Source: Pteria penguin (Eukaryota > Mollusca > Bivalvia > Pterioida > Pteriidae). Taken from it: DNA of 64,000 nucleotides. Where the stretch lies: contig CM068583.1 of NCBI GenBank assembly GCA_035048485.1, positions 22,047,341 through 22,111,340 of the forward strand, given 5' to 3'. Position 1 is the first letter of the stretch. Each line of letters begins with the position of its first letter. A model generated the notes under the pieces. That model ran no database searches and had not been told where the DNA came from. It saw nothing but the letters and a program-made list of their open reading frames with translations. This document shows, piece by piece, positions 1-64,000 of this stretch. Made by a program: the position numbers and the translations under genes.

Positions 1-750
1 TGAGCAAATACTATTTAAATGATTGTTTTGATTTAAGAGATAACTATTTAAAAAGTCAATAGTAAACCTTTTCCATGATAAAATTAAGAAAATTTCAATA
101 GAATACACATGTATGACAATAATATGCTGTCCTCGTTATATTGTCTTATTGCATTATGTTACGTTGATACATGCTATTATGGTGAAAGTCAATAAAGAAT
201 TTGAATATGTATATATTGTATGCAGTAGTACTATAGAAGACTGAGATATACATTCCATAACACTAGCATGCACTTAATATAGTGTAGGAATATACTGAAG
301 ATTAAATTCTTATTTCAGGAAATGATCTAGCCTCTTGGAGTGGATAACTGACCTTCTCTGAGTTTATTGTAATATATGAATTTATACCCAATAAATGAGA
401 AAACTGTAAACACAAAGTGCCTCTGAATATATCTACAAGTTTGACTGCAGTAAAATATCAAGTTGGTCTGATTCATAAGTAAAACTGACAATATCCTTCA
501 AAATTATAGTGTCAATTAAGAAAACTCTGACCTTCAATTAAGCATAATCTCTACAAATTTAGATCTGCAAGTTTTATCACAGAATTCCAGTGACTTTCTG
601 AATCATACATCACAAATTTATGATATTAACTTTTAGTAAACATAGCACTCATAAACACATGTGACTCTTGATAACTGATACTTCTGAAGACCAAGAATAC
701 TACTTCAACTTTGTTCAAATTGTCAAAATATTCCGTAGGGAATGACTTGA

Positions 751-907
751 ATTCACCCTTCTATGGTTCTTAAAAGAACGTAACATTCAGTCCATTTTTA
801 ATCTATATATCTATGACGTCATAAACATATGCGTTGTTTGTTGGAGTTTTGTCGGACCTCTAATGACGTCATCACAATGAAAAATTGCATTTTGTGGAAG
901 GGTGAAT
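751..907. mobile_element. Small MITE-like element
   Basis: A perfect 11-bp inverted repeat (attcacccttc at 751-761, gaagggtgaat at 897-907) bounds 157 bp that also contains two gacgtcat-type palindromes. No coding capacity is seen and the target duplication is unclear. The rest of 1-1438 is AT-rich intron-like DNA in which I see nothing else. Confidence 0.4.
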
Positions 908-1438
908 CATCTGTTAGTTGATATTTATTATTATCAAGATGACTCAACTAATAGACAACTTTGTTCAATTAAGACATATAATTAAACTTCAGTATACTTG
1001 AGTCAAAACCGAAAAAGTAGATTGTGGTTACTTGTAGTAATCAAAAGTTAGAGTAAACTATATTCAAGTGTAACTGTATTACAAGTGAAAGACTTAAAGT
1101 AATAGTTTGAATTGATTTGAGATGTTTAGCTTAAACATATTACATTGTATAAAACCTGGATCAGTATACTTGAATTAGAGTTGAAATAGTCCAAAATGTC
1201 CAGAAATTTAATGTATTTGTGTTCGAGAAAACAAAGAGTCAAATTTATTCATTAGACACAAATTACATGTTAGAACAAAGTACTCAACCACTAATCTGAA
1301 AGAGCAAAACACCAAGCAAATAAATGATAGACAGCATGGTGTACTATGTTGGGTTAGACACTACACAGCTAGTAATGTTACTCTGCTCTATCTATCTATA
1401 AGCACTACTTTATAGCACACACTCCGATGTTATTTCAC

Positions 1439-1525
1439 CTTAGATCTATTTGGTGGGACGACAGGAGACTTCACATCTGGTACTACCTCGTACAATTCTG
1501 GGCCTTCATTAGAAGTGTTTACAGG
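1439..1525 (-). CDS. Adaptor gene, exon i (29 codons)
   Basis: Acceptor ...atttcaaag and donor gtgaaa flank 87 nt in phase 0. It encodes PVNTSNEGPELYEVVPDVKS and PVVPPNRSK, with a LYEVVP site resembling VYEVEP of exon h. It is the last exon visible before the window edge. Confidence 0.7.
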
Positions 1526-4500
1526 CTTTGAAATTAAAAAAAAGTCAGTTTCCATGATTATAAATTTTTATTGAAAAAATTTCAATTATGATTGAGCTAG
1601 AAATCAAGTGATTTATACTGTTTACAGTAATCTACCCACAGTTCAAACATATCTTAATCCTACACTTCTATATATCGGTTTTTATATATTTTGTTTTTAG
1701 TATTATTTATGATACATAAATGAAAATTTGATATGCAAAGTTGAATAAAAGGACGGAAACATTATGTTCAGGTGAGTTTCGAAAGACAAGTCCATCTCCT
1801 TTTCAAAAATATCAAATTACCAATACATTATTACCGAACTGATATCCATTTATATTTTCATATATTGTATATTTAAAAGAAAAAGTACATTTCCATATCA
1901 CATACAGAATTTTACTCATCTTAAATAAATGAATAACAAGCAGAAAACGTAAGGTTTCTCTAGCATTACAAAGAAAGGTCTTAATTAACGCTACCTACAT
2001 CCAAAAAACTCTAAATATTTTATTACAGTAAAGGCACAAATTCTGGAAATTGTATAGATCAACATTTTCCACAGATGGCACTAAAAGCTCACAAGAAAAG
2101 GTCAAAGCAATAGTTCAGTATCTTGAACTTGCAAGATAAATCTTAAAGTCATCCTAGAGGAGATCTAGAACAATTGTAAACTAATGGATAACTGAGATTA
2201 CTCCCACCCACCTTGGCTGAGACTTAATTGACAAACAGTGAGGAAGTCAAACAATTTACATCCCCGTTTACATCCTTGCTCTTACTTTTCACTCCCATCC
2301 TCAGATGTTTGCCTAACATGGGTCTTACAGTGCTGAATTATATTTGTTACGTCTGTATTAAAGGGCATTCATAGTGGGTAACTACCCATACAGGAGATGC
2401 TCACTCCTCCCTGGCACCTGGTCTTACCTCTGAATTTCAGGGTTCCATGAATGTCCACTGTGGAACATTGTTATTAGTGCCATAGTCATGTAACACCAGT
2501 TACTTTCATATTTTACAGTAGGTAAAATCTGAACTCAGAAACCCTTCAATTATAAGCAATATATTAATATTAGTAACTGATACTTGACTACATGTACACT
2601 GGAATTCCCTTGTGAGAAGATCCTTGTTTTTTATATTTTTTTTAAATGAAATTTTATATTGGAGTGAAAATTAATTATGACGCGTCATATAATGAGTGGG
2701 TTGAGTGTGAAAAACCTCATCCAAAGAGATAAAAGACAGACAGAAAATAGTCAGAAGACATAAAAAACACAATTAGTTATCAATAAAAAATGGTTAGAAT
2801 TTAGACTGTAACGGATTTCAAAACAAGATTTTACTTGGTTACATGTATAATCTTAGAAAACTACAAAGGAATTAAGCAAACTTTGATTATATAAATCTAA
2901 TGGAACGGAGACAGAAAAAAGCAACATTTGATAAGGTTAACCTTCCTGGTTTTTCTTGTGTTAACATCCTGTGATTTTCCTACTACAAGAGTTAACATCC
3001 TGTGTTTTTTTTTACTATGTGAATAAACATTTTATGTGTATTACACATATTCAAGAAGGTATAATTATATTTCAGTGTTTTATATTTTTTCAATGTTGTT
3101 AAGCAACTATGAAATAAAATGTAGGATTTGAAAATGAAATAGATCAAACTTCTTGTTGCTTTAAATTAGTAGAATGACAGTTTGCACTAAAAGACTAATA
3201 CAAGAGGAAAACTATGCTAACTAGATGTTGGCTTAGAGATTGCGAAAACAAACAGTCTGAAAGTTTCAACTTAGTAAAATCAATCATGATACACAAGTTA
3301 CAAAATTTCCTATGGATTTAAATATTTGGTTCGTTCAAAATCATTAGCACTAAAGGAATTGATTTCGAAATCTCTGTAATGGCAAAACTAAAGCTTGCAA
3401 TATTTTCAACCTCATTAACTGTAGGTTCCACTTCATACACTGATTCCTCTGGAGGTGGTACTGGTGGAACAGACCGTCCAGACTAGAGGATAAATATGGC
3501 ATTACAGTATTACTAAACTCCATGATGAACACAATTTTTCATAGATATTCCACTTATTTACAGAGGTTACACCAGTGGCAGTGCCAAAATAACATCCTGG
3601 CCAATAGACAAACACCTGGTGCAACCAAAAAGTTTGATGAGATTCAAGTCCTTCATCTTCAGACTGTGCATGTAAGCACATAGTCACATGTTAGGGTCAT
3701 GTTTGGGTTAATAATGAATAATATAATACATGTATTCAATATTCAGATACCCATGAATATCAATATGAGGAATGAGGAAATTTTCATATTCTTGATGATA
3801 TAATTAAGAGAACATTACGTAGTATAGTAAGAAATGATACATGCCAAAATACATACGTACAGTCAAACCTGTCTATTAAGATCAGCTAAGGGAAGAGTCA
3901 AAAGTGGCCTTTATAGACAGGTGACCTTTATACAGAGGTCTTTTATTTAGGAAAACATAGATTTTGGGAATTTAAAATGTGACCTTTTTAGACAGGTGAC
4001 CTCTTAATAGAGGTGGCCACTAAGACAGGTTTTACTGTACTTATTTTTCATGCATTGTATAACTAAAGTGCAATGGAGTTTATCATTCATATTTAAAACC
4101 CATTTCAGTAAAATGATAATACATATGAAATTACTTTGCTTATCATTAAATTTATAATTAAAATACCTGTTTTATATTTGTGAATACACACATGAATCTG
4201 AGAAAAATCAGTAAGAAATGTGCTTTTATTAGCAAGTAATCAAAATTTATTTACATTTTAAATTTTGTTCATGATAAATTACAAGGGGTTTGTAAAAAAT
4301 AGATTTACTTACACCAGAAGGTGGAATTGGTAAGGGCCCTCTTCCAATCTGAAATAATCACATTATACTTATTATAACAGAGTTCTTTAGGAATACCACT
4401 TACTTTTAATTAGCTTTCTATCACACTTGTAAACATCAATATCATACAATAAGAGGTACTTGATAAACTTTCTGTAAATCTATCACAATAGACTTTTTCC

Positions 4501-7500
4501 CAGATTCAAATGATCTAAGAAGCTTAGATTGGACAAAACACTTTTTGCTTGTATTTTTATTATGACGTTTACGTTTAAATTGTGACTTAACAGTAGTAAT
4601 AGGACACAAATCTGAGCAGCAAAACTTCTATAGTCATATATTTCCTCTTATATCATGTAAAATTGGAAGAAGGTCTACTGCATGCACATATTTTACAAAT
4701 GACTTGATAAACTGAGAATATAATAGATGTATTAAGTTTAAGGTCAAGGTCAAGATGGAGGAACTCCGATTCTTTCATTTCTACCTATTACATAAATTTA
4801 TATAATGTTTAATAATTAGAGAATCATAACAGTAGATTTTTATCTGCTGTACTTAGTTAATAAACAGTCACTTCAGTGGCAATGCACAACAACTTACGTA
4901 GTCAGTAGTTTTCAATTAGATAAAAACACCTACGAATCCTCAGTTACATGTATGCAGGAATTGAAGGAAAGACAGTTTTGTGGTAATTGATTCAAACCTT
5001 TTAAGGTGTGTGCGAAGATCACTGGTACAGATATTTGGCACTAGAGATTCGAACCCGAACTATTTAGAACAAGAGCAATTAAAAAGAATACATAGGGAGT
5101 CATAGATTCGAACCTAGTACGTTGTACAGATGAAAGGTATTGAAAGGACAACAAGGTATTTGGTGGTATAGCAATCGAACCCACTGCTTACCGATATTTG
5201 GAACTATATAGACCACCATGATGGGTATATATCTAAATATAAATAATCTTTAAGTAGAATAACTTAAAGAGTTTTATATTTAGAGATATGTGTATTTCCT
5301 TTGCTTATTTTATTTGTTGAATTAGAGTTGTCTCTCTTGCGCGATGACCAGGAGGGTGGCATGATCGGACTATATTAGGAGGACGCGATGAAACTGGTTG
5401 CAACATCCAATCAAATACTTTCCCAGCTTAGGACATAGGGCCAATCCGCGCTTTCAGCACTTTCGCTTGGGTCATCTAAAGATTCGGTAGTGCTTTATTT
5501 TACCGGAAAAATTTAAGTTTTAATATGTTTTGATAAGTCATTGCTTTATGTTACTACCTATTACATAAATTTATATAATGTTTAATAATTAGAGAATCAT
5601 AACAGTAGATTTTTATCTGCTGTACTTAGTTAATAAACAGTCACTTCAGTGGCAATGCACAACATAGACAGTAAATATAAAACTCTTTAAGTTATTCTAC
5701 TTAAAGATTATATATAAATCAATCAATGTAATTTGCTAAGATGAAGTACTTAAACTGGAGAGTAAAGCAATTTCCAATAATAACATATGTGGCGTCATTG
5801 CGCATTTACTACATACAAGATAAGCCATGTCGGCTGTTCTGACTGCATTTATCACATACATGTATGATGCATGTTAGCGCAATATATGTATGATAAATGC
5901 ACTAGCTTTGTGTTGCATACCGTTACAAAACACAAAGTAAGACACTTATTCTATTAATGCATACTATACATGGATTCATTCAATAAAATCATATTTGGGA
6001 CATTATGATTGTTAAAACAAAATCATTGCAGGTGCTTAAAAAATTTTTACTGAGAAATAAAAAAGAAAATAACAATGATATTTCTCTGAATATGAAAATT
6101 CTGTTGTGGTATGTATATTACACATGTTTTCTCTCCTGATATAGATATGTGTCACTGAAGCATATTATTAGTTATAATGTTTTACAGGAGGATACGAAAA
6201 TATATTTGGTCCATAAAAAAGTTGTATTGGGCATGACTTTACCTTGCCCAACACAACTTTTTTTCATGGACCCAATATATTTTTGTATCCCTCCTGTAAA
6301 ACACTATATAATGAATTTAACCCACCAATGGCCTTTTTGGACTTTGTATTTCATGGATCCATCCTTTAAAAAGTTTTGTGTATCATAATTATTCACTTGT
6401 TAGCATTTATTTTTACTTCTCACAAATTTCTACAAGATTAGTATATGGAACATGTTCTCATCTGATAATAGAAAGTGACGTCATGACATAGAGGTACAGC
6501 ACAAGGGGTATATCAAAATAATACTCAGTTGGTAGGGACTGATGGGTGATCTGATGATAATCCTTTATGATACTGAAAGCCAGGGTGAAAGAAAAAACGT
6601 AGCTGGAACTATATGGTAATATGTCAATAAATGAGATACCGCCATACTCCGATATTTCTTCCTCCTTACCTTATCAGTGCAGTTTATATTCACTTTTCCT
6701 GACTGGTTGGTTTGTTGCAGTCTAAAGCTTTTTTTAACAGTTTTAAGGCCATATTAGGACTTGAAATCTATAGACACAGTGGCAAAATCCAAATATTGAA
6801 ACCAGTACTCGACTTCCAAATTTGAAAAAAAAATTCAGCACTTCCATTTCAATCACTAACCAACATACGAATGCCTTCATATTCCTATCAAATCATTACA
6901 TTCCCATAAATTATTCTAAGGGGCAGGCAGATGTAGTACAGATGATTGGGATTCGAATCCCAGATTGCACCACTATGTTTAATTAGATGGTTACCCCCTG
7001 TCGCAATATATTTACTGAAGATTTTATGAAAGTGACATAAAACACCAATCAACCAATGATAAATCATTTAAATGGTATTATGTACAGACTTTGACATTTG
7101 TTACCTTTGTAATGTGAAAAACACATATAAAGCAATATCATACACTAAAGATGAAATATCTATGTATTCTAATATATATACTTTGTAAAATGTAACTGGA
7201 TAGACAGTGAACTTTAGCATGCAATCAAATACATGTAATACCAATTTAGTGCCCTGAGAACTCTGAAAACAACCTGCCTCAAGAAATGATAAGGGACTTC
7301 TCAATGTAATTAACGTTATGAACTACTGAAAGCTACATGACTAAGTCAGTTAACATTATTTATGCAAAAATGGCTTTTATTTATAGGAAAATCTGCTTCA
7401 AATGAAGAAAAAATTATCTATTAATTTTCTCCCAGTCTTTTGGGATTCACATGATTGCTTTATATAGAATATATAGCATTTATAGTGAGCATTTAACAAG

Positions 7501-10500
7501 TGCAATGGCACTTCAACCAATATGGCATACACAAGAATAATTTGTTGTTAATAATAAATGGAAGTTTGTTAATTATATCGACCGCTGCATCCAACTGAAT
7601 AAAGGCATTTGCATGCATATATACTGGAATGAAATTGCCAAATGATGAAATGGTCCATTCAAATTGATATTCTGTTGACATGTAAAAATATACTAGTAAG
7701 GCCAAGCAGAAACCATTTCAAATATATGTACACCTGTTTCTCAGTGAAATTAGAAAATGATGTTTAGGAAAAGGTTGCACTGGAACAACTTTCTTTGCAC
7801 CTTGACTTCTACAGTTTTGCCCACTTCACATAATGCAACAAGATATAGTGATGTCACAAAAACCTCATGTCATGTTTTTGCCGTTATTCTGCAACAGCAT
7901 ACAATCCTGGAATGCCTAAACACAGCTGTGCTCCTCACAATTTTCCAACTTACATATAAGGACACTAGATAGTATATTCTTAATTTTTTAGCAATTTGAA
8001 AGAAGTATCTAAAAGTTTCCCATCTATATTATAGCTTCAGAACAAAAATAGTGACTTATTTTGGAAAATTAAGGGAATGGCATCTTCTGAAATTTAGTCA
8101 CTGAGTGTGAAATTGCACTTAAAAATGCATGTATTTAAATTCATTATTGGTTATAGAATGAACGATTTTAATGTAATGAATGAAACACAAGCATCATAAC
8201 ATGTAATTATATCTGTATATTCAAAGCATTTTGCCACATTGAATGACTTTAATACAAATACCCCTAGATAGCTCTTGAGTTAGTATATGCTGCACGTATA
8301 TGTATTCCCTCCACATTAGTGTTACCTTTGGAGGTTGTACAGTTGTTTCCTCAATTTCATACATATCAGTAGGGGGAGCTGATGTTTTCTCAGATTTTTT
8401 ACTCTACATAATTGCATTGGTGGAAACAAAACGATTATTTGCATATTCGAAAAAAAAACAAAAGAACAATACAACAAATTAATGAACATGCAGTTTGTTT
8501 GTAAGGAGAAATGAATTTCAGCTGACACAGCTGAATTTTATACATTAGTTGTTATTACTTTTATTCTAGAAAATCTATTTACAAGAAAAGTGAAATAAAA
8601 CTATCTAAAATCAACATCCTAGTTATACAAATTTAATTCTATTACTCCCACTATGAATTCTTTTCATGAAAATGTATGTAGATACTATATCTGTGATTTG
8701 ATGTGTATAAATCTGCTTTCAAAAGTAAGGGTTTTTTATTTACTTTTATAAAAAAAACTGATTGCACTAAATGTCAAACTCCTCAACAGTAAAATTACGT
8801 TCAAAGTAACACAATGTGTCGGCATTGTAAGGTCTTTCGAGAATAAAATATGAAGTATACACGATACCTATACCAATCTTAGCAGAGTTTTCACTAGACC
8901 TAGGAATTCATGAGTCAAATTAAAAATCTTGGGAATCATCATCATTACAAATGCTAAAGAAAATACAAACTCTGCTAAGTCCAGGATTCATCTAGGTGAG
9001 CTAACGAGAGCATTGTTCTAGGTAAGCAATTTCAATAATTGGATGAACTGACCTGATTAGGAGGGGGTGGTAGGGGAGGTGATTCACTGTAGGACCCTCC
9101 CTCTGTTGCATCATCATACACATCTTCTTGTACAGGAGAAGGAGAATCATTGGTTTCTTCATATATTTCACCCTGTTCCATATCATCATACACCTCATCC
9201 TGCTCTGGCTAAAAATTAGATATATTTTTGTAAAATCTATTACATTTATCCCAAAATTTTGGAACCTAATATAAAACAACAAGATGACATTGACCACCTG
9301 AAATATCAATAATCTAAAATTTACTTTCTTTACTTTTTTTAAAATCTACTCATTAACAAAACTTTATATAAATTTGCATATTACATTACAATGTGTATCA
9401 TGATTATCATTTAAGACTATAATTAGACAATTATCAGGAAATCTACTCTTATAATTGAAAACTCTAAATTATGGTACATACAAAATTTATTAAAACATGA
9501 TGAATCTCAAAAGACTCTTAATCTAAAACACATTTAATTTGACATAAATTATTCATTTGAATTACATGTGTCCCAACTAAACATGACAGGATAATAACAA
9601 AAACATAAGCAATTTCCTCTCAACATGCAAGGCAGATCAATAAAACTGATAGGAACATGAGCATGCATGCCAATACACAAAAGAGACTGAACAACAGAAA
9701 TGTTTAATAAACAAAAAATATATATCCTGCAAGAGATAATTCATCCAGATGAAGAGGTATGACCATTAGATAAACTAATGGACAAAGGAAAAATAACCTC
9801 CAAGCATTGCTATGCATCACAGACAACTAAAAGAATATGAACCTTTATGACCGTCACTTGTAAAAGAAATTTATATCAAGTCAGAGGTAAAATGGAACTC
9901 GATTAAAGCATGCACAATAGTGGTATGACACAAAAACTCATGAAATGGAAAGAAATTTACATAATTCATGAGCTGTATTTTTAAACAATAAGTTGAAATT
10001 TTTGATGTTTTAATGTGCTGCCATATTTTATAAAATTTCATGAGTTTTTTATTTAAATTCTGATGATAGTCTACTGAATCTCAGACTCTTAAGACTATAC
10101 TATCATAGTGAACACATTTGGTCACTGATAAAGAGATTTTGCAAATTTTTCCACCTTAATTACACCTGAAATATAGATATAAAAATATGCATATCATTTC
10201 AAGAGTACCAAACTACTGTAATTAAATATCATAATTTCTTTTTTATGTGAAAATTTTAATAAAATAACCTGAGAATTAAATGGAAATGAGGAATTTTTTT
10301 TCCAACACCAACAAAAGAAATGGATGCATTTTATTCAAGCATGCAAATATATCCCAAGTCCAAGCACATAATTTATTGAGAGATATCCAGAGTTTTTAGC
10401 ATGCTGTTTGTGAACTTAACCTAACCTCAAAAACGGGTGGAGCATAGCTTGGTTTAGCATTCCCTGAAGGAACAGGGGGAAGTTTTCTACTAGGGGAGGG

Positions 10501-13500
10501 TTCTCTATGTTGGGATGGGAGAGGAGGAAGCCTCCTGTCCATAGGGGGTAAGGGTGGTGAACTCCCTCGTCGAACAATTGGCGGTGGATGTGGACTATGT
10601 CTGTGAGAGACAGGAGATGGCTCCGGTGCCTTTGACAGAAGCAAAAAGTATAATCATGATAGATCATTTCTCCTCCAAATATATATATATATATATAGAT
10701 GTACATATATATATACATATATACTGGAATTGCTTTTTGTCTGAAACTCAGAAAATACAATGTACTACACATAGATACATAACTTTAAGAATTATATTCA
10801 ACATTTGCTATTTACTCTTCAAATTAAGTTATTTTATTGTGTGAAAATATCTGAAACAGAAGACCATCATTTGCAATCTACAATTTTATAATAATATTCA
10901 AACATTCCCTGAATTTTTCAACACTTCAATGTATTAGCATAAAGATGGTGCAGTATAACTTTTTGCAATTTTCTTTTCACTATAATGAGACTGCAGAATA
11001 TCTATTTATTTCGATATCAATACAAGTCATGCTCTTCTTGCTCAGTTCTATTCTAGTACTGCTATCAATCATACATTCTTAAGTACTGAACTATCAACTC
11101 TATCACTGACTTGCTTTGTTACATCTCCTTCACACGCTATAATACAAATCACATGATCCTGCTCAGAGTGCTATCAGATCCATCTTAAAATCGTAAAATG
11201 AAGTATATATTCTAGTCACATCATGGCCGAGAATAAATCTTACTTTGTCTTCTTCTTCTTCATAGAAAAAGGTAATAATGAAATAACAAACATAAAACAT
11301 AAAAAATTGTCAGATAACTTAGCTTGCTAGAGAGGTATAAAATCATACAAGACAAAGTCTCTCTCTTTATGTCAATGAACACCGCCTTATTGATACAATA
11401 ATACTGAAAATATAATTGATGTTGCTAAGGGTTGAAAATTGGTCCTGTATAACAAAACTGTTTCAACACTTGAACTTTATATATGATTAACTTTCTTGAG
11501 AGAGCTGGATTCTCGTGTTCATGGTTTGAACAATACACATGAACTGGGACTTTCAAACTATGCCAATACCTGGTGATTTTATGCCATAGAAATCATGACA
11601 ATTATTATTTTTAACCTTTAAGTGGGAATAACTATCACTTCCTTATAGGCAGACAATACATAAGTACATGAATCTGCAGATATATAAGTACCTCCTTACC
11701 TTAGGAAACAAGCTGCATTTGTGAAACACTAATGCCTCCAGGCGGCACCAAAATCCAAAAAATTATTTTTATCGTGAAGGTGATTGTCAAGGTCAACAGG
11801 TCATCGACCATGGTGTTATTTGAAAACGTTTCATTAGTTGGGTACACATGTCAAATATGAAGTCTCTATCCCTCACGGTTCAAAAGTTATAGCCAAGGTT
11901 AAAGTTGAAAACAGACCGACAAACAAACAGACAAAAAGACAGGACAAAACCAATATGTGCCCGATCTATCGATCTGTGGGCATAAAAAAAATACTGCCTG
12001 ATTTTTATCTTTTAGAAATCCCTGTGTCCTGTACACTACGCAAAAAAACGGATTGAAAAGAGTATCCATGTGTAAGAATTCTATAAAAATATTCCAACAA
12101 ATATAAATTTTAGTACTTCTAAACTACAAATCTACAATAAAACATGTATATATATATAAAATAGTAACAGAAATTAAACCAATCCATTAGAGAGACTTAA
12201 GATTAATCGAAAAAGATTGACAAAGATTTCATTAGTAAAATGTTTTACATTACAGACATAACATTTCAGTATTAACAAATAAATTAAACATTCCCACAGA
12301 CCACAATACAAGTGATAAAACACGAGGAAAACTTGAAACTGATCATGTACACTGTGCAATGTTACCGTTAGCAACTAAGAAACCATGCACATAAAATGCC
12401 AATGCTAAAGGATATGGGCTGCAGTGATTCAAGATTTATTCAAATTCTATAACACAAGATCTTGATATCATTTTTCTGTACAAATTACATGGCAGTTAAT
12501 GAAAGCCTTTCCTGGCATGACTTAAACTTACATGCCCAAGTAGGTGTCCTGCATATTAAAAGAAAGAAGGATCATTCAAAGGGCTTTGTGAGTATTTCTA
12601 GGATACCATTTCTGTGGAATGATTGCTATGGCATTGGATCAGAGATCTCTCATTTCTTTAGTATACATGTATGTTTCACTTAAACCTCACTTTGTAGGTG
12701 AGCGGGTTACAGTTATGTTCAAAGTACACAATTTTTTTTTTAAGTATTATGTTTTGAAATTAAAAAGTACTCCCAGATTTGTAATTTTAGATGTGGGCAA
12801 ACTGAAGACAACGAATTACGCAAATGATAATGTATCTTCATTTTCATTCAACACACAGCCACATAGGTCTCCATGAAACTTTCAAGGGTATACTAATTGA
12901 GAGGTCCTCACTTCAATATACCAAGGCAACACATTTCAAATGTCACAAAAATCTGATGAGCAATTATTTCACAAAAAACACCTTGAAAGTTCTGCCAAAC
13001 TGAGATCTTTAATTTTTACCTTTGATTAAACTTTTGTGACTGTAAGAAGTTAACAATATTCATGATTTAAAACAAAAAAAAAATATTTATCTAAATTAAT
13101 TCAAAGAATATAAAAGACAGTGAAAATTTAACTCTAATATAAACATGCTCAACATGAAAAGAAAATTTTAAATTAAATAAAAAAAATTTTTTAAAGATCC
13201 AAGGAATCTAAAAAAAAATCTGTTATCATTAATCAGAGACAAAGAATAGATATATGCAGTTAAGAAAATCAAGGCTTGGATGTTTCCCAAATTGTTAAAC
13301 GTTTAAACAGAATACATGAAATGAAACAGTGCCATTTAATTGATATGGCCTGTCACCTCTCTAACTTTATATTAAAGCCCCTGAAAATCCCTGATCCATG
13401 TAAATTAATATAAGCAGTAACGTTGAGGCACTCCATGATATCACCGATGTCATGAGCTACGGTAAGCTGACCTTAGTGAAGAACTATTGATAGGATCTTA

Positions 13501-16500
13501 GTTATAAGAATTACTTGAAGAATGAGTCTGAATATTTTGTTGTTGCCCAGCCTGCGTGCTATATCAATCACATCTAGAACTATTAAAAACCTTTTGAAAA
13601 GTATAATGTAATGTTGCCAATTATGGCTACTTTTTTCCTAATATCTTGACTTCTGCATATTTATCACTTCAGAAAATGCAATATTCCATAATGATATCAT
13701 GATGAAGGAGTGCCTTAACACAACTGCATACTGCACCGATATTACGCAGTTCTCAATGAAAGAAAACTCTTTGGTCATGAATGTTTTGTGCCATTATCAT
13801 ATTGCTGAATGATTTAATTCACAATAACTCAACCAGTATCAAAAGTTACCTAAAACTCTCTTTTATCATAACATTAAAACATGCCTTAAACAAAAATAAA
13901 AATGAGTCTTGGAGTAGGTAATTTATTTCAGAATCAAAAGAAATGTTTAAACGTTTCACAATTTGCTTCACATCTACTTCTGGTTACCATAAAAACACCA
14001 GATAACATTTAAACTTCCTAGCCTTTATGAGTATCAAGACCCAAATCACAAGCCAAAGTTTAGTCATTTCAGCAGCCAAACAAATACTGATAAAAACTTA
14101 CTCGTCTATAATTACGTTTGGGTATAATTGGTACTGAACTAGGAGGTGTATCATTCATTTTCTCATAACTCTCGTCTGATTCAAATGATGCGTCACTGTC
14201 ATCTGACTATTATACAAAGTACGTCAATAACCATTATTTGAACCAATAGCTTTCAATGGATATAACCGTCTTTATTGAGTAACTATGCACATATCTGAAT
14301 GATTCTTGATATCTACCGGTTCTGTTACAATACATAGACCATTTCAGTAAGTTGATTTGTCTGCCTTTGATTAGAACTCTCTTACTTTCTGCAAATCACA
14401 CTGAAGTATAAAAATGACAACTTCTTTGACCACCTCCTACCATGGTTAATTGACCATACAAATGAGTGAAGTAAATGGAATCAACCATCACTTGTATACA
14501 ACTACTTTTTCACTTCCATGAACTATCTTAATAAGCAAGGGCAGATAATTCACCTTATTAAAATGGCCTATCCAGAAATATTTTATCATCATAATAGAAC
14601 ACACTTCCCATCTTATTCTATTATTCCACGGTTATTATATGATCATGCAAATGATGATGACAAATAATTCATACCTTAAAATAAAATTGCAATCTCGTTT
14701 AATTCATTGCAAAAATTTAAGCTTGGAAACTGTTTAAAGTTGTAGCAAAAATTTAAGCTATGTTTAAAAAGAAGCCTAAACATAAACATAAAATGCCCTG
14801 CCTAGCATTTCAAGAACAAAAACAAAGTAAATCATCAAATGCTAAAATCAATACTAATGTAAAAGCTCTATGTTTCACACATTCATCAGCTGATAAAAAC
14901 ATTACCATGGGTATGAAGTTCTTGATAATTAAACTTCCGTGCAACACTGATATATGAATTTTATGCTTTGAAAGTGAAGACACTCTTTACAAATTATTCA
15001 GATACTGCAGTCAAATTTGCTTTGAGAGACCACATTTGTGAAGTGTGAAAAATGGTCTTATCCTGCAGGTGGTCTTATAGGACAGGTGACTTCACAGGGC
15101 AGGTAGTCTTGGGTTTAGGTTTATGAATTTCCAAGTTCTAAGCTGAGAAATTGCTTTAACTAAAGATATTATATCATCTACAAGTATACAGTTCTTCTTC
15201 CTATCCTACTACATGTAAACAGTTCTTTCCCTACCACCACTACATGTAAACATTCTTCCCCCAACCCCCAGGTGGTCTCATAGGAAAGGTGGTCTCACAG
15301 GGCAGGTATTCTTGGATATAGGTTTATGACTTTCCAAATTTTAAGCTGAGAAATTGCTTTAACTAAAGATATCATATCATCTACATGTTTACAATTCTTC
15401 CCCCTACCCCTACTACATGTATACATTTCTTCCCCTGACCCTCACTATATATATAGTTCTTCACTCTACTTTCACTACATGTTTACAATTCTTCCCCCTA
15501 CCCCCACTACATGTATACATTTCTTCCCCTGACCCTCACTATATATATAGTTCTTCACTCTACTTTCACTACATGTATACATTTCTTCCCCTGACCCTCA
15601 CTATATATATAGTTCTTCACTCTACTTTCACTACATGTATACAATTCTTCCCCCTATTCCAATACATGTATATACTGATTCCACGTATCCTACTACATGT
15701 ATATAGCTCCTACCCCCACTACTACTATACAGTTCTTTTACCCACCCCACTACATGTAAACATTCTATTCCCAACCCTCAATACATGTATACAATTCTTC
15801 CCCCTACCCTTATTACATGTATACAGTTCTTCCCTATACCTCCATTACATGTATACAGATCTTCCCTCTACCTCCATTACATGTATACAGATCTTCCCTC
15901 TACCTTCACTACATGTATACAGATCTTCCCCCTACCTTCATTACATGTATACAGATCTTCCCCCTACCTCCATTACATGTATACAGTTCTTCCCCCTACC
16001 TCCATTACATGTATACAATTCTTCCCCTACCTTCATTACATGTATACAGATCTTCCCCCTACCTTCATTACATGTATACAATTCTTCCCCCTACCTCTAT
16101 TACATGTATACAGATCTTCCCCCTACCTCCATTACATGTAAACAGTCCTTCCCTCTGCCTCCATTACATGTATACAGATCTTCCCCCTACCTCCATTACA
16201 TGTAAACAGTCCTTCCCTCTGCCTCCATTACATGTATACAGATCTTCCCCCTACCTCCATTACATGTATACAGATCTTGCCTCTACCTCCATTACACATA
16301 TACAGTTCTTGCCTCTACCTCCATTACATGTATACAATTCTTCCCCCTATCCCTAAGCCAGTGTGACCCACTACTTCGGGTGGGTATGCAATGCATCAGG
16401 CAGATGCCAATACCATATACATGAAAAAATTGTGGAGTTCTTTTCCCATCCAACTACGTGTAAACATTCTCCCCTCCACTTACATGTATACAGTTCTTCC

Positions 16501-18270
16501 TTCTAATGCCACTACATGTATACGGTTCTTCCCCCTACTCAACTAGATGTATACAGTTCTTCACTTTTACCCTACTAAAAGTATAGTGTACTTCCTCCTA
16601 ATGTACTCAAGTATATGGTTCTTCCCTCTACCTGTACTTTATGTATACAATTCTTCCCTCTACCTTCACTACATGTATACAGTTCCACTGGTGGCTTATC
16701 AATGTCTTGTTTTTTCGTGTCAAGACAGTAAAAATGGAGGCTATTTGTCATAGTAGGCATCACACTTAAACAATTCCTGACTGCTTTAGGTAAGTCCATA
16801 TATCATAATGTTCTAAATTTGTGTGCACTGCATCAAGCAGGTGTCATCATATAAGTGCAATAATCTTGGTGTGACATGAACAAGAATGAAACTATCAAAG
16901 CATTTCAATATTCCTGTGAAATCTAGTGTAAATCAATTTTCTTCATCCTCAGTAGGAGTAAATGTGAAAGCAAATTTGACTGAGTGAATAATATATCTTT
17001 ACCACTCTAAGTAAGATATTCTTTTTCTAAATAGTTCATTACCTAAATTTTTGTGTGTAAGATACAACATTACTATATAACGACTTGTTTCATATTCCTT
17101 ACCTCTGGCCCAGAGTCTGCTGGTGGTGGGGGTGGAAGCCTTCGAGATGGGAGAGGAGGGGGAGGACCACTGTCACTTGGTAGAGGCTACAACAGGAACA
17201 TAGAACATATTCATGTACTGATTACTACAGCATAAAAAGCATAAAACCTAACTACCTCTTAAGATACAAAAAGTTTCTGATACTGCAATATCTGTTTTTC
17301 TCTTACCTCAATACTATTAATTCTGAACTATAATATGTATTAATAAAGCAAAAAGCACTTTACTCATATCAATCTGTACTTCTCAGCTGGCTTCTTTATT
17401 ACCCAATCTTTTAAAATTTCGACAAAATTATATGAGTACTAGAATATCAAAATCTTGGTAAAGACAGAACAAAATGAGTTTGTAAAACATAAATTGCTCT
17501 GATTGCTCTGGTCAAAAATCAATCTAAATAAGCAAAATTCGTGAAAGCAGGAAGAATAGACATACAAACCTAAAGACAAATGGTTCCAAACAGCAACTGT
17601 CTGATTAATAGTCAAACTTAATAAACACTTAACCATGTTGCTGTCAACAACAGATGAAATCTGAAGTCAAATGATACTTATGTACACAAGTTTCAAAGCT
17701 GTTTACTCCTAAACGTCAATATCTCTTGTGCAGACAAAACTGTATAGATACTTAAGATACTTTGTATACACAAATGAAGAAAAGCAATGCAGTGTAGTTC
17801 TCATCTCCCAAAGTGATTTATACATGTATGTGAAATAAGAGGCAGAAATTCTTCAATTATCAAATATCAAATATTTTTAAACTGCTGCTGCAAAAACTTA
17901 AAACTTATTGAAATAGGCTGACATCAGATAGGATATGTAAAACTAGATCAGTCTGGCTCTCTTTCAAAGAGAGGTCAAATGACAATAAAACAAGACATTC
18001 TAGAATGGTAATCTGAAGCAGGAACTTTTTATGTGTAACCTTTTAGTTCTCTTCCTGTAACGATGAGTACATATAACATGTAACTCTAACAGATGATATG
18101 CTTACTATGTAGATATAGATAATTCTGTACATGGACTTAGTACATGCACTATGGCCGATTCCATAAAAGTATAAATATATTCATACCGGTGGAGGTCTAG
18201 ATGACTTTAAAGGATTCATACTGTCAGGTAATGGGAGTTTTCTTGTTGCCATGGGAATGGTGACTACAGT
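1439..18270 (-). CDS. Proline- and tyrosine-motif-rich adaptor gene, partial (nine internal exons)
   Basis: Nine minus-strand exons, each bounded by AG and GT and each a multiple of three (84, 84, 105, 204, 156, 78, 36, 72 and 87 nt), join in one open frame of 302 codons. The product is low-complexity: class-I SH3 ligands (RRLPPLP, RKLPPVP), polyproline (PPPPLP, PLPPPP) and acidic tyrosine sites (VYDDM, IYEET, VYDDA, MYEIE, VYEVE, LYEVV) that could be kinase substrates and SH2 docking sites. This composition is typical of cytoskeletal or immune-type adaptors. The order DSGPPPPLP then SDDSDASFESDESY recalls the N-terminus of AFAP1-family proteins, but ADAP/SLP-76-like adaptors are also possible. 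No start, stop or folded domain is inside the window; a PH, SH2 or SH3 domain would lie beyond base 1. Coding status is well supported, identity is not. Short exons may have been missed. Confidence 0.75.
2330..2510 (+). repeat. Fragment resembling the 3' end of the window's RT element family
   Basis: The stretch with caggagatgctcac and tggcacctggtcttacctct resembles sequence I associate with the 3' ends of Penelope-type elements in oysters and mussels. Related words (gagcatctcctgc) occur just downstream of the reverse-transcriptase copy at 20.0 kb. Identification is from memory. Confidence 0.3.
3411..3482 (-). CDS. Adaptor gene, exon h (24 codons)
   Basis: Acceptor ...tcctctag is good; the donor (gag|gttgaa) is weak but gives 72 nt in phase 0. 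It encodes SGRSVPPVPPPEESVYEVEP and TVNE. If the donor is skipped, the frame runs about 35 codons to a stop and would give an alternative C-terminus. Confidence 0.65.
3867..4040. repeat. Dispersed 'gacaggtgacc' repeat
   Basis: Contains alternating forms of aacctgtctattaag, tagacaggtgacc and acagaggtc in both orientations. A diverged relative lies at 15,005-15,120 and again at 15,270-15,310 (ggtggtct...gacaggtgac). Non-coding. Confidence 0.5.
4313..4348 (-). CDS. Adaptor gene, 36-nt micro-exon g
   Basis: A perfect donor (gtaagt) and acceptor (tatttcag) enclose only 36 nt in phase 0, encoding IGRGPLPIPPSG, a lone proline motif. Its small size and modular phase make it a candidate alternative cassette. 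Confidence 0.65.
4778..5717. repeat. Nested direct and inverted repeat cluster (MITE-like)
   Basis: A ~110-bp unit (4778-4890, beginning cctattacataaattta) recurs almost exactly at 5553-5664. The second copy lies between the arms of an inverted repeat: 5236-5283 matches the complement of 5672-5715 (core ctttaagtagaataactt). This suggests a ~500-bp TIR element (about 5213-5717) that inserted next to, or captured, the direct-repeat unit. No ORF is present. Confidence 0.6.
6179..6302. repeat. Near-perfect 124-bp hairpin (foldback element)
   Basis: gttttacaggaggatacgaa at 6179 and its near-exact complement ending at 6302 form arms of about 55 bp around a loop of about 10 nt (gactttacc). A short ORF across it is simply the palindrome read through. 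Likely a foldback MITE or hairpin-RNA source. Confidence 0.8.
6915..7060 (+). mobile_element. tRNA-derived SINE fragment
   Basis: A B-box-like gggattcgaatccca (6949-6963) is followed by a tail region ending aaaacaccaatcaaccaa, a typical SINE 3' end. The A-box part is poorly preserved. Confidence 0.4.
8326..8403 (-). CDS. Adaptor gene, exon f (26 codons)
   Basis: Acceptor ...tatgtag and donor gtaaca flank 78 nt in phase 0. It encodes SKKSEKTSAPPTDMYEIEET and TVQPPK, one Tyr site per exon like its neighbours. Confidence 0.7.
9053..9208 (-). CDS. Adaptor gene, exon e (tyrosine-motif cluster, 52 codons)
   Basis: Acceptor ...aatttttag and donor gtcagt flank 156 nt in phase 0. It encodes three acidic tyrosine sites (EVYDDM, EIYEET, DVYDDA) and ends SESPPLPPPPNQ. 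Confidence 0.8.
10426..10629 (-). CDS. Adaptor gene, exon d (SH3-ligand cluster, 68 codons)
   Basis: Acceptor ...ctgtcaaag and donor gttagg flank 204 nt in phase 0. It is the largest exon and contains RRGSSPPLPP, DRRLPPLPS and SRKLPPVPS, three class-I [RK]xxPxxP ligands in 30 residues. It ends SYAPPVFE. Confidence 0.8.
10680..10725. repeat. (AT)n microsatellite
   Basis: Interrupted (AT) repeats lie in the intron just upstream of exon d and are responsible for short YI-repeat ORFs. The interval 10,730-11,690 shows no supportable feature. Confidence 0.8.
11690..11995 (+). repeat. Dispersed repeat with gacagac/aggtcaaaggt words
   Basis: The run from gtgaaacactaatgcc through caaggtcaacaggtcatc, tatgaagtctct and ctatcgatc is repeated in the same order, and partly twice, at 62,965-63,385. 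It is therefore a dispersed non-coding family of about 300 bp. 12,060-14,100 otherwise holds only AT-rich intron sequence. Confidence 0.7.
14102..14206 (-). CDS. Adaptor gene, exon c (acidic Ser/Tyr, 35 codons)
   Basis: Acceptor ...tataatag and donor gtaagt flank 105 nt in phase 0. It encodes SDDSDASFESDESYEKMND, then PPSSVPIIPKRNYRR. The acidic serine/tyrosine run is the second point of similarity to AFAP1-family N-termini. Confidence 0.75.
15165..16690. repeat. 32-bp minisatellite, about 1.5 kb
   Basis: Units such as tacatgtatacagatcttcc plus ccctacctccat repeat with a 32-bp period, for example acatgtatacag at 15,847 and 15,879. The 5' part is more diverged and includes a larger duplicated block (15,360-15,640). 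Each unit carries tacatgta and gtatac palindromes. All three plus frames stay open only because of the repeat; I do not call protein here. It lies in an intron of the adaptor gene and is interrupted by a SINE fragment. Confidence 0.9.
16362..16425 (+). mobile_element. SINE fragment inside the minisatellite
   Basis: Words cttcgggtgggt and gcatcaggcagatgcc match the body of the SINE seen at full length at 41,330-41,601, in opposite orientation. It splits the 32-bp array. Confidence 0.5.
16822..16885 (+). mobile_element. SINE fragment
   Basis: tgcactgcatcaagcaggtg followed by caataatcttggtgtgacat matches the 3' body of the same SINE family. Confidence 0.5.
17103..17186 (-). CDS. Adaptor gene, exon b (polyproline, 28 codons)
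   Basis: Acceptor ...tgttgtag and donor gtaagg flank 84 nt in phase 0. It encodes PLPSDSGPPPPLPSRRLPPP followed by more proline, a strong SH3/EVH1-type ligand. It resembles the DSGPPPLP stretch remembered from AFAP1. Confidence 0.75.
18187..18270 (-). CDS. Adaptor gene, exon a (28 codons)
   Basis: Acceptor ...tttccag and donor gtatga flank 84 nt in phase 0. It encodes TVVTIPMATRKLPLPDSMNP and a following RPPP, a basic/proline linker with a KLPLPD SH3-like motif. It is the most upstream exon I can support. Confidence 0.65.
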
Positions 18271-18389
18271 CTGGAAATACATGTAATATGAAATATAATG
18301 CATTAGGTCATCCCTAAAAAATTGTAGGTTTAATTCAGGATAGGTAAGAGTGTCCATGATTTCACTATTATACATGCAATTAAAAGCCT

Positions 18390-18975
18390 TTCTTCAGATC
18401 TAAAACTAAGGAGTATCTCCCTCATGCATAGCTCTGTCCTTGGATAGATTCTTTGGTTCACTTTTCAGTCATTTTGGTTTCAACACTGCTCTTCAAAAAT
18501 TTATAAATTTTGAGAATCCCAATCCTTTGGCCACAAGCATCACTGGAGAGACATAAGTTGTCGAAATGCGCATATGGCACACTAAATTATAAGGTATATA
18601 TGTTCTATATTTATTATAACCACTAAGCCGGTGTCACTGCTGGTGGAATGATAGTCCCCGAGGGCATCATAAGTCTAGTTTTCAGTGCTTTTGTACTGAC
18701 ATGGGATATATACTTCAAATTTTCAGTCACCAAATTAAGTAAATCACTCTAAAACTAAGGAGTATCTCCCTCATGCATAGCCATGTCCTTAGATAGGTTC
18801 TTTGGTTCACTTTTCAGTAATTTTGGTTTCAACACTGCTCTTCAAAAATTTATATATTTTGAGAATTCCAATCATTTCACATTTGGCCACGAGCATCACT
18901 GAAAAGACATAAGTTGTCAAAATGCGCATATGGTGCACTAAATTATAAGGTATATATATTCTATATTTATCAAAA
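18390..18975. repeat. Two ~220-bp copies of a dispersed repeat
   Basis: 18,400-18,605 and 18,750-18,975 share an almost identical run from ctaaggagtatctccctcat to aaggtatatat. The spacer holds gtccccgagggcatcat, which I associate with Penelope-like element copies in bivalves. It lies next to the RT copy and may be debris of the same family. Confidence 0.7.
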
Positions 18976-19129
18976 CCATATAAAATGTAAAACAAAGAAT
19001 TGATTTTGGCTAACCCAAACAATTCTTTATGGATACATCATACACAGATCAAGGTATTCAATACAAGTTACTATTCTCTGACATGAATATCACCTTACCT
19101 TTTTGTACTAAAAGTATTCTTCAATGTTA

Positions 19130-19545
19130 AAGTCTTTTTGAAAAGCATCTCAGAGTTCACAGAATTCAAGGTCAATGTAAACACTTTAGTACCTAGTGAA
19201 GCTCTTTTCACAACAAAAACAGATTTTAAAAATCCCTATCCGTAAAAAGCCATTATCTCTTTCTATTCATTTATTACGAAAATGAAAATTATGAATAAGT
19301 TTTTGAAAAACAGGTCAAAGTTCAAAGCCATGGTCAAAAGGTCAAACACTTTGGTAGATAATGAAAGTTTCTGTCAATAGGAATACACATGTCAATAATT
19401 AAAACCCTGTCTCTTAATGTTCATAAGTTGCAATCAAGGTTGAAAGTTTTGAAAAGCAGGTCAAAGGCCCAGGAAGAAAATGTTGGTACTGAGTGAAAGG
19501 TCTTGTCAAAAGGAATATACATGTCAAATATTAAAGCCTAAGAAA
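19130..19545. repeat. Diverged tandem 'aggtcaaag' repeat
   Basis: Three loose ~140-bp copies (around 19,150, 19,310 and 19,440) share caaggtcaatg/caaagccatggtcaaa and tcacatgtcaa words, related in style to the repeats at 11.7 and 63 kb. Nothing coding was found between 18,975 and 20,180. Confidence 0.45.
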
Positions 19546-20182
19546 TGGATCCTTGAGTTATCTGGTTTGCAAAATTTGGTGGCTACATGGAATCAAATGA
19601 GTGCGGATCTTGATGATACACATACTTCAAAAGGTTGATTAATTAAACTAAAATCAAATTGTTTATTCTTTATTTACATTGTATATCACAACAAAATTGT
19701 CATTATTCTGTGTGTTGGTAAAAATCTTGTGAGCCTTTTGGCCATGTTCAGGATCAATTTTAATAAATAGATTAATAAGATATGATCATATGTGTTTTCT
19801 CCTTTATAAGAAAGGTCAAAAGTAGAATTGTGAGCAATGTAGAGACTGTAAGTTGATTGTTACCAATGTAAAGATGATGGATAAATCCAAAGCACAAGTC
19901 CAAAAATCATAAAACCAGAGGACATACAAAATCAGTGAAAATGAAAAACAAATGGAAAATAACAAAATATGTCTACTTGAAGAGCATATGTGAAACCCTG
20001 TGATGGAGTGAGGTCAGGTGAAAAGTGAGCATCTCCTGCTTGCTAGCAACACCCGTCACATATACCCAGTAGAAAGAGTCTAATCGTGTAAATTCCATAT
20101 GTATTTATATATGGAGAAGTCAAAGTAGGTAACCTTCTAGTATAGAAGGTGTCAAATCTGTGTGAAATGATCAGAATTGGTC

Positions 20183-21235
20183 TCAGTCCAGAATATCATT
20201 TAAAAGTCTGGATAATGAGATATCATATGGAGTAATAAGAGTCTCGTAACGACCATAGAATTTCCTCAGTGACGTTGCTAGTCTAGCACATATATAACCC
20301 TGGTTGAGCAGCTTAACTGAAAGTCGCCTAGCCCTCAGAACAAAGTCATTGTAATTTGAACTTGCTCTGGAATAACGTATTAAATGAGATATGAATACGC
20401 CGTATGCGGGCGATGATGGAATGTTGCTACTTATGAAAGGAAAGTTTGTGATAGCGAAATTGAAATCGTCACGTTTGTCATAGAGTGAGGTGTTCAATTG
20501 ACCATTAATGTCGAAAGACAACATAATATCTAAATACGAAGTAGAATTACTACTTTCTGTGGTTTCTTTGACCTCAAGTTCACTTGGATAGATGATGCTA
20601 AGGTAATCCGCGAATGAAGGATTATTAATTGAAAGCAAGTCATCTATATATCTGTAAGTAAAATTGAAGCCAAGAGCCAATTGTTTTTTTCCTTGCGAAA
20701 GCAAAGACTGAATGAATTCAGCTTCGTATGAGTAAAGGAATATGTCAGCCAGAAGCGGAGCACAGTTAGTGCCCATTGGAATGCCGACAATTTGTTGAAA
20801 AACCTAACCTCCAAACACCACAAAAATGTTATCGATAAGAAAGTTCAACATCTGGATGACAGCTGTTTCAGTGTATTTATTTTTGGAATCAGAATTTTCC
20901 CTAACAAAGTAAGTTTTATCGTGGCCTATTACTATATATTTGAATCTGCGGCTTCCGTTTTTACTAGTAAATGCATTTTGAATAATTTCCGCTAATCTGT
21001 CTTTTAATTTCTGATGAGGGATCGTTGTGTAAAGAGTCGAAAAGTCAAAAGACTTGATAGAGTGAATTTTAGTAAAACTTTTTGATTTTAGATTTTGTAA
21101 CAACTCTTTTGAATTTTTAAGGATCCACATATGATTAATTCCACTTCTGGAATATACTGTTTCGCAATATCTATGAAGGCCAGATTTAATTTCTGATAAA
21201 TCGATGTATCTGTATGCATTTGTTATGCTAAAAGG
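20183..21235 (-). pseudogene. Broken reverse transcriptase of a Penelope-type retroelement
   Basis: Two minus-strand ORFs (21,130-20,804 and 20,776-20,183) are in the same frame, separated by one TAG stop within FGG*VFQQIVGIP. Together they form an RT core: SFDFSTLYTTIP (motif A region), GIPMGTNCAPLLAD (motif B), FTYRYIDDLL (YxDD catalytic motif C) and SYLDI. The open frame can be followed upstream to a TAA near 21,245, so the 5' part of the element is missing. The MGTNCAPLLAD/YIDD family is abundant in molluscs; I place it with Penelope-like elements with moderate confidence. No endonuclease domain is visible. A 3'-end-like sequence follows down to about 19,990. Confidence 0.8.
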
Positions 21236-21839
21236 AAGGACATATTATGCTTTTGTAAAGTTAGAGATTCCTTTATCTATCTACAAATCTCTCAAAGGAA
21301 ATGATCAGGGAAATGCTGAGAAATTGTGGTATCATAAATACATTAAATTTTTCCTTTTTAATGATTTGACAACACTATGCCTTCACAAAAATAACATCTT
21401 TTAGTCATTTATTTTGGTGAAGGTTATGACAATGACATCTACCAAATTTAATGAAGCATGGAATAAGAAAACATCTTAGTGCAGATAAACATTTAGAGAT
21501 TCCAGTCCAATAAAGATAAGACAAAAACAAAAAAGAAAATAAATAAAAATAAATGAAAATAAGGAAAGCCAACAGGATCATTACAGTTGAAAGGAAAATT
21601 AATCCATGGACTACATTTCTGTCTTTCTTTTTCTTCAGTTGGGGTTTTTTTTGGGGGGGGGGGGTATTTTTGCTATTTTTTTTTATTTTTTTTGTCTGTG
21701 ACAGCAATACAATATAAAACAATTTAAAATAAAAAAGCTGCTATATCAATATTGATTGCAGGAGGATAGCAATGATATAATCTTGAAAACAGATCTAATT
21801 TTTGCACAATCATGTGATTTGGAAATAAATTAGACGTGA

Positions 21840-22012
21840 TTCCAAAGTTAATCAGGCAATGTTTTCAAGTCAATTGGATACGATTTTGTTATAAATCAGG
21901 CAATGTTTTCAAATCAATTGGATACAATTTTGTGATAAATCAAGCAATGTTTTTAAGTCAATTGGATACGATTTTGTTATAAATCAGACACATATTTGTA
22001 GCAAATCAGACA
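21840..22012. repeat. Three-copy ~53-bp tandem repeat
   Basis: aatcaggcaatgttttcaag and agtcaattggatacgatttt repeat three times with small changes. Non-coding. 21,250-21,840 is AT-rich with a G-run near 21,655 and no gene I can support. Confidence 0.75.
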
Positions 22013-22224
22013 CAATTACACACACAAAAAAGTATCCAAGTTTATGTGCACATTTATTCCATAATTTTTTTGTTTGGGTTATTATCAATTTGAACCAACA
22101 TGAAATTCGAGTTATCGTTGCTCAAGTAAACAAGAGTAAACTCTATAATTAATCAGCATCTGAACAATATGCATTGTATCTGTTGCTTGCCTTGTTTTCA
22201 TTTTCTCATCAAACTTAGCACTTT

Positions 22225-23432
22225 AGATAAAAGGCAGTGACTCCCCGTACAAATCGTTTGTATGAATCTACTCTGGGTTATACCTAGATAAAAGGCAGTG
22301 ACTCCTCATACAAACCGATTGTACAGCTCTATTCTAGGTTATATGTACAGACCATTAAAAGACAAATTCATAATGGTAATACAGATTCAAAAAACGATTT
22401 CACACTTATAATATGTAATTAATTAAAAGAGAATCTGCTGTGACGTTTTTCAGAGGTAACTTCTCTTTTAAATGCACGGAGAACATGAAGAAGACAAATA
22501 GGAAGGGATGCATCAGGAACAATCTAACTGAAATTAGACCTACAAGTATATGTCCTCCTGTTTTCTGATATGTCGCTATACCACAACATATCAGAAAACA
22601 CGAGTGTGTGTAGGTCTGATTTCAATCACACCGCATCAGGAATGCCTTTAGAGCTTAAAATTGTCTCTTTGTCATGCCTTTATCTGCCGTTACACGGTTA
22701 ATGTCTGTCTGTTTTGGATTGTGATTTTTGGATATTAGTGTCATAGATTACAATGTCTGTTGATTTTCATTTGATACAGTCCAAAAACAAATGATCTCAC
22801 TGGCACCATTTCCATCCACAGACATCAAGACAATATACCATTTGCCGATCTTCATAAGTGTTGTCTTTTTGTCCGAGCTAATACCTTTTGGCGTTGTTTT
22901 TCATTATGGCGTTACAATAAATTTATGTCACGTATTATGACGTCACTATGAAAATCAACGCTAAGAGTTGTTAGCTCAGACAAAAAGACAGCCATTATCA
23001 AGATCGGCAAGTGATTTATTAGTGTTAGTCGATGATTGCTAAGTTTGTAAGTTGCATTAGTGAGCAAGAGCTCAGGATATTTCTCAAAGATCATGGTGAT
23101 CATTGAGTTCTGATGAACATATATACCTTTCACTGCATCTGAATCAACGTTTTTGAGAAATTATACAACTGCTCCCATAAAAACATCTTATAATTTGATA
23201 GCTGTAGGTAAGCAATCACCAAGAATCATTATATTTTATTGTTAATTAACTTGAAAGATAATCAAAAAGATATATCTTTATTCATTTAATTTTGACCATC
23301 GGCCACCACCGAATTAAGTGATATCGTTTTTCAGAATCTTGAGTTTGTCATTTACTGGTTTGTATATATGACCAGGAGGACAGCCATACAAATGGTTTAC
23401 AAGTACGGGGAGTCACTGCCTAGACAAATATA
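22225..23432. mobile_element. ~1.2-kb inverted-repeat element
   Basis: aaggcagtgactccccgtac (22,231-22,250) is repeated in tandem at 22,292 and occurs inverted at 23,402-23,422. An inner pair, gatcttcataagtg...tttttgtccgagct (22,845-22,880) and its complement (22,970-23,010), forms a second stem. Nested inverted repeats with no ORF suggest a non-autonomous DNA element. Confidence 0.5.
22521..22632. repeat. Foldback insertion with 10-bp flanking direct repeats
   Basis: gttttctgatatgt and acatatcagaaaac form the inner stem; outer arms carry gaaattagacctac and taggtctgatttc. The word gcatcaggaa occurs directly on both sides (22,511-22,520 and 22,633-22,642), as expected for a target-site duplication. 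Confidence 0.55.
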
Positions 23433-23439
23433 GTTTGGC

Positions 23440-24112
23440 ACAGAATTAAGCTTTTATAACACATAAAAAGTAGAAAGAATTTTAAATTTATCCACACAAT
23501 TCACAGCTGACCACCTATTTAATATCATAAGCACAAGTGGCTACCAAAAATGGCAAAACGTAACACAAACTCCTGCTTTATCAAACAATAAAAACATTAC
23601 CATAACCCTTTAAGTTTGAGAGAAGATTACCTTTGACCACTTGACAAATTTATTTGTTAAACTTCTGGAAACAATTCGACAACAAGTAACAGTCGTCACA
23701 CCACTTCCTAATATGATATCGGAGAGATCTAAACCTCTCCATCCTTTTCCTTATACTTCCTGGTTGACAAATACACAAACCCCAATAAGCACAACTAAGC
23801 AAAGTTCATCCTGTTTAAAGTTATGTTATAAAATAAAACAAATTGCAGAAGATTTAAAATGAGTTGTCTAAAATTTTTCAAACACTAATATACCTTACTA
23901 ATCGTGTCTTACCGCATGACATTACACATTACCTGCGTACTACGTTATGGTTCACAATAACCTTCCGTCAAAATCTCAACACTAAAAAATTAAAGCGTTT
24001 TAAAGATTTACGGAGTCTTAGTCTTAGAAATGTTTAAATGTTCAGAGATATTTTGGCGGCAATTACGAAAATATGTACAGTTTATTTTACCAGAGACATG
24101 GACTACTGATAA
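23440..24112. other. No gene seen
   Basis: AT-rich sequence with a 73-codon ORF (23,641-23,862, plus) that has no recognisable motif or good splice context. The palindrome ggactac/gtagtcc at 24,099-24,120 abuts the left end of the candidate transposon. Confidence 0.5.
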
Positions 24113-24119
24113 AGTAGTC

Positions 24120-24151
24120 CAGAGACATATATACACAGAGACTGGAAACTC
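24120..24151 (+). repeat. Left terminal inverted repeat, 32 bp
   Basis: Begins cagagacatata and ends ctggaaactc; it is the exact complement of 39,446-39,477. Preceded by agtagtc. Confidence 0.8.
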
Positions 24152-24244
24152 GCCGCTTCGTCCGGCATATGATGCACGTCCTTTTGTTATGCTAATTAGG
24201 TGACCGCGCTCTACAATACACCGATTTTAACCGTCGGATATCGC

Positions 24245-24312
24245 CCGGGGACGTATAGCGCAGTTGGTGTTTCCTGCCGACGCACCTCAGTTCAAATTCT
24301 ACGGGCATTTAT
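24245..24312 (+). tRNA. tRNA-like sequence (degenerate or SINE head)
   Basis: An A-box-like tagcgcagttgg, a B-box-like gttcaaattc and partly pairing ends (gcccg/cgggc) over about 65 bp suggest a tRNA-derived sequence. The stems are imperfect and the anticodon arm is unconvincing, so it is probably not a functional tRNA. Confidence 0.35.
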
Positions 24313-24524
24313 TATTATTTTTTTTCTTTTATATATATATTTTTTTGTTAATTCTATCGATGTGTAGAAATAATATTCTCCTTTTTCTTTCTAAAAAAAT
24401 CGAGACAAACTTGTATCATTAATCATTATAAAAATATTTTTAAAACCAAGATTTTTACTGAGACGCCTTCATTTACTGCTTTTTTAAAATAATTATTTCT
24501 ATTTATATATTTATTCATTTTAAA

Positions 24525-25265
24525 CAGCGTTTGTTGCCATTTACGAGTTGTTGATATATGCAATCAATGCCCCTGCCTTTACTACTGTTTGTTCACCACC
24601 TCAGGGGAAGCACTAGCGTCTGTCTTTGTCATTCATGGGTAGTAAATAACAATGTTGTGTTTATTAAAAAATTCAGATGGTAAATAGCAAACAAAATAAT
24701 GTTTTATCTTATATGCACTGTTGACGTGGTATGAGCTGTTTTACTCCCTCCTATGTAAAGAAGTAAAATGAAAATGGCGATCCAGGCGTCTAAAGAAATT
24801 TCGCATTGCAATATGTCCAATTACGTGTTGATAACTTCTTCAATTCGTACTTAAATGGCAACTTTAATTTGTTAATGTGTCTGTGCCCCCCCCCCCCTTG
24901 CACTTATTATTTTTATTTATTTATTTATTATTTTATTTTCTAAACAGCTCTTGTTGCCATTTTATAGGAGTTGTTTATATTTATCTTATAAGGCTGAGCA
25001 ATCAATGCATCTAGGAAGGTAGTAAATAACAATTTAATGTTTATTTTAATATTCAGATGGTAAATCATAAAACAAAATAATTTCTGTACCTGTTGTGCAC
25101 ACTTCACGTGATACGAACAAGATTTACTCCTTTGTAAAGAAGAAGAAAAAAACCCCACACAAACAACAAAAACAAAATGGCGACCCGCCGGCCACAGAAA
25201 ATTTGCATTGCAAGATGTCGCCTTACGTGTTTATATCTGCTTCAGTTCTTACTACAATAACAACT
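24525..25265 (+). repeat. Diverged tandem duplication, ~330-bp units
   Basis: 24,525-24,860 and 24,945-25,265 share the same order of words: aaacagc..ttgttgccat, agtaaataacaat, attcagatggtaaat, aaacaaaataat, cacgtg/gacgtg, tttactcc, aaaatggcga, ttgcattgcaa and ttacgtgtt. Both contain aaaatggcgaycc, a Kozak-like ATG opening only a short frame. Lying just inside the element's left end, it could be a duplicated promoter or subterminal region. Confidence 0.65.
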
Positions 25266-25913
25266 ATGACTTCTTTGATGATTATAGTATGACTTTCAAT
25301 ATAAAAACAATATATATCTCGACAGGTTATATGATTATTTTGCTCTATATGGTATGGTATCGGTTTTCTTGTTAAAAACGATTGAATATTTACCGCGTAG
25401 ATAAAATTGGATTAAAATCAAATAACGAATAAAGTCTTCTACACCCAATGATATAAAATGTGTCTGAAACCTTTCTTAACACACACGTGTGAGTTTAGTC
25501 ATGTAAAGGACATTAATTTTTGTTGTTTTAACAATTTTTCTTGCCGTTGTCGTTTCTCAGCGGGTTCGGTAGTGAGGAGAAAAATGTCGCGAGGTCCTCA
25601 AATACGACCGGGTAATTATGCATGATTTACGGATATTTCATATGAAAATTAAAGCACTATGACTATAATAAACATTGATGGTGCTATAAACGAAAAATGG
25701 TGGCATGTGCTTCAATATTGTGTAAATGTTTTGCATAAACCCAAGTGAATGTGTTCAGAGGTCTATCACAACTAATGGCTTCTGATCGGGGTTATGTCTT
25801 CACATTGAATAGATCATATATGAAATGTTTTATGATTCAAATGATTAGTATATTGCTTTTTTTACTTATCTGAACTACCTTTGTTTAAAAAGCGATGAAA
25901 ATTCCTCTTCTTT

Positions 25914-26133
25914 GCAAGCCGGCGCTACTAAATGAAGTCCGGAGAAGTCCGGAGAAGTCCGGAAAAAAAGTACGAGGGTTGGGGGGTTGTAAAGGGCATC
26001 CGGAGATAGATTGTGATAATATCTAATAAATTTCCAAGTTTCATCCAAATATATTGAGTAGTTTTGATTTTATAGGCTCACAAAGTTTCCCGGTGATTTC
26101 CAATTACTGAGCGCCGCCATATTGGATCGGGAT
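25914..26133 (+). repeat. Left subterminal inverted repeat (~220 bp)
   Basis: Runs from gcaag through three copies of gaagtccggag to ccatattggatcgggatc. It is nearly identical to the reverse complement of 39,111-39,332. It includes a GCCGCCATATTGG stretch resembling a YY1-type site (inference). 25,270-25,913 holds nothing else I can name. Confidence 0.85.
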
Positions 26134-27184
26134 CTATATACTGTCATACGGAAGTTATGTATATATCTCTCGATTAACGTTATAGTTCTTTTTTGCGAAA
26201 ACTAAAGTAGACTTTCCAATAATTGTAAATGGAATCACTTAAAAAAAAAAAAAAAAAAAAAAATAACTGATGTTGTTCGCCCAAGGCCATGTATCGTTGG
26301 CCTTAAAGCTTGTTTATGAGAAAAAAAGAAAGGATCGAAGAAAACAAACTAACTTTCAAGATTTTATTGATATGAACCTTACATGTTGGCATTATCAATA
26401 TACAACAGAATATTCAACTAAAAATACATAAATATAGCATGAATAAACAAGATATAATAGAATATTACATAAACAGATCTGTAATATTTCAGGCATGAAA
26501 CAGACTGGATATTTTGAGCAATAAAATAACAGTAGAGTGTCAATGATTCAAAACATATGCATCTCGTATTTTAGAATAGCAATGGACTAGATACTTTGAG
26601 CTTATCAATAATAAAGCAGATATAGATATCAAAATAAAAGACTAGGCACTTTAAGCGTTGACAAGGAAGAAGTAGTAATAGATATCAAAATAATGATTCA
26701 CAATAGATGTATTGAATGATGAAGTAACACAAAACTTTTAAATGTAGTGATCTATAGTACAGGAATTAAGTTCATCTATATGACATGGATAATTCAATTT
26801 CTATCAAGACAGGTGAGCATTCCGCCAAAACAAAATTGTATTAAAAGTTCGCAAAACCATAACAAGGAGTATAATGTTTATCATAATGACATCATATATC
26901 ATGACATATTTTGTTAAAAATAAATGTGAAATATTTTGTCAACTACATGCAAAGCATTAAATAGGAGACCAAGGAAATTTCAAAAATAAATAAGAGGAGT
27001 AAGTCATGTTGAGACTTAATAAAAGGGTACAATCAAAGACAGGATAATTATAGATTTATATAGGATTATTAAGTTATTTGATTTTTTTTTTCAAAGCATA
27101 GAATTAAAGTATTATATAAAGTGAAATATAAAAATGTTTGTGGAAATATCTTTTCTTTCTCTCATACCGGTTTTGCCTTTCATT
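26134..27184. other. Non-coding, AT-rich; probable 3' flank of the Tpt1-like gene
   Basis: An A-run of about 23 nt (26,240-26,263) and AT-rich DNA. No ORF with recognisable content. If the Tpt1-like gene is transcribed leftward, its 3' UTR and poly(A) site would lie here. Confidence 0.5.
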
Positions 27185-27717
27185 TCACAGATATTCAATA
27201 CACTTGAAAAAAGATGGTCTAATATACCCACTCCTGTTGCCAAGGGCTACAACTGTGCCGTTGTTGGTCCAGTGGAGGTTCCCGGGGTTGCGTCTAAGGA
27301 AAAGGTCGACGTCAAGATGAATGACCACTTCGGAATGGCGCCTGACTGCTTCCGGATGCTGGGCGAAGTGGACGTATTGTCTATCCATTCTGTAGAGGCC
27401 AAACTCCTGGATATCTGGAAGCGCTGCCCTGGTAGTTCCGTGGCCGCAGTAGGGAACGTCACATGCATGTTCCACTGGTGTCAGAATAGTGTCCAAGGCT
27501 ATGTTGATGGAATGGCCGCTGCTGGCTCGCACGTACTGGCCGTCTGATGAAACTTCCAGGCGCTCCTTCTGCATGGTGCCGGCTATCCATCTCACGTAGT
27601 TTGAGTCGAAGTGTTGGAAGTCTTCTAACTGTCTGATGTCTCCCAACCACACCCATCCACGCGTTGTCATCGGCAGGGAATAGTCGTGACGCAGGGCTCG
27701 CACGAGACGTCTGGAAT
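27185..27717 (-). CDS. Tpt1-like gene, catalytic exon
   Basis: The preferred acceptor is ...catcctcag|ATTCC at 27,717, which matches the phase of the upstream exon. An alternative acceptor (ttttttag) at 27,727 would need a phase-0 partner. It ends with a TGA after CIEYL. The ORF read on the opposite strand (27,134-27,547) is its shadow. Confidence 0.85.
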
Positions 27718-29048
27718 CTGAGGATGACTAAAAAAGAAAATGTATCAATGTGTGTTAGTAAAGTAAAACGACTATAAAAATTACACGACGGGTATGCACC
27801 GAATAGGACGGTCAGTGACAGTATCATAAAACTTTGATCAAATCCCAAGATTTAGTTATTTGTCCAATACTGTCTATAACAACTGTGACTGTGAACGAGG
27901 TAACAAAATGTTTCTATTCCAATTAAATGTGAATATCAGGTAATGTCTGATTACTACTGAGATATATGGACGGACATGCAGACAGACCAACGCTGGACAA
28001 ATTTGTCTTATACGAAACGTATGTTATCCGCGTAATTTGGAATAAAACAGCCAAAGATGACACAAAGCGATATGGAAATTGATTTTTTTTCTCCAATCCA
28101 AAGAAGTGTTGGTGGGAAACTGTTAAAAGATTATGATTAGAGAAATCCAACAAAAGCTAGAATTCAATCCAACTCTGGAAAATGTTCTTTGCAAACAACA
28201 CAACAACAGATTAAAATGTACATGAAATACAAATTATCCTAAGGCTTCTTACCATCCTTAAATTTTATACATCTAAGAACTTTATAATTCAACCAACCCC
28301 ACTCAACTGGTATTATAAACACGATGTATCCCTCTACAGTACCCAGATTTTCAATATGGTAATCGATAGAGATCAAGTACACTCCAGTAGGAGGGTCATG
28401 GGGCCTTCCCTGAAAAATTTGTTTTATAAATAATCACTGAACTTTGAACAACCATTTTATGTAACATCAAAAATAAATTAGAATAAATTTAAGAACATTA
28501 TTTCACAACAAAAATATTTAGATTTGGATAGTATGAGATACTTTCAAAGTAAGCATCATGCAGTCATATGTAGCACAATACATTATGCATACGCATGTGT
28601 AGGTATCAAAAACTCCGAAAGGTAACAAAAGGTTCCTTAAAACATATAATAGAATATGATCGGACAAAAATTCGAAGGACATGAACTGACCTTCGTCGAA
28701 AGTAAAAAGTAAAAAACAAAATATACATAAGATGGAAAACTGAGGGGGGGGGGTGTTGTTCTTCCCAAATCTCCCTTAATCCGCCCTTGTAATTAATTCT
28801 ACGTTAATTCGTAGATATGGACACACCGTGTGTTAAACAAGAGAAGAACGAACGTTGTAAATGATGAAGATCAAATGAACAATACATCTAAGTGAAATAT
28901 AAATATATTTGATATCTAAGTTTTGCGTACATGTTTTGAGCATTTGTGCATGGTATGAAATAAACTTTAATCCTTATAATCATAAATACATAACAAAGAT
29001 TTATTCACTTTCTACATGTTAAGATCTGGTTTCATTACACACATATAC

Positions 29049-29088
<40 letters not shown>

Positions 29089-30378
29089 TTTTTTATGTAC
29101 TCCCAAGCCAGGGCGATGTTAGGTAGATGTTTGTTGTCAGCTATCGGTTGTTTATGATTAATACACTCCCCGGGGCGATTACTGTCACCTGTTTCGGATC
29201 GTGCGAGGTGTGTTAATTGATTAATTGATTGCATCGAAAAATGCCAATATACATGGCTTTATTTGGTTTCGGTCTGTATTCAAGATAAGGTAAATCATCA
29301 TATTGATATTATGAGCTTGGAAGACTTCCTCAGTATACACCTTATAAATAATTTCTGTCTGCAGTATTACCTTTGTAAACCTATCAATCACTATTAACAA
29401 AAACTTATTGCAAAATTCAGATTGTCCTGACATGATTTAACTACAGAGCGTGGCAGATATCACAACATTGATAGAAACCAACATATTTGTATTTTTTGTA
29501 ATTCATAGATGATATTGAGGACAAATTCCAATTCATACTAAAATGTCCATTCTACCAAGAAATTAGAGTTCAATATATCAAAAGGTATTATTTCACGAAA
29601 CCCTGTGTATTTAAGCTTGTTTAGCTTTTAAGTGTAAGCAATGTTAAAGAACTTTCTACACTTGGTAAATTTATATCAATGGCTTTAAAAAGAAGAGCAG
29701 AGATTTTATGAAATATTCAGATGTAGGCTAAATGTGCACTTATCTTAAATAATCGCTTATTCACTCTCAATATTGAGTATCTGAATCTGTATATATTGTA
29801 CATATTCATCTGATGTGTGCGACATACAAAAACAAATGAATTGAACTGAATTTAAATTGACACAAAGTCATACACAAGGTACTCCATTTGCCAGTTCTGG
29901 TCCAATTAAAGGCATATACATACATACGTGTATTACATGATTGTCCAAATATTATGGAATAAATGCTAACTTGCATAAAAATTACTTGTATTTGCAATTT
30001 ATTTTGAATAAATACTGTTTAAACTAACCTGCATAAAGAAAATCAGTTCATATAAGTTAGGATGACTGAGCATTAAATAATAATACTTTCATTAAGCTCT
30101 TTCCTAGGGTAACTGATATATACTTGCTATATTGTCCCTAATTGCTTGAAATTTTCCTTCAGTACATTTTGCGCAGAAAATATTGAACACTACTTTTGAA
30201 TACATAGAAAGAAAAATTAAGTTTTGGTCATTTTAACAATATGTAAATGAAATTACACCCTAAGGAAAGCCTATTATAGGCTGAAGACATATTTGGTCAC
30301 TTTAGAACATAAGTATACAAGTAATAATTTTAAAGTGTGAAAATTAACAGAAAATATCACACTCACCTTGTAAGACAT
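27185..30378 (-). CDS. Tpt1/KptA-like RNA 2'-phosphotransferase
   Basis: The main exon (27,717 or 27,727 down to 27,185) encodes a full KptA/Tpt1 domain. This family removes an internal RNA 2'-phosphate using NAD+, classically after tRNA splicing. Visible landmarks are RALRHD (catalytic Arg-His), GWVWLGDI, DGQYVRASSGHSI (the IRAxQGHS motif, with Gln replaced by Ser), HGTTRAAL, RMDRQYVHFA, RRHSEVV (the position of the last conserved Arg) and NNGTV. The C-terminus matches the family's usual end. A phase-compatible model adds an exon at 28,409-28,253 and a start exon at 30,378-30,367 (MSYK then gtgagt), giving 233 codons. These 5' exons are less certain. It diverges from the SGNH-like gene and lies inside a transposon-like element rather than among host genes. 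The four catalytic residues appear intact; the Gln-to-Ser change and GC-rich codon use are the odd points. Confidence 0.8.
28253..28409 (-). CDS. Tpt1-like gene, probable upstream exon
   Basis: Acceptor ...aatttttcag and donor gtaaga enclose 157 nt open in a single frame, starting GRPHDPPTGVYLISIDYH and ending KFKD. It leaves one base, which fits the acceptor at 27,717. I do not recognise the encoded sequence. Confidence 0.5.
29049..29088. repeat. (AT)n-(AG)n compound microsatellite
   Basis: About ten AT dinucleotides followed directly by about ten AG dinucleotides. Confidence 0.9.
30367..30378 (-). CDS. Tpt1-like gene, possible start exon (MSYK)
   Basis: ATGTCTTACAAG followed by a perfect gtgagt donor, in phase 0 as the next exon requires. 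It is only 12 coding bases, so it could be coincidence. The 28,410-30,366 interval would be intron; it holds an (AT)n/(AG)n microsatellite at 29,049-29,088 and no other gene I can support. Confidence 0.4.
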
Positions 30379-30929
30379 GATGCAAAGCAATTATTTCTAA
30401 GTTCGTGTCGAAGGAATATCAGTAACAAATGGCAGTTCTATTCGGAATATGGTCTGAAGACGATGGTACACCGTATATGTACATGTCTTAATTGTAATAT
30501 TCAACCAATGACAATATTACATAACGGATTATGCAGTAATTAAATCATGTAATTAGCCCAGAATTATTTATTGCAATGCTGTGATTAGCTAAAGATAATT
30601 AGCATCAAAGAGAACGCTTTAAAATTAGTAGCCTACAATTATCTAATTATCACCGCTTAATTGCCAAGAATTTCTGGAATGTGTAGTTATCTATCTTAAT
30701 GTTTGACCAATTGCATCGACGTTATTATAACGGTTATAGAAATTTCTTTAATGTGATTGACCTCTTAGCCAATCTGATTGGATATTAAGGCCAAATTACA
30801 TAGCTATTAAAAGAGCATTCCTCAATCTGTCCTTCATTACAATATCGATTTCATGCGCTGAGGTCTTATTGCTGAGTTAACAAACGATTTTATTGTTGTA
30901 ATTTTGATTTATAAATATTCGTTTCAGAT
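30379..30929. promoter_or_regulatory. Putative bidirectional promoter region
   Basis: About 550 bp separates the proposed MSYK start of the Tpt1-like gene (minus) from the ATG of the SGNH-like gene (plus). It is AT-rich with repeated taatta and aattag words and no ORF of note. The acceptor-like tttcag 3 nt before the SGNH ATG hints at a 5'-UTR intron. Promoter function is inferred only from the head-to-head arrangement. Confidence 0.35.
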
Positions 30930-31634
30930 ATGTCCACCAGGATTGATGTCATTGGTCATTCCTTTGTACGACGGCTCCAGGAGTGCATTACCAGACGTGC
31001 AGTGCCAGAGGGGATGCCCGAAAGCCCCTTTTATCCCGACTTCGGTCTTGTCGGGATGCAGGTAAGGTTGCATGGGTATTGTCCAGATGGCCGGAATCTT
31101 AGTCGTATTGAACATGCTGTATTGTTGACGCGCTCCCACCTAATGCAGAATTACTGTGTAGATCCTCCGTATGCAGTAATTGTGCACGTAGGCGGGAACG
31201 ACGCTGACAGCAGCATGTTCAATTTAGACTGGTATCTGGCCACCTTGGATAATCTCCTTGGAACCCTTCTTTCTTGCAGCGTAACCCGCATCGTGGTGTG
31301 GGTGCGCCGTTCCCAGCGTCCTCGTGGTTTCCTGTCTTACGAGGCAAACCGTAAGGAGATTAATCAGTCCGTTCGTCGATTGGTGTCCTCGGTGTATCGA
31401 CGGCACGTCTATTTCTTTCAGTGGGACGACCGTCGGTTCACCGAGCACCTTTGGTCTCGTGATGGGGTCCACTTGAATGTGCGAGGGATGGTGCAGTACT
31501 ACCATCAGATGCGGGTTGCCATGATGCTGACCCCTTCCATGCCCTTCACCGCTGTGTCTCTAGGGAGACACCGCCATCGGCCAAGCCGACGACGAACACG
31601 AGAAGACCGCAGGTATAAGTATGTCCCGTATTAA
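30930..31634 (+). CDS. SGNH-hydrolase-like protein (234 aa)
   Basis: An uninterrupted ORF with the three hallmark blocks of the SGNH/GDSL hydrolase superfamily: VIGHSFVRRL (block I, Ser nucleophile in GHS), IVHVGGNDAD (block III, GxND) and RDGVHLN (block V, DxxH). Length and spacing fit a single-domain SGNH fold, but the block I motif is GHS rather than GDS. Such proteins, some possibly catalytic and some not, occur as accessory ORFs of several animal transposable elements, for example Ngaro-type and CR1-type retroelements. Here it sits in a DNA-transposon-like unit, head-to-head with the Tpt1-like gene. The tail is Arg/His-rich (RHRHRPSRRRTRED), suggesting nucleic-acid contact. A gtataagt sequence 22 nt before the stop could be a splice donor giving a different C-terminus. 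Codon use is much more GC-rich than the flanking DNA. Confidence 0.8.
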   Translation: MSTRIDVIGHSFVRRLQECITRRAVPEGMPESPFYPDFGLVGMQVRLHGYCPDGRNLSRIEHAVLLTRSHLMQNYCVDPPYAVIVHVGGNDADSSMFNLDWYLATLDNLLGTLLSCSVTRIVVWVRRSQRPRGFLSYEANRKEINQSVRRLVSSVYRRHVYFFQWDDRRFTEHLWSRDGVHLNVRGMVQYYHQMRVAMMLTPSMPFTAVSLGRHRHRPSRRRTREDRRYKYVPY

Positions 31635-32533
31635 CGTTCATTGAAACACTATATGTAAAATGACCTGAATTTTAACTAAACATCAGAAGTAAATTAATTT
31701 TTTATATAAGCTTCCTTCTTATTCAATTGTTGATTTTTTTTAAAAAAAGTTTAATTTCACCGTCTGAATTTTGAAAATGAACTGGCTTTCCATACATATC
31801 ACCCTACATGTATATTGACTCCTACATTGCTAATCGTCAAATCATTTATAAAAAGTTCATACTAAGAGAGAAAAGTAGACTATATCTTGAATCAAATTTC
31901 AATTTTAATGCAAAAATATATACAACTAAATTTTTATTGGATTACTCTTTTTCATGTAATTATGTCTATTTCAAGTATTTTTTTTTTTTTAGTAAATCTC
32001 CCTTTAATTCTGTGCATTAGTTTAAAATCAATAACATGTTTGAAAATGAAACGTTTATATGATCTGTAAAGAAGAGATAACTCCATTTGGGTTTAAGAAG
32101 AGTTCTATCTAATTGGTATTTCAGGGACCTTATGGTAAATGTAGGGTTTTTTTTCTTAGGTTTTTTTGATATACATGTATATATATGTGTCTGGTTTTTT
32201 TTTTTTTTTTTTTTTTTGTTTTGTTTTGGGTTTTTTTATTGTTGTTTGGTTTTTGTTTTTTTTTTTGTTTTTTGTTTTTTTGTTTTTTGTTTTTGTTTTT
32301 TGTTTGTTTTGATAATCATTTATTTCCAAATAAAGCCAGATCTTAATATTATTTCTTTTATATGTATGTCATATAAATGAATTGATTTATTTCTAAGATT
32401 TATCATCCCTTATTGATTTTGGGTCGTGACTGTCAATAATGTGGTTAAATATAGTTTCTTTTCTCTGTTTTATTTTACTCTCTCTTACAAAGTATGTTTT
32501 GTTTTTCTTCTTTTATTTTGGGGGATTTTTTTT
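31635..32533 (+). other. 3' flank of SGNH-like gene, T-rich
   Basis: AT-rich sequence ending in a long T/G-rich tract (32,150-32,320) and no credible ORF; the Phe-rich frame at 32,087-32,380 is low complexity. It probably represents 3' UTR leading to the hairpin module at 32,534. Confidence 0.5.
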
Positions 32534-32633
32534 TTGGCTCTTATAGAGGTGGCCTCCACGTGGCAAGAGCTGGTAACGTTGTTGAGAAATAAATAAAAAC
32601 TATTTTTCTCTCAACAACGGCTGACAACCTCTG
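32534..32633 (+). terminator. Double-hairpin 3' module, copy 1
   Basis: ttggctcttatagaggtggc opens a stem (gctctt/aagagc) followed by gttgttgaga and ctcaacaac arms that enclose AATAAATAAA, a poly(A)-signal-like sequence. The same ~100 bp, in the same orientation and also preceded by a T-tract, occurs at 38,011-38,107. One copy lies after each of the two plus-strand genes of the element. A role in 3'-end formation is inference. Confidence 0.55.
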
Positions 32634-32704
32634 TGAATTTAATATGCACCAAAGGATTTACTTTTCAATTCATTCTCATTTGTTATATATATATATCAGC
32701 GTCA

Positions 32705-32995
32705 TCTACAAAGTTGACAAAATATTGTCGTATAAACACGAAGCCAAGCGAATAGGGGGGGGGGGGGGGGTTCCTCCTCTGGATTCCCTGTGCTAGAGAA
32801 ACAACTGGCGCCACAAGTCTGGCTAAAAGCGCACATGGTGCATATCACGGTATATTGTCGAATAAACACGAAGCCAAGCGAATGGGGCTTTTTGTGGCAA
32901 ATTCTTATTGCTAGAAAAACAGTTGGCGCCACAAGTCTGGCTAAAATCGCATATAATGCATATCAAATGCGTATCACGGACATTCTTGGTTCATC
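32705..32995 (+). repeat. Two-copy ~125-bp tandem repeat upstream of the transposase gene
   Basis: tattgtcgtataaacacgaa, gccaagcgaat, ctggcgccacaagtctggct and tgcatatcacgg occur in order at 32,724-32,849 and again at 32,850-32,990. It lies 200-500 bp before the PHD-OTU-MULE start codon and may be promoter or transposase-binding sequence. Copy 1 carries a G-run of about 17. Confidence 0.7.
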
Positions 32996-33206
32996 GCCGT
33001 GAACGGTCAGGTGCTGTTTCAGAGGTATTGTTGCTTTCATATTGTGTTCGCATTTTAAATTGTTATTCTATATTTATTTTAAATTGCGTGTAAATATTCG
33101 TTGTCGTTGGTAGTATTGTAGCTTAGTAGAAGTTGTACACGTGTATATATACCGTAGTAGTTTTTATTTTCTTTTGTGTCCTAAGATCGTACTTAAATAG
33201 TACACG

Positions 33207-36200
33207 ATGTCGTCAGTTGGACAGGTCGTCGACTACCCTTGTGGTACTTGTGGGAAAAACTGTGAGGGCGTACTAGAGGTCGGATGTGACAGTTGCGATG
33301 GTTGGTTTCATTTAGAATGTGAGGGAATCGCTTCTGTTGATTTCAAGTTTCTGCGTAAGACCAAACTAGCGTATGTCTGTTCTAAATGTACGCACACCAA
33401 AGACAAGACATACAACTACGACCTAGCTATAAAAAGGTTGACGTCTGCTGTCTCTCGTGGTAAGGTAGCTGAGGCATTAAGGTTGGAATCAATTCTCATG
33501 CGAGCTGAAAACATGGCGTGTCAAGGTCAAATATCACTACCTGAAGGGTCCCCATTCTTCAGAGATGCACAAGCTGAAATCCTGCTAGGTCCTGAATGGG
33601 TTGGTGCATCACCCTTTATGGTCAAGGCCGACGGTAACTGCCTGTTCAATGCCCTATCTGTCTGTTTGATAGGCAACGAATCCATGGCAACTGAATTACG
33701 AGTGAAAACCGCTATAGAAATGTTCAACAATTCAAAATTCTACAAACATTCCAAAGAGTCGTACCGCCTTGTCAGTCCCCCCTTTTCTGATGCACTGTCA
33801 GACTGTGCAACAAACAAAGCCTTCTCGTCATCTTGGACCATACACGCGGCAAGTAATGTTTTAGGTTGTCCCATTCAGACAGTTTACCCCTTGGTAAACG
33901 GGCTCGCCGATAAAAACATTACAATTCTTAATCGGAGCTTTGTCCCAAGGACCCCAAAGAGTAAGAAGGAAGTTATAATCATGTGGTCTGGGTCCAGTGG
34001 GCAAAATAATGGCATGTGGGTCCCAAACCATTTCGTCCCCTTATTGGATCGGAAGGAAAGTCGTAATGTCATTGACCTTGACGACACAATTCAGTTTCCC
34101 TCCCTACCTTCCCGCAAAATAATATTACCCAATAAAAATCAATGTGACAAACGCCCAAAAAGCAATCAAATTAACAATAAATCCCCTCTACCTAAAACAG
34201 ACCATTCCCCTCGTCCCCCCATGGCAGATGTATCGGATACCGATGACTCAATTTCTCTCCCACCTCACACAGTTTCCCCTCTTTCCACAATCTCTGATTG
34301 TTCGGATAGTGATGATTCGACCGTTACCCCTCTTTCACCGGAAATTTCCCCCCTCGCAAGTCGCATAAAATTAAGCAATAATATCACAAATAACAAACTA
34401 TCCAAAACCGATAGGAGACAACCCCCTACCAAAATTTCGGGAGACAGCACCAGTCCATTGCTCGAAACCGAGTCCTCTCCTAAATCTTTGACATCAAAGA
34501 TCGATGTCTCCTCATCTCCGACGATAGATAGTGACTTGTCTGACACTATGGACATTACGGATTTATCAGATGCTGTTACTCACCCATATAAGAATCCCAC
34601 AACATTCTCATTGAACGGGGGATTCCTATCTCTCGAGTCTTTATTACACGCGGCAACCGAAGTCGAGCATATGGGGTCCTCCATCCCTAGAGGTATTAAA
34701 GAAAATGTTTATTTCGTTTTGGACGATACGAAAAACATTGACAGGCGTCAGTCTGGAAAACAGAGTGAATATCGAGATGATTGTGGGGCTTGGGCTTCAA
34801 AAAAAAATTCTACAAAATCACATTATTATGTCAAGAAGGATGATGGTAAACTGACATACGTGGAATTGAAAAATGGGGTTTTTTGCACAGAAAAGAAAAG
34901 AAAATTTATACCTATCAACCCCCAACCCTCTTCCGAATCGATTGTAACTATAAAGCGAAAATATTCTTATCTGGATAGAGACCCCAAATACAGAAAGAGA
35001 GTGACCTGGATTGTGTGTACCCCACCAATCGAAAACGCGGTAGTTGAATACTTAGGCCCTTTTCCGGCAGACACTGTCCATGGGAACGCGAAACACATTT
35101 CTGCCCCTTATCAGCGTTTGATGGAAGGTCAAAACAATATCATTAGGGAGGGTCTAAAGCACAACAAACCCCCCAGGGCAATTAGAAGGGACGTAAATTC
35201 TGAATTCCCAGATGACATTGTCGATTTAAAACTAGTACAAAATGCTGTGTACAATCACAAATCGAAGAACAGACCCGCAAACGAAAATAGGCAAAACGTG
35301 GCCGATGATGTTTTGTCTATAATGAACAAATTATATTCGGGTACTTACGTGAAAGAGGTCATTGCGACGGGTTCTAACAAACCACCGAATGTAATTTGTT
35401 ATACAAATGAACAACTTCGTCTCCTTAAATCGGCTATATTAAGTGGCTGCATCATTGGTGTAGATAGGACATTCAATGTTAGTCCCCATTTTCTGACCAC
35501 TCTATGTTTCAAAAACCCAAACGTTGTACAAAAACGTACGCAGGATTCCCCAATCATGTTAGGACCCATATTTTTACACTGGGATGGGAAATTCGAAACA
35601 TACCAGCGATTCATGTCGCACCTGCAAACCTTATTAGTCAAATTGCCATCTGTGAAAGATAGGCATCTGGATGTTTCTTTTGGTAAGGTGATTTTTGGCA
35701 CTGACGGTGAATGTCACTTGGTTAATGCAATCAATGCTTGTTTTCCACGAGCTGTGCAGACGCTTTGCACAAAACACCTTAAAGACAATACGCGTTTCAA
35801 TTTACGGAAGACCTTTCCAAGCCCCGTTGTCGAGCTTATTGTTGACAAAATTTTCCATCCCAACAATGGCCTTTTAAGTACGACGGACAAAATTATATAC
35901 GACGAAAAGGAAGCGGAACTCACGCAGGAATTCACATGTTCATACCTGACCGACACATTGCTACCTACACTTAGGTCAAGAGTGTTCGAACCCAGACTCA
36001 AATGTCCGAACATCCCCAAGCTCTGGACAAATAACAACAACGAGTCGTACAACAACAAAATAAAACAAGCCACGGACTGGACAATTTTAAGAACTCCAGA
36101 TTTGATAGACGTATTAGAATCTTTTGAGAGAGAACAGGTAGCAGAACTTAGGGGGGCTCTGTACGGAAAGGGTAACTATGAGCTCACCGAAACGGCATCG

Positions 36201-36449
36201 GTGTTGCGGGTTTCAAACAAGACCTGGGGGAACCTTACGGAATCAAAACAGTATTCAAGATTACTTAGACTTTTAAATCTAGTGCCATCAGAACATAACT
36301 ATACAACTTCTACAGATGGTAGATTAAAAGTACCAAAAGTTGCCAAAGTTGCAAAAAAACCCGGACAAAGAAAACGGGTCAAAAATAGCAAAACAACAAC
36401 AATTCAATCCAAACGCAAAAAACTTTTGGACGATGACTCCGACGAATAG
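33207..36449 (+). CDS. PHD finger + OTU protease + MULE-type transposase (1080 aa)
   Basis: A single intact exon. Residues 12-61 form a PHD finger (C12, C15, C27, C30, H35, C38, C58, C61), a histone-tail reader fold. Residues ~138-282 are an OTU-type cysteine protease (deubiquitinase fold): KADGNCLFNAL carries Asp142 and Cys145, and WVPNHFVPLLD the His275. A Ser/Pro/Asp-rich linker (290-460) follows. Residues ~600-960 match MULE-type transposases: GVDRTFNVSPHF (Asp753), VIFGTDGECHLVNAI (Asp833), CTKHLKDN and NNNESYNN (Glu946 as possible third acidic residue). The C-terminus is a basic nuclear-localisation-like tail (GQRKRVKNSK, KRKK) ending DDDSDE. The ATG at 33,207 is chosen because the PHD begins at once; a T-rich leader precedes it. 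There are no stops or frameshifts over 3.2 kb, so the gene may be recently active or under selection. It is the likely transposase of the 15.36-kb element. Confidence 0.9.
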   Translation: MSSVGQVVDYPCGTCGKNCEGVLEVGCDSCDGWFHLECEGIASVDFKFLRKTKLAYVCSKCTHTKDKTYNYDLAIKRLTSAVSRGKVAEALRLESILMRAENMACQGQISLPEGSPFFRDAQAEILLGPEWVGASPFMVKADGNCLFNALSVCLIGNESMATELRVKTAIEMFNNSKFYKHSKESYRLVSPPFSDALSDCATNKAFSSSWTIHAASNVLGCPIQTVYPLVNGLADKNITILNRSFVPRTPKSKKEVIIMWSGSSGQNNGMWVPNHFVPLLDRKESRNVIDLDDTIQFPSLPSRKIILPNKNQCDKRPKSNQINNKSPLPKTDHSPRPPMADVSDTDDSISLPPHTVSPLSTISDCSDSDDSTVTPLSPEISPLASRIKLSNNITNNKLSKTDRRQPPTKISGDSTSPLLETESSPKSLTSKIDVSSSPTIDSDLSDTMDITDLSDAVTHPYKNPTTFSLNGGFLSLESLLHAATEVEHMGSSIPRGIKENVYFVLDDTKNIDRRQSGKQSEYRDDCGAWASKKNSTKSHYYVKKDDGKLTYVELKNGVFCTEKKRKFIPINPQPSSESIVTIKRKYSYLDRDPKYRKRVTWIVCTPPIENAVVEYLGPFPADTVHGNAKHISAPYQRLMEGQNNIIREGLKHNKPPRAIRRDVNSEFPDDIVDLKLVQNAVYNHKSKNRPANENRQNVADDVLSIMNKLYSGTYVKEVIATGSNKPPNVICYTNEQLRLLKSAILSGCIIGVDRTFNVSPHFLTTLCFKNPNVVQKRTQDSPIMLGPIFLHWDGKFETYQRFMSHLQTLLVKLPSVKDRHLDVSFGKVIFGTDGECHLVNAINACFPRAVQTLCTKHLKDNTRFNLRKTFPSPVVELIVDKIFHPNNGLLSTTDKIIYDEKEAELTQEFTCSYLTDTLLPTLRSRVFEPRLKCPNIPKLWTNNNNESYNNKIKQATDWTILRTPDLIDVLESFEREQVAELRGALYGKGNYELTETASVLRVSNKTWGNLTESKQYSRLLRLLNLVPSEHNYTTSTDGRLKVPKVAKVAKKPGQRKRVKNSKTTTIQSKRKKLLDDDSDE

Positions 36450-37215
36450 TAGTTCCATAAAATATACATCATGTTCGGCCTGAAATGCAGGCTTGCCGTT
36501 CCATAAAATATACATCATGTTCGGCCTGAAATGCAGGCTTGCCGTTCCTTATATTTCATCATATTCGGTCTGAAATGCAGGTTTGCCGTTCCGTAAGATA
36601 TACATCATGTTCGGCCTGAAATGCAGGCTTGCCGTTCCATAAAATATACATCATGTTCGGCCTGAAATGCAGGCTTGCCGTTCCGTATATTTCATCATGT
36701 TCGGCCTGAAATGCAGGCTTGCCGTTTCGTAAGATATACATCATGTTCGGCCTGAAATGCAGGCTTGCCGTTCCGTATATTTCATCATGTTCGGCCTGAA
36801 ATGCAGGCTTGCCGTTTCGTATAATATGCATCATGTTCGGCCTGAAATGCAGGCTTGCCGTTCCTTCTATTTCATCATGTTCGGCCTGAAATGCAGGCTT
36901 GCCGTTTCGTATAATATGCATCATGTTCGGCCTGAAATGCAGGCTTGCCGTTCCTTATATTTCATGTTCGGCCTGAAATGCAGGCTTGCCGTTCCTTATA
37001 TTTCATGTTCGGCCTGAAATGCAGGCTTGCCGTTCCTTATATTTCATGTTCGGCCTGAAATGCAGGCTTGCCGTTCCGTACGATATGCATCATGTTCGGC
37101 CTGAAATGCAGGCTTGCCGTTCCGTATATTTCATCATGTTCGGCCTGAAATGCAGGCTTGCCGTTCCGTATAATATGCATCATGTTCGGCCTGAAATGCA
37201 GGCTTGCCGTCCCCT
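36450..37215 (+). repeat. Hairpin minisatellite, ~17 units of 41-46 bp
   Basis: It begins within a few bases of the transposase stop codon. Each unit holds the invariant core ttcggcctgaaatgcaggc plus ttgccg, in which gcctg-aaatg-caggc pairs as a stem-loop with outer cggc/gccg pairing. The AT-rich spacers vary (46, 44 or 41 bp). Every frame stays open on both strands by virtue of the repeat. It would sit in the transposase 3' UTR or act as a subterminal binding array. Confidence 0.95.
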
Positions 37216-38010
37216 ACATTACCCTTAAGTTGCACTGAGATATGCTATAGGCTTAATTCTCCTTTTGCTTTTGTTTGATAGTAATCTCTGCTAATGCATG
37301 GACGAGGTTTGCACCTGACCGGTAGTTTGCATGTTATTGGGTTTGATTGTTTTATCATTTAGTCACTGTACATTGTCTGTTACTTCATAACTTAAATATT
37401 TTTGTTTGGCTTTTTTTTTTTACTTTTTTTTATGTATTTTTATGTTATGTACTTTTAGTATTATTTTTTTTTCGATAACTTTCAAATTTATTTCTGGCTT
37501 TTCATATAATGACATGCATAAGTTTACTTTTATCTAAAGACTTATTTTCTTATCAATATTCATGACATTCATTTTTTCTTTATAATTTTAGTCCTTTTTT
37601 ATAATGTTTTGAAGAAGATATGACAATGTTGTCGAATTTTTATTCCTTTCTCATTCAATTCAGTCTCTCATTCATTTAATCATTCATTAAGAATGTATTC
37701 ATTTGTCTACTTATTTTCTTTATATCTTTGATTTATTTATTATCCCCCATCTCAATTTGTAATTTTTACATGTTAATTTATCGTTTGGATTAATGTGAAT
37801 GACATTTAAATCATAACCTTCTTTCCAGTATTTTATTTTTAATTCCTTTATTTAATATCTTCAAAATCAATTGTAAATTTCATATATTTTAATTTCTCTT
37901 CATTCCATTTCTTTGTTTTCATGTTTCTATTCCTTCTTTCTATTTTTATTTTATTTTATTATTATTATTTTTTTTATTTTTTATTTTATTTATTTTTTTT
38001 CCTTTTTTTT
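37216..38010 (+). other. T-rich 3' flank of the transposase gene
   Basis: No ORF or recognisable element; strongly T-rich toward the end, mirroring the tract before the first hairpin module. Confidence 0.5.
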
Positions 38011-38107
38011 TTGGCTCTTATAGAGGTGGCCTCCACGTGGCAAGAGCTGGTAACGTTGTTGAGAACAAAATAAAAACTTTTTTCTCAACAACGGCTGACA
38101 ACCTCTG
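38011..38107 (+). terminator. Double-hairpin 3' module, copy 2
   Basis: Nearly identical to 32,534-32,633, including ccacgtggcaagagctgg, the gttgttgagaa/ttctcaacaac stem with AAAATAAAAA in the loop, and ggctgacaacctctg. It lies about 1.56 kb after the transposase stop. Confidence 0.55.
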
Positions 38108-39110
38108 CATAGGTGGGTCTAGAAGTTTTTGAAAGGGGGGGGGTGTAGTCTCCTAAATCTAATGCTTTCCACTATTAGGACCACACAGGGGTGATGTCGC
38201 ATCACTCAACAGCAGTCATGCTAAAATAGCCTGGGGCAGCTAGGGGAAAGAATATTACGCCCGGGGTTTGTGTGTGGGTTTAATGGCTATATATGACTTT
38301 AATTATTGATTTGATATTTTTTGTATCCTATTGGGTATGAATTTTAACAACATTTATACTATTTAATCAGGAATGACCAAAAAATAAATGAATAAATAAA
38401 TAACTAAACGTACTGATGAATGAAATCATGATGTTACAGTGCTGGTTTTTATGGGAATAGGATAGGTTTTAATAAATCTGAGAATGAACGTTTTTAAAAA
38501 CAAATAATGCAATATAAATTATATCAATATGTTTCTTTGACTTCATAATCGACTGCATACAATTGCAGTTGTACAGAAGGGGCGTCCCTCCATGTACATG
38601 TATATTTACGTGTTGTTCTACACATCATGTCACATGTGCATCTACTAGAAAATTTTCTACATTTCAAAGAACAACAATTTAATTGCTTTGCTTGTTAAGG
38701 TCATTACAAGTGTACATAAAAATGTATATTCAAAAGAGCAACATTATTCCCAATAACTAATAACAGTTTCACGAATACATTTACGATAGGTTTAGTAATT
38801 CGTGATAAAACATGCAAATATTGATACTGATAGGATACAAATACTATTGAATTAATTAATAAAGTATATATATAACAATAAAAACCAACAAACAATCTCT
38901 CGGGCATACCTTTTTTCCGGGCTGCGTCGGGCTGTTTTTAGTATGACCCCTAAATAGTAAACATGGCCGAAAATTACATTTTTTCTGTCCCAAGGGGGTT
39001 GCAACCCTCACCCTAGATCCGCCAATGCTCTGATTCATAGAATATTAATGTCAAATTGTCAACGAGTTTACATTTCACCATGTATACATGTATTAGTATA
39101 ATCACACTAC
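38108..39110. other. No gene seen
   Basis: Non-coding. 38,920-39,025 (tgtcccaagggggttgcaac, gatccgcc) is a small dispersed repeat resembling the complement of 62,846-62,930. Confidence 0.45.
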
Positions 39111-39332
39111 GGATCCCGATCCAATATGGCGGCGCTCAGTAATTGGAAATCACCGGGAAACTTTGTGAGCCTATAAAATCAAAACTACTCAATATATTTG
39201 GATGAAACTTGGAAATTTATTAGATATTATCACAATCTATCTCCGGATGCCCTTTACAACCCCCCAACCCTCGTACATTTTTTCCGGACTTCTCCGGACT
39301 TCTCCGGACTTCATTTAGTAGCACCCTTGCAA
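39111..39332 (-). repeat. Right subterminal inverted repeat
   Basis: Reverse complement of 25,914-26,133 with only a few differences (for example near the a-run by gtacattttttccgg). Outside it lie about 115 bp and then the right 32-bp TIR. Confidence 0.85.
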
Positions 39333-39445
39333 GCTTAATGCTTTCAAGCGAATGAATGCCGAGAACAATATGGCGGACTTCCGGCTTATCGAGATGCCTG
39401 TCGGGAAATGTTACTTATGTCAGGGAGCTATATAGCTTTCAATGG

Positions 39446-39477
39446 GAGTTTCCAGTCTCTGTGTATATATGTCTCTG
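39446..39477 (-). repeat. Right terminal inverted repeat, 32 bp
   Basis: Ends tatatatgtctctg and is followed by agtagtc. Exact complement of the left TIR. Confidence 0.8.
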
Positions 39478-39507
39478 AGTAGTCTATATCTTTGATTTTT
39501 ATGCGCC

Positions 39508-40632
39508 CATCTCAAGACGGGGCGTATTATGTTATGGCGTTGTCCGTCCGGCGTCCGGCGTCCAGGGTTCGGCGTCCGGGATAAGCTTGTCTGGCCCATT
39601 ACTTAATTCTTTCCCCGTGCAGGGATTTCAATAATATTTCACAGAATTGTTCCTTAGGATCCAAGGATGTGTCATGACCTTGGTCCAAGGTCAAAAGTCA
39701 AAGGTCATAGGTCACAACATGCGAAGTAATTAAAATTTGTCCTGGCTATTACTTCTCCTGTGCATGAATTTCAATAATATTTCACAGAATTGTTACTTAA
39801 GACCCAAGGATGTGTCATGACTTTGACTCAAGGTCATCGATCAAAGGTCAAGGTCATAACATGCAAAGTGATTAATCCATTGTCCGGGCCCTAACTTCTT
39901 GCTCTGTGCATGGATTTCAACAATATTTCACAGTATTGTTACTTAGGACCCAAAGGTGTGTCATGACCTCGACCGTCAAAGGTCATGTTAACAACATGCA
40001 AAGTGAATAAAACCTTGTCCAGGCCTTAACTTCTTGCCATGTGCATGGATTTCAATAATATTTCACTGAATTGTTAGATCGAATCCAAGGGTATGTCATG
40101 ACCTTGACCTAAGGTCATAGATCAAAGGTCAAGGTCACAACATGCAAAGTGAGTAAAACCTTGTCTAGGCTATTACTTCTTGCCCTGTGCATAGATGTCA
40201 ATAATATTTCACAGAATTTTTACACTTGACCCAAGGTCATAGGTCAAAGGTCAAGGTTACAACATGCCATGTAAATAAAACCTTGTTCGGGCCATAACTT
40301 CTTCCCCTGTGCATGGATTTCAATAATATTTCTATGATGCTATGGAGATGCTATGTAATGCGATAATTTAAGTAAACCTCAGTTGTTTTTCATGAAACTT
40401 ATGCAGAATGCTTAAATAGTGTTGGGGAAGCCACTTTTCAGTTTCGAGCAAATTCCATTTTGTTGTTACAGAGTTATGGGACTTGGATCTCTCTTTTTGG
40501 AGAAATTTCAAAATTTCATAAAAATATTACCAAAGAGACCCAAGTTTGGGGGTAATAAGACCATACGTTCACATTGATCCCGTTCAAAGTAAGCGACGGG
40601 CGTATTCAGCCACGCTAGGCGTTGCTCTTGTT
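39508..40632. repeat. Dispersed element with six ~140-bp tandem units
   Basis: Starts gcgcccatctcaagacgggg and ends gacgggcgtattcagccacg. Between, ttcaataatatttcacag (or close variants) recurs near 39,627, 39,769, 39,908, 40,049, 40,197 and 40,318, each followed by caaggatgtgtcatgac and ggtcaaaggtcaaggtca words. I know this style of repeat from molluscan genomes; no coding. Confidence 0.8.
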
Positions 40633-40639
40633 ACAGTTT

Positions 40640-41300
40640 TGTGATATTTCACACCACAAAGTAGCAGATCGTGGATTTTTTCCCAATCGTTCAAACATAT
40701 CGTGTTCTAGTTTGTATATAAAAAGGAATCAATTATAAAGTTATCATCTCAGACATTTTCACTCCCCATTACATGAGGTCTGGCATGGTTATTCTGCTTT
40801 TCTGCACAGTTGTGAGCGTGAGGAGGGGATGTAACTTGCCACGATTTTGGACTGATACGGACGTGCGACTGGAGTCGTTGGCATCTACCCGCTCTTATAT
40901 GTTGGGCCAGCAAAGTGTAAACCATCATATGCTGAACATGTCTTTTCTTTAATCTACTCTTACATTGTACCCATTGTTTAATATATATATATACAAATAT
41001 ATACATATGTTTATTTCTCTTTCAGTGATTGTAATCTATCAGAGGATCCGCCTGCGTTATATATTTTTGTCTTGTATATGTTTGCCTAATTTGTCTTTAT
41101 CTTCTACAGGTATTTCTTCGGAGATCCAAGGTCCATAGTACTCCCGGGTGTTTTACTGATTATATGTTTATTTCTCTTTCAGTGATTGTATTCTTTCAGA
41201 GGACCCGCCTGCGTTTACGTCGGGTAAATCCCTTCACTTTCCGCGGCCGTGTTGTCATGCATGCCATTAGCTAATGATTGGCTATTAAAGCTCCATTTTT
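40640..41300. other. No gene; a short direct repeat
   Basis: tttatttctctttcagtgat followed by a cagaggayccgcctgcgttt segment occurs at about 41,010-41,058 and 41,166-41,214, a 50-bp direct repeat 156 bp apart. Nothing else supportable. Confidence 0.5.
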
Positions 41301-41303
41301 GTG

Positions 41304-41690
41304 GAGCTCGGGTAGCTCAGTCGGTTAGATTTTGTTTGATTATTGTTTTACGTCACTCCACGATTATTTCACGTATATGGTGACGGCATCTGCCTGATGC
41401 ATTGCATACAAATTTAGACCTTTGCAACGGACCCACCCGAAGCAGTGAGGGATCTTTTACGTGCCACGCCTACCGTGACACGGGACCTCGGTTTTTACTG
41501 TCTCATCCGAAAGACAGAACACCGGTGTGTCCCGGGCGGGAGTCGAACCCGCGACCTCTCGATCACGAGCCGAGCACCTTATCCACTAGGCCACACCGGC
41601 TTCAGTCGGTTAGAGGGTCGGATGCATGACAGCTAGGTGATTCGGCACCATAGGTCGTGGGTTCGAGTCCCAGACGGGGAACGAATATAA
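41304..41690 (+). tRNA. tRNA-like sequence split by a SINE (not a functional tRNA)
   Basis: 41,304-41,329 carries an A-box-like tagctcagtcgg. After the SINE, 41,602-41,685 continues with the duplicated target and a B-box-like gggttcgagtccc. Joined across the insertion it would be tRNA-related, but with an overlong variable region and poor acceptor pairing, so it is probably itself a SINE head. Confidence 0.45.
41330..41601 (-). mobile_element. Full-length tRNA-derived SINE with 13-bp target duplication
   Basis: On the minus strand it starts gccggtgtggcctagtggat (A box), has gggttcgactccc (B box) and a foldable tRNA-like head. A conserved body (agacagtaaaaaccgaggtc, gcatcaggcagatgcc) follows, and it ends in a tail with caataatcaaacaaaa. 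tcagtcggttaga flanks both sides (41,317-41,329 and 41,602-41,614). It is the best-preserved reference copy of the SINE family in this window. Confidence 0.9.
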
Positions 41691-41721
41691 GTGAAATATA
41701 GGATGCCTTAAGTGTCTTTGT

Positions 41722-41725
<4 letters not shown>

Positions 41726-41804
<79 letters not shown>
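41726..41804. repeat. (AT)n-(GT)n compound microsatellite
   Basis: About 24 AT repeats followed by about 14 GT repeats; short YI/CV ORFs here are artefacts. 41,810-42,460 contains no supportable feature. Confidence 0.95.
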
Positions 41805-41807
<3 letters not shown>

Positions 41808-42516
41808 ATGGCATCAGCATGTTCCTTGGAGGACTACCGGACTGCAATGGGCAACAGACCACCTGCCCACGTCAGCTTAGGATGCGGATCAAGGATTTTA
41901 ACTTTTTAACTGTATCATATTGCCCTGTGAGGCTTTTATCTTGAGTACACTTCATGTTGGAAGAAGAAGAAGAAGTCAAAATTATGAAATCTTAACATTC
42001 TTAATTCATATTTTGGTATTTCTTAGTCAAACATATCATCTGATAGTGTTAGTTTGCATTGCACAGCCAATTTTATGTAAATCAGCAAATACTAAGTATA
42101 ATATCTTTCCTTCATGGTTCAGTGTCAATTTTAGAATCCCATATATATGTAATGAGAGAAAAGGCTGTCTTGCATCACTGGTTGCTGGTACAAATGCATA
42201 AAAATGTGATATTTAGAGTGCTAATAATATAAAATTATATGCAAATCTCATTCTCTTGATTTATTTTTCATTCTACAATACCATATGTACTTTTAAATAA
42301 ACAGAAGAAATGTGTATGTATCCAGGTTAGATTTCGTGCAAAGTAAGATTTTATTACACCTCCTTCCATATTTTGTCCACAAATCAGTATAAAAATAATG
42401 ATAGGGCAAGTTATAATAAATCAGAAACATGTTTTAAAAGACCTAAAGTTTTACATTATTTTGTTACAACTATACGGCAATACGGCAACGTAGAAAGGTC
42501 AAGAAGAAAATTTTTT

Positions 42517-43032
42517 TAAGTCGTACAAACGAGATACTAAGTCGTACAAACGAGATACTAAGTCGTACAAACGAGTTACTAAGTCGTACAAAAGAGATAC
42601 TAAGTCGTACAAACGAGATACTAAGTCGTACAAACGACTTACTAAGTCGTACAAACGAGTTACTAAGTCGTACAAACGAGATACTAAGTCGTACAAACGA
42701 GATACTAAGTCGTACAAACGACTTACTAAGTCGTACAAACGAGATACTAAGTCGTACAAACGAGATACTTAGTCGTACAAACGAGATAATAACGAGAGAG
42801 CATGAACGTGTTTCAGATTGATCTTTGTACGTGTTCCCCGTGCTTTATACGGCAACGTAGAAAGGTCACGAAGAAAATTTTTTTAAGTCGTACAAAAGAG
42901 TTACTAAGTCGTACAAACGAGATACTAAGTCGTACAAACGACTTACTAAGTCGTACAAACGACTTACTAAGTCGTACAAACGAGATACTAAGTCGTACAA
43001 ACGAGATACTTAGTCGTACAAACGAGATAATA
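42517..43032 (-). repeat. 21-bp minisatellite, left array (two blocks)
   Basis: Units of aagtcgtacaaacgagatact (21 bp; variants ...gagttact, ...gacttact) run from 42,517 to 42,790. An ~80-bp spacer (aacgagagagcatgaacgtg ... acggcaacgtagaaaggtca) precedes a second block to 43,030 and a second copy of the spacer start. 21 is a multiple of 3, so every frame reads as a heptapeptide repeat (YDLVSRL, SYKRDTK and so on). I treat these as non-coding. Confidence 0.95.
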
Positions 43033-43089
43033 ACGAGAGAGCATGAACGTGTTTCAGATTGATCTTTGTACGACGTGTTTCCCGTGCTT

Positions 43090-43516
43090 TAGATTGATGG
43101 ATCTATAGTTTGACAAGGTAGTATTGACTTTTTATATTAATATTTTGTTTTAATAAAGTTAGTTGTTAGGTTTAAATGTTGACATAACTCTTTGATTTTC
43201 TATGGTAGAAACGTCATACGTTTGTAAATGCACTATATATAGAGAGGAGGTTCCTTGTATTCATTTGCATAGTAGGTCTTTCATGTTTCCGTATGGATGA
43301 TGTCCTGCTGTGTGACATGACGGGGTAATTATTCATTTTCGAATAAGTTTCCTACTATAGATCTGATAAAGGCGGTATCACTGGCAATAATGAAAGGGGC
43401 TATTTCTATGGGCTATCTGTACAAGCTAATCCCCTAATTGCCCGGGGAGCACTGTAGAATGATTGTTGCTGATCGAAACTTAGAACATTCACAATTTGTC
43501 TTCTACATTAACAGTC
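43090..43516 (+). promoter_or_regulatory. 5' flank of the HECT-like pseudogene
   Basis: Ordinary AT-rich sequence between the left array and the ATG at 43,517, with no ORF. A promoter is expected by position only; no motif is convincing. Confidence 0.25.
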
Positions 43517-43964
43517 ATGGAAGAATCATTGGAAAAGTTTTTAAAGGAAAGAGGGGTAGATAATGACCAAACTAATAGAATGGCAGAAAATAAGGTAGGT
43601 TAAAATATAGAAAATTCAAATGAAAATCTTGGCAAAACGCCATATTCAACGAGTCAAAGATTGAATTTGTGAATTTGGCAACTAATTGGTAATAGTATGT
43701 ACATACACCCACATACGAGTCCCCCTTTTCAAAGCAGAAAAAAACTTCAGTAGCAACTACACACCTTGCATTGTTCCTTCCTTTCTCTCTTATGGAAATA
43801 GGTAAGTGGTTTAACAGCCAAACCCGCGAACCCCTCCCCAAACCAAACAAGCAAACATGTAGCTGACGCTTGATATTAACGTATTAGTCGACAAGTGCTT
43901 TGTATGTATTTTTCTGTTTCATAATTTTTATTTATGTAAGTGTTTATTGTTTGTCCTAAAGAAG

Positions 43965-44457
43965 GGGCAGATCACCTCGAAAATTTGACCATTTTCTTTG
44001 TTTTAGTGTCGTTTATCGCTTTCTTGTGCTTTTATATTTGACCTCTTTAATTCTTGAGCGATTTGCATTGACCCTTGGTCGATCCGACTAAAAAAGCAAA
44101 ACACGTCAATAACTGGTTATCCGATTTCAACGAAATGAACAAACTTGTAACATACATCCCTCTAGAACACTCAGATGCCATTGGTTTTTATTAATACAGT
44201 GGTTATGGAAAAGAAGATTTTGAAAGAGGGGTACCCTTTGAGACCTATTTGTAGCCATTGTGGCGCCGTTTGTTGAGGGATTTAGACGAAATAAATTTCA
44301 TATATATACCAAGTTTCATTTAAATCCATAAAGCGGTCCTGAAGAGGTTGCAAAAATGTTAACAGTTAATGAACTGACGGAAGACAGACGATAGACGACA
44401 GACGATCCGGTATGACAATAGCTCACTTGAGGTGAGCCTTCGGCTCAAGTGAGCTAA
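43965..44457 (+). repeat. Dispersed repeat ending in a gctcacttgag hairpin
   Basis: Ends with gacagacgat-type repeats and tgagccttcggctcaagtga, a stem-loop common at the edges of a molluscan repeat family. It lies in the intron of the HECT-like pseudogene. Confidence 0.55.
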
Positions 44458-45022
44458 AAACCACAATTAACAATTCCTCTCTTTGTGAATTTAAAGAAGT
44501 TCAATATCGACCCTTTGTCGTGGACGATTTTATCAGAAAGATAAATTGGTTCTCTTTCTCTCTTAAAAATCGCTCAAATCCGCTTCTGTGAATGAACAAG
44601 GTTGTTTTTGTCAAGGTTTTAAGGTAGTCCGACTCTAGTTCCATTAATTTTTGCTGATAAGATAAAAGATGGTATCTCAACTTAACTATATTTTTTATTC
44701 ATATAATATAATGCCTTCTCTTCGCATGGTTCTGTATGCTGCGGGCAATCTACTTCTGTCAACGCTATTTCACAGAAATCTTGAACAATTTAAAAAAAAT
44801 ATTGTTAAAATCTAAATTGGATATTAAAATATTGAAAACACTAAGTTAAAAAGACGGCAAAAAAAAAAAAAAAAAAACCGTCGAAACTTTGAGTTCGGAA
44901 TGGAACCAAAACAACCACACTTCTTCACACATGCCTCTAGATCATTCCTATGCATTCGGTTTGTCTCTGTATGCCTCTAATCTGAAAAAGAAGTTTGTCA
45001 ATGAAAGGAACCCTGTGTCTTG

Positions 45023-45560
45023 CTTTAGCACACATGAGCCGAAGGCTCAAGTGGGCAAATTGTGATCAATCGTTGCCCGTCGTCCGTCCGTCCGTCGTTT
45101 GCCCCTCGTTAACTTTCCACATTTTCGACTTCTTCCCCGAAACCGCTGTACAAAATTTCACCAAACCTTATAGGATGTAAGTACTCAAGGTCCTCTACCA
45201 AAATTGTGTCTTTTGACCCGATCTGTAATCGAAGATTGCCGCTATTTGCCCTGTTTAGTTGACACATTTTCGACTTCTTCTATAAAACGGCTTCACAGAA
45301 TTCCACCAAACCTTATAGGAAGTAAGGACTCGAGGTCATCTACAAAGTTTGTGTTTTGACCTGATCCGCTATCGAAGATGGCCGCCATTGGCCCTGATTA
45401 ATTGACACATTTAAGACCCAAGATGGCTAACATTTCACAAAATCTTATAGAAAATAAGTATCGAAACAACGCAAATTCTTCTTACCAAAATTGCGCTATA
45501 ATTTGTTTGTGAATAAGCAATTTGTTCTTAGGTGCGCGATCTACATGTAAGCCCACTTTG
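45023..45560 (+). repeat. Opposite-end copy of the same repeat type
   Basis: Begins cacacatgagccgaaggctc and ccgtcgtccgtccgtccgtc, then ~130-bp segments (cattttcgacttcttc, caccaaaccttatagga) repeat about three times. Intronic. Confidence 0.55.
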
Positions 45561-45852
45561 GCCTCTTGTTTTATTTTCGACTTCTCCGAAACTGCTTGAA
45601 TGAATGCTAATAAAACTAACCGTTCATAATAATCATGGCTGCTGCGCTGAAGGTACCATAGATTATAGATGCATGACTGATAAGCCCCTCCCAACCAAAA
45701 TGTATTTTTCATTTTCTTTTATAAATCATTAATATTGGTTTTCAATTTATATTTTTCGTTTCCTATACATTTTCTTCGTTTTCTTTCTATATATTTTTGT
45801 TTCTGGGTATATATTCTTCGTTTTTAAATATGTAGTCTTCGCTTTTAAACAT

Positions 45853-45961
45853 ATTGTCATATGTAATATGGATAATTTTTGAGCAATTACCATATTCATT
45901 ACTAATTTAGGATATTGAATTTGGTAATTGCTAAAAAATTATCCATATTACATATGACAAT
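45853..45961. repeat. 109-bp foldback hairpin
   Basis: attgtcatatgtaatatgga (45,853) pairs with its complement ending at 45,961; arms of about 45 bp enclose a short loop around actaatttagg. Probably a foldback MITE. Confidence 0.8.
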
Positions 45962-45974
45962 TATATGAGACAAG

Positions 45975-46137
45975 AAAACCGAGGCCCCGTGCCGTGGTAT
46001 GCATGGCACGTTAAAGATCCCTCACTGCTTCGGGTGGGTCCGTTGCAAAGGTCAAAATTTGCATGCTTCGCATCAAGCAGATGCCGTCACCAAATACGTG
46101 CATTAATCGTGGTGTGACGTTAAACAAAAATCAATAA
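45975..46137 (+). mobile_element. SINE, 5'-truncated, plus orientation
   Basis: Starts in the body at aaccgaggccccgtgcc, contains cgttaaagatccctcactgc and gcatcaagcagatgcc, and ends with an aaacaaaaatcaataa tail. It lacks the tRNA-like head. Confidence 0.75.
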
Positions 46138-46854
46138 GTCATTCAATTTTTCGTTTTAAAATAATTTTTCTTATGTACTAACGGGCTTTCGTACTTTGGG
46201 GCACTGGTGATTTCAATGCTGAGAAGAAATATTTTTCTCCTTCAGGTTAGAATGATGATTTAAAGTGAATTAAAATTATGTTATTCTTGTCATAATTATA
46301 TGATAAGAATGTTACTAATAAATGATTTTGTTTTTTCAATATCTCATTTTTTGGATTATTTAATGATTTTTTAAAGACACCCCTCCCCCTCCCACATGTG
46401 GCAAACGGCTTTCCTCATTTGTCGATTAATCTTTTTCATAACCACAGCTTACTGGGGTTAACCAAATACTTTTTATAAACTTTAAAATAATGTTTCTTTC
46501 TGACAATGCCACAACAGCGGACTACGTTGTTTTCTGGCAACTCATCTTTACTTTTCTAACCTAGATGGGTCTAATAATAGCATCTATGGCACACAAGTAA
46601 GTGATATAGGCCCCTTTGGACCTCTTGTATTCCCATTTTGACAACTTGTATAAATTTGTATATGAAATCACTATCGTAAATTCAACAAAATTTGGCAGAA
46701 CGCATTTGACAAAACTCAAATACTTGGACTCCCCATTGCTAAGGGAGTAGCAATTTAATCTTTAAGATGGAAAAGGGGGAAGTTCAGAAAGACCTTTTGC
46801 CAGCCCTTTGGGCCGCATTATTATTATTCCACGTATTTGTCAAATTTACCGAAC

Positions 46855-47250
46855 AACCCCCCCCCCCCCCCCCCCGTATTTTACTAACTACATCTACTCC
46901 AATTCCTTACCACATCTACTCCAATTGACCCTTTCACCTTGACGAAAAAGTTCAATGAAGTACTAGCTTCTTGGCGGGCAAAATCATGACTGTTCCCGCA
47001 AAATGACGTCATGGAGATCAATTTTTTATTGTGCCGTCAAAATTTGCAGGAAACGTTGTCCTTTGCCCACCAAAACGTCAGTCCTGTAGTCAGTGTGAAA
47101 GTGTGAAAGGGTCTGTTCCTCCATTCCCCATGTCCGGATTATTTGAATACTTTTTTGGATTTTTTTTTTCATTTTGCCTAAGTTGGAAACCGCAAATTTT
47201 GTTTAGCAAAGTCCTCCTGACGCTCCACAATAAAAATCAAATGGTTGCTC
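46855..47250 (+). repeat. Dispersed ~400-bp repeat, copy 1
   Basis: The ordered words agtactagcttcttg, gggcaaaatcat, cactgtt/gactgttcccg, gtcagtcctg, gtgaaagggt, tccggatt and aaaatcaaatggt recur at 53,330-53,670, and part at 57,965-58,030. It contains a C-run of 21. Non-coding. Confidence 0.65.
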
Positions 47251-49322
47251 CCTAACGTGGTATAAATTGTTGCAATATCTCAACAAATATAGCCGCCATG
47301 GCCTCTGCTGTAATCTGATTGCTTGAGATATATTCATACCAACGGCATTATCTTGCAGGCATATCCAAGTTGAGCAATTTGAACTTTGAAGGAGACATTT
47401 ACTGCTTCAGTTTATATATTGTAATGTTTTGGGAGTTTTTTTATTTACAGATTGATCAAGACCTAATAAAAGACATGGACGACAAAGAATTGCAACCCTA
47501 TTTATCAAAGCATGGCGATAGACTGGCAGTAATAAAATTCTGACTGATTCAGAGAAAAGGAAGCAAACCCTGTTGCAAAAACTTAGGCGAAAACTGAAAG
47601 GCGGAGATGACAAACATGATGAAAGTTATGACAACAGTAGTGTAAGCATGCGACTTAGAGGAAATTTGAATGCAAAGAAGGAGAAAAGACGCATTGACGT
47701 TGGATGGATGATGGTGGAAGGTTGGAAGGTGGAAAAGGAAAGCAAGTAAGAATGAAAAATGGAGGGGGAACTAGGAAATTATTATTGGATAGGGATACCA
47801 CCGACTCAGAGATACTATCAGATGCTAAAAAATTGTTTTTTCCAAACGGAAGGAGTACACGAGGGAGTGAAAACGATTTTAATTTTGAACTGTGGGACTT
47901 CGCAGAAAATAAAATTAAAGAGAGTACAATAATAAATCAGATGTATGACACGACAAAATTCGGTATAATCAGAGTTTACCTAGCGTCAATTAGGAAAAAT
48001 GATGATGTTTTACCAAATCTAATCTCGCAGGGTGACATAATTGCTGCAGCTGCAAAAACATCCGGAATTATCAATGCTTACACACCAGACTCTGTAAGCA
48101 CAAAATCAAGTGATGTCGCCACTGGGAATCCAACAGACGCTTCAGCAGCAGCGCTAAATACAAATTACGACTTGTCCAATCCAAGTATCAATATCGATGC
48201 GTCGGATATTGCTGTCTTCGATATGCACTTAGATAATTTCGATTTATTGAATGATTCGGAAACTGAGGTTACTTTCCCATTTATTAGCGAAACTATTCGG
48301 GCGCATCCAAATGTTACAGAAAATTATACAATACTTGTACATCAAGGCAGAACATTAGTTGACATGATTAATGCATTTAAAGACCCCAGTCTGGTAAATG
48401 AAAATATACTGGTAGATATTTGAAGAAAGGACGATATGGGTAATGAGATGGAGCCTGGGGAAGGCTCTGGAATTCTCCGAGATGTATTTAGCACTTTTTG
48501 AAACGATTTCTACGAAGAGTGCACGGTTGGATGTAATTATAAAGTGCCGTTTACTAGACATGATTTCCAGGAAGTAGAGTGGCAAGCGGTTGCCAGGATC
48601 ATTGTGAAAGGCTGGCAAATGTGTAGATATTTCCCAGTGTCAATTGCGCCAATAATTTTTGAGGAATGTTTGTACGGAAGGCCAACAGCTGACATCCTGG
48701 AAATTTTCTTGGTTTACCTTCCTCCGTCTGAAGCTGACATGGTTCGAGCTGCATGTGAGGATTTTGGCGCTGTCGAGTTGGACGATCTAATGGATTTCAT
48801 GGCAGCTCACAAAGGCAGAAGTTTACCTACCAAAGAAAACTTTCGATCGTTGTGTCTTGAGGTAGCTATGAAGGAACTTGTTCAAGATCCAATGTACGTT
48901 ATAGATGTTTGGAAGACGATTATACAAAATCCTTTGTGGGGATTAAAGAGGCAGATCTGCAGAAGATGTACAAACGAATGATCCCAACATGCAAGGAAGT
49001 TTTAGCACTTCTCCGATTCCCAGATACCATTTCCAGCGGTCATTTAGATACCACATGTTTCTTGAAAAAATTTATCAAAGAGATGGACACTTCGTCATTG
49101 AAAATTTTTTTGCGATTCTGTACAGGTGCGGATTTGCTAGTGTCAGACGTACCGGAAATAAAAATCGAAATCCGCCGTATGGAGGGCCTTAACAGAAGAC
49201 CAATTGCCCGCACATGTGGGTGCCTTCTGGAACTATCAGACAATTACAAAAATTTCCCTGAATTCAGATCAGAATTTAATTCAGTACTAAAATCTGGATA
49301 TTGGTCAATGGACATAGTATGA

Positions 49323-50145
49323 AATATGAATTGAAAATGAAATTGAATGTCGTATAATGCTAATAAAATCCAGACAAAAGTAAAGTTATGCGTGCAAGAA
49401 AAGACGTTATGTATATATTGACTTTTGCACAAAATAGTGCAAACGGAATGTACTTGTTGGTAATGTGGTAGGCCGTTTTATTCATCAATCAAGCTATCTA
49501 TCTCATGAAAAGATTTTTTTTTCACAGAAGAAGACATAAACTCACAGACGTATCTTACCATGTGTTCACAGATACCCATAAAGAAATTTCTCGTTATGGT
49601 GATACAGCCAGATAGTTTTCGGAAACATATTTATCTCTATGAAGAGAGATTTATTTCGCAATGAAATAACTTTTATTGTGCAAGCGACATTTCTCCCATT
49701 ATACATCTGTGAAATGAGTTTTTACGTACACTGTTGCTTCTGTTCTATCTTTATTGATATAGTAAATTTGTGGAAAATAACACATAAGGAACAATACGAT
49801 TAATTCACGTAGAAATTGTCATTTGAAAGAAAAAGATTATACAAGAAATATATCAGTTTTAATTCATTCTTTGTTTGTTACTGTAAGTATCATTATTATT
49901 TGCTAGTGTTATTTATTTTACTTCACATGTACATATACGATATTTACACTTACGATATTTATATTTATATCGTGTTGAACACTTGGCAACTATCAGTATC
50001 ATTCACAGGGGCTTGTAGTTACGCATTATGAGTTTAAAACTAAAAAAAAATTAAACAATATAAATCTTGACTAAAGATCAAATAAATCATGAAAGACCTA
50101 GTTGATATTTCGCTGCGAGTCGCACAACTTTCCGGTCGTCTGCGA
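49323..50145. other. No gene seen
   Basis: AT-rich sequence after the HECT-like pseudogene. The short inverted words tttatctctatgaagaga/agagagattt give a weak stem near 49,630. No supportable feature. Confidence 0.5.
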
Positions 50146-50442
50146 CCGGTGTAACGGTTTCAAAGTTCCCCCATGCTGAAAGTTCCCTTTGTCGCACATA
50201 CGCATGCGTCAATATTAGAATCCCTCAAATTTATCACAATTATATCCTAACAGCCAGATCCAGTACAATTATAAGAATTAATCTTTATTCTTTCATATTT
50301 CACGTCGACCAAGGAACTTTCACCACGAGGAAACTTTCACCATGCATATAACACAGACTGAAAGTTTCCTACCGATACGCGCATGCGCAAAACATCAAAA
50401 GGGAACTTTCAGCACGGGGGAACTTTGAAACTGTTACACCGG
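50146..50442. mobile_element. 297-bp MITE with ~45-bp terminal inverted repeats
   Basis: The left end ccggtgtaacggtttcaaag, continuing through ccccatgctgaaagttccc, is matched inverted at the right end (aactttgaaactgttacacc, then gg) with two or three mismatches. Inner gcatgcg copies extend the symmetry. No ORF; target duplication not clear. Confidence 0.85.
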
Positions 50443-52783
50443 CTCGAAATTCAGACAAGGCATTGCAATACCCAGCAATCCTTTTCTGTGTTTTCATACT
50501 TTCACATAAAAATTGTATCATCTACTTTAATTGTGCCAGTTTTGCTTTTCAGACTCATTATAAAGAGCGTTTTTTCAACTCCATCCGTGCGTTTTGACAT
50601 CTTTGTATGTTTACTTCCGGTTCACGTTCCCTTCCCGAAATTTACAATATTTTTGCATTACTTTATAATGAAAGACGTGTTACAAAAGGTACTTACTTAC
50701 TCTTTTTATTGTCATTACGTACGTACCAAATCATTGTCTTAATTGTGTAATTCTTAATTATCACATGATCAATATTTTAATTAATTAGCCAATCAGAGCT
50801 TACCTTGAAATTGATCCCGAAATAAACCGGAAGTAAACATACAATGATTTCAAAACTTACAGATGGAATTGTAAAACGCTATTTATGAGTTAGGCCGAAT
50901 TATGTCAGTCGTTATATTTCGCCCATCTCCGATTGCTCCATTAATAATGCCACAAGAGGGCGCAGAATTATTCGAGTTATTTGTGAGTTTGAAAATCATG
51001 TACAGTTGTACATTTAAAGTGCATGATACGAGTTTTATATATATTAAAGGTATTAAAACACAGCAAACGAATGCTGGATATAGCTTTGTTTTGTCTGAAT
51101 TTCGAGTCAGGTGGCAGGCGACCGGAGAGTTGTGTCCTCCCTTTCTCTCAAAATGCATATTTAAAACTGCAAGCCCCTGTGGCGTAATTGCCAAGAAGGC
51201 TTCGAATTCTTCCTTCTGAATCATTGGTCAAAAGCTAAAATATTTTAACCTTTTCGAAAAACATTATTGTATCTTATTCGAGGAGAACAACACAGAAATT
51301 ATTGGTCGAGGATCGGCGAATAGTAATTTAAGTGTGCTGCAGTGTGATTGATTCTTAAGCTCATCTGGGGAGGTTTTTATCCAGAGTGATGGTGGGGGTT
51401 TTATCCATTATTTTCAAAAAAATTTACAAGTCTTGCATAAATTTGAGATATATTTCTTATTTGAAGGGGTTTCTCGAACCTCCTAACCCCCTGGCTTGGC
51501 GTATGGATTGTTTCTTTTAATGTAACCCACCCACCCCCTCCCCTTTCCCAGATACTAGCTGACCCTAACTATAAGTCATTTCATTTTTAGAAACCCATTA
51601 GTACTGCTTATTCAGGTTTCGAATACCTTTCTCTGAAATTTGACGTGATGTACTCAATTTCAGAATTATGGAGATTCATCATACCTTTGGTATGGCTACC
51701 AATACAAATTTTGAGACCTCTCGACTTCCGGCATTGACAGAAAATGGTATTTCTTTATTACTTCATATAGGCAGAAATACTATAAATACTATTTTCGCAA
51801 ATAAATAGTATATTTCTGTTCAAAATTCAGACATGATATCCCTGAAATACAATTATCAAAAGAATGAAAAGAAAAATGCACCTTTCTCTTGTAGCTTTTA
51901 TAAAAATGTCATAGGAACATAATTTTACATTATCACTTGCAATATTTCTGCAAAGTCAAATAACGTTTTTATACGTTATATTTTGTAAAACTCTTCGATG
52001 CGGGAATTTTGAAATGTTTGACCCTCGCCAGTGGCTTTAAGAGAATATGTTATAATTAATTTTGCTGTGTATTAACCCAAAGGGTATAGCTAACAATTCC
52101 TAGATCTGTCCTTCCACTACGACTGTCACATCATACAACAAATTCTAAACTAGTTGCATCCATTAATCTCGTTAATCGAAATTACAATACTAATCCTCGG
52201 ACCCTAAAGACCTTTGGTTTATAACTACATAACTTTTAAGATATTAAATACACATGTTCAAACACATACATGACCTCTATAACTTTTATTTCTGCTTTAG
52301 ATTCCCTCTTTATAAAAATTTGAAAAACGAAATGACAGAGAAGGGGTTACATATATAGGGTTACAATTAAAGTCAGATTGAATCGGGGAAGGGAGAGGGG
52401 TACACTAAAGGAAACAGTCAATGCGTCTAGTCCCTGTGGTTTCAAGTGCGATTTCCTTATGCATCACACTCTTCACCCAATAACGTTCTGTATTAATTAC
52501 CGTTACGTGACATCACACTATGAAGGAAACAATTGTTGCTGGACTTTTCACGTCAAAACGATTTTTAGTTAAAACTATATCCCATCCCTAGATACAGGTT
52601 GTCGATGAGATGATTAAGTTATGATCACAATTGATTCTGATGTACACTCTATTCAAAGTAAAAGTGTAAGGGATTCTATGGGGTATGCTTTTGGTTTTAA
52701 GTACATCAAGATCACTTGGTCGTATGTGATGCCATACGGTGCCTCATAGGTATCAGCATTTTAAATAACAAATATATATAGAT

Positions 52784-52785
<2 letters not shown>
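50443..52785. other. No gene I can support
   Basis: The longest frames (50,383-50,742 and overlapping opposite-strand frames at 50,883-51,224) have no recognisable motif, splice support or biased composition. 51,420-52,600 is plain AT-rich sequence. Confidence 0.5.

Positions 52786-52872
<87 letters not shown>
52786..52872. repeat. (AT)n microsatellite
   Basis: About 42 AT dinucleotides; the YI-repeat ORFs on the minus strand are artefacts. Confidence 0.95.
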
Positions 52873-52874
<2 letters not shown>

Positions 52875-53289
52875 GTGTGAGGGATTCGAAAGGTGACCCA
52901 CACAACTTAGTGGTTAGAGTGTGGGGACCGATTCCCGTATTCGGTCGCATCTAGACTATTTCTCCTGCCAACACATTACTCAGAAAATGAGGTATGTCGG
53001 AGAAGTTGATGTTTGATTTCACGTCATATTCTGCGATATTTCATCTTTCGTAACGGAACGTAGTCGTCTGAACTGAAATATGTTGGTCCTGCTGACAGTT
53101 ACCGACTCATGTATAGCTTGGGGTCTGCAGGGTTCTTAACCTCCCAGCCATAAGATTTCCTTTGTAATCACCTATTTGGGATGGAGCACATGATCCTCAA
53201 ATCATTTTGAACAGACATTTGGTTTTAAGGGGGGAGGAAGACTTTCATTAGCTAAACATCATTTTTTTACAATTCGTGGGGTTGGAAAA

Positions 53290-53680
53290 GGGGGGGGGGG
53301 AATAAAACAAATTCGGCGCTTCTTTGTTCCGCTATTTCCATTACTACAACTTCTTCCATTCCCTACTACATATATTGGAATTCGGAATTAACTGCAGTAC
53401 TAGCATCTTGGGCAAAATCATCACTGTTCACGGAAAATAACATTATTGTAACGTCGAAAATTTGATGGAAACTGTCCTATGCCCATTTTAAAGTCAGTCC
53501 TGCAGTAAATGTGAAAGGGTTATTTCCTCCAACCCATGTGAGGATTATTATTATTTTGCAAACCCTTCGGGCAGGATAATTTCTTTGCCTATATTGGTCG
53601 CCGGATTTTTCCCCCTTTTTTTGCAAAGTCTTTCCACCCCGCCCCCTAAAAATCAAATGGTCGCTCCTCTAGTCCGACAC
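53290..53680 (+). repeat. Dispersed ~400-bp repeat, copy 2
   Basis: Shares word order with 46,855-47,250 (agtactagcatcttg, gtcagtcctgcag, gtgaaagggt, aaaatcaaatggtcgctcct). A G-run replaces the C-run at its start. 53,700-54,336 holds nothing further. Confidence 0.6.
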
Positions 53681-54711
53681 ACTACATGTATCTACTAAAT
53701 CGGCATATCTCGACAGATTCCCATACTCTGCTTGAAACCAGATAATGTGTCGCTGAGGTTATGATGGGCAAAAGACAGCTATAGACGTAAAATTTCAGGT
53801 TGTTTTACTTTTACATCCAGGAACTTGAAAGTAGTATGAAAATAGCAGCTTCATGGTTCAACCGAGGTGAGCCTAATGGCTATTCACTCGGCAACGGCGG
53901 GCTTAACTTAAGCCAAGTTAAAATAGAAGAATGGCATAAGATCTAGCGAGCATTCTTTTTGTCTATTTGGCGATGGTACTCAACCGGAAGTCAAGTTTAC
54001 CTAAATTAGCCTGCATATATGTGCTGTCAAATATATGATGAAAATATCATCCACTGTGGCTTATTAATCATGGTACATTTTAATAAACATGACAGAAGGA
54101 CATGCAACTTAATAAACAACTCGCTCTATTTATTGTCTGGTTAGAGTTCAAGGTAATGAGCATACATTAAGTAAGCTGAATAACTCGCAAAGTTGTTTTG
54201 CTCGAACAGAAGAATGAGAAGTCGAAGTAATTTCAGCTTATAAACGTCTGCTGTATATATGTATTTGTGTTAATACTGGACTTTTGTTTAACACAAGTTC
54301 GGCCACTATTGAACCATTATAACAGAAGTTTGAAAACTACAAATTCTGATAGATAGAATCACGCAAACTGTTGTATAAATCTAAAGCGCTTGCAACATCA
54401 CATGGTTCTGATAAATTGTTTTCTTGCATTAAAATAGAACACAGCTCAAATACATCTTTATCACACGAATATCGGTCTTTTGGTACGCACTCCTCCTTAC
54501 ACAGCTGTATTTTATCTCTAGACATGTAACGCACAAAATTCTCAGTTCCATATAAATGTGGCAGATTATACATTGACAGTGGTCTGCCACTTGGCGCCAA
54601 ATGATGTTTACTCTTCCGAATACGATGGGTGTTCCATAATTTTGATACTTCATCCAATTCGTCCTGCAACAAGAAACAAACATTGGTCTGTCTACTCATC
54701 TGAGATATTGG

Positions 54712-54991
54712 TTGATTGATTGGTTTTTGTTTTACGTCACATCACACGATTATTGCACGTATTTGGTGACGGCATCTGCCTGATGCGGGGCATACAAATT
54801 TTGACCTTTGCAACGGATCCACCCGATGCAGTGAAGGATCTTTAACGTGCCATGCCTACCATGACACGGGACCTCGGTTTTTACTGTCTCATTCGAAAGA
54901 CAGGACACCGGCATGTCAAGAGCTGGGCTCGAACCCCGGACCTTTCGATCTTAAGTCGAATGCCATACCACTAGGCCACGCCGGCTTTCTT
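54712..54991 (-). mobile_element. Full-length SINE with target duplication
   Basis: Same family as 41,330-41,601: head ending gccggcgtggcctagtggta, body gcatcaggcagatgcc, tail aaaaaccaatcaatcaacc. Flanked by agatattgg at 54,703-54,711 and 54,992-55,000. Inserted in the intron of the integrase pseudogene. Confidence 0.9.
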
Positions 54992-55029
54992 AGATATTGG
55001 ATAGATACATATAAAATTGATCTTTCACA

Positions 55030-55200
55030 TATTTTCAATAATTTTACCCTACTGACGAAGCCGAAGGGGACTTAAGGTTTGCATTCTGTCCGTCAGTTCG
55101 TCTGTCTGTACATCCGTCTGTCGCTCCGCTAATAAGTTTTCTGTACTTTTCATAGCGTTTATACATGTAGATTATCATTTAATATTCGTTACATTGCTTT
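55030..55200 (+). repeat. Dispersed repeat 'ccctactgacgaag'
   Basis: ccctactgacgaagccgaag followed by gtccgtcagttcgtctgtct is the start of a repeat style I know from molluscs. Between the two SINEs. Confidence 0.5.
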
Positions 55201-55275
55201 ATCATGAAAAGTTACAGATCAGGTTTTGTTCCAGTTTATTGATATTTTGCTAAGTTAGGGTCCTTGGATTTACAA

Positions 55276-55545
55276 TTGATTGATTTTCGTTTTAACGTCA
55301 CACCATGAATATTTCACATATATGGTGACGGCATCTGCCTGTTGCAAGGCATAGAAATTTACACCTTTGCATCGAACCCATCCGAAACAGCGAGGGATCT
55401 TTAACGTGCCATGCATACCACGACACAAGACCTCGGATTTTGCTGTCTCATCTGAAAGACAGGCCCGACATGACCAGAAGGGGTATCGAACCCGACCTTC
55501 CGATCAAGAGGCAAGAGCAATACCACTAGGCCACTCCGGCTTCCC
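55276..55545 (-). mobile_element. Full-length SINE with target duplication, diverged
   Basis: Same family, more diverged (B box ggttcgataccc). tggatttacaa flanks both sides (55,265-55,275 and 55,546-55,556). Also inside the integrase intron. Confidence 0.9.
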
Positions 55546-57143
55546 TGGATTTACAAAAATTAATGCAAATACATCTACTTAGTTTCCCACAAAGGATTTC
55601 AGATTTTCAGACAGCTGGTTATTATTTGATATTCAGTACATGCTTTACCATGGCAACTTGCAGATCAGTTTCGAATTTTGTTCTGGTTCACCTCAACGTT
55701 TTGCTCCATAATACATTATATATTTCAAGAAATGTCTTTACAATATCAGCCCCTTATAATTGGGTACATTGTTGAATTCGCTGGAGCCGATAGGGGACAA
55801 CTCATACTATATGTCTGTATTGACCATGAAAGCAGTAATAATTACTGCAAATGTGCAACGATAAAGCACAAAAAACGGTAATGTTTTGACATTCTTTGCT
55901 AATGATGTATTCAATATAGTATTCACCGTCACTTACGGTGGGGCGATAACCTCTATAACCCGTCCTCACAGCTGATTTGAAGAATATTTTATGGTCGAGT
56001 TTTTATGGTAGTTTTAAAAATACTTGAAACAATTATTATGACAAATATTTTAAAAAACAATTGATTCAGTTCTTTGAAAAATCTGTAATGAGCTATAAGA
56101 AAATGTAAGTTTTGATCTTTTTTTCAATTTTAGTACAAATGGTAGAATTATTGGTAGATCACTATGGATTGATTTGATTTGAGTTTATTTGACAAAAAAC
56201 TTACTATATTCTGTTTGAAGAATGAAATATATAAATATGTATTCATATTCAAAATTTGCACCAGTATTACCTGTAAAATTTGCATGAAACAATACTGGAC
56301 CAAACTTTTATCCAAATGATCCCCTAAATATTTTCCTTCTTCCTTCAGAGAATGAAAAAGCTGAATCCAAAATTCGGCACTATGTTGTCTCAGCTGACCC
56401 CATCAGGACTCAAAACGCTGGTTGTGGTTGCTGGAACCGTATATAAAAGGGATCCTAGAAAATTCATCTGTATGGTCTGACCTCATGAAAACCAACATTT
56501 GTTCCACATATTCGTTTTCTGTTCCCCGGTCGGCTCGAACTCTCATGGGGACGCCTTGCCGTTTGTCAGCAGCGTTGATGAAATAGCTTCCAATTACTGC
56601 TGGATCACTGCTGGTTCGATACGCCTCTAGCCAAATTATGTGTCTGGAAAAGCCGTCTATACATCCATTTATACATATTCCATACGGTTTCAGCTTGTCG
56701 TAAGAGTCCATGTGCCACATAAAATTTGGTCGAGTTCGAATACTGCCTTCTCTTCAAACGTCCCCTGCGTCTATTGTTGACTCCAGTTGGATCTATCACA
56801 TGTAGCAACTGTCTAATTGTTTCTTGAGTAACCACAAACCCATTCTGAATACATTTCAAGTGCATAAATTTATAGCCATGAAGTTGTCCTGAATTTTCAG
56901 CCTCATTTAACAGAAAAAGAGAAACATCTAAAATATTTTTTCCGCCGATACAATTTCGTTTTCTTCAATATGCGCTTCAATGAACTTTTGCTAATAATAA
57001 TTCTGTCCACTGTAGCAAGATAGCAGAGTATTTCATCTTGATTTAAACCAAGTTCGTGATACAGCTTAACGTTTCCAGTAATATCCATTTATGCTAACCT
57101 GTATGTGTATGTATTGTCTTAAATCAACTCTCCCTATAGACCA

Positions 57144-57740
57144 TGACTATCTCGTTTGTACGACTTAGTATCTCGTTTGTACGACTTAGTAAGTCGTTTG
57201 TACGACTTAGTATCTCGTTTGTACGACTTAGTAAGACGTTTGTACGACTTAGTATCTCGTTTGTACGACTTAGTAAGTCGTTTGTACGACTTAGTATCTC
57301 GTTTGTACGACTTGGTAAGTCGTTTGTACGACTTAGTTTCTCGTTTGTACGACATAGTAAGTCGTTTGTACGACTTAATATCTCGTTTGTACGACTTAGT
57401 ATATCGTTTGTACGACCTAGTAACTCGTTTGTACGACTTAGTAAGACGTTTGTACGACTTAGTATCTCGTTTGTACGACTTAGTAACTCGTTTGTACGAC
57501 TTAGTATCTCGTTTGTACGACTTAGTATCTCGTTTGTACGACATAGTATCTCGTTTGTACGACTTAGTAAGTCGTTTGTACCACTTAGTATCTCGTTTGT
57601 ACGACTTCGTATCTCGTTTGTACGACATAGTATCTCGTTTGTACGACTCAGTAAGTCGTTTGTACGACTTAATATCTCGTTTGTACGACTTAATATCTCG
57701 TTTGTACGACTTAGTATCTCGTTTGTACGACTTAAAAAAT
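57144..57740 (+). repeat. 21-bp minisatellite, right array (~28 units)
   Basis: Units of ctcgtttgtacgacttagta(t) are the reverse complement of the left array at 42.5 kb. The outer flank (aaaaaattttcttcatgacc, tttctacgttgccgt) mirrors the left outer flank. All frames are open as heptapeptide repeats over about 600 bp; I regard these as artefacts of the period. Confidence 0.95.
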
Positions 57741-57777
57741 TTTCTTCATGACCTTTCTACGTTGCCGTACAACTATA

Positions 57778-58408
57778 ATATATATGCTATTTTTTTACGA
57801 AGACAAATCAACACTGAAAGTTTTCTTTCCCCTACTCCTCCATCTGACCGAACATATATGACGTCACCCAAGGATCGAGAACCCTTAAGATAAGGTGCAA
57901 GATGAAACATGTCTAAGAACAAGTAGTATTTGAACTGGTGCTATTGATAATAGACTCTTTCACAATAACTGGGACTGATGTCTTGGGCAAAAGAGGTGAT
58001 CACTGTTCCCGCAAGATGATGCGAATTTTATGTATACAAGAATGAATCTGCAATAACTTACTACTACTAAAATATATAATATTATATGTAAGTATCCGAT
58101 CTTTGTTTGTAATAAGTCAGCAACAGAGGGCAGCCGGGGACGGTGCTCAGGGAACTTCAGTTCACAGTATTTATCTAATGATTATTCAGTGGTGTGGCTG
58201 TCAAGATTTTTTTTAATTTCTTCCCTTTTCGTAATTCCGTTAGAGATAGTTCCCCCAATGCCCAATGTTGATGACCAATATTGCAGTATGTTAATTTGTT
58301 CAGATCTATATATATAGTGTACCCAAGACCATCATGACTTCGCTCTGCGATAAAGAGTTGTTCACTAGATATGATAAGAACATATATATGCCTAACGTAC
58401 ATGTTGCA

Positions 58409-58413
<5 letters not shown>
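57778..58413. other. Right flank of the second candidate element; no gene
   Basis: Contains a partial third copy of the 46.9/53.3-kb repeat (57,965-58,030: tcttgggcaaaa, cactgttcccgcaa). Otherwise nothing supportable. Confidence 0.45.

Positions 58414-58482
<69 letters not shown>
58412..58482. repeat. (AT)n microsatellite
   Basis: About 35 AT dinucleotides; shorter (AT)n tracts at 58,613-58,628 and 58,647-58,662 share a tatgtcaacat lead-in (tandem ~35 bp). Confidence 0.95.
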
Positions 58483-58486
<4 letters not shown>

Positions 58487-58669
58487 ATAGCAAATATATA
58501 GCAAATGAAAAAAAAAAAAGATACAGAATTTTCTTACTTTTTTTCACCCGAAACAAGGAATGTAAAAATTGACTTCATTATCATAATCTTCCTTGAGACG
58601 CTCATATGTCAACATATATATATATATAATATCTGAATATGTCAACATATATATATATATATTGTGTGT

Positions 58670-59365
58670 GACAATTTACCCGTTGGTACGTCATCTTCAA
58701 CAGAAATCTTAGAATACTGACTCCGCCGGCAATATATCAACCCCTTCCGCAGAATTCATTGTTGGCAATGCAGATACACGTTTTTTCCGTCTTGGTTTAG
58801 TCTAGCGTAATTTATTTGCAGAAAAGTGGAGTCTGCGCTTACAAGAATTCATATATTTGTGTAGATAGACACGAAATTGAAGCCCACGAGAGACGACATA
58901 TACACGATAAGCTAAATTAACATAATTCCGCCTTTTACCGGCAAAATTCAATATAAATTAGTACTTGTTGTTAGTCGCCAGTTAGAGACCTAGATCTAGA
59001 TACTGTGAAGTACATATGACTTAAGCGGAAAATATAAAGGCGAAGATACCAAAAAACAATATGTCGAAGGGTCTGCCCAGGAATGTCTCTTGAGAGGGTT
59101 GTGTAAATTTGACCTTCTACGAAAAGGTAACAAGAACCTAATTTTTCCAAATTTTATTGTAGGTTTGGACATTCCCCTTTCTTGACCCACACACGACCTG
59201 CTATATATTTGTATTTTGTGTTATCTGATGCACACATGGATGCATGATTCGCGCTCTAAGCACATCTGTCATTTCTCTGGCTTTCTTCGAATCGAACTGT
59301 CCATAATCAAACTTACCAACTTAGCAGGCATTCCGTGATTAAGGAGCCAAAAACCCAATAACACA
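58670..59365. other. No gene seen
   Basis: AT-rich non-coding sequence with no repeat I recognise and no convincing exon on either strand. Confidence 0.5.
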
Positions 59366-59565
59366 ACCCCCCCCCCCCAAAAAAAACCAAACAAACAAAC
59401 AAAAAAAAAGAACCCCCAAAACACCTCAAACATCCCCCCCCCCAAAAAAAAAACCCAGAACAAAAAAAAAAAAAACAAAAATAAAACAAAAAACAAAACA
59501 CCCCCTCCCAAAAATACCAAAAAACCGCAAAAAACCACACACACAAACAAAAACCTGGAGAGAAA
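59366..59565. repeat. C/A-rich low-complexity tract
   Basis: Alternating C-runs (9-10) and A-runs with caaa repeats; strongly strand-asymmetric over about 200 bp. The long Phe/Gly-rich frames on the minus strand are artefacts. Confidence 0.9.
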
Positions 59566-59626
59566 AAGATAAGAGAACAGAAAACCATGGGACATAGAAG
59601 ATTTGTTTCATTTACGATAGACAGGA

Positions 59627-59826
59627 TTGATTGGTTATTGTTTTACGTCACTCCACGATTATTTCACGTATATGGTGACGACATCTGCCTGATGCATTGC
59701 ATACAAATTTAGACCTTTGCAACGGTACCCACGCAAAGCAGTGAGGGATGTTTTACGTGCCACGCCTATCGTGACACGGGACCTCGGTTTTTACTGTCTC
59801 ATCCGAAAGACAGGGCACCGGTGTTA
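59627..59826 (-). mobile_element. SINE lacking its tRNA-like head
   Basis: Body and tail of the same family (tgcctgatgcattgcatac, gcaaagcagtgagggatg); the match stops at gacagggcaccggtgt, where (AT)n begins. Confidence 0.85.
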
Positions 59827-59829
59827 TAT

Positions 59830-60785
59830 ATATATTATTTTGGATTCAGTCGCTGAAAAAAAAAATGCAACTTAAAAATCCAAAGTTCTCACACTGCTTC
59901 ATACGTTGTAGCTTACATATCAATGCGTTTTGATAATGTGAGCCTTTTCTAGATAAAGGGAGATAACTAATGGCAAGTAGCTGTTATGTAATTATGAAAA
60001 ATGGGGAGAATTCACTGTAGATATTAATTGAAAATATAAATGATTTTGACATATGAGAAGAAAAGAGAATAAAAGTTAACAAAACACCCCCCCCCCCCTC
60101 CCCCCCCACACACACACAAGAACAAAGAAAAAAAATATAAGAAAAACATAACGTTATCTGGAATATGTATTGATTTTTTTTCCCACATATTTCAGAAAAA
60201 ATATTACACTAGTATTGAACAACAATCCTACAATTAAAACACCACATAAGACAAGGAATATATCTTTCTCTTTTTCTCCTTCTTTCTTTGTCATAAAATA
60301 TTGCAAAATACTGGGTGTTTATGTTCTCTGCGTGATTTCTTCTGCGTTAAAGTATGTCGCAATATTGTATAGTACAGTGTCCGTAAATACATAATACTGC
60401 AATACTGAAGAGAAGCATATTCTTCATAAAACTTTTTTCATATGTAAGGTACAAATAGAAAGATATATAGATGCATAAATGTCGCCAATTATTTGGACAG
60501 TTATTACATTTACTTCTTAAGGACGTTAAAACACTCAGAGATGGTCTTTCGTTATTATATACTGTAAATTGTATATTGTTTATAAATTTGGGCGAAAGTT
60601 TTTCGGTTGAATAACATCATCATAAATTCGAGAGACAGATCCTGTAATCTAACAAGAAGGGTCACTTTTAAAACGTTCCTGTTATGTTGTTGTAAGGAAT
60701 CCTTTTCCGCATTTACCAGCTTCACGTAATTGCAGTTAATATCAGAGGAGATTTTTCATGAATATTTATTCCATCACAGTATACA
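59830..60785. other. 3' flank of the antistasin-like gene; no other gene
   Basis: AT-rich with a C-run cluster at 60,087-60,108. The leftward-transcribed antistasin-like gene must be polyadenylated here; several tttatt words (AATAAA on the minus strand) occur, for example near 60,768. Confidence 0.4.
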
Positions 60786-60952
60786 TTATTTACAGAGACA
60801 AATTGGACATCCGTCGGGTGCTATGGTGATGCCTTTGTCGCAGGGTGCAACACATCGAAGCGGTGTACACGTCACAGCAGGTGGAGTCGGCACAGTAGTC
60901 GTCATGGAAACTGAAGTTTGCTTTGTTGTCTGTGGTTTCACTGTTGTTGATA
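60786..60952 (-). CDS. Antistasin-like gene, exon 4 (terminal)
   Basis: Acceptor ...catgttaatag, 167 nt to TAA. Encodes a Thr-rich linker and a complete six-Cys antistasin-type module ending GCPICLCK. Confidence 0.85.
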
Positions 60953-63446
60953 CTATTAACATGGGTGTTAAAAGTAAATACAAGATAATTGTTAAGTTGA
61001 GATAAAAATATCTAAATGCTGTTCGTGTGATTTTTACATCACTGGATCTAATTCCGATTATTTTATTTGGCACTGTGCGTATTTTAAGGGGGCGGGGTGT
61101 AACTAGATTTTCGTTATATACTTAGTATTGAAATAGCGAGATCTAATTGACATTACACTCACATAGAAACTGTCCAGTATATATTTCTAGTTTCTTAGTC
61201 TTCAAAGAAAAGAAAAAAAAATGGTGCTGATATTCTAGATACATTTTGATTTATTATTCTTCTTTCGAAATTTCGAACAATAAATTTACCCATGCATATT
61301 GGGCACCCATTTTGAAGCTGAATATTTCCCGATGGGCAGTATAATGGAGGACAAGCGGGTACTGCGACTGAAACAATAATAATAATAGATAAAACAATAA
61401 TAATATTAAAGAAGATAAAGTGATGCATACATGTACATTTGTATATGTTTTAATACATGTTTCTACGTAAAATTCGAAGGACAACCATTGATCAAAGCCT
61501 CTTCACCACCCTTCTCCGCATCATCCTTACCGTCATCTTCGTTTCTTCGCTAGCCCCCCCCCCCCCCCCCCCCCCCCCCATCTTCCGCTAATGTGGCGAA
61601 TCTTATTGTAATTCCGGAAATAAAACTAACCCTCTTTCCATTTATTATAGAATTTACCGAAAATATTTTGTTTTGTTTTTCTAAGAGCCAGAAATCCCGT
61701 CCCTATCTATAGAAATATTTTAGTTATAAAGTTTCCCAAATCCGCCCATGTCATCACACAAACGAAAAAAAATTATCTTGAAATTCCTTGTTCAAAAACT
61801 ATTTTAATGTCAAAATATATCAATCTCATTAAAACTCGATCTACTGCGCTCCATTGTTTTATCGTGTTCGCTGTGGTAGCTACCACAACCAACACGATGA
61901 AACTACGGAGCGTGATAGACTGAGTTTTAATGAGATTGAAAATATATACACTAGAACATTTATAATTGTACTTTAGTTCCATATATTAAGCGTAGAATGA
62001 GCTGTACCTGTCGTTGTTTTTGGCCTCTGTGTTACCCCTCCTAGCTGTAATGCAGGTGCTAGGTTGTTGCCTCCTAGATTAGCGGGATTCACATTGACTC
62101 CTTGTCCGGCAAAGTTTCCTCCTGGCATTGCAGGATTTAAACTGCCTCCAGCGAGTTGCCCCATGTTTCCCACGTTGCTGTAGCCATTCGGACTTCCTGG
62201 ATTACTTCCCCCGTTATAATATGGATTCATAGGCCCAATATTTCCTGGATTATATCCAAAGCCAGTTTGTAAGCTACCACTAGGATTTTGAGGACCGTTA
62301 AAAGAGCTGGCTGGATTTGGATTTATTAATGGCAATCCAGCGTATGCATTTGTGCCGCTAGATGACTGCTGTCCTTGCAGGCCATTTACTGGTGTATTAA
62401 ACACGTTCTTCCCTAGAATTTGTTTGCAGGTCGTGGAACACATTGTACATCCTCCCAGCGTAATGATGCAGGACTGAGGACAGATGGAAGGGTCACGTAG
62501 GCACTGTCTCCTTGTGATAGCCACTGTATGAATGAGACCAAAAGTATGTACAGATCGGCATCATGATCACGTGTTCTAATTTATTTGTTTCTTGTTTTAC
62601 ATCACAACAAGATTTTTTCCACTTATGTTGATGATATCTACTTATGAACTGCTCAGAAAAATATACCTATGCAAAGGACCTACCTGAAGTAGTGAGGGAT
62701 TTTGTAAGTGGCACGTCTACCATGACACCGGACCTCGTTTTTACTGTTTCACCCGAATGCCCAGACACGGACGAGCCGCCTGTGGGATCCTCTCGACTAC
62801 GAACCAAACACTTTACTTACTGACCGACGCCGGCTCCGTGTATTACAGGTGCGGATCCAGAAATTTTTCCGAGAAAAGGGGGGGGGAGTGTTGGTGTTCC
62901 ACTCCGATGAATGTTCCGAGAGGGGTTGCACCTACGGTTTTGTGTATCGAATTACTTATTTCATTTCGAACAACTTGTGTTTGTGAAACACCAATGCCCG
63001 CGGCAGCAGCAAAGTCCAAAAAGTTATTTTTAGCGTGAAGGTCATTGTCAGGGTCAAAGGTCAAAGGTGTCATTGGAAAGGGCTTCATTAGTTAAGTTAG
63101 TATGTCGAATATGAAGTCTCTGTCCCTCACAGTTCAAAATTTATTGACTCAAGTCCAAAAAGTTATTTATAGCGTGAAGGTCATTATCAAGGTCAAAAGG
63201 TCATCGACTTTGGTGTCATTTGAAAGGGTGTCATTAGTTGAGTACGCATGTCAAATATGAAGTCTTATCCCTCACGGTTCAAAAGTTATAGCCAAGGTTA
63301 AAGTTGACAACAGACAGACAAACAGATCATATATAAAAAGACAAGCAGACAGGACAAAAACAATATGCCCCCCATCTATCGATCCGGCTGTACATACCTG
63401 CAACACTGACCACCGTGAAGAATAACATCACTGCTCCGATAGACAT
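60786..63446 (-). CDS. Secreted antistasin-like Cys-rich protein, four exons, 269 aa
   Basis: Exons 63,446-63,398, 62,523-62,008, 61,367-61,290 and 60,952-60,786 all join at phase-1 GT-AG introns and total 810 nt including the stop. Residues 1-16 (MSIGAVMLFFTVVSVA) are a signal peptide. Exon 2 starts with a Cys module (C-x6-C-x3-C-x6-C-x2-C-x3-C) and continues into about 130 residues rich in Gly, Asn, Pro and Ser. Exon 3 has a four-Cys half module (CPPLYC...GCPIC). Exon 4 has a Thr/Val-rich stalk, then C-x4-C-x3-C-x10-C-x2-C-x-C, the six-Cys antistasin signature, ending CLCK. Antistasins are secreted serine-protease inhibitors. The low-complexity middle also fits extracellular-matrix, shell or mucus proteins. 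Introns carry a SINE, dispersed repeats and a 134-bp hairpin. Function beyond secreted Cys-rich protein is inference. Confidence 0.85.
61290..61367 (-). CDS. Antistasin-like gene, exon 3
   Basis: Acceptor ...attgtttcag, donor gtaaat, 78 nt, phase 1 at both ends; encodes VPACPPLYCPSGNIQL and QNGCPICM. Confidence 0.85.
61555..61580. repeat. Poly-C tract
   Basis: About 26 C in a row within intron 2; a likely site of assembly length error. Confidence 0.9.
61814..61947. repeat. 134-bp imperfect hairpin
   Basis: Arms of about 65 bp: aatctcattaaaactcgatc ... gtggtagc against gctaccac ... gagttttaatgagatt, nearly loopless at ggtagctacc. It lies in the intron between exons 2 and 3 of the antistasin-like gene. 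Either a foldback MITE or an RNA hairpin. Confidence 0.8.
62008..62523 (-). CDS. Antistasin-like gene, exon 2
   Basis: Acceptor ...cattcatacag, donor gtacag, 516 nt. Encodes the first Cys module and the Gly/Asn/Pro-rich region (repeats such as NPG, GGN, GSNPGS), ending QRPKTTT. Confidence 0.9.
62590..62840 (-). mobile_element. Old, diverged SINE copy
   Basis: Recognisable body order (ttttacatcacaac, caaaggacctacctgaagta, ccggacctcgtttttactgt, cgacgccggct) but with many changes and no clear target duplication. In intron 1 of the antistasin-like gene. Confidence 0.7.
62965..63385 (+). repeat. Dispersed repeat (second copy of the 11.7-kb family), partly duplicated
   Basis: gtgaaacaccaatgcc, gtccaaaaagttattt, gcgtgaaggtcatt, atatgaagtct and ccctcac recur twice within the block and match 11,690-11,995 in order. 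Intronic. Confidence 0.75.
63398..63446 (-). CDS. Antistasin-like gene, exon 1 (signal peptide)
   Basis: ATG at 63,446 preceded by atcatcaaa; a hydrophobic stretch VMLFFTVVSVA; donor gtatgt after one base of the next codon. Confidence 0.85.
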
Positions 63447-64000
63447 TTTGATGATTGTTTGCATGAACTGCTATGCGTAGAGTAAATTGTTAACAATTTG
63501 GGGATTATCGCGGACTTTCCTCCGTCCTTATTATCTTATCTGTACCAGGAAACACCTGGACTCTTTGTTACCACATGCCTTCCTTCTGTTATGGTCAAAT
63601 TGGTTTTACATGAAATTTATGGTTATCTTCGGGGTGACCGAAACTATGTAAACCCGATAACGCTGGAACACTGTTTTCTCGTGAATTCATGAATAGATTT
63701 TGATGAAAAATAAAAGAAATGTTTTATTTTCATAGTGCATTAATATGAATAAATAATTAAATGACCGTAAGAATGATAATTTTAAAGAAGAAAATTACAT
63801 TGTAGTGAGAGACACGAATTCAAGTTCGTCCTGAATTCTTAATCTTGTGTAACCCCCCCCCCCCTTCAATGTGTATATCATATACTAGCATGTGGATCTG
63901 CATAAGTTTTCCGTGAAAAAAAGTCGGAGAGCTAAACGTAAATACGTTTTGAAGATTGACCTGAATATACAGCTTAAAAGATCTGTCATGCTGGAACATT
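63447..64000. promoter_or_regulatory. 5' flank of the antistasin-like gene
   Basis: Upstream of the ATG on the minus strand. It contains no supportable gene; a C-run lies at 63,853-63,864. Promoter function is by position only. Confidence 0.3.

Follow-up and report, generated by a model that had tools for sequence, protein, structure and literature searches.

Within a window of 64,000 nucleotides of the Pteria penguin genome (contig CM068583.1), three genes that code for a transposase, an SGNH-like protein and a Tpt1/KptA-like protein are enclosed by inverted repeats. The locus raises the question of which repeats delimit the transposon that carries these genes, and whether the two genes other than the transposase belong to its established equipment. 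The preliminary description took a 32-bp repeat, with a 7-mer outside each copy, for the ends of one 15.36-kb element, in which a ~220-bp inverted block was considered subterminal and the PHD and OTU domains were counted as cargo. We propose that the locus comprises two nested cut-and-paste transposons, and that the inner one, a MULE, carries KptA and SGNH accessory genes which would be long-standing and kept by selection; we assign this reading a probability of roughly 0.8. The coordinates are collected in Table 1.

Table 1. Features of the two nested transposons (positions in the window)
Feature	Position	Strand	Remarks
Outer element, left 7-bp target duplication AGTAGTC	24113..24119	+	same 7-mer at right end
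Outer element, left 32-bp TIR	24120..24151	+	perfect inverted match to 39446-39477
Outer element, left segment, interrupted by MULE	24120..25919	+	with 39335-39477 gives 1,943 bp
MULE, left 8-bp target duplication TTGCAAGC	25912..25919	+	single TTGCAAGC at empty site in L001 and L008
MULE, left long TIR	25920..26134	+	inverted match to 39112-39326
Tpt1/KptA-like terminal exon, 181 codons with stop	27185..27727	-	PF01885; TTTTCTTTTTTAG acceptor-like sequence directly upstream at 27728
SGNH/GDSL-like hydrolase ORF, 234 aa	30930..31634	+	motifs IGHSF (8), GGND (88), DGVH (178)
Transposase, 1080 aa	33207..36449	+	PHD 12-61, OTU 140-225, MULE DDE (D753, D833, C854-x2-H857, E946)
Minisatellite, 46/90-bp units	36452..37222	.	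between transposase and 3' TIR
MULE, right long TIR	39112..39326	-	inverted match to 25920-26134
MULE, right 8-bp target duplication TTGCAAGC	39327..39334	+	matches 25912-25919
Outer element, right segment	39335..39477	+	rejoined to 24120-25919
Outer element, right 32-bp TIR	39446..39477	-	perfect inverted match to 24120-24151
Outer element, right 7-bp target duplication AGTAGTC	39478..39484	+	same 7-mer at left end

The perfect 32-bp inverted repeat is present as described (0 matches in 100 shuffles), and so is the identical 7-mer outside each copy, but they do not delimit the gene-bearing element. The 32-bp TIR has 322 exact matches in the genome, and 29 of the 32 pairs found among the first 100 matches listed are spaced 1.8-2.0 kb apart; the paired TIRs ~1.93 kb apart share a common internal sequence, which is gene-free. 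Two further copies possess 7-bp duplications of their own, ATTTAGT (L001/L002) and GTTTCGA (L006/L007). The 32-bp TIR and the 7-bp duplication are the ends of a high-copy ~1.93-kb element unrelated to the three-gene MULE, and this element is apparently non-autonomous and older than the MULE insertion. The TIR copies are parts of independent short repeats, an outcome that the preliminary description itself had regarded as fatal to its model. Assignment of the outer element to hAT transposons, suggested by its CAG ends, was rejected, as the duplications are 7 bp long in all three copies read and those of hAT elements are 8 bp long.

The three-gene MULE extends over 13,407 bp (25920-39326) and is bounded by ~215-bp TIRs identical at 212 of 214 aligned bases. 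These TIRs correspond to the inverted block mentioned above, which is real, but terminal to the MULE rather than subterminal; its distance to the 32-bp TIR is 1,768 bp on the left and 119 bp on the right, since the two kinds of repeat come from separate, nested transposons. The insertion point is covered by two outer-element paralogs, L001 and L008, in both of which it is empty, with one TTGCAAGC, and L001 is 96.4% identical to the rejoined outer element over bases 388-1943, a stretch that spans the junction at 1800. The 13.4-kb MULE inserted into a pre-existing ~1.93-kb transposon, and its own duplication is 8 bp long, not 7 bp. The genome contains at least 40 matches to the long TIR (the best 40 of 128 candidates); of 13 such places fetched, 11 were two-ended, with duplications of 8 bp in ten and 9 bp in one. 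That all genes are enclosed by perfect 32-bp TIRs and matching 7-mers was the attraction of a single 15.36-kb transposon, which we nevertheless consider practically discarded, given the gene-free pairs described above, the gene-bearing copies elsewhere that end in 215-bp TIRs with their own 8-bp duplications, and the fact that no further 15-kb copy with both TIR sets in a like arrangement was seen. The correction matters, as reading the outer TIRs as element ends would create a spurious 15-kb family. The claim that the three genes reside inside a DNA transposon bounded by TIRs and duplications holds true for the MULE.

PHD-OTU-MULE is one transposase architecture and not cargo: PHD and OTU are N-terminal domains of the transposase, found also in P0019 and in the Pinctada transposase P0004 (49% identity). 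The PHD finger of the window protein matches PF00628 with 24.5 bits (cut-off 24), whereas its MULE domain scores 15.8 bits, below the Pfam threshold of 27.6; the latter domain exceeds the cut-off in the close relatives P0004, P0005, P0006, P0008 and P0009 (domains were scanned in 20 of the 24 proteins found, plus P0003). Residues D753, D833, C854, H857 and E946 are invariant in all 14 proteins aligned (13 of the 24 found, plus that of the window). The element exhibits long TIRs, a duplication within the 8-11 bp range in 11/11 two-ended copies, and the DDE residues expected of a MULE. The minisatellite ends 1.9 kb before the 3' TIR. Relatives were not found in the viral contigs scanned with the transposase, the KptA alignment and the transposase alignment.

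According to the survey of Dupeyron et al. 2019 (PMC6446971), animal MULEs, including MULE-Mollusca and MuDR-6_HM, likewise have long TIRs, 8-11 bp duplications and a DDE transposase, and the cnidarian MuDR-6_HM contains an OTU domain as well; both groups are, however, tabulated there with one ORF and no KptA or SGNH. Rehavkus, compared by its description in the same survey only, resembles the window MULE in the PHD finger of the transposase, in the minisatellite before the 3' TIR and in the TIR length (26-400 bp), but its duplication is 9 bp, and OTU, KptA and SGNH are not given in that description. With 13.4 kb the window MULE is long, as the arthropod MULEs reported in PMC13359780 reach 9.97 kb. 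OTU or Ulp1 domains, and once PHD, have been added to transposases of Ginger1 too (PMC2836005), which possess a Gypsy-type integrase and are no MULEs. Several MULEs bear extra ORFs (PMC6446971): Hiun of Arabidopsis has vanB and vanC, the latter regarded there as an anti-silencing gene, but it is a plant element and the proteins are unrelated. Terminons likewise have a GDSL/SGNH-type accessory gene, but are retroelements at rotifer telomeres (PMC6431247). A MULE with KptA or SGNH was not found in the literature consulted, which was largely open and without Repbase (PMC6446971, PMC13359780, PMC6431247, PMC10294476, PMC2836005), although this is no proof of absence. The novelty of this element is in its Tpt1/KptA and SGNH genes, and not in the PHD-OTU transposase.

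SGNH hydrolases are recognized by conserved Ser, Gly, Asn and His blocks. The motifs GHSF, GGND and DGVH are retained in the SGNH proteins of the window, C2, C6, C10 and C1, while the window protein scores 27.2 bits against PF13472, below the cut-off of 32.9; of two relatives, L067 is above the cut-off (41.2 bits) and L066 yields no family at E 0.01. A single-sequence structure model of the SGNH protein was poor (mean pLDDT 43.5). The KptA exon matches PF01885 with E 8.1e-24 and 85.1 bits (cut-off 26), and the nearest solved structures are those of tRNA 2'-phosphotransferase 1 (E 6e-13); the first exon of the window gene was not located. The Arg-His-Arg-Arg tetrad of Tpt1/KptA (PMC6582358) is present as R13, H14, R67 and R129 in the alignment to 7yw3. 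It is not universal among the relatives: R13 is replaced by G in C11_12.79, H14 by R in C5_42.33, and R129 by K in the Pinctada protein P0003 (50% identity) and by P in C10_7.94. Comparison of coding sequences shows KptA to be under purifying selection, with dN 0.033 and dS 0.155 between C1_62.64 and C10_7.94, and pN 0.26 and pS 0.79 (the latter saturated) between the window and C1_62.64. A dN/dS value for L056 and L058 was discarded, as internal stops had been lost from their alignment and the frame was shifted.

The preliminary description had suggested searching the genome for other full copies with the same gene set, the absence of which would have spoken against it, and a second complete copy does exist at C2:37.27 Mb. 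It differs from the window by 13 substitutions in 12,538 aligned bases; its transposase, intact and full-length (C2:37270585-37273824), is 99.8% identical over 1080 aa, SGNH 98.3% and KptA 100%. Besides, there are several deletion derivatives with near-zero divergence, and therefore the family moved very recently. KptA, 1.0 kb inside the left TIR, is present in deletion derivatives. Two derivatives (C1_63.92 and C2_24.5) are devoid of the transposase and resemble Pack-MULEs, in which genes or parts of genes are likewise enclosed by MULE TIRs but which are defined by the lack of a transposase gene; the two full copies retain an intact 1080-aa transposase and whole enzyme domains.

To our knowledge, little is known about accessory genes of animal cut-and-paste transposons. 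In this MULE, KptA and SGNH look long kept rather than freshly acquired. An older copy at C5:54.14 Mb (~85-94% nucleotide identity) has the three genes in the same order, with KptA and SGNH broken. At C11:12.79 Mb an open KptA (54%) lies 8.4 kb from a 42-46% PHD-OTU transposase in the same relative orientation; at C6:55.68 Mb KptA (61%) and SGNH (41%), both open, are separated by 7.4 kb, and the 6 kb to the right of SGNH contain no transposase; and at both C10:46.41 and C1:70.94 Mb a transposase of ~40% identity adjoins an open SGNH (31%). There are about four independent deep associations, the C10 and C1 loci being near-copies of each other, and recent copies of a single element account for most of the close gene pairs. 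Outside the block C5:41-60.5 Mb, with pieces merged, 4 of 27 KptA places (expected 0.03) and 4 of 11 SGNH places (expected 0.01) have a listed transposase no more than 15 kb away, the list comprising the best 43 of 806 candidates. No deep relative with all three genes together was found outside the C5 cluster, and two older copies, L057 (59%) and L059 (37%), lack both KptA and SGNH in 8.1 kb upstream.

These associations bear on two other accounts of the cargo. Both genes might have been captured by chance, as in Pack-MULEs, and hitch-hike without use to the element. MULEs are known to take up pieces of host genes (PMC6446971, PMC6431247), DNA as close to the TIR as KptA survives in deletion derivatives anyway, many copies contain dead KptA or SGNH, the cargo of older copies being broken, and for 24 of the 30 listed transposase loci outside the C5 cluster, KptA and SGNH are both absent up to a distance of 15 kb. 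Neutral freight would not be expected to keep its domains complete and its frames open, with low dN/dS across 39-61% identity, nor to show repeated association in diverged copies; we consider this account unlikely. Still somewhat less probable is the late arrival of KptA and SGNH from another mobile or clustered gene family, with the deep associations reflecting nested insertions in transposon-rich DNA. The transposon-rich block on C5 holds 30 of 43 KptA and 27 of 38 SGNH loci tallied (43 of 87 KptA rows, 38 of 52 SGNH rows and all 50 transposase rows, after removal of weak fragments and of second pieces of the same place), and open KptA loci at C1:62.64 and C10:7.94 have none of the listed transposases near. 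Such an arrival is at odds with the gene order and orientation that C11:12.79 and C5:54.14 share with the window, and with linkage above chance outside the block; in Pinctada, a KptA and a transposase, perhaps from separate loci, are equally diverged from ours. The comparisons support the preferred reading of KptA and SGNH as long-standing accessory genes, apparently kept by selection in a part of the MULE lineage.

In summary, an older ~1.93-kb element was hit by an autonomous-type MULE with ~215-bp TIRs and an 8-bp duplication, its genes being arranged from left to right as KptA-like (-), SGNH-like (+) and PHD-OTU-MULE transposase (+), followed by the minisatellite. In the mechanism that we envisage, the transposase would bind the long TIRs and, by DDE chemistry, excise the element and insert it at cuts staggered by 8 bp, OTU and PHD supplying in cis putative modules with a protease/deubiquitinase fold and for chromatin reading. 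The KptA-like enzyme would be NAD+-dependent and act on RNA or DNA phosphates that are terminal or in the 2' position, the SGNH protein is a putative hydrolase, and by analogy with the extra ORFs of some other MULEs both probably assist the element either in its conflict with the host or in the handling of ends. Human and bacterial TRPT1/KptA modify 5'-phosphorylated ssRNA in vitro, and human TRPT1 also ssDNA (PMC6582358). It is conceivable, if quite doubtful, that the transposon encodes, in its KptA-like protein, a factor for anti-silencing or end protection, which transfers ADP-ribose onto 5'-monophosphate ends of small RNAs (e.g. piRNA) or of transposon DNA, that nucleic-acid ADP-ribosylation has evolved into the life cycle of this MULE lineage, and that SGNH is a second helper. 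If so, the use of nucleic-acid ADP-ribosylation by a transposon could be tested in this young MULE, of which a second intact full-length copy exists and whose NAD-dependent enzymes for RNA/DNA ends would have been kept across deep divergence. The piRNA step is our own inference. NADAR was considered as a third link to ADP-ribose; at least 150 matches to it occur in the genome, one of them no more than 9 kb from a transposase fragment, which is close to the chance level (estimated at ~0.18), and it was therefore dropped.

The 32-bp terminal inverted repeats (TIRs), the AGTAGTC duplications flanking them, the inverted block of ~215 bp and the genes for KptA, SGNH and a PHD-OTU-MULE transposase are all found where the preliminary description had located them, but its single 15.36-kb transposon turned out to have the wrong boundaries. 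Exact matches of the 32-bp TIR in the window's genome, 838 Mb in 49 contigs, number 159 in forward and 163 in reverse orientation, vs 0 and 0 for the same sequence read backward as a control. Among the first 100 matches listed there are 32 convergent pairs, with a median spacing of 1,927.5 bp (29 of them at 1.8-2.0 kb), and once the inner Mutator-like element (MULE) and one duplication are removed from the window sequence, the outer element comes to 1,943 bp. Two paralogs of this reconstruction, the only ones among the outer loci read that cover the junction at 1800, run through the insertion point and carry a single TTGCAAGC there: L001 (96.4% over bases 388-1943, unbroken across the junction) and L008 (90.5% over 899-1943). 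The 32-bp TIRs are thus not the ends of the three-gene element. Two more outer copies are likewise flanked by duplications of 7 bp. It follows that the outer element is a transposon in its own right, apparently without genes, and it predates the MULE inside it, because its copies differ by several per cent, vs ~0.1% between MULE copies. A tRNA-like stretch resembling A and B boxes was noticed near its left end, for which ARAGORN made no tRNA call.

The ~215-bp block is placed asymmetrically, 1,768 bp from one 32-bp TIR and 119 bp from the other, and the 8-bp direct repeat TTGCAAGC is present on both sides of the block pair. From a genome search with the 215-bp TIR (best 40 scored of 128 candidates), 13 places were fetched, 11 of which are two-ended elements of 1.4 to 13.4 kb. 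As all 11 have a direct duplication at the identical TIR boundary (8 bp in 10 and 9 bp in one), the ends of the MULE can be set as in the table.

Features of the outer element, the MULE and neighboring repeats (window positions)
Feature	Position	Strand	Remarks
Duplications of outer element	24113-24119, 39478-39484		7 bp, AGTAGTC
A/B-box-like stretch	~24255-24320		by eye
MULE	25920-39326		13,407 bp
KptA	27185-27727	minus	one exon spanning the domain; acceptor-like TTTTCTTTTTTAG directly upstream
Segment without alignment in C2:37.27 Mb copy	31957-32804		848 bp
130-bp sequence	32502-32633, 37978-38107		two direct copies, 89%
Dispersed family with tRNA-like parts	41332-41603, 45965-46147, 54716-54987, 55276-55543, 59627-59824, 62580-62757		
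21-bp satellite	42517-43033, 57148-57734		two arrays in inverted orientation

By TIR, duplication and catalytic residues (D753, D833, C854-x2-H857 and E946, invariant across all 14 proteins aligned) the three-gene element belongs to the MULE superfamily. The MULE domain itself scores under the Pfam cut-off in the window copy (15.8 vs 27.6 bits) and above it in relatives, while PHD (24.5 bits, cut-off 24) and OTU (29.3 bits, cut-off 23.3) pass. Among 20 relatives scanned, OTU was detected at E 0.01 in 10 (6 above cut-off) and PHD together with OTU in two, P0004 of Pinctada imbricata and P0019; PHD and OTU are thus transposase domains of a wider lineage. In PMC6446971 the cnidarian MULE MuDR-6_HM is described with an OTU domain and Rehavkus with PHD and a minisatellite; the duplications of Rehavkus are 9 bp, and membership of the window MULE is not supported on that point. 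In another relative, P0020 of Mytilus coruscus, the gene model places NADAR N-terminally to the MULE transposase and may be a prediction chimera. NADAR (PF08719) has at least 150 matches in the window's genome, with equal-scoring ORF groups of 436, 487 and 1687 aa, and looks multicopy and transposon-borne there.

The proposed three-gene transposon is real, a recently active MULE, and another full copy was found at C2:37.27 Mb (12,563 bp). Its genes follow the window order, with a complete transposase (99.8% identity over 1080 aa), SGNH (98.3%) and KptA (100%), and it shows 13 substitutions in 12,538 aligned bases. Of the derivatives, C1_63.92 has KptA and SGNH but no transposase, C11_38.39 has KptA plus the C-terminal part of the transposase, and C2_24.5 and C11_17.31 have only KptA left. 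Compared with the window, KptA shows no difference over 543 bases in each of four other copies or over 486 in a fifth, which indicates recent spread, not selection, because the rest of the MULE is almost as uniform. The 130-bp sequence recurs in C11_38.39, C1_63.92 and the C5 copies.

KptA has the Arg-His-Arg-Arg tetrad of Tpt1/KptA (R13, H14, R67 and R129, aligned to solved tRNA 2'-phosphotransferase 1), and its best named relative is P0003 of Pinctada (50%). SGNH is a weaker call (Pfam 27.2 bits, cut-off 32.9), with motifs present and a structure model of unusable quality. Comparison of the KptA genes C1_62.64 and C10_7.94 (dN 0.033, dS 0.155), and of the window with C1_62.64 (pN 0.256; pS 0.791, saturated), shows that KptA evolution is constrained; tetrad residues are missing from some relatives, so an open frame may in places encode an inactive protein. 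A candidate multi-exon host TRPT1 lies at C8:56.57 Mb, and its exon, judged by eye, is of the usual animal kind, which the KptA of the MULE is not. On many contigs there are near-identical copies of a TRPT1-type exon (profile 28-84), about ten in all, and stop-containing pieces of the C-terminus also recur; the host-type exons seem to be carried by a repeat of their own.

What is new is the presence of KptA and SGNH genes in a MULE, with signs of long-term membership in one lineage. All three genes are found in the window order at C5:54.14 Mb (KptA and SGNH broken); C11:12.79 Mb has an open KptA (54%) and a PHD-OTU transposase (42-46%) in matching orientation, with no SGNH; C6:55.68 Mb has open KptA (61%) and SGNH (41%), with no transposase in the 6 kb beyond; and at C10:46.41 and C1:70.94 Mb an open SGNH (31%) in opposite orientation accompanies transposases of ~40%. 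Outside C5:41-60.5 Mb, among the matches listed, a transposase lies within 15 kb at 4 of 27 KptA places (~0.03 expected) and 4 of 11 SGNH places (~0.01 expected), and KptA is near SGNH at 4 of the 27 (0.01 expected). Because most of these close pairs are recent copies of the window MULE (three, two and three of the four, respectively), independent evidence comes from about four places. Neither gene was found within 15 kb at 24 of 30 transposase places listed outside that block, or in the 8.1 kb upstream of the older transposase copies L057 and L059. The diverged copies speak for an old bond of KptA and SGNH with the MULE, the transposase places lacking both genes against it. Of the loci tallied, 30 of 43 for KptA and 27 of 38 for SGNH fall in the C5:41-60.5 Mb block, many of them broken; the block may be a graveyard of transposons or a stretch without recombination.

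Judging from its family, the MULE would move by DDE cut-and-paste with an 8-bp stagger. OTU and PHD could aid the transposase in chromatin or counter ubiquitin-based control; such proteases were proposed to act in the transposition of Ginger1 (PMC2836005). KptA would most likely be an NAD+-dependent enzyme acting on phosphates at the ends of RNA or DNA; in vitro, TRPT1/KptA is active on 5'-phosphorylated ssRNA, and human TRPT1 also on ssDNA (PMC6582358). The possible uses of KptA would include escape from silencing, protection of ends or repair of RNA; the nearest precedent is the extra ORFs of Hiun, one of which is described as anti-silencing (PMC6446971).

Two further repeats lie in the window: the dispersed family with tRNA-like parts is probably a SINE, and a single 21-bp satellite forms both arrays in the table.
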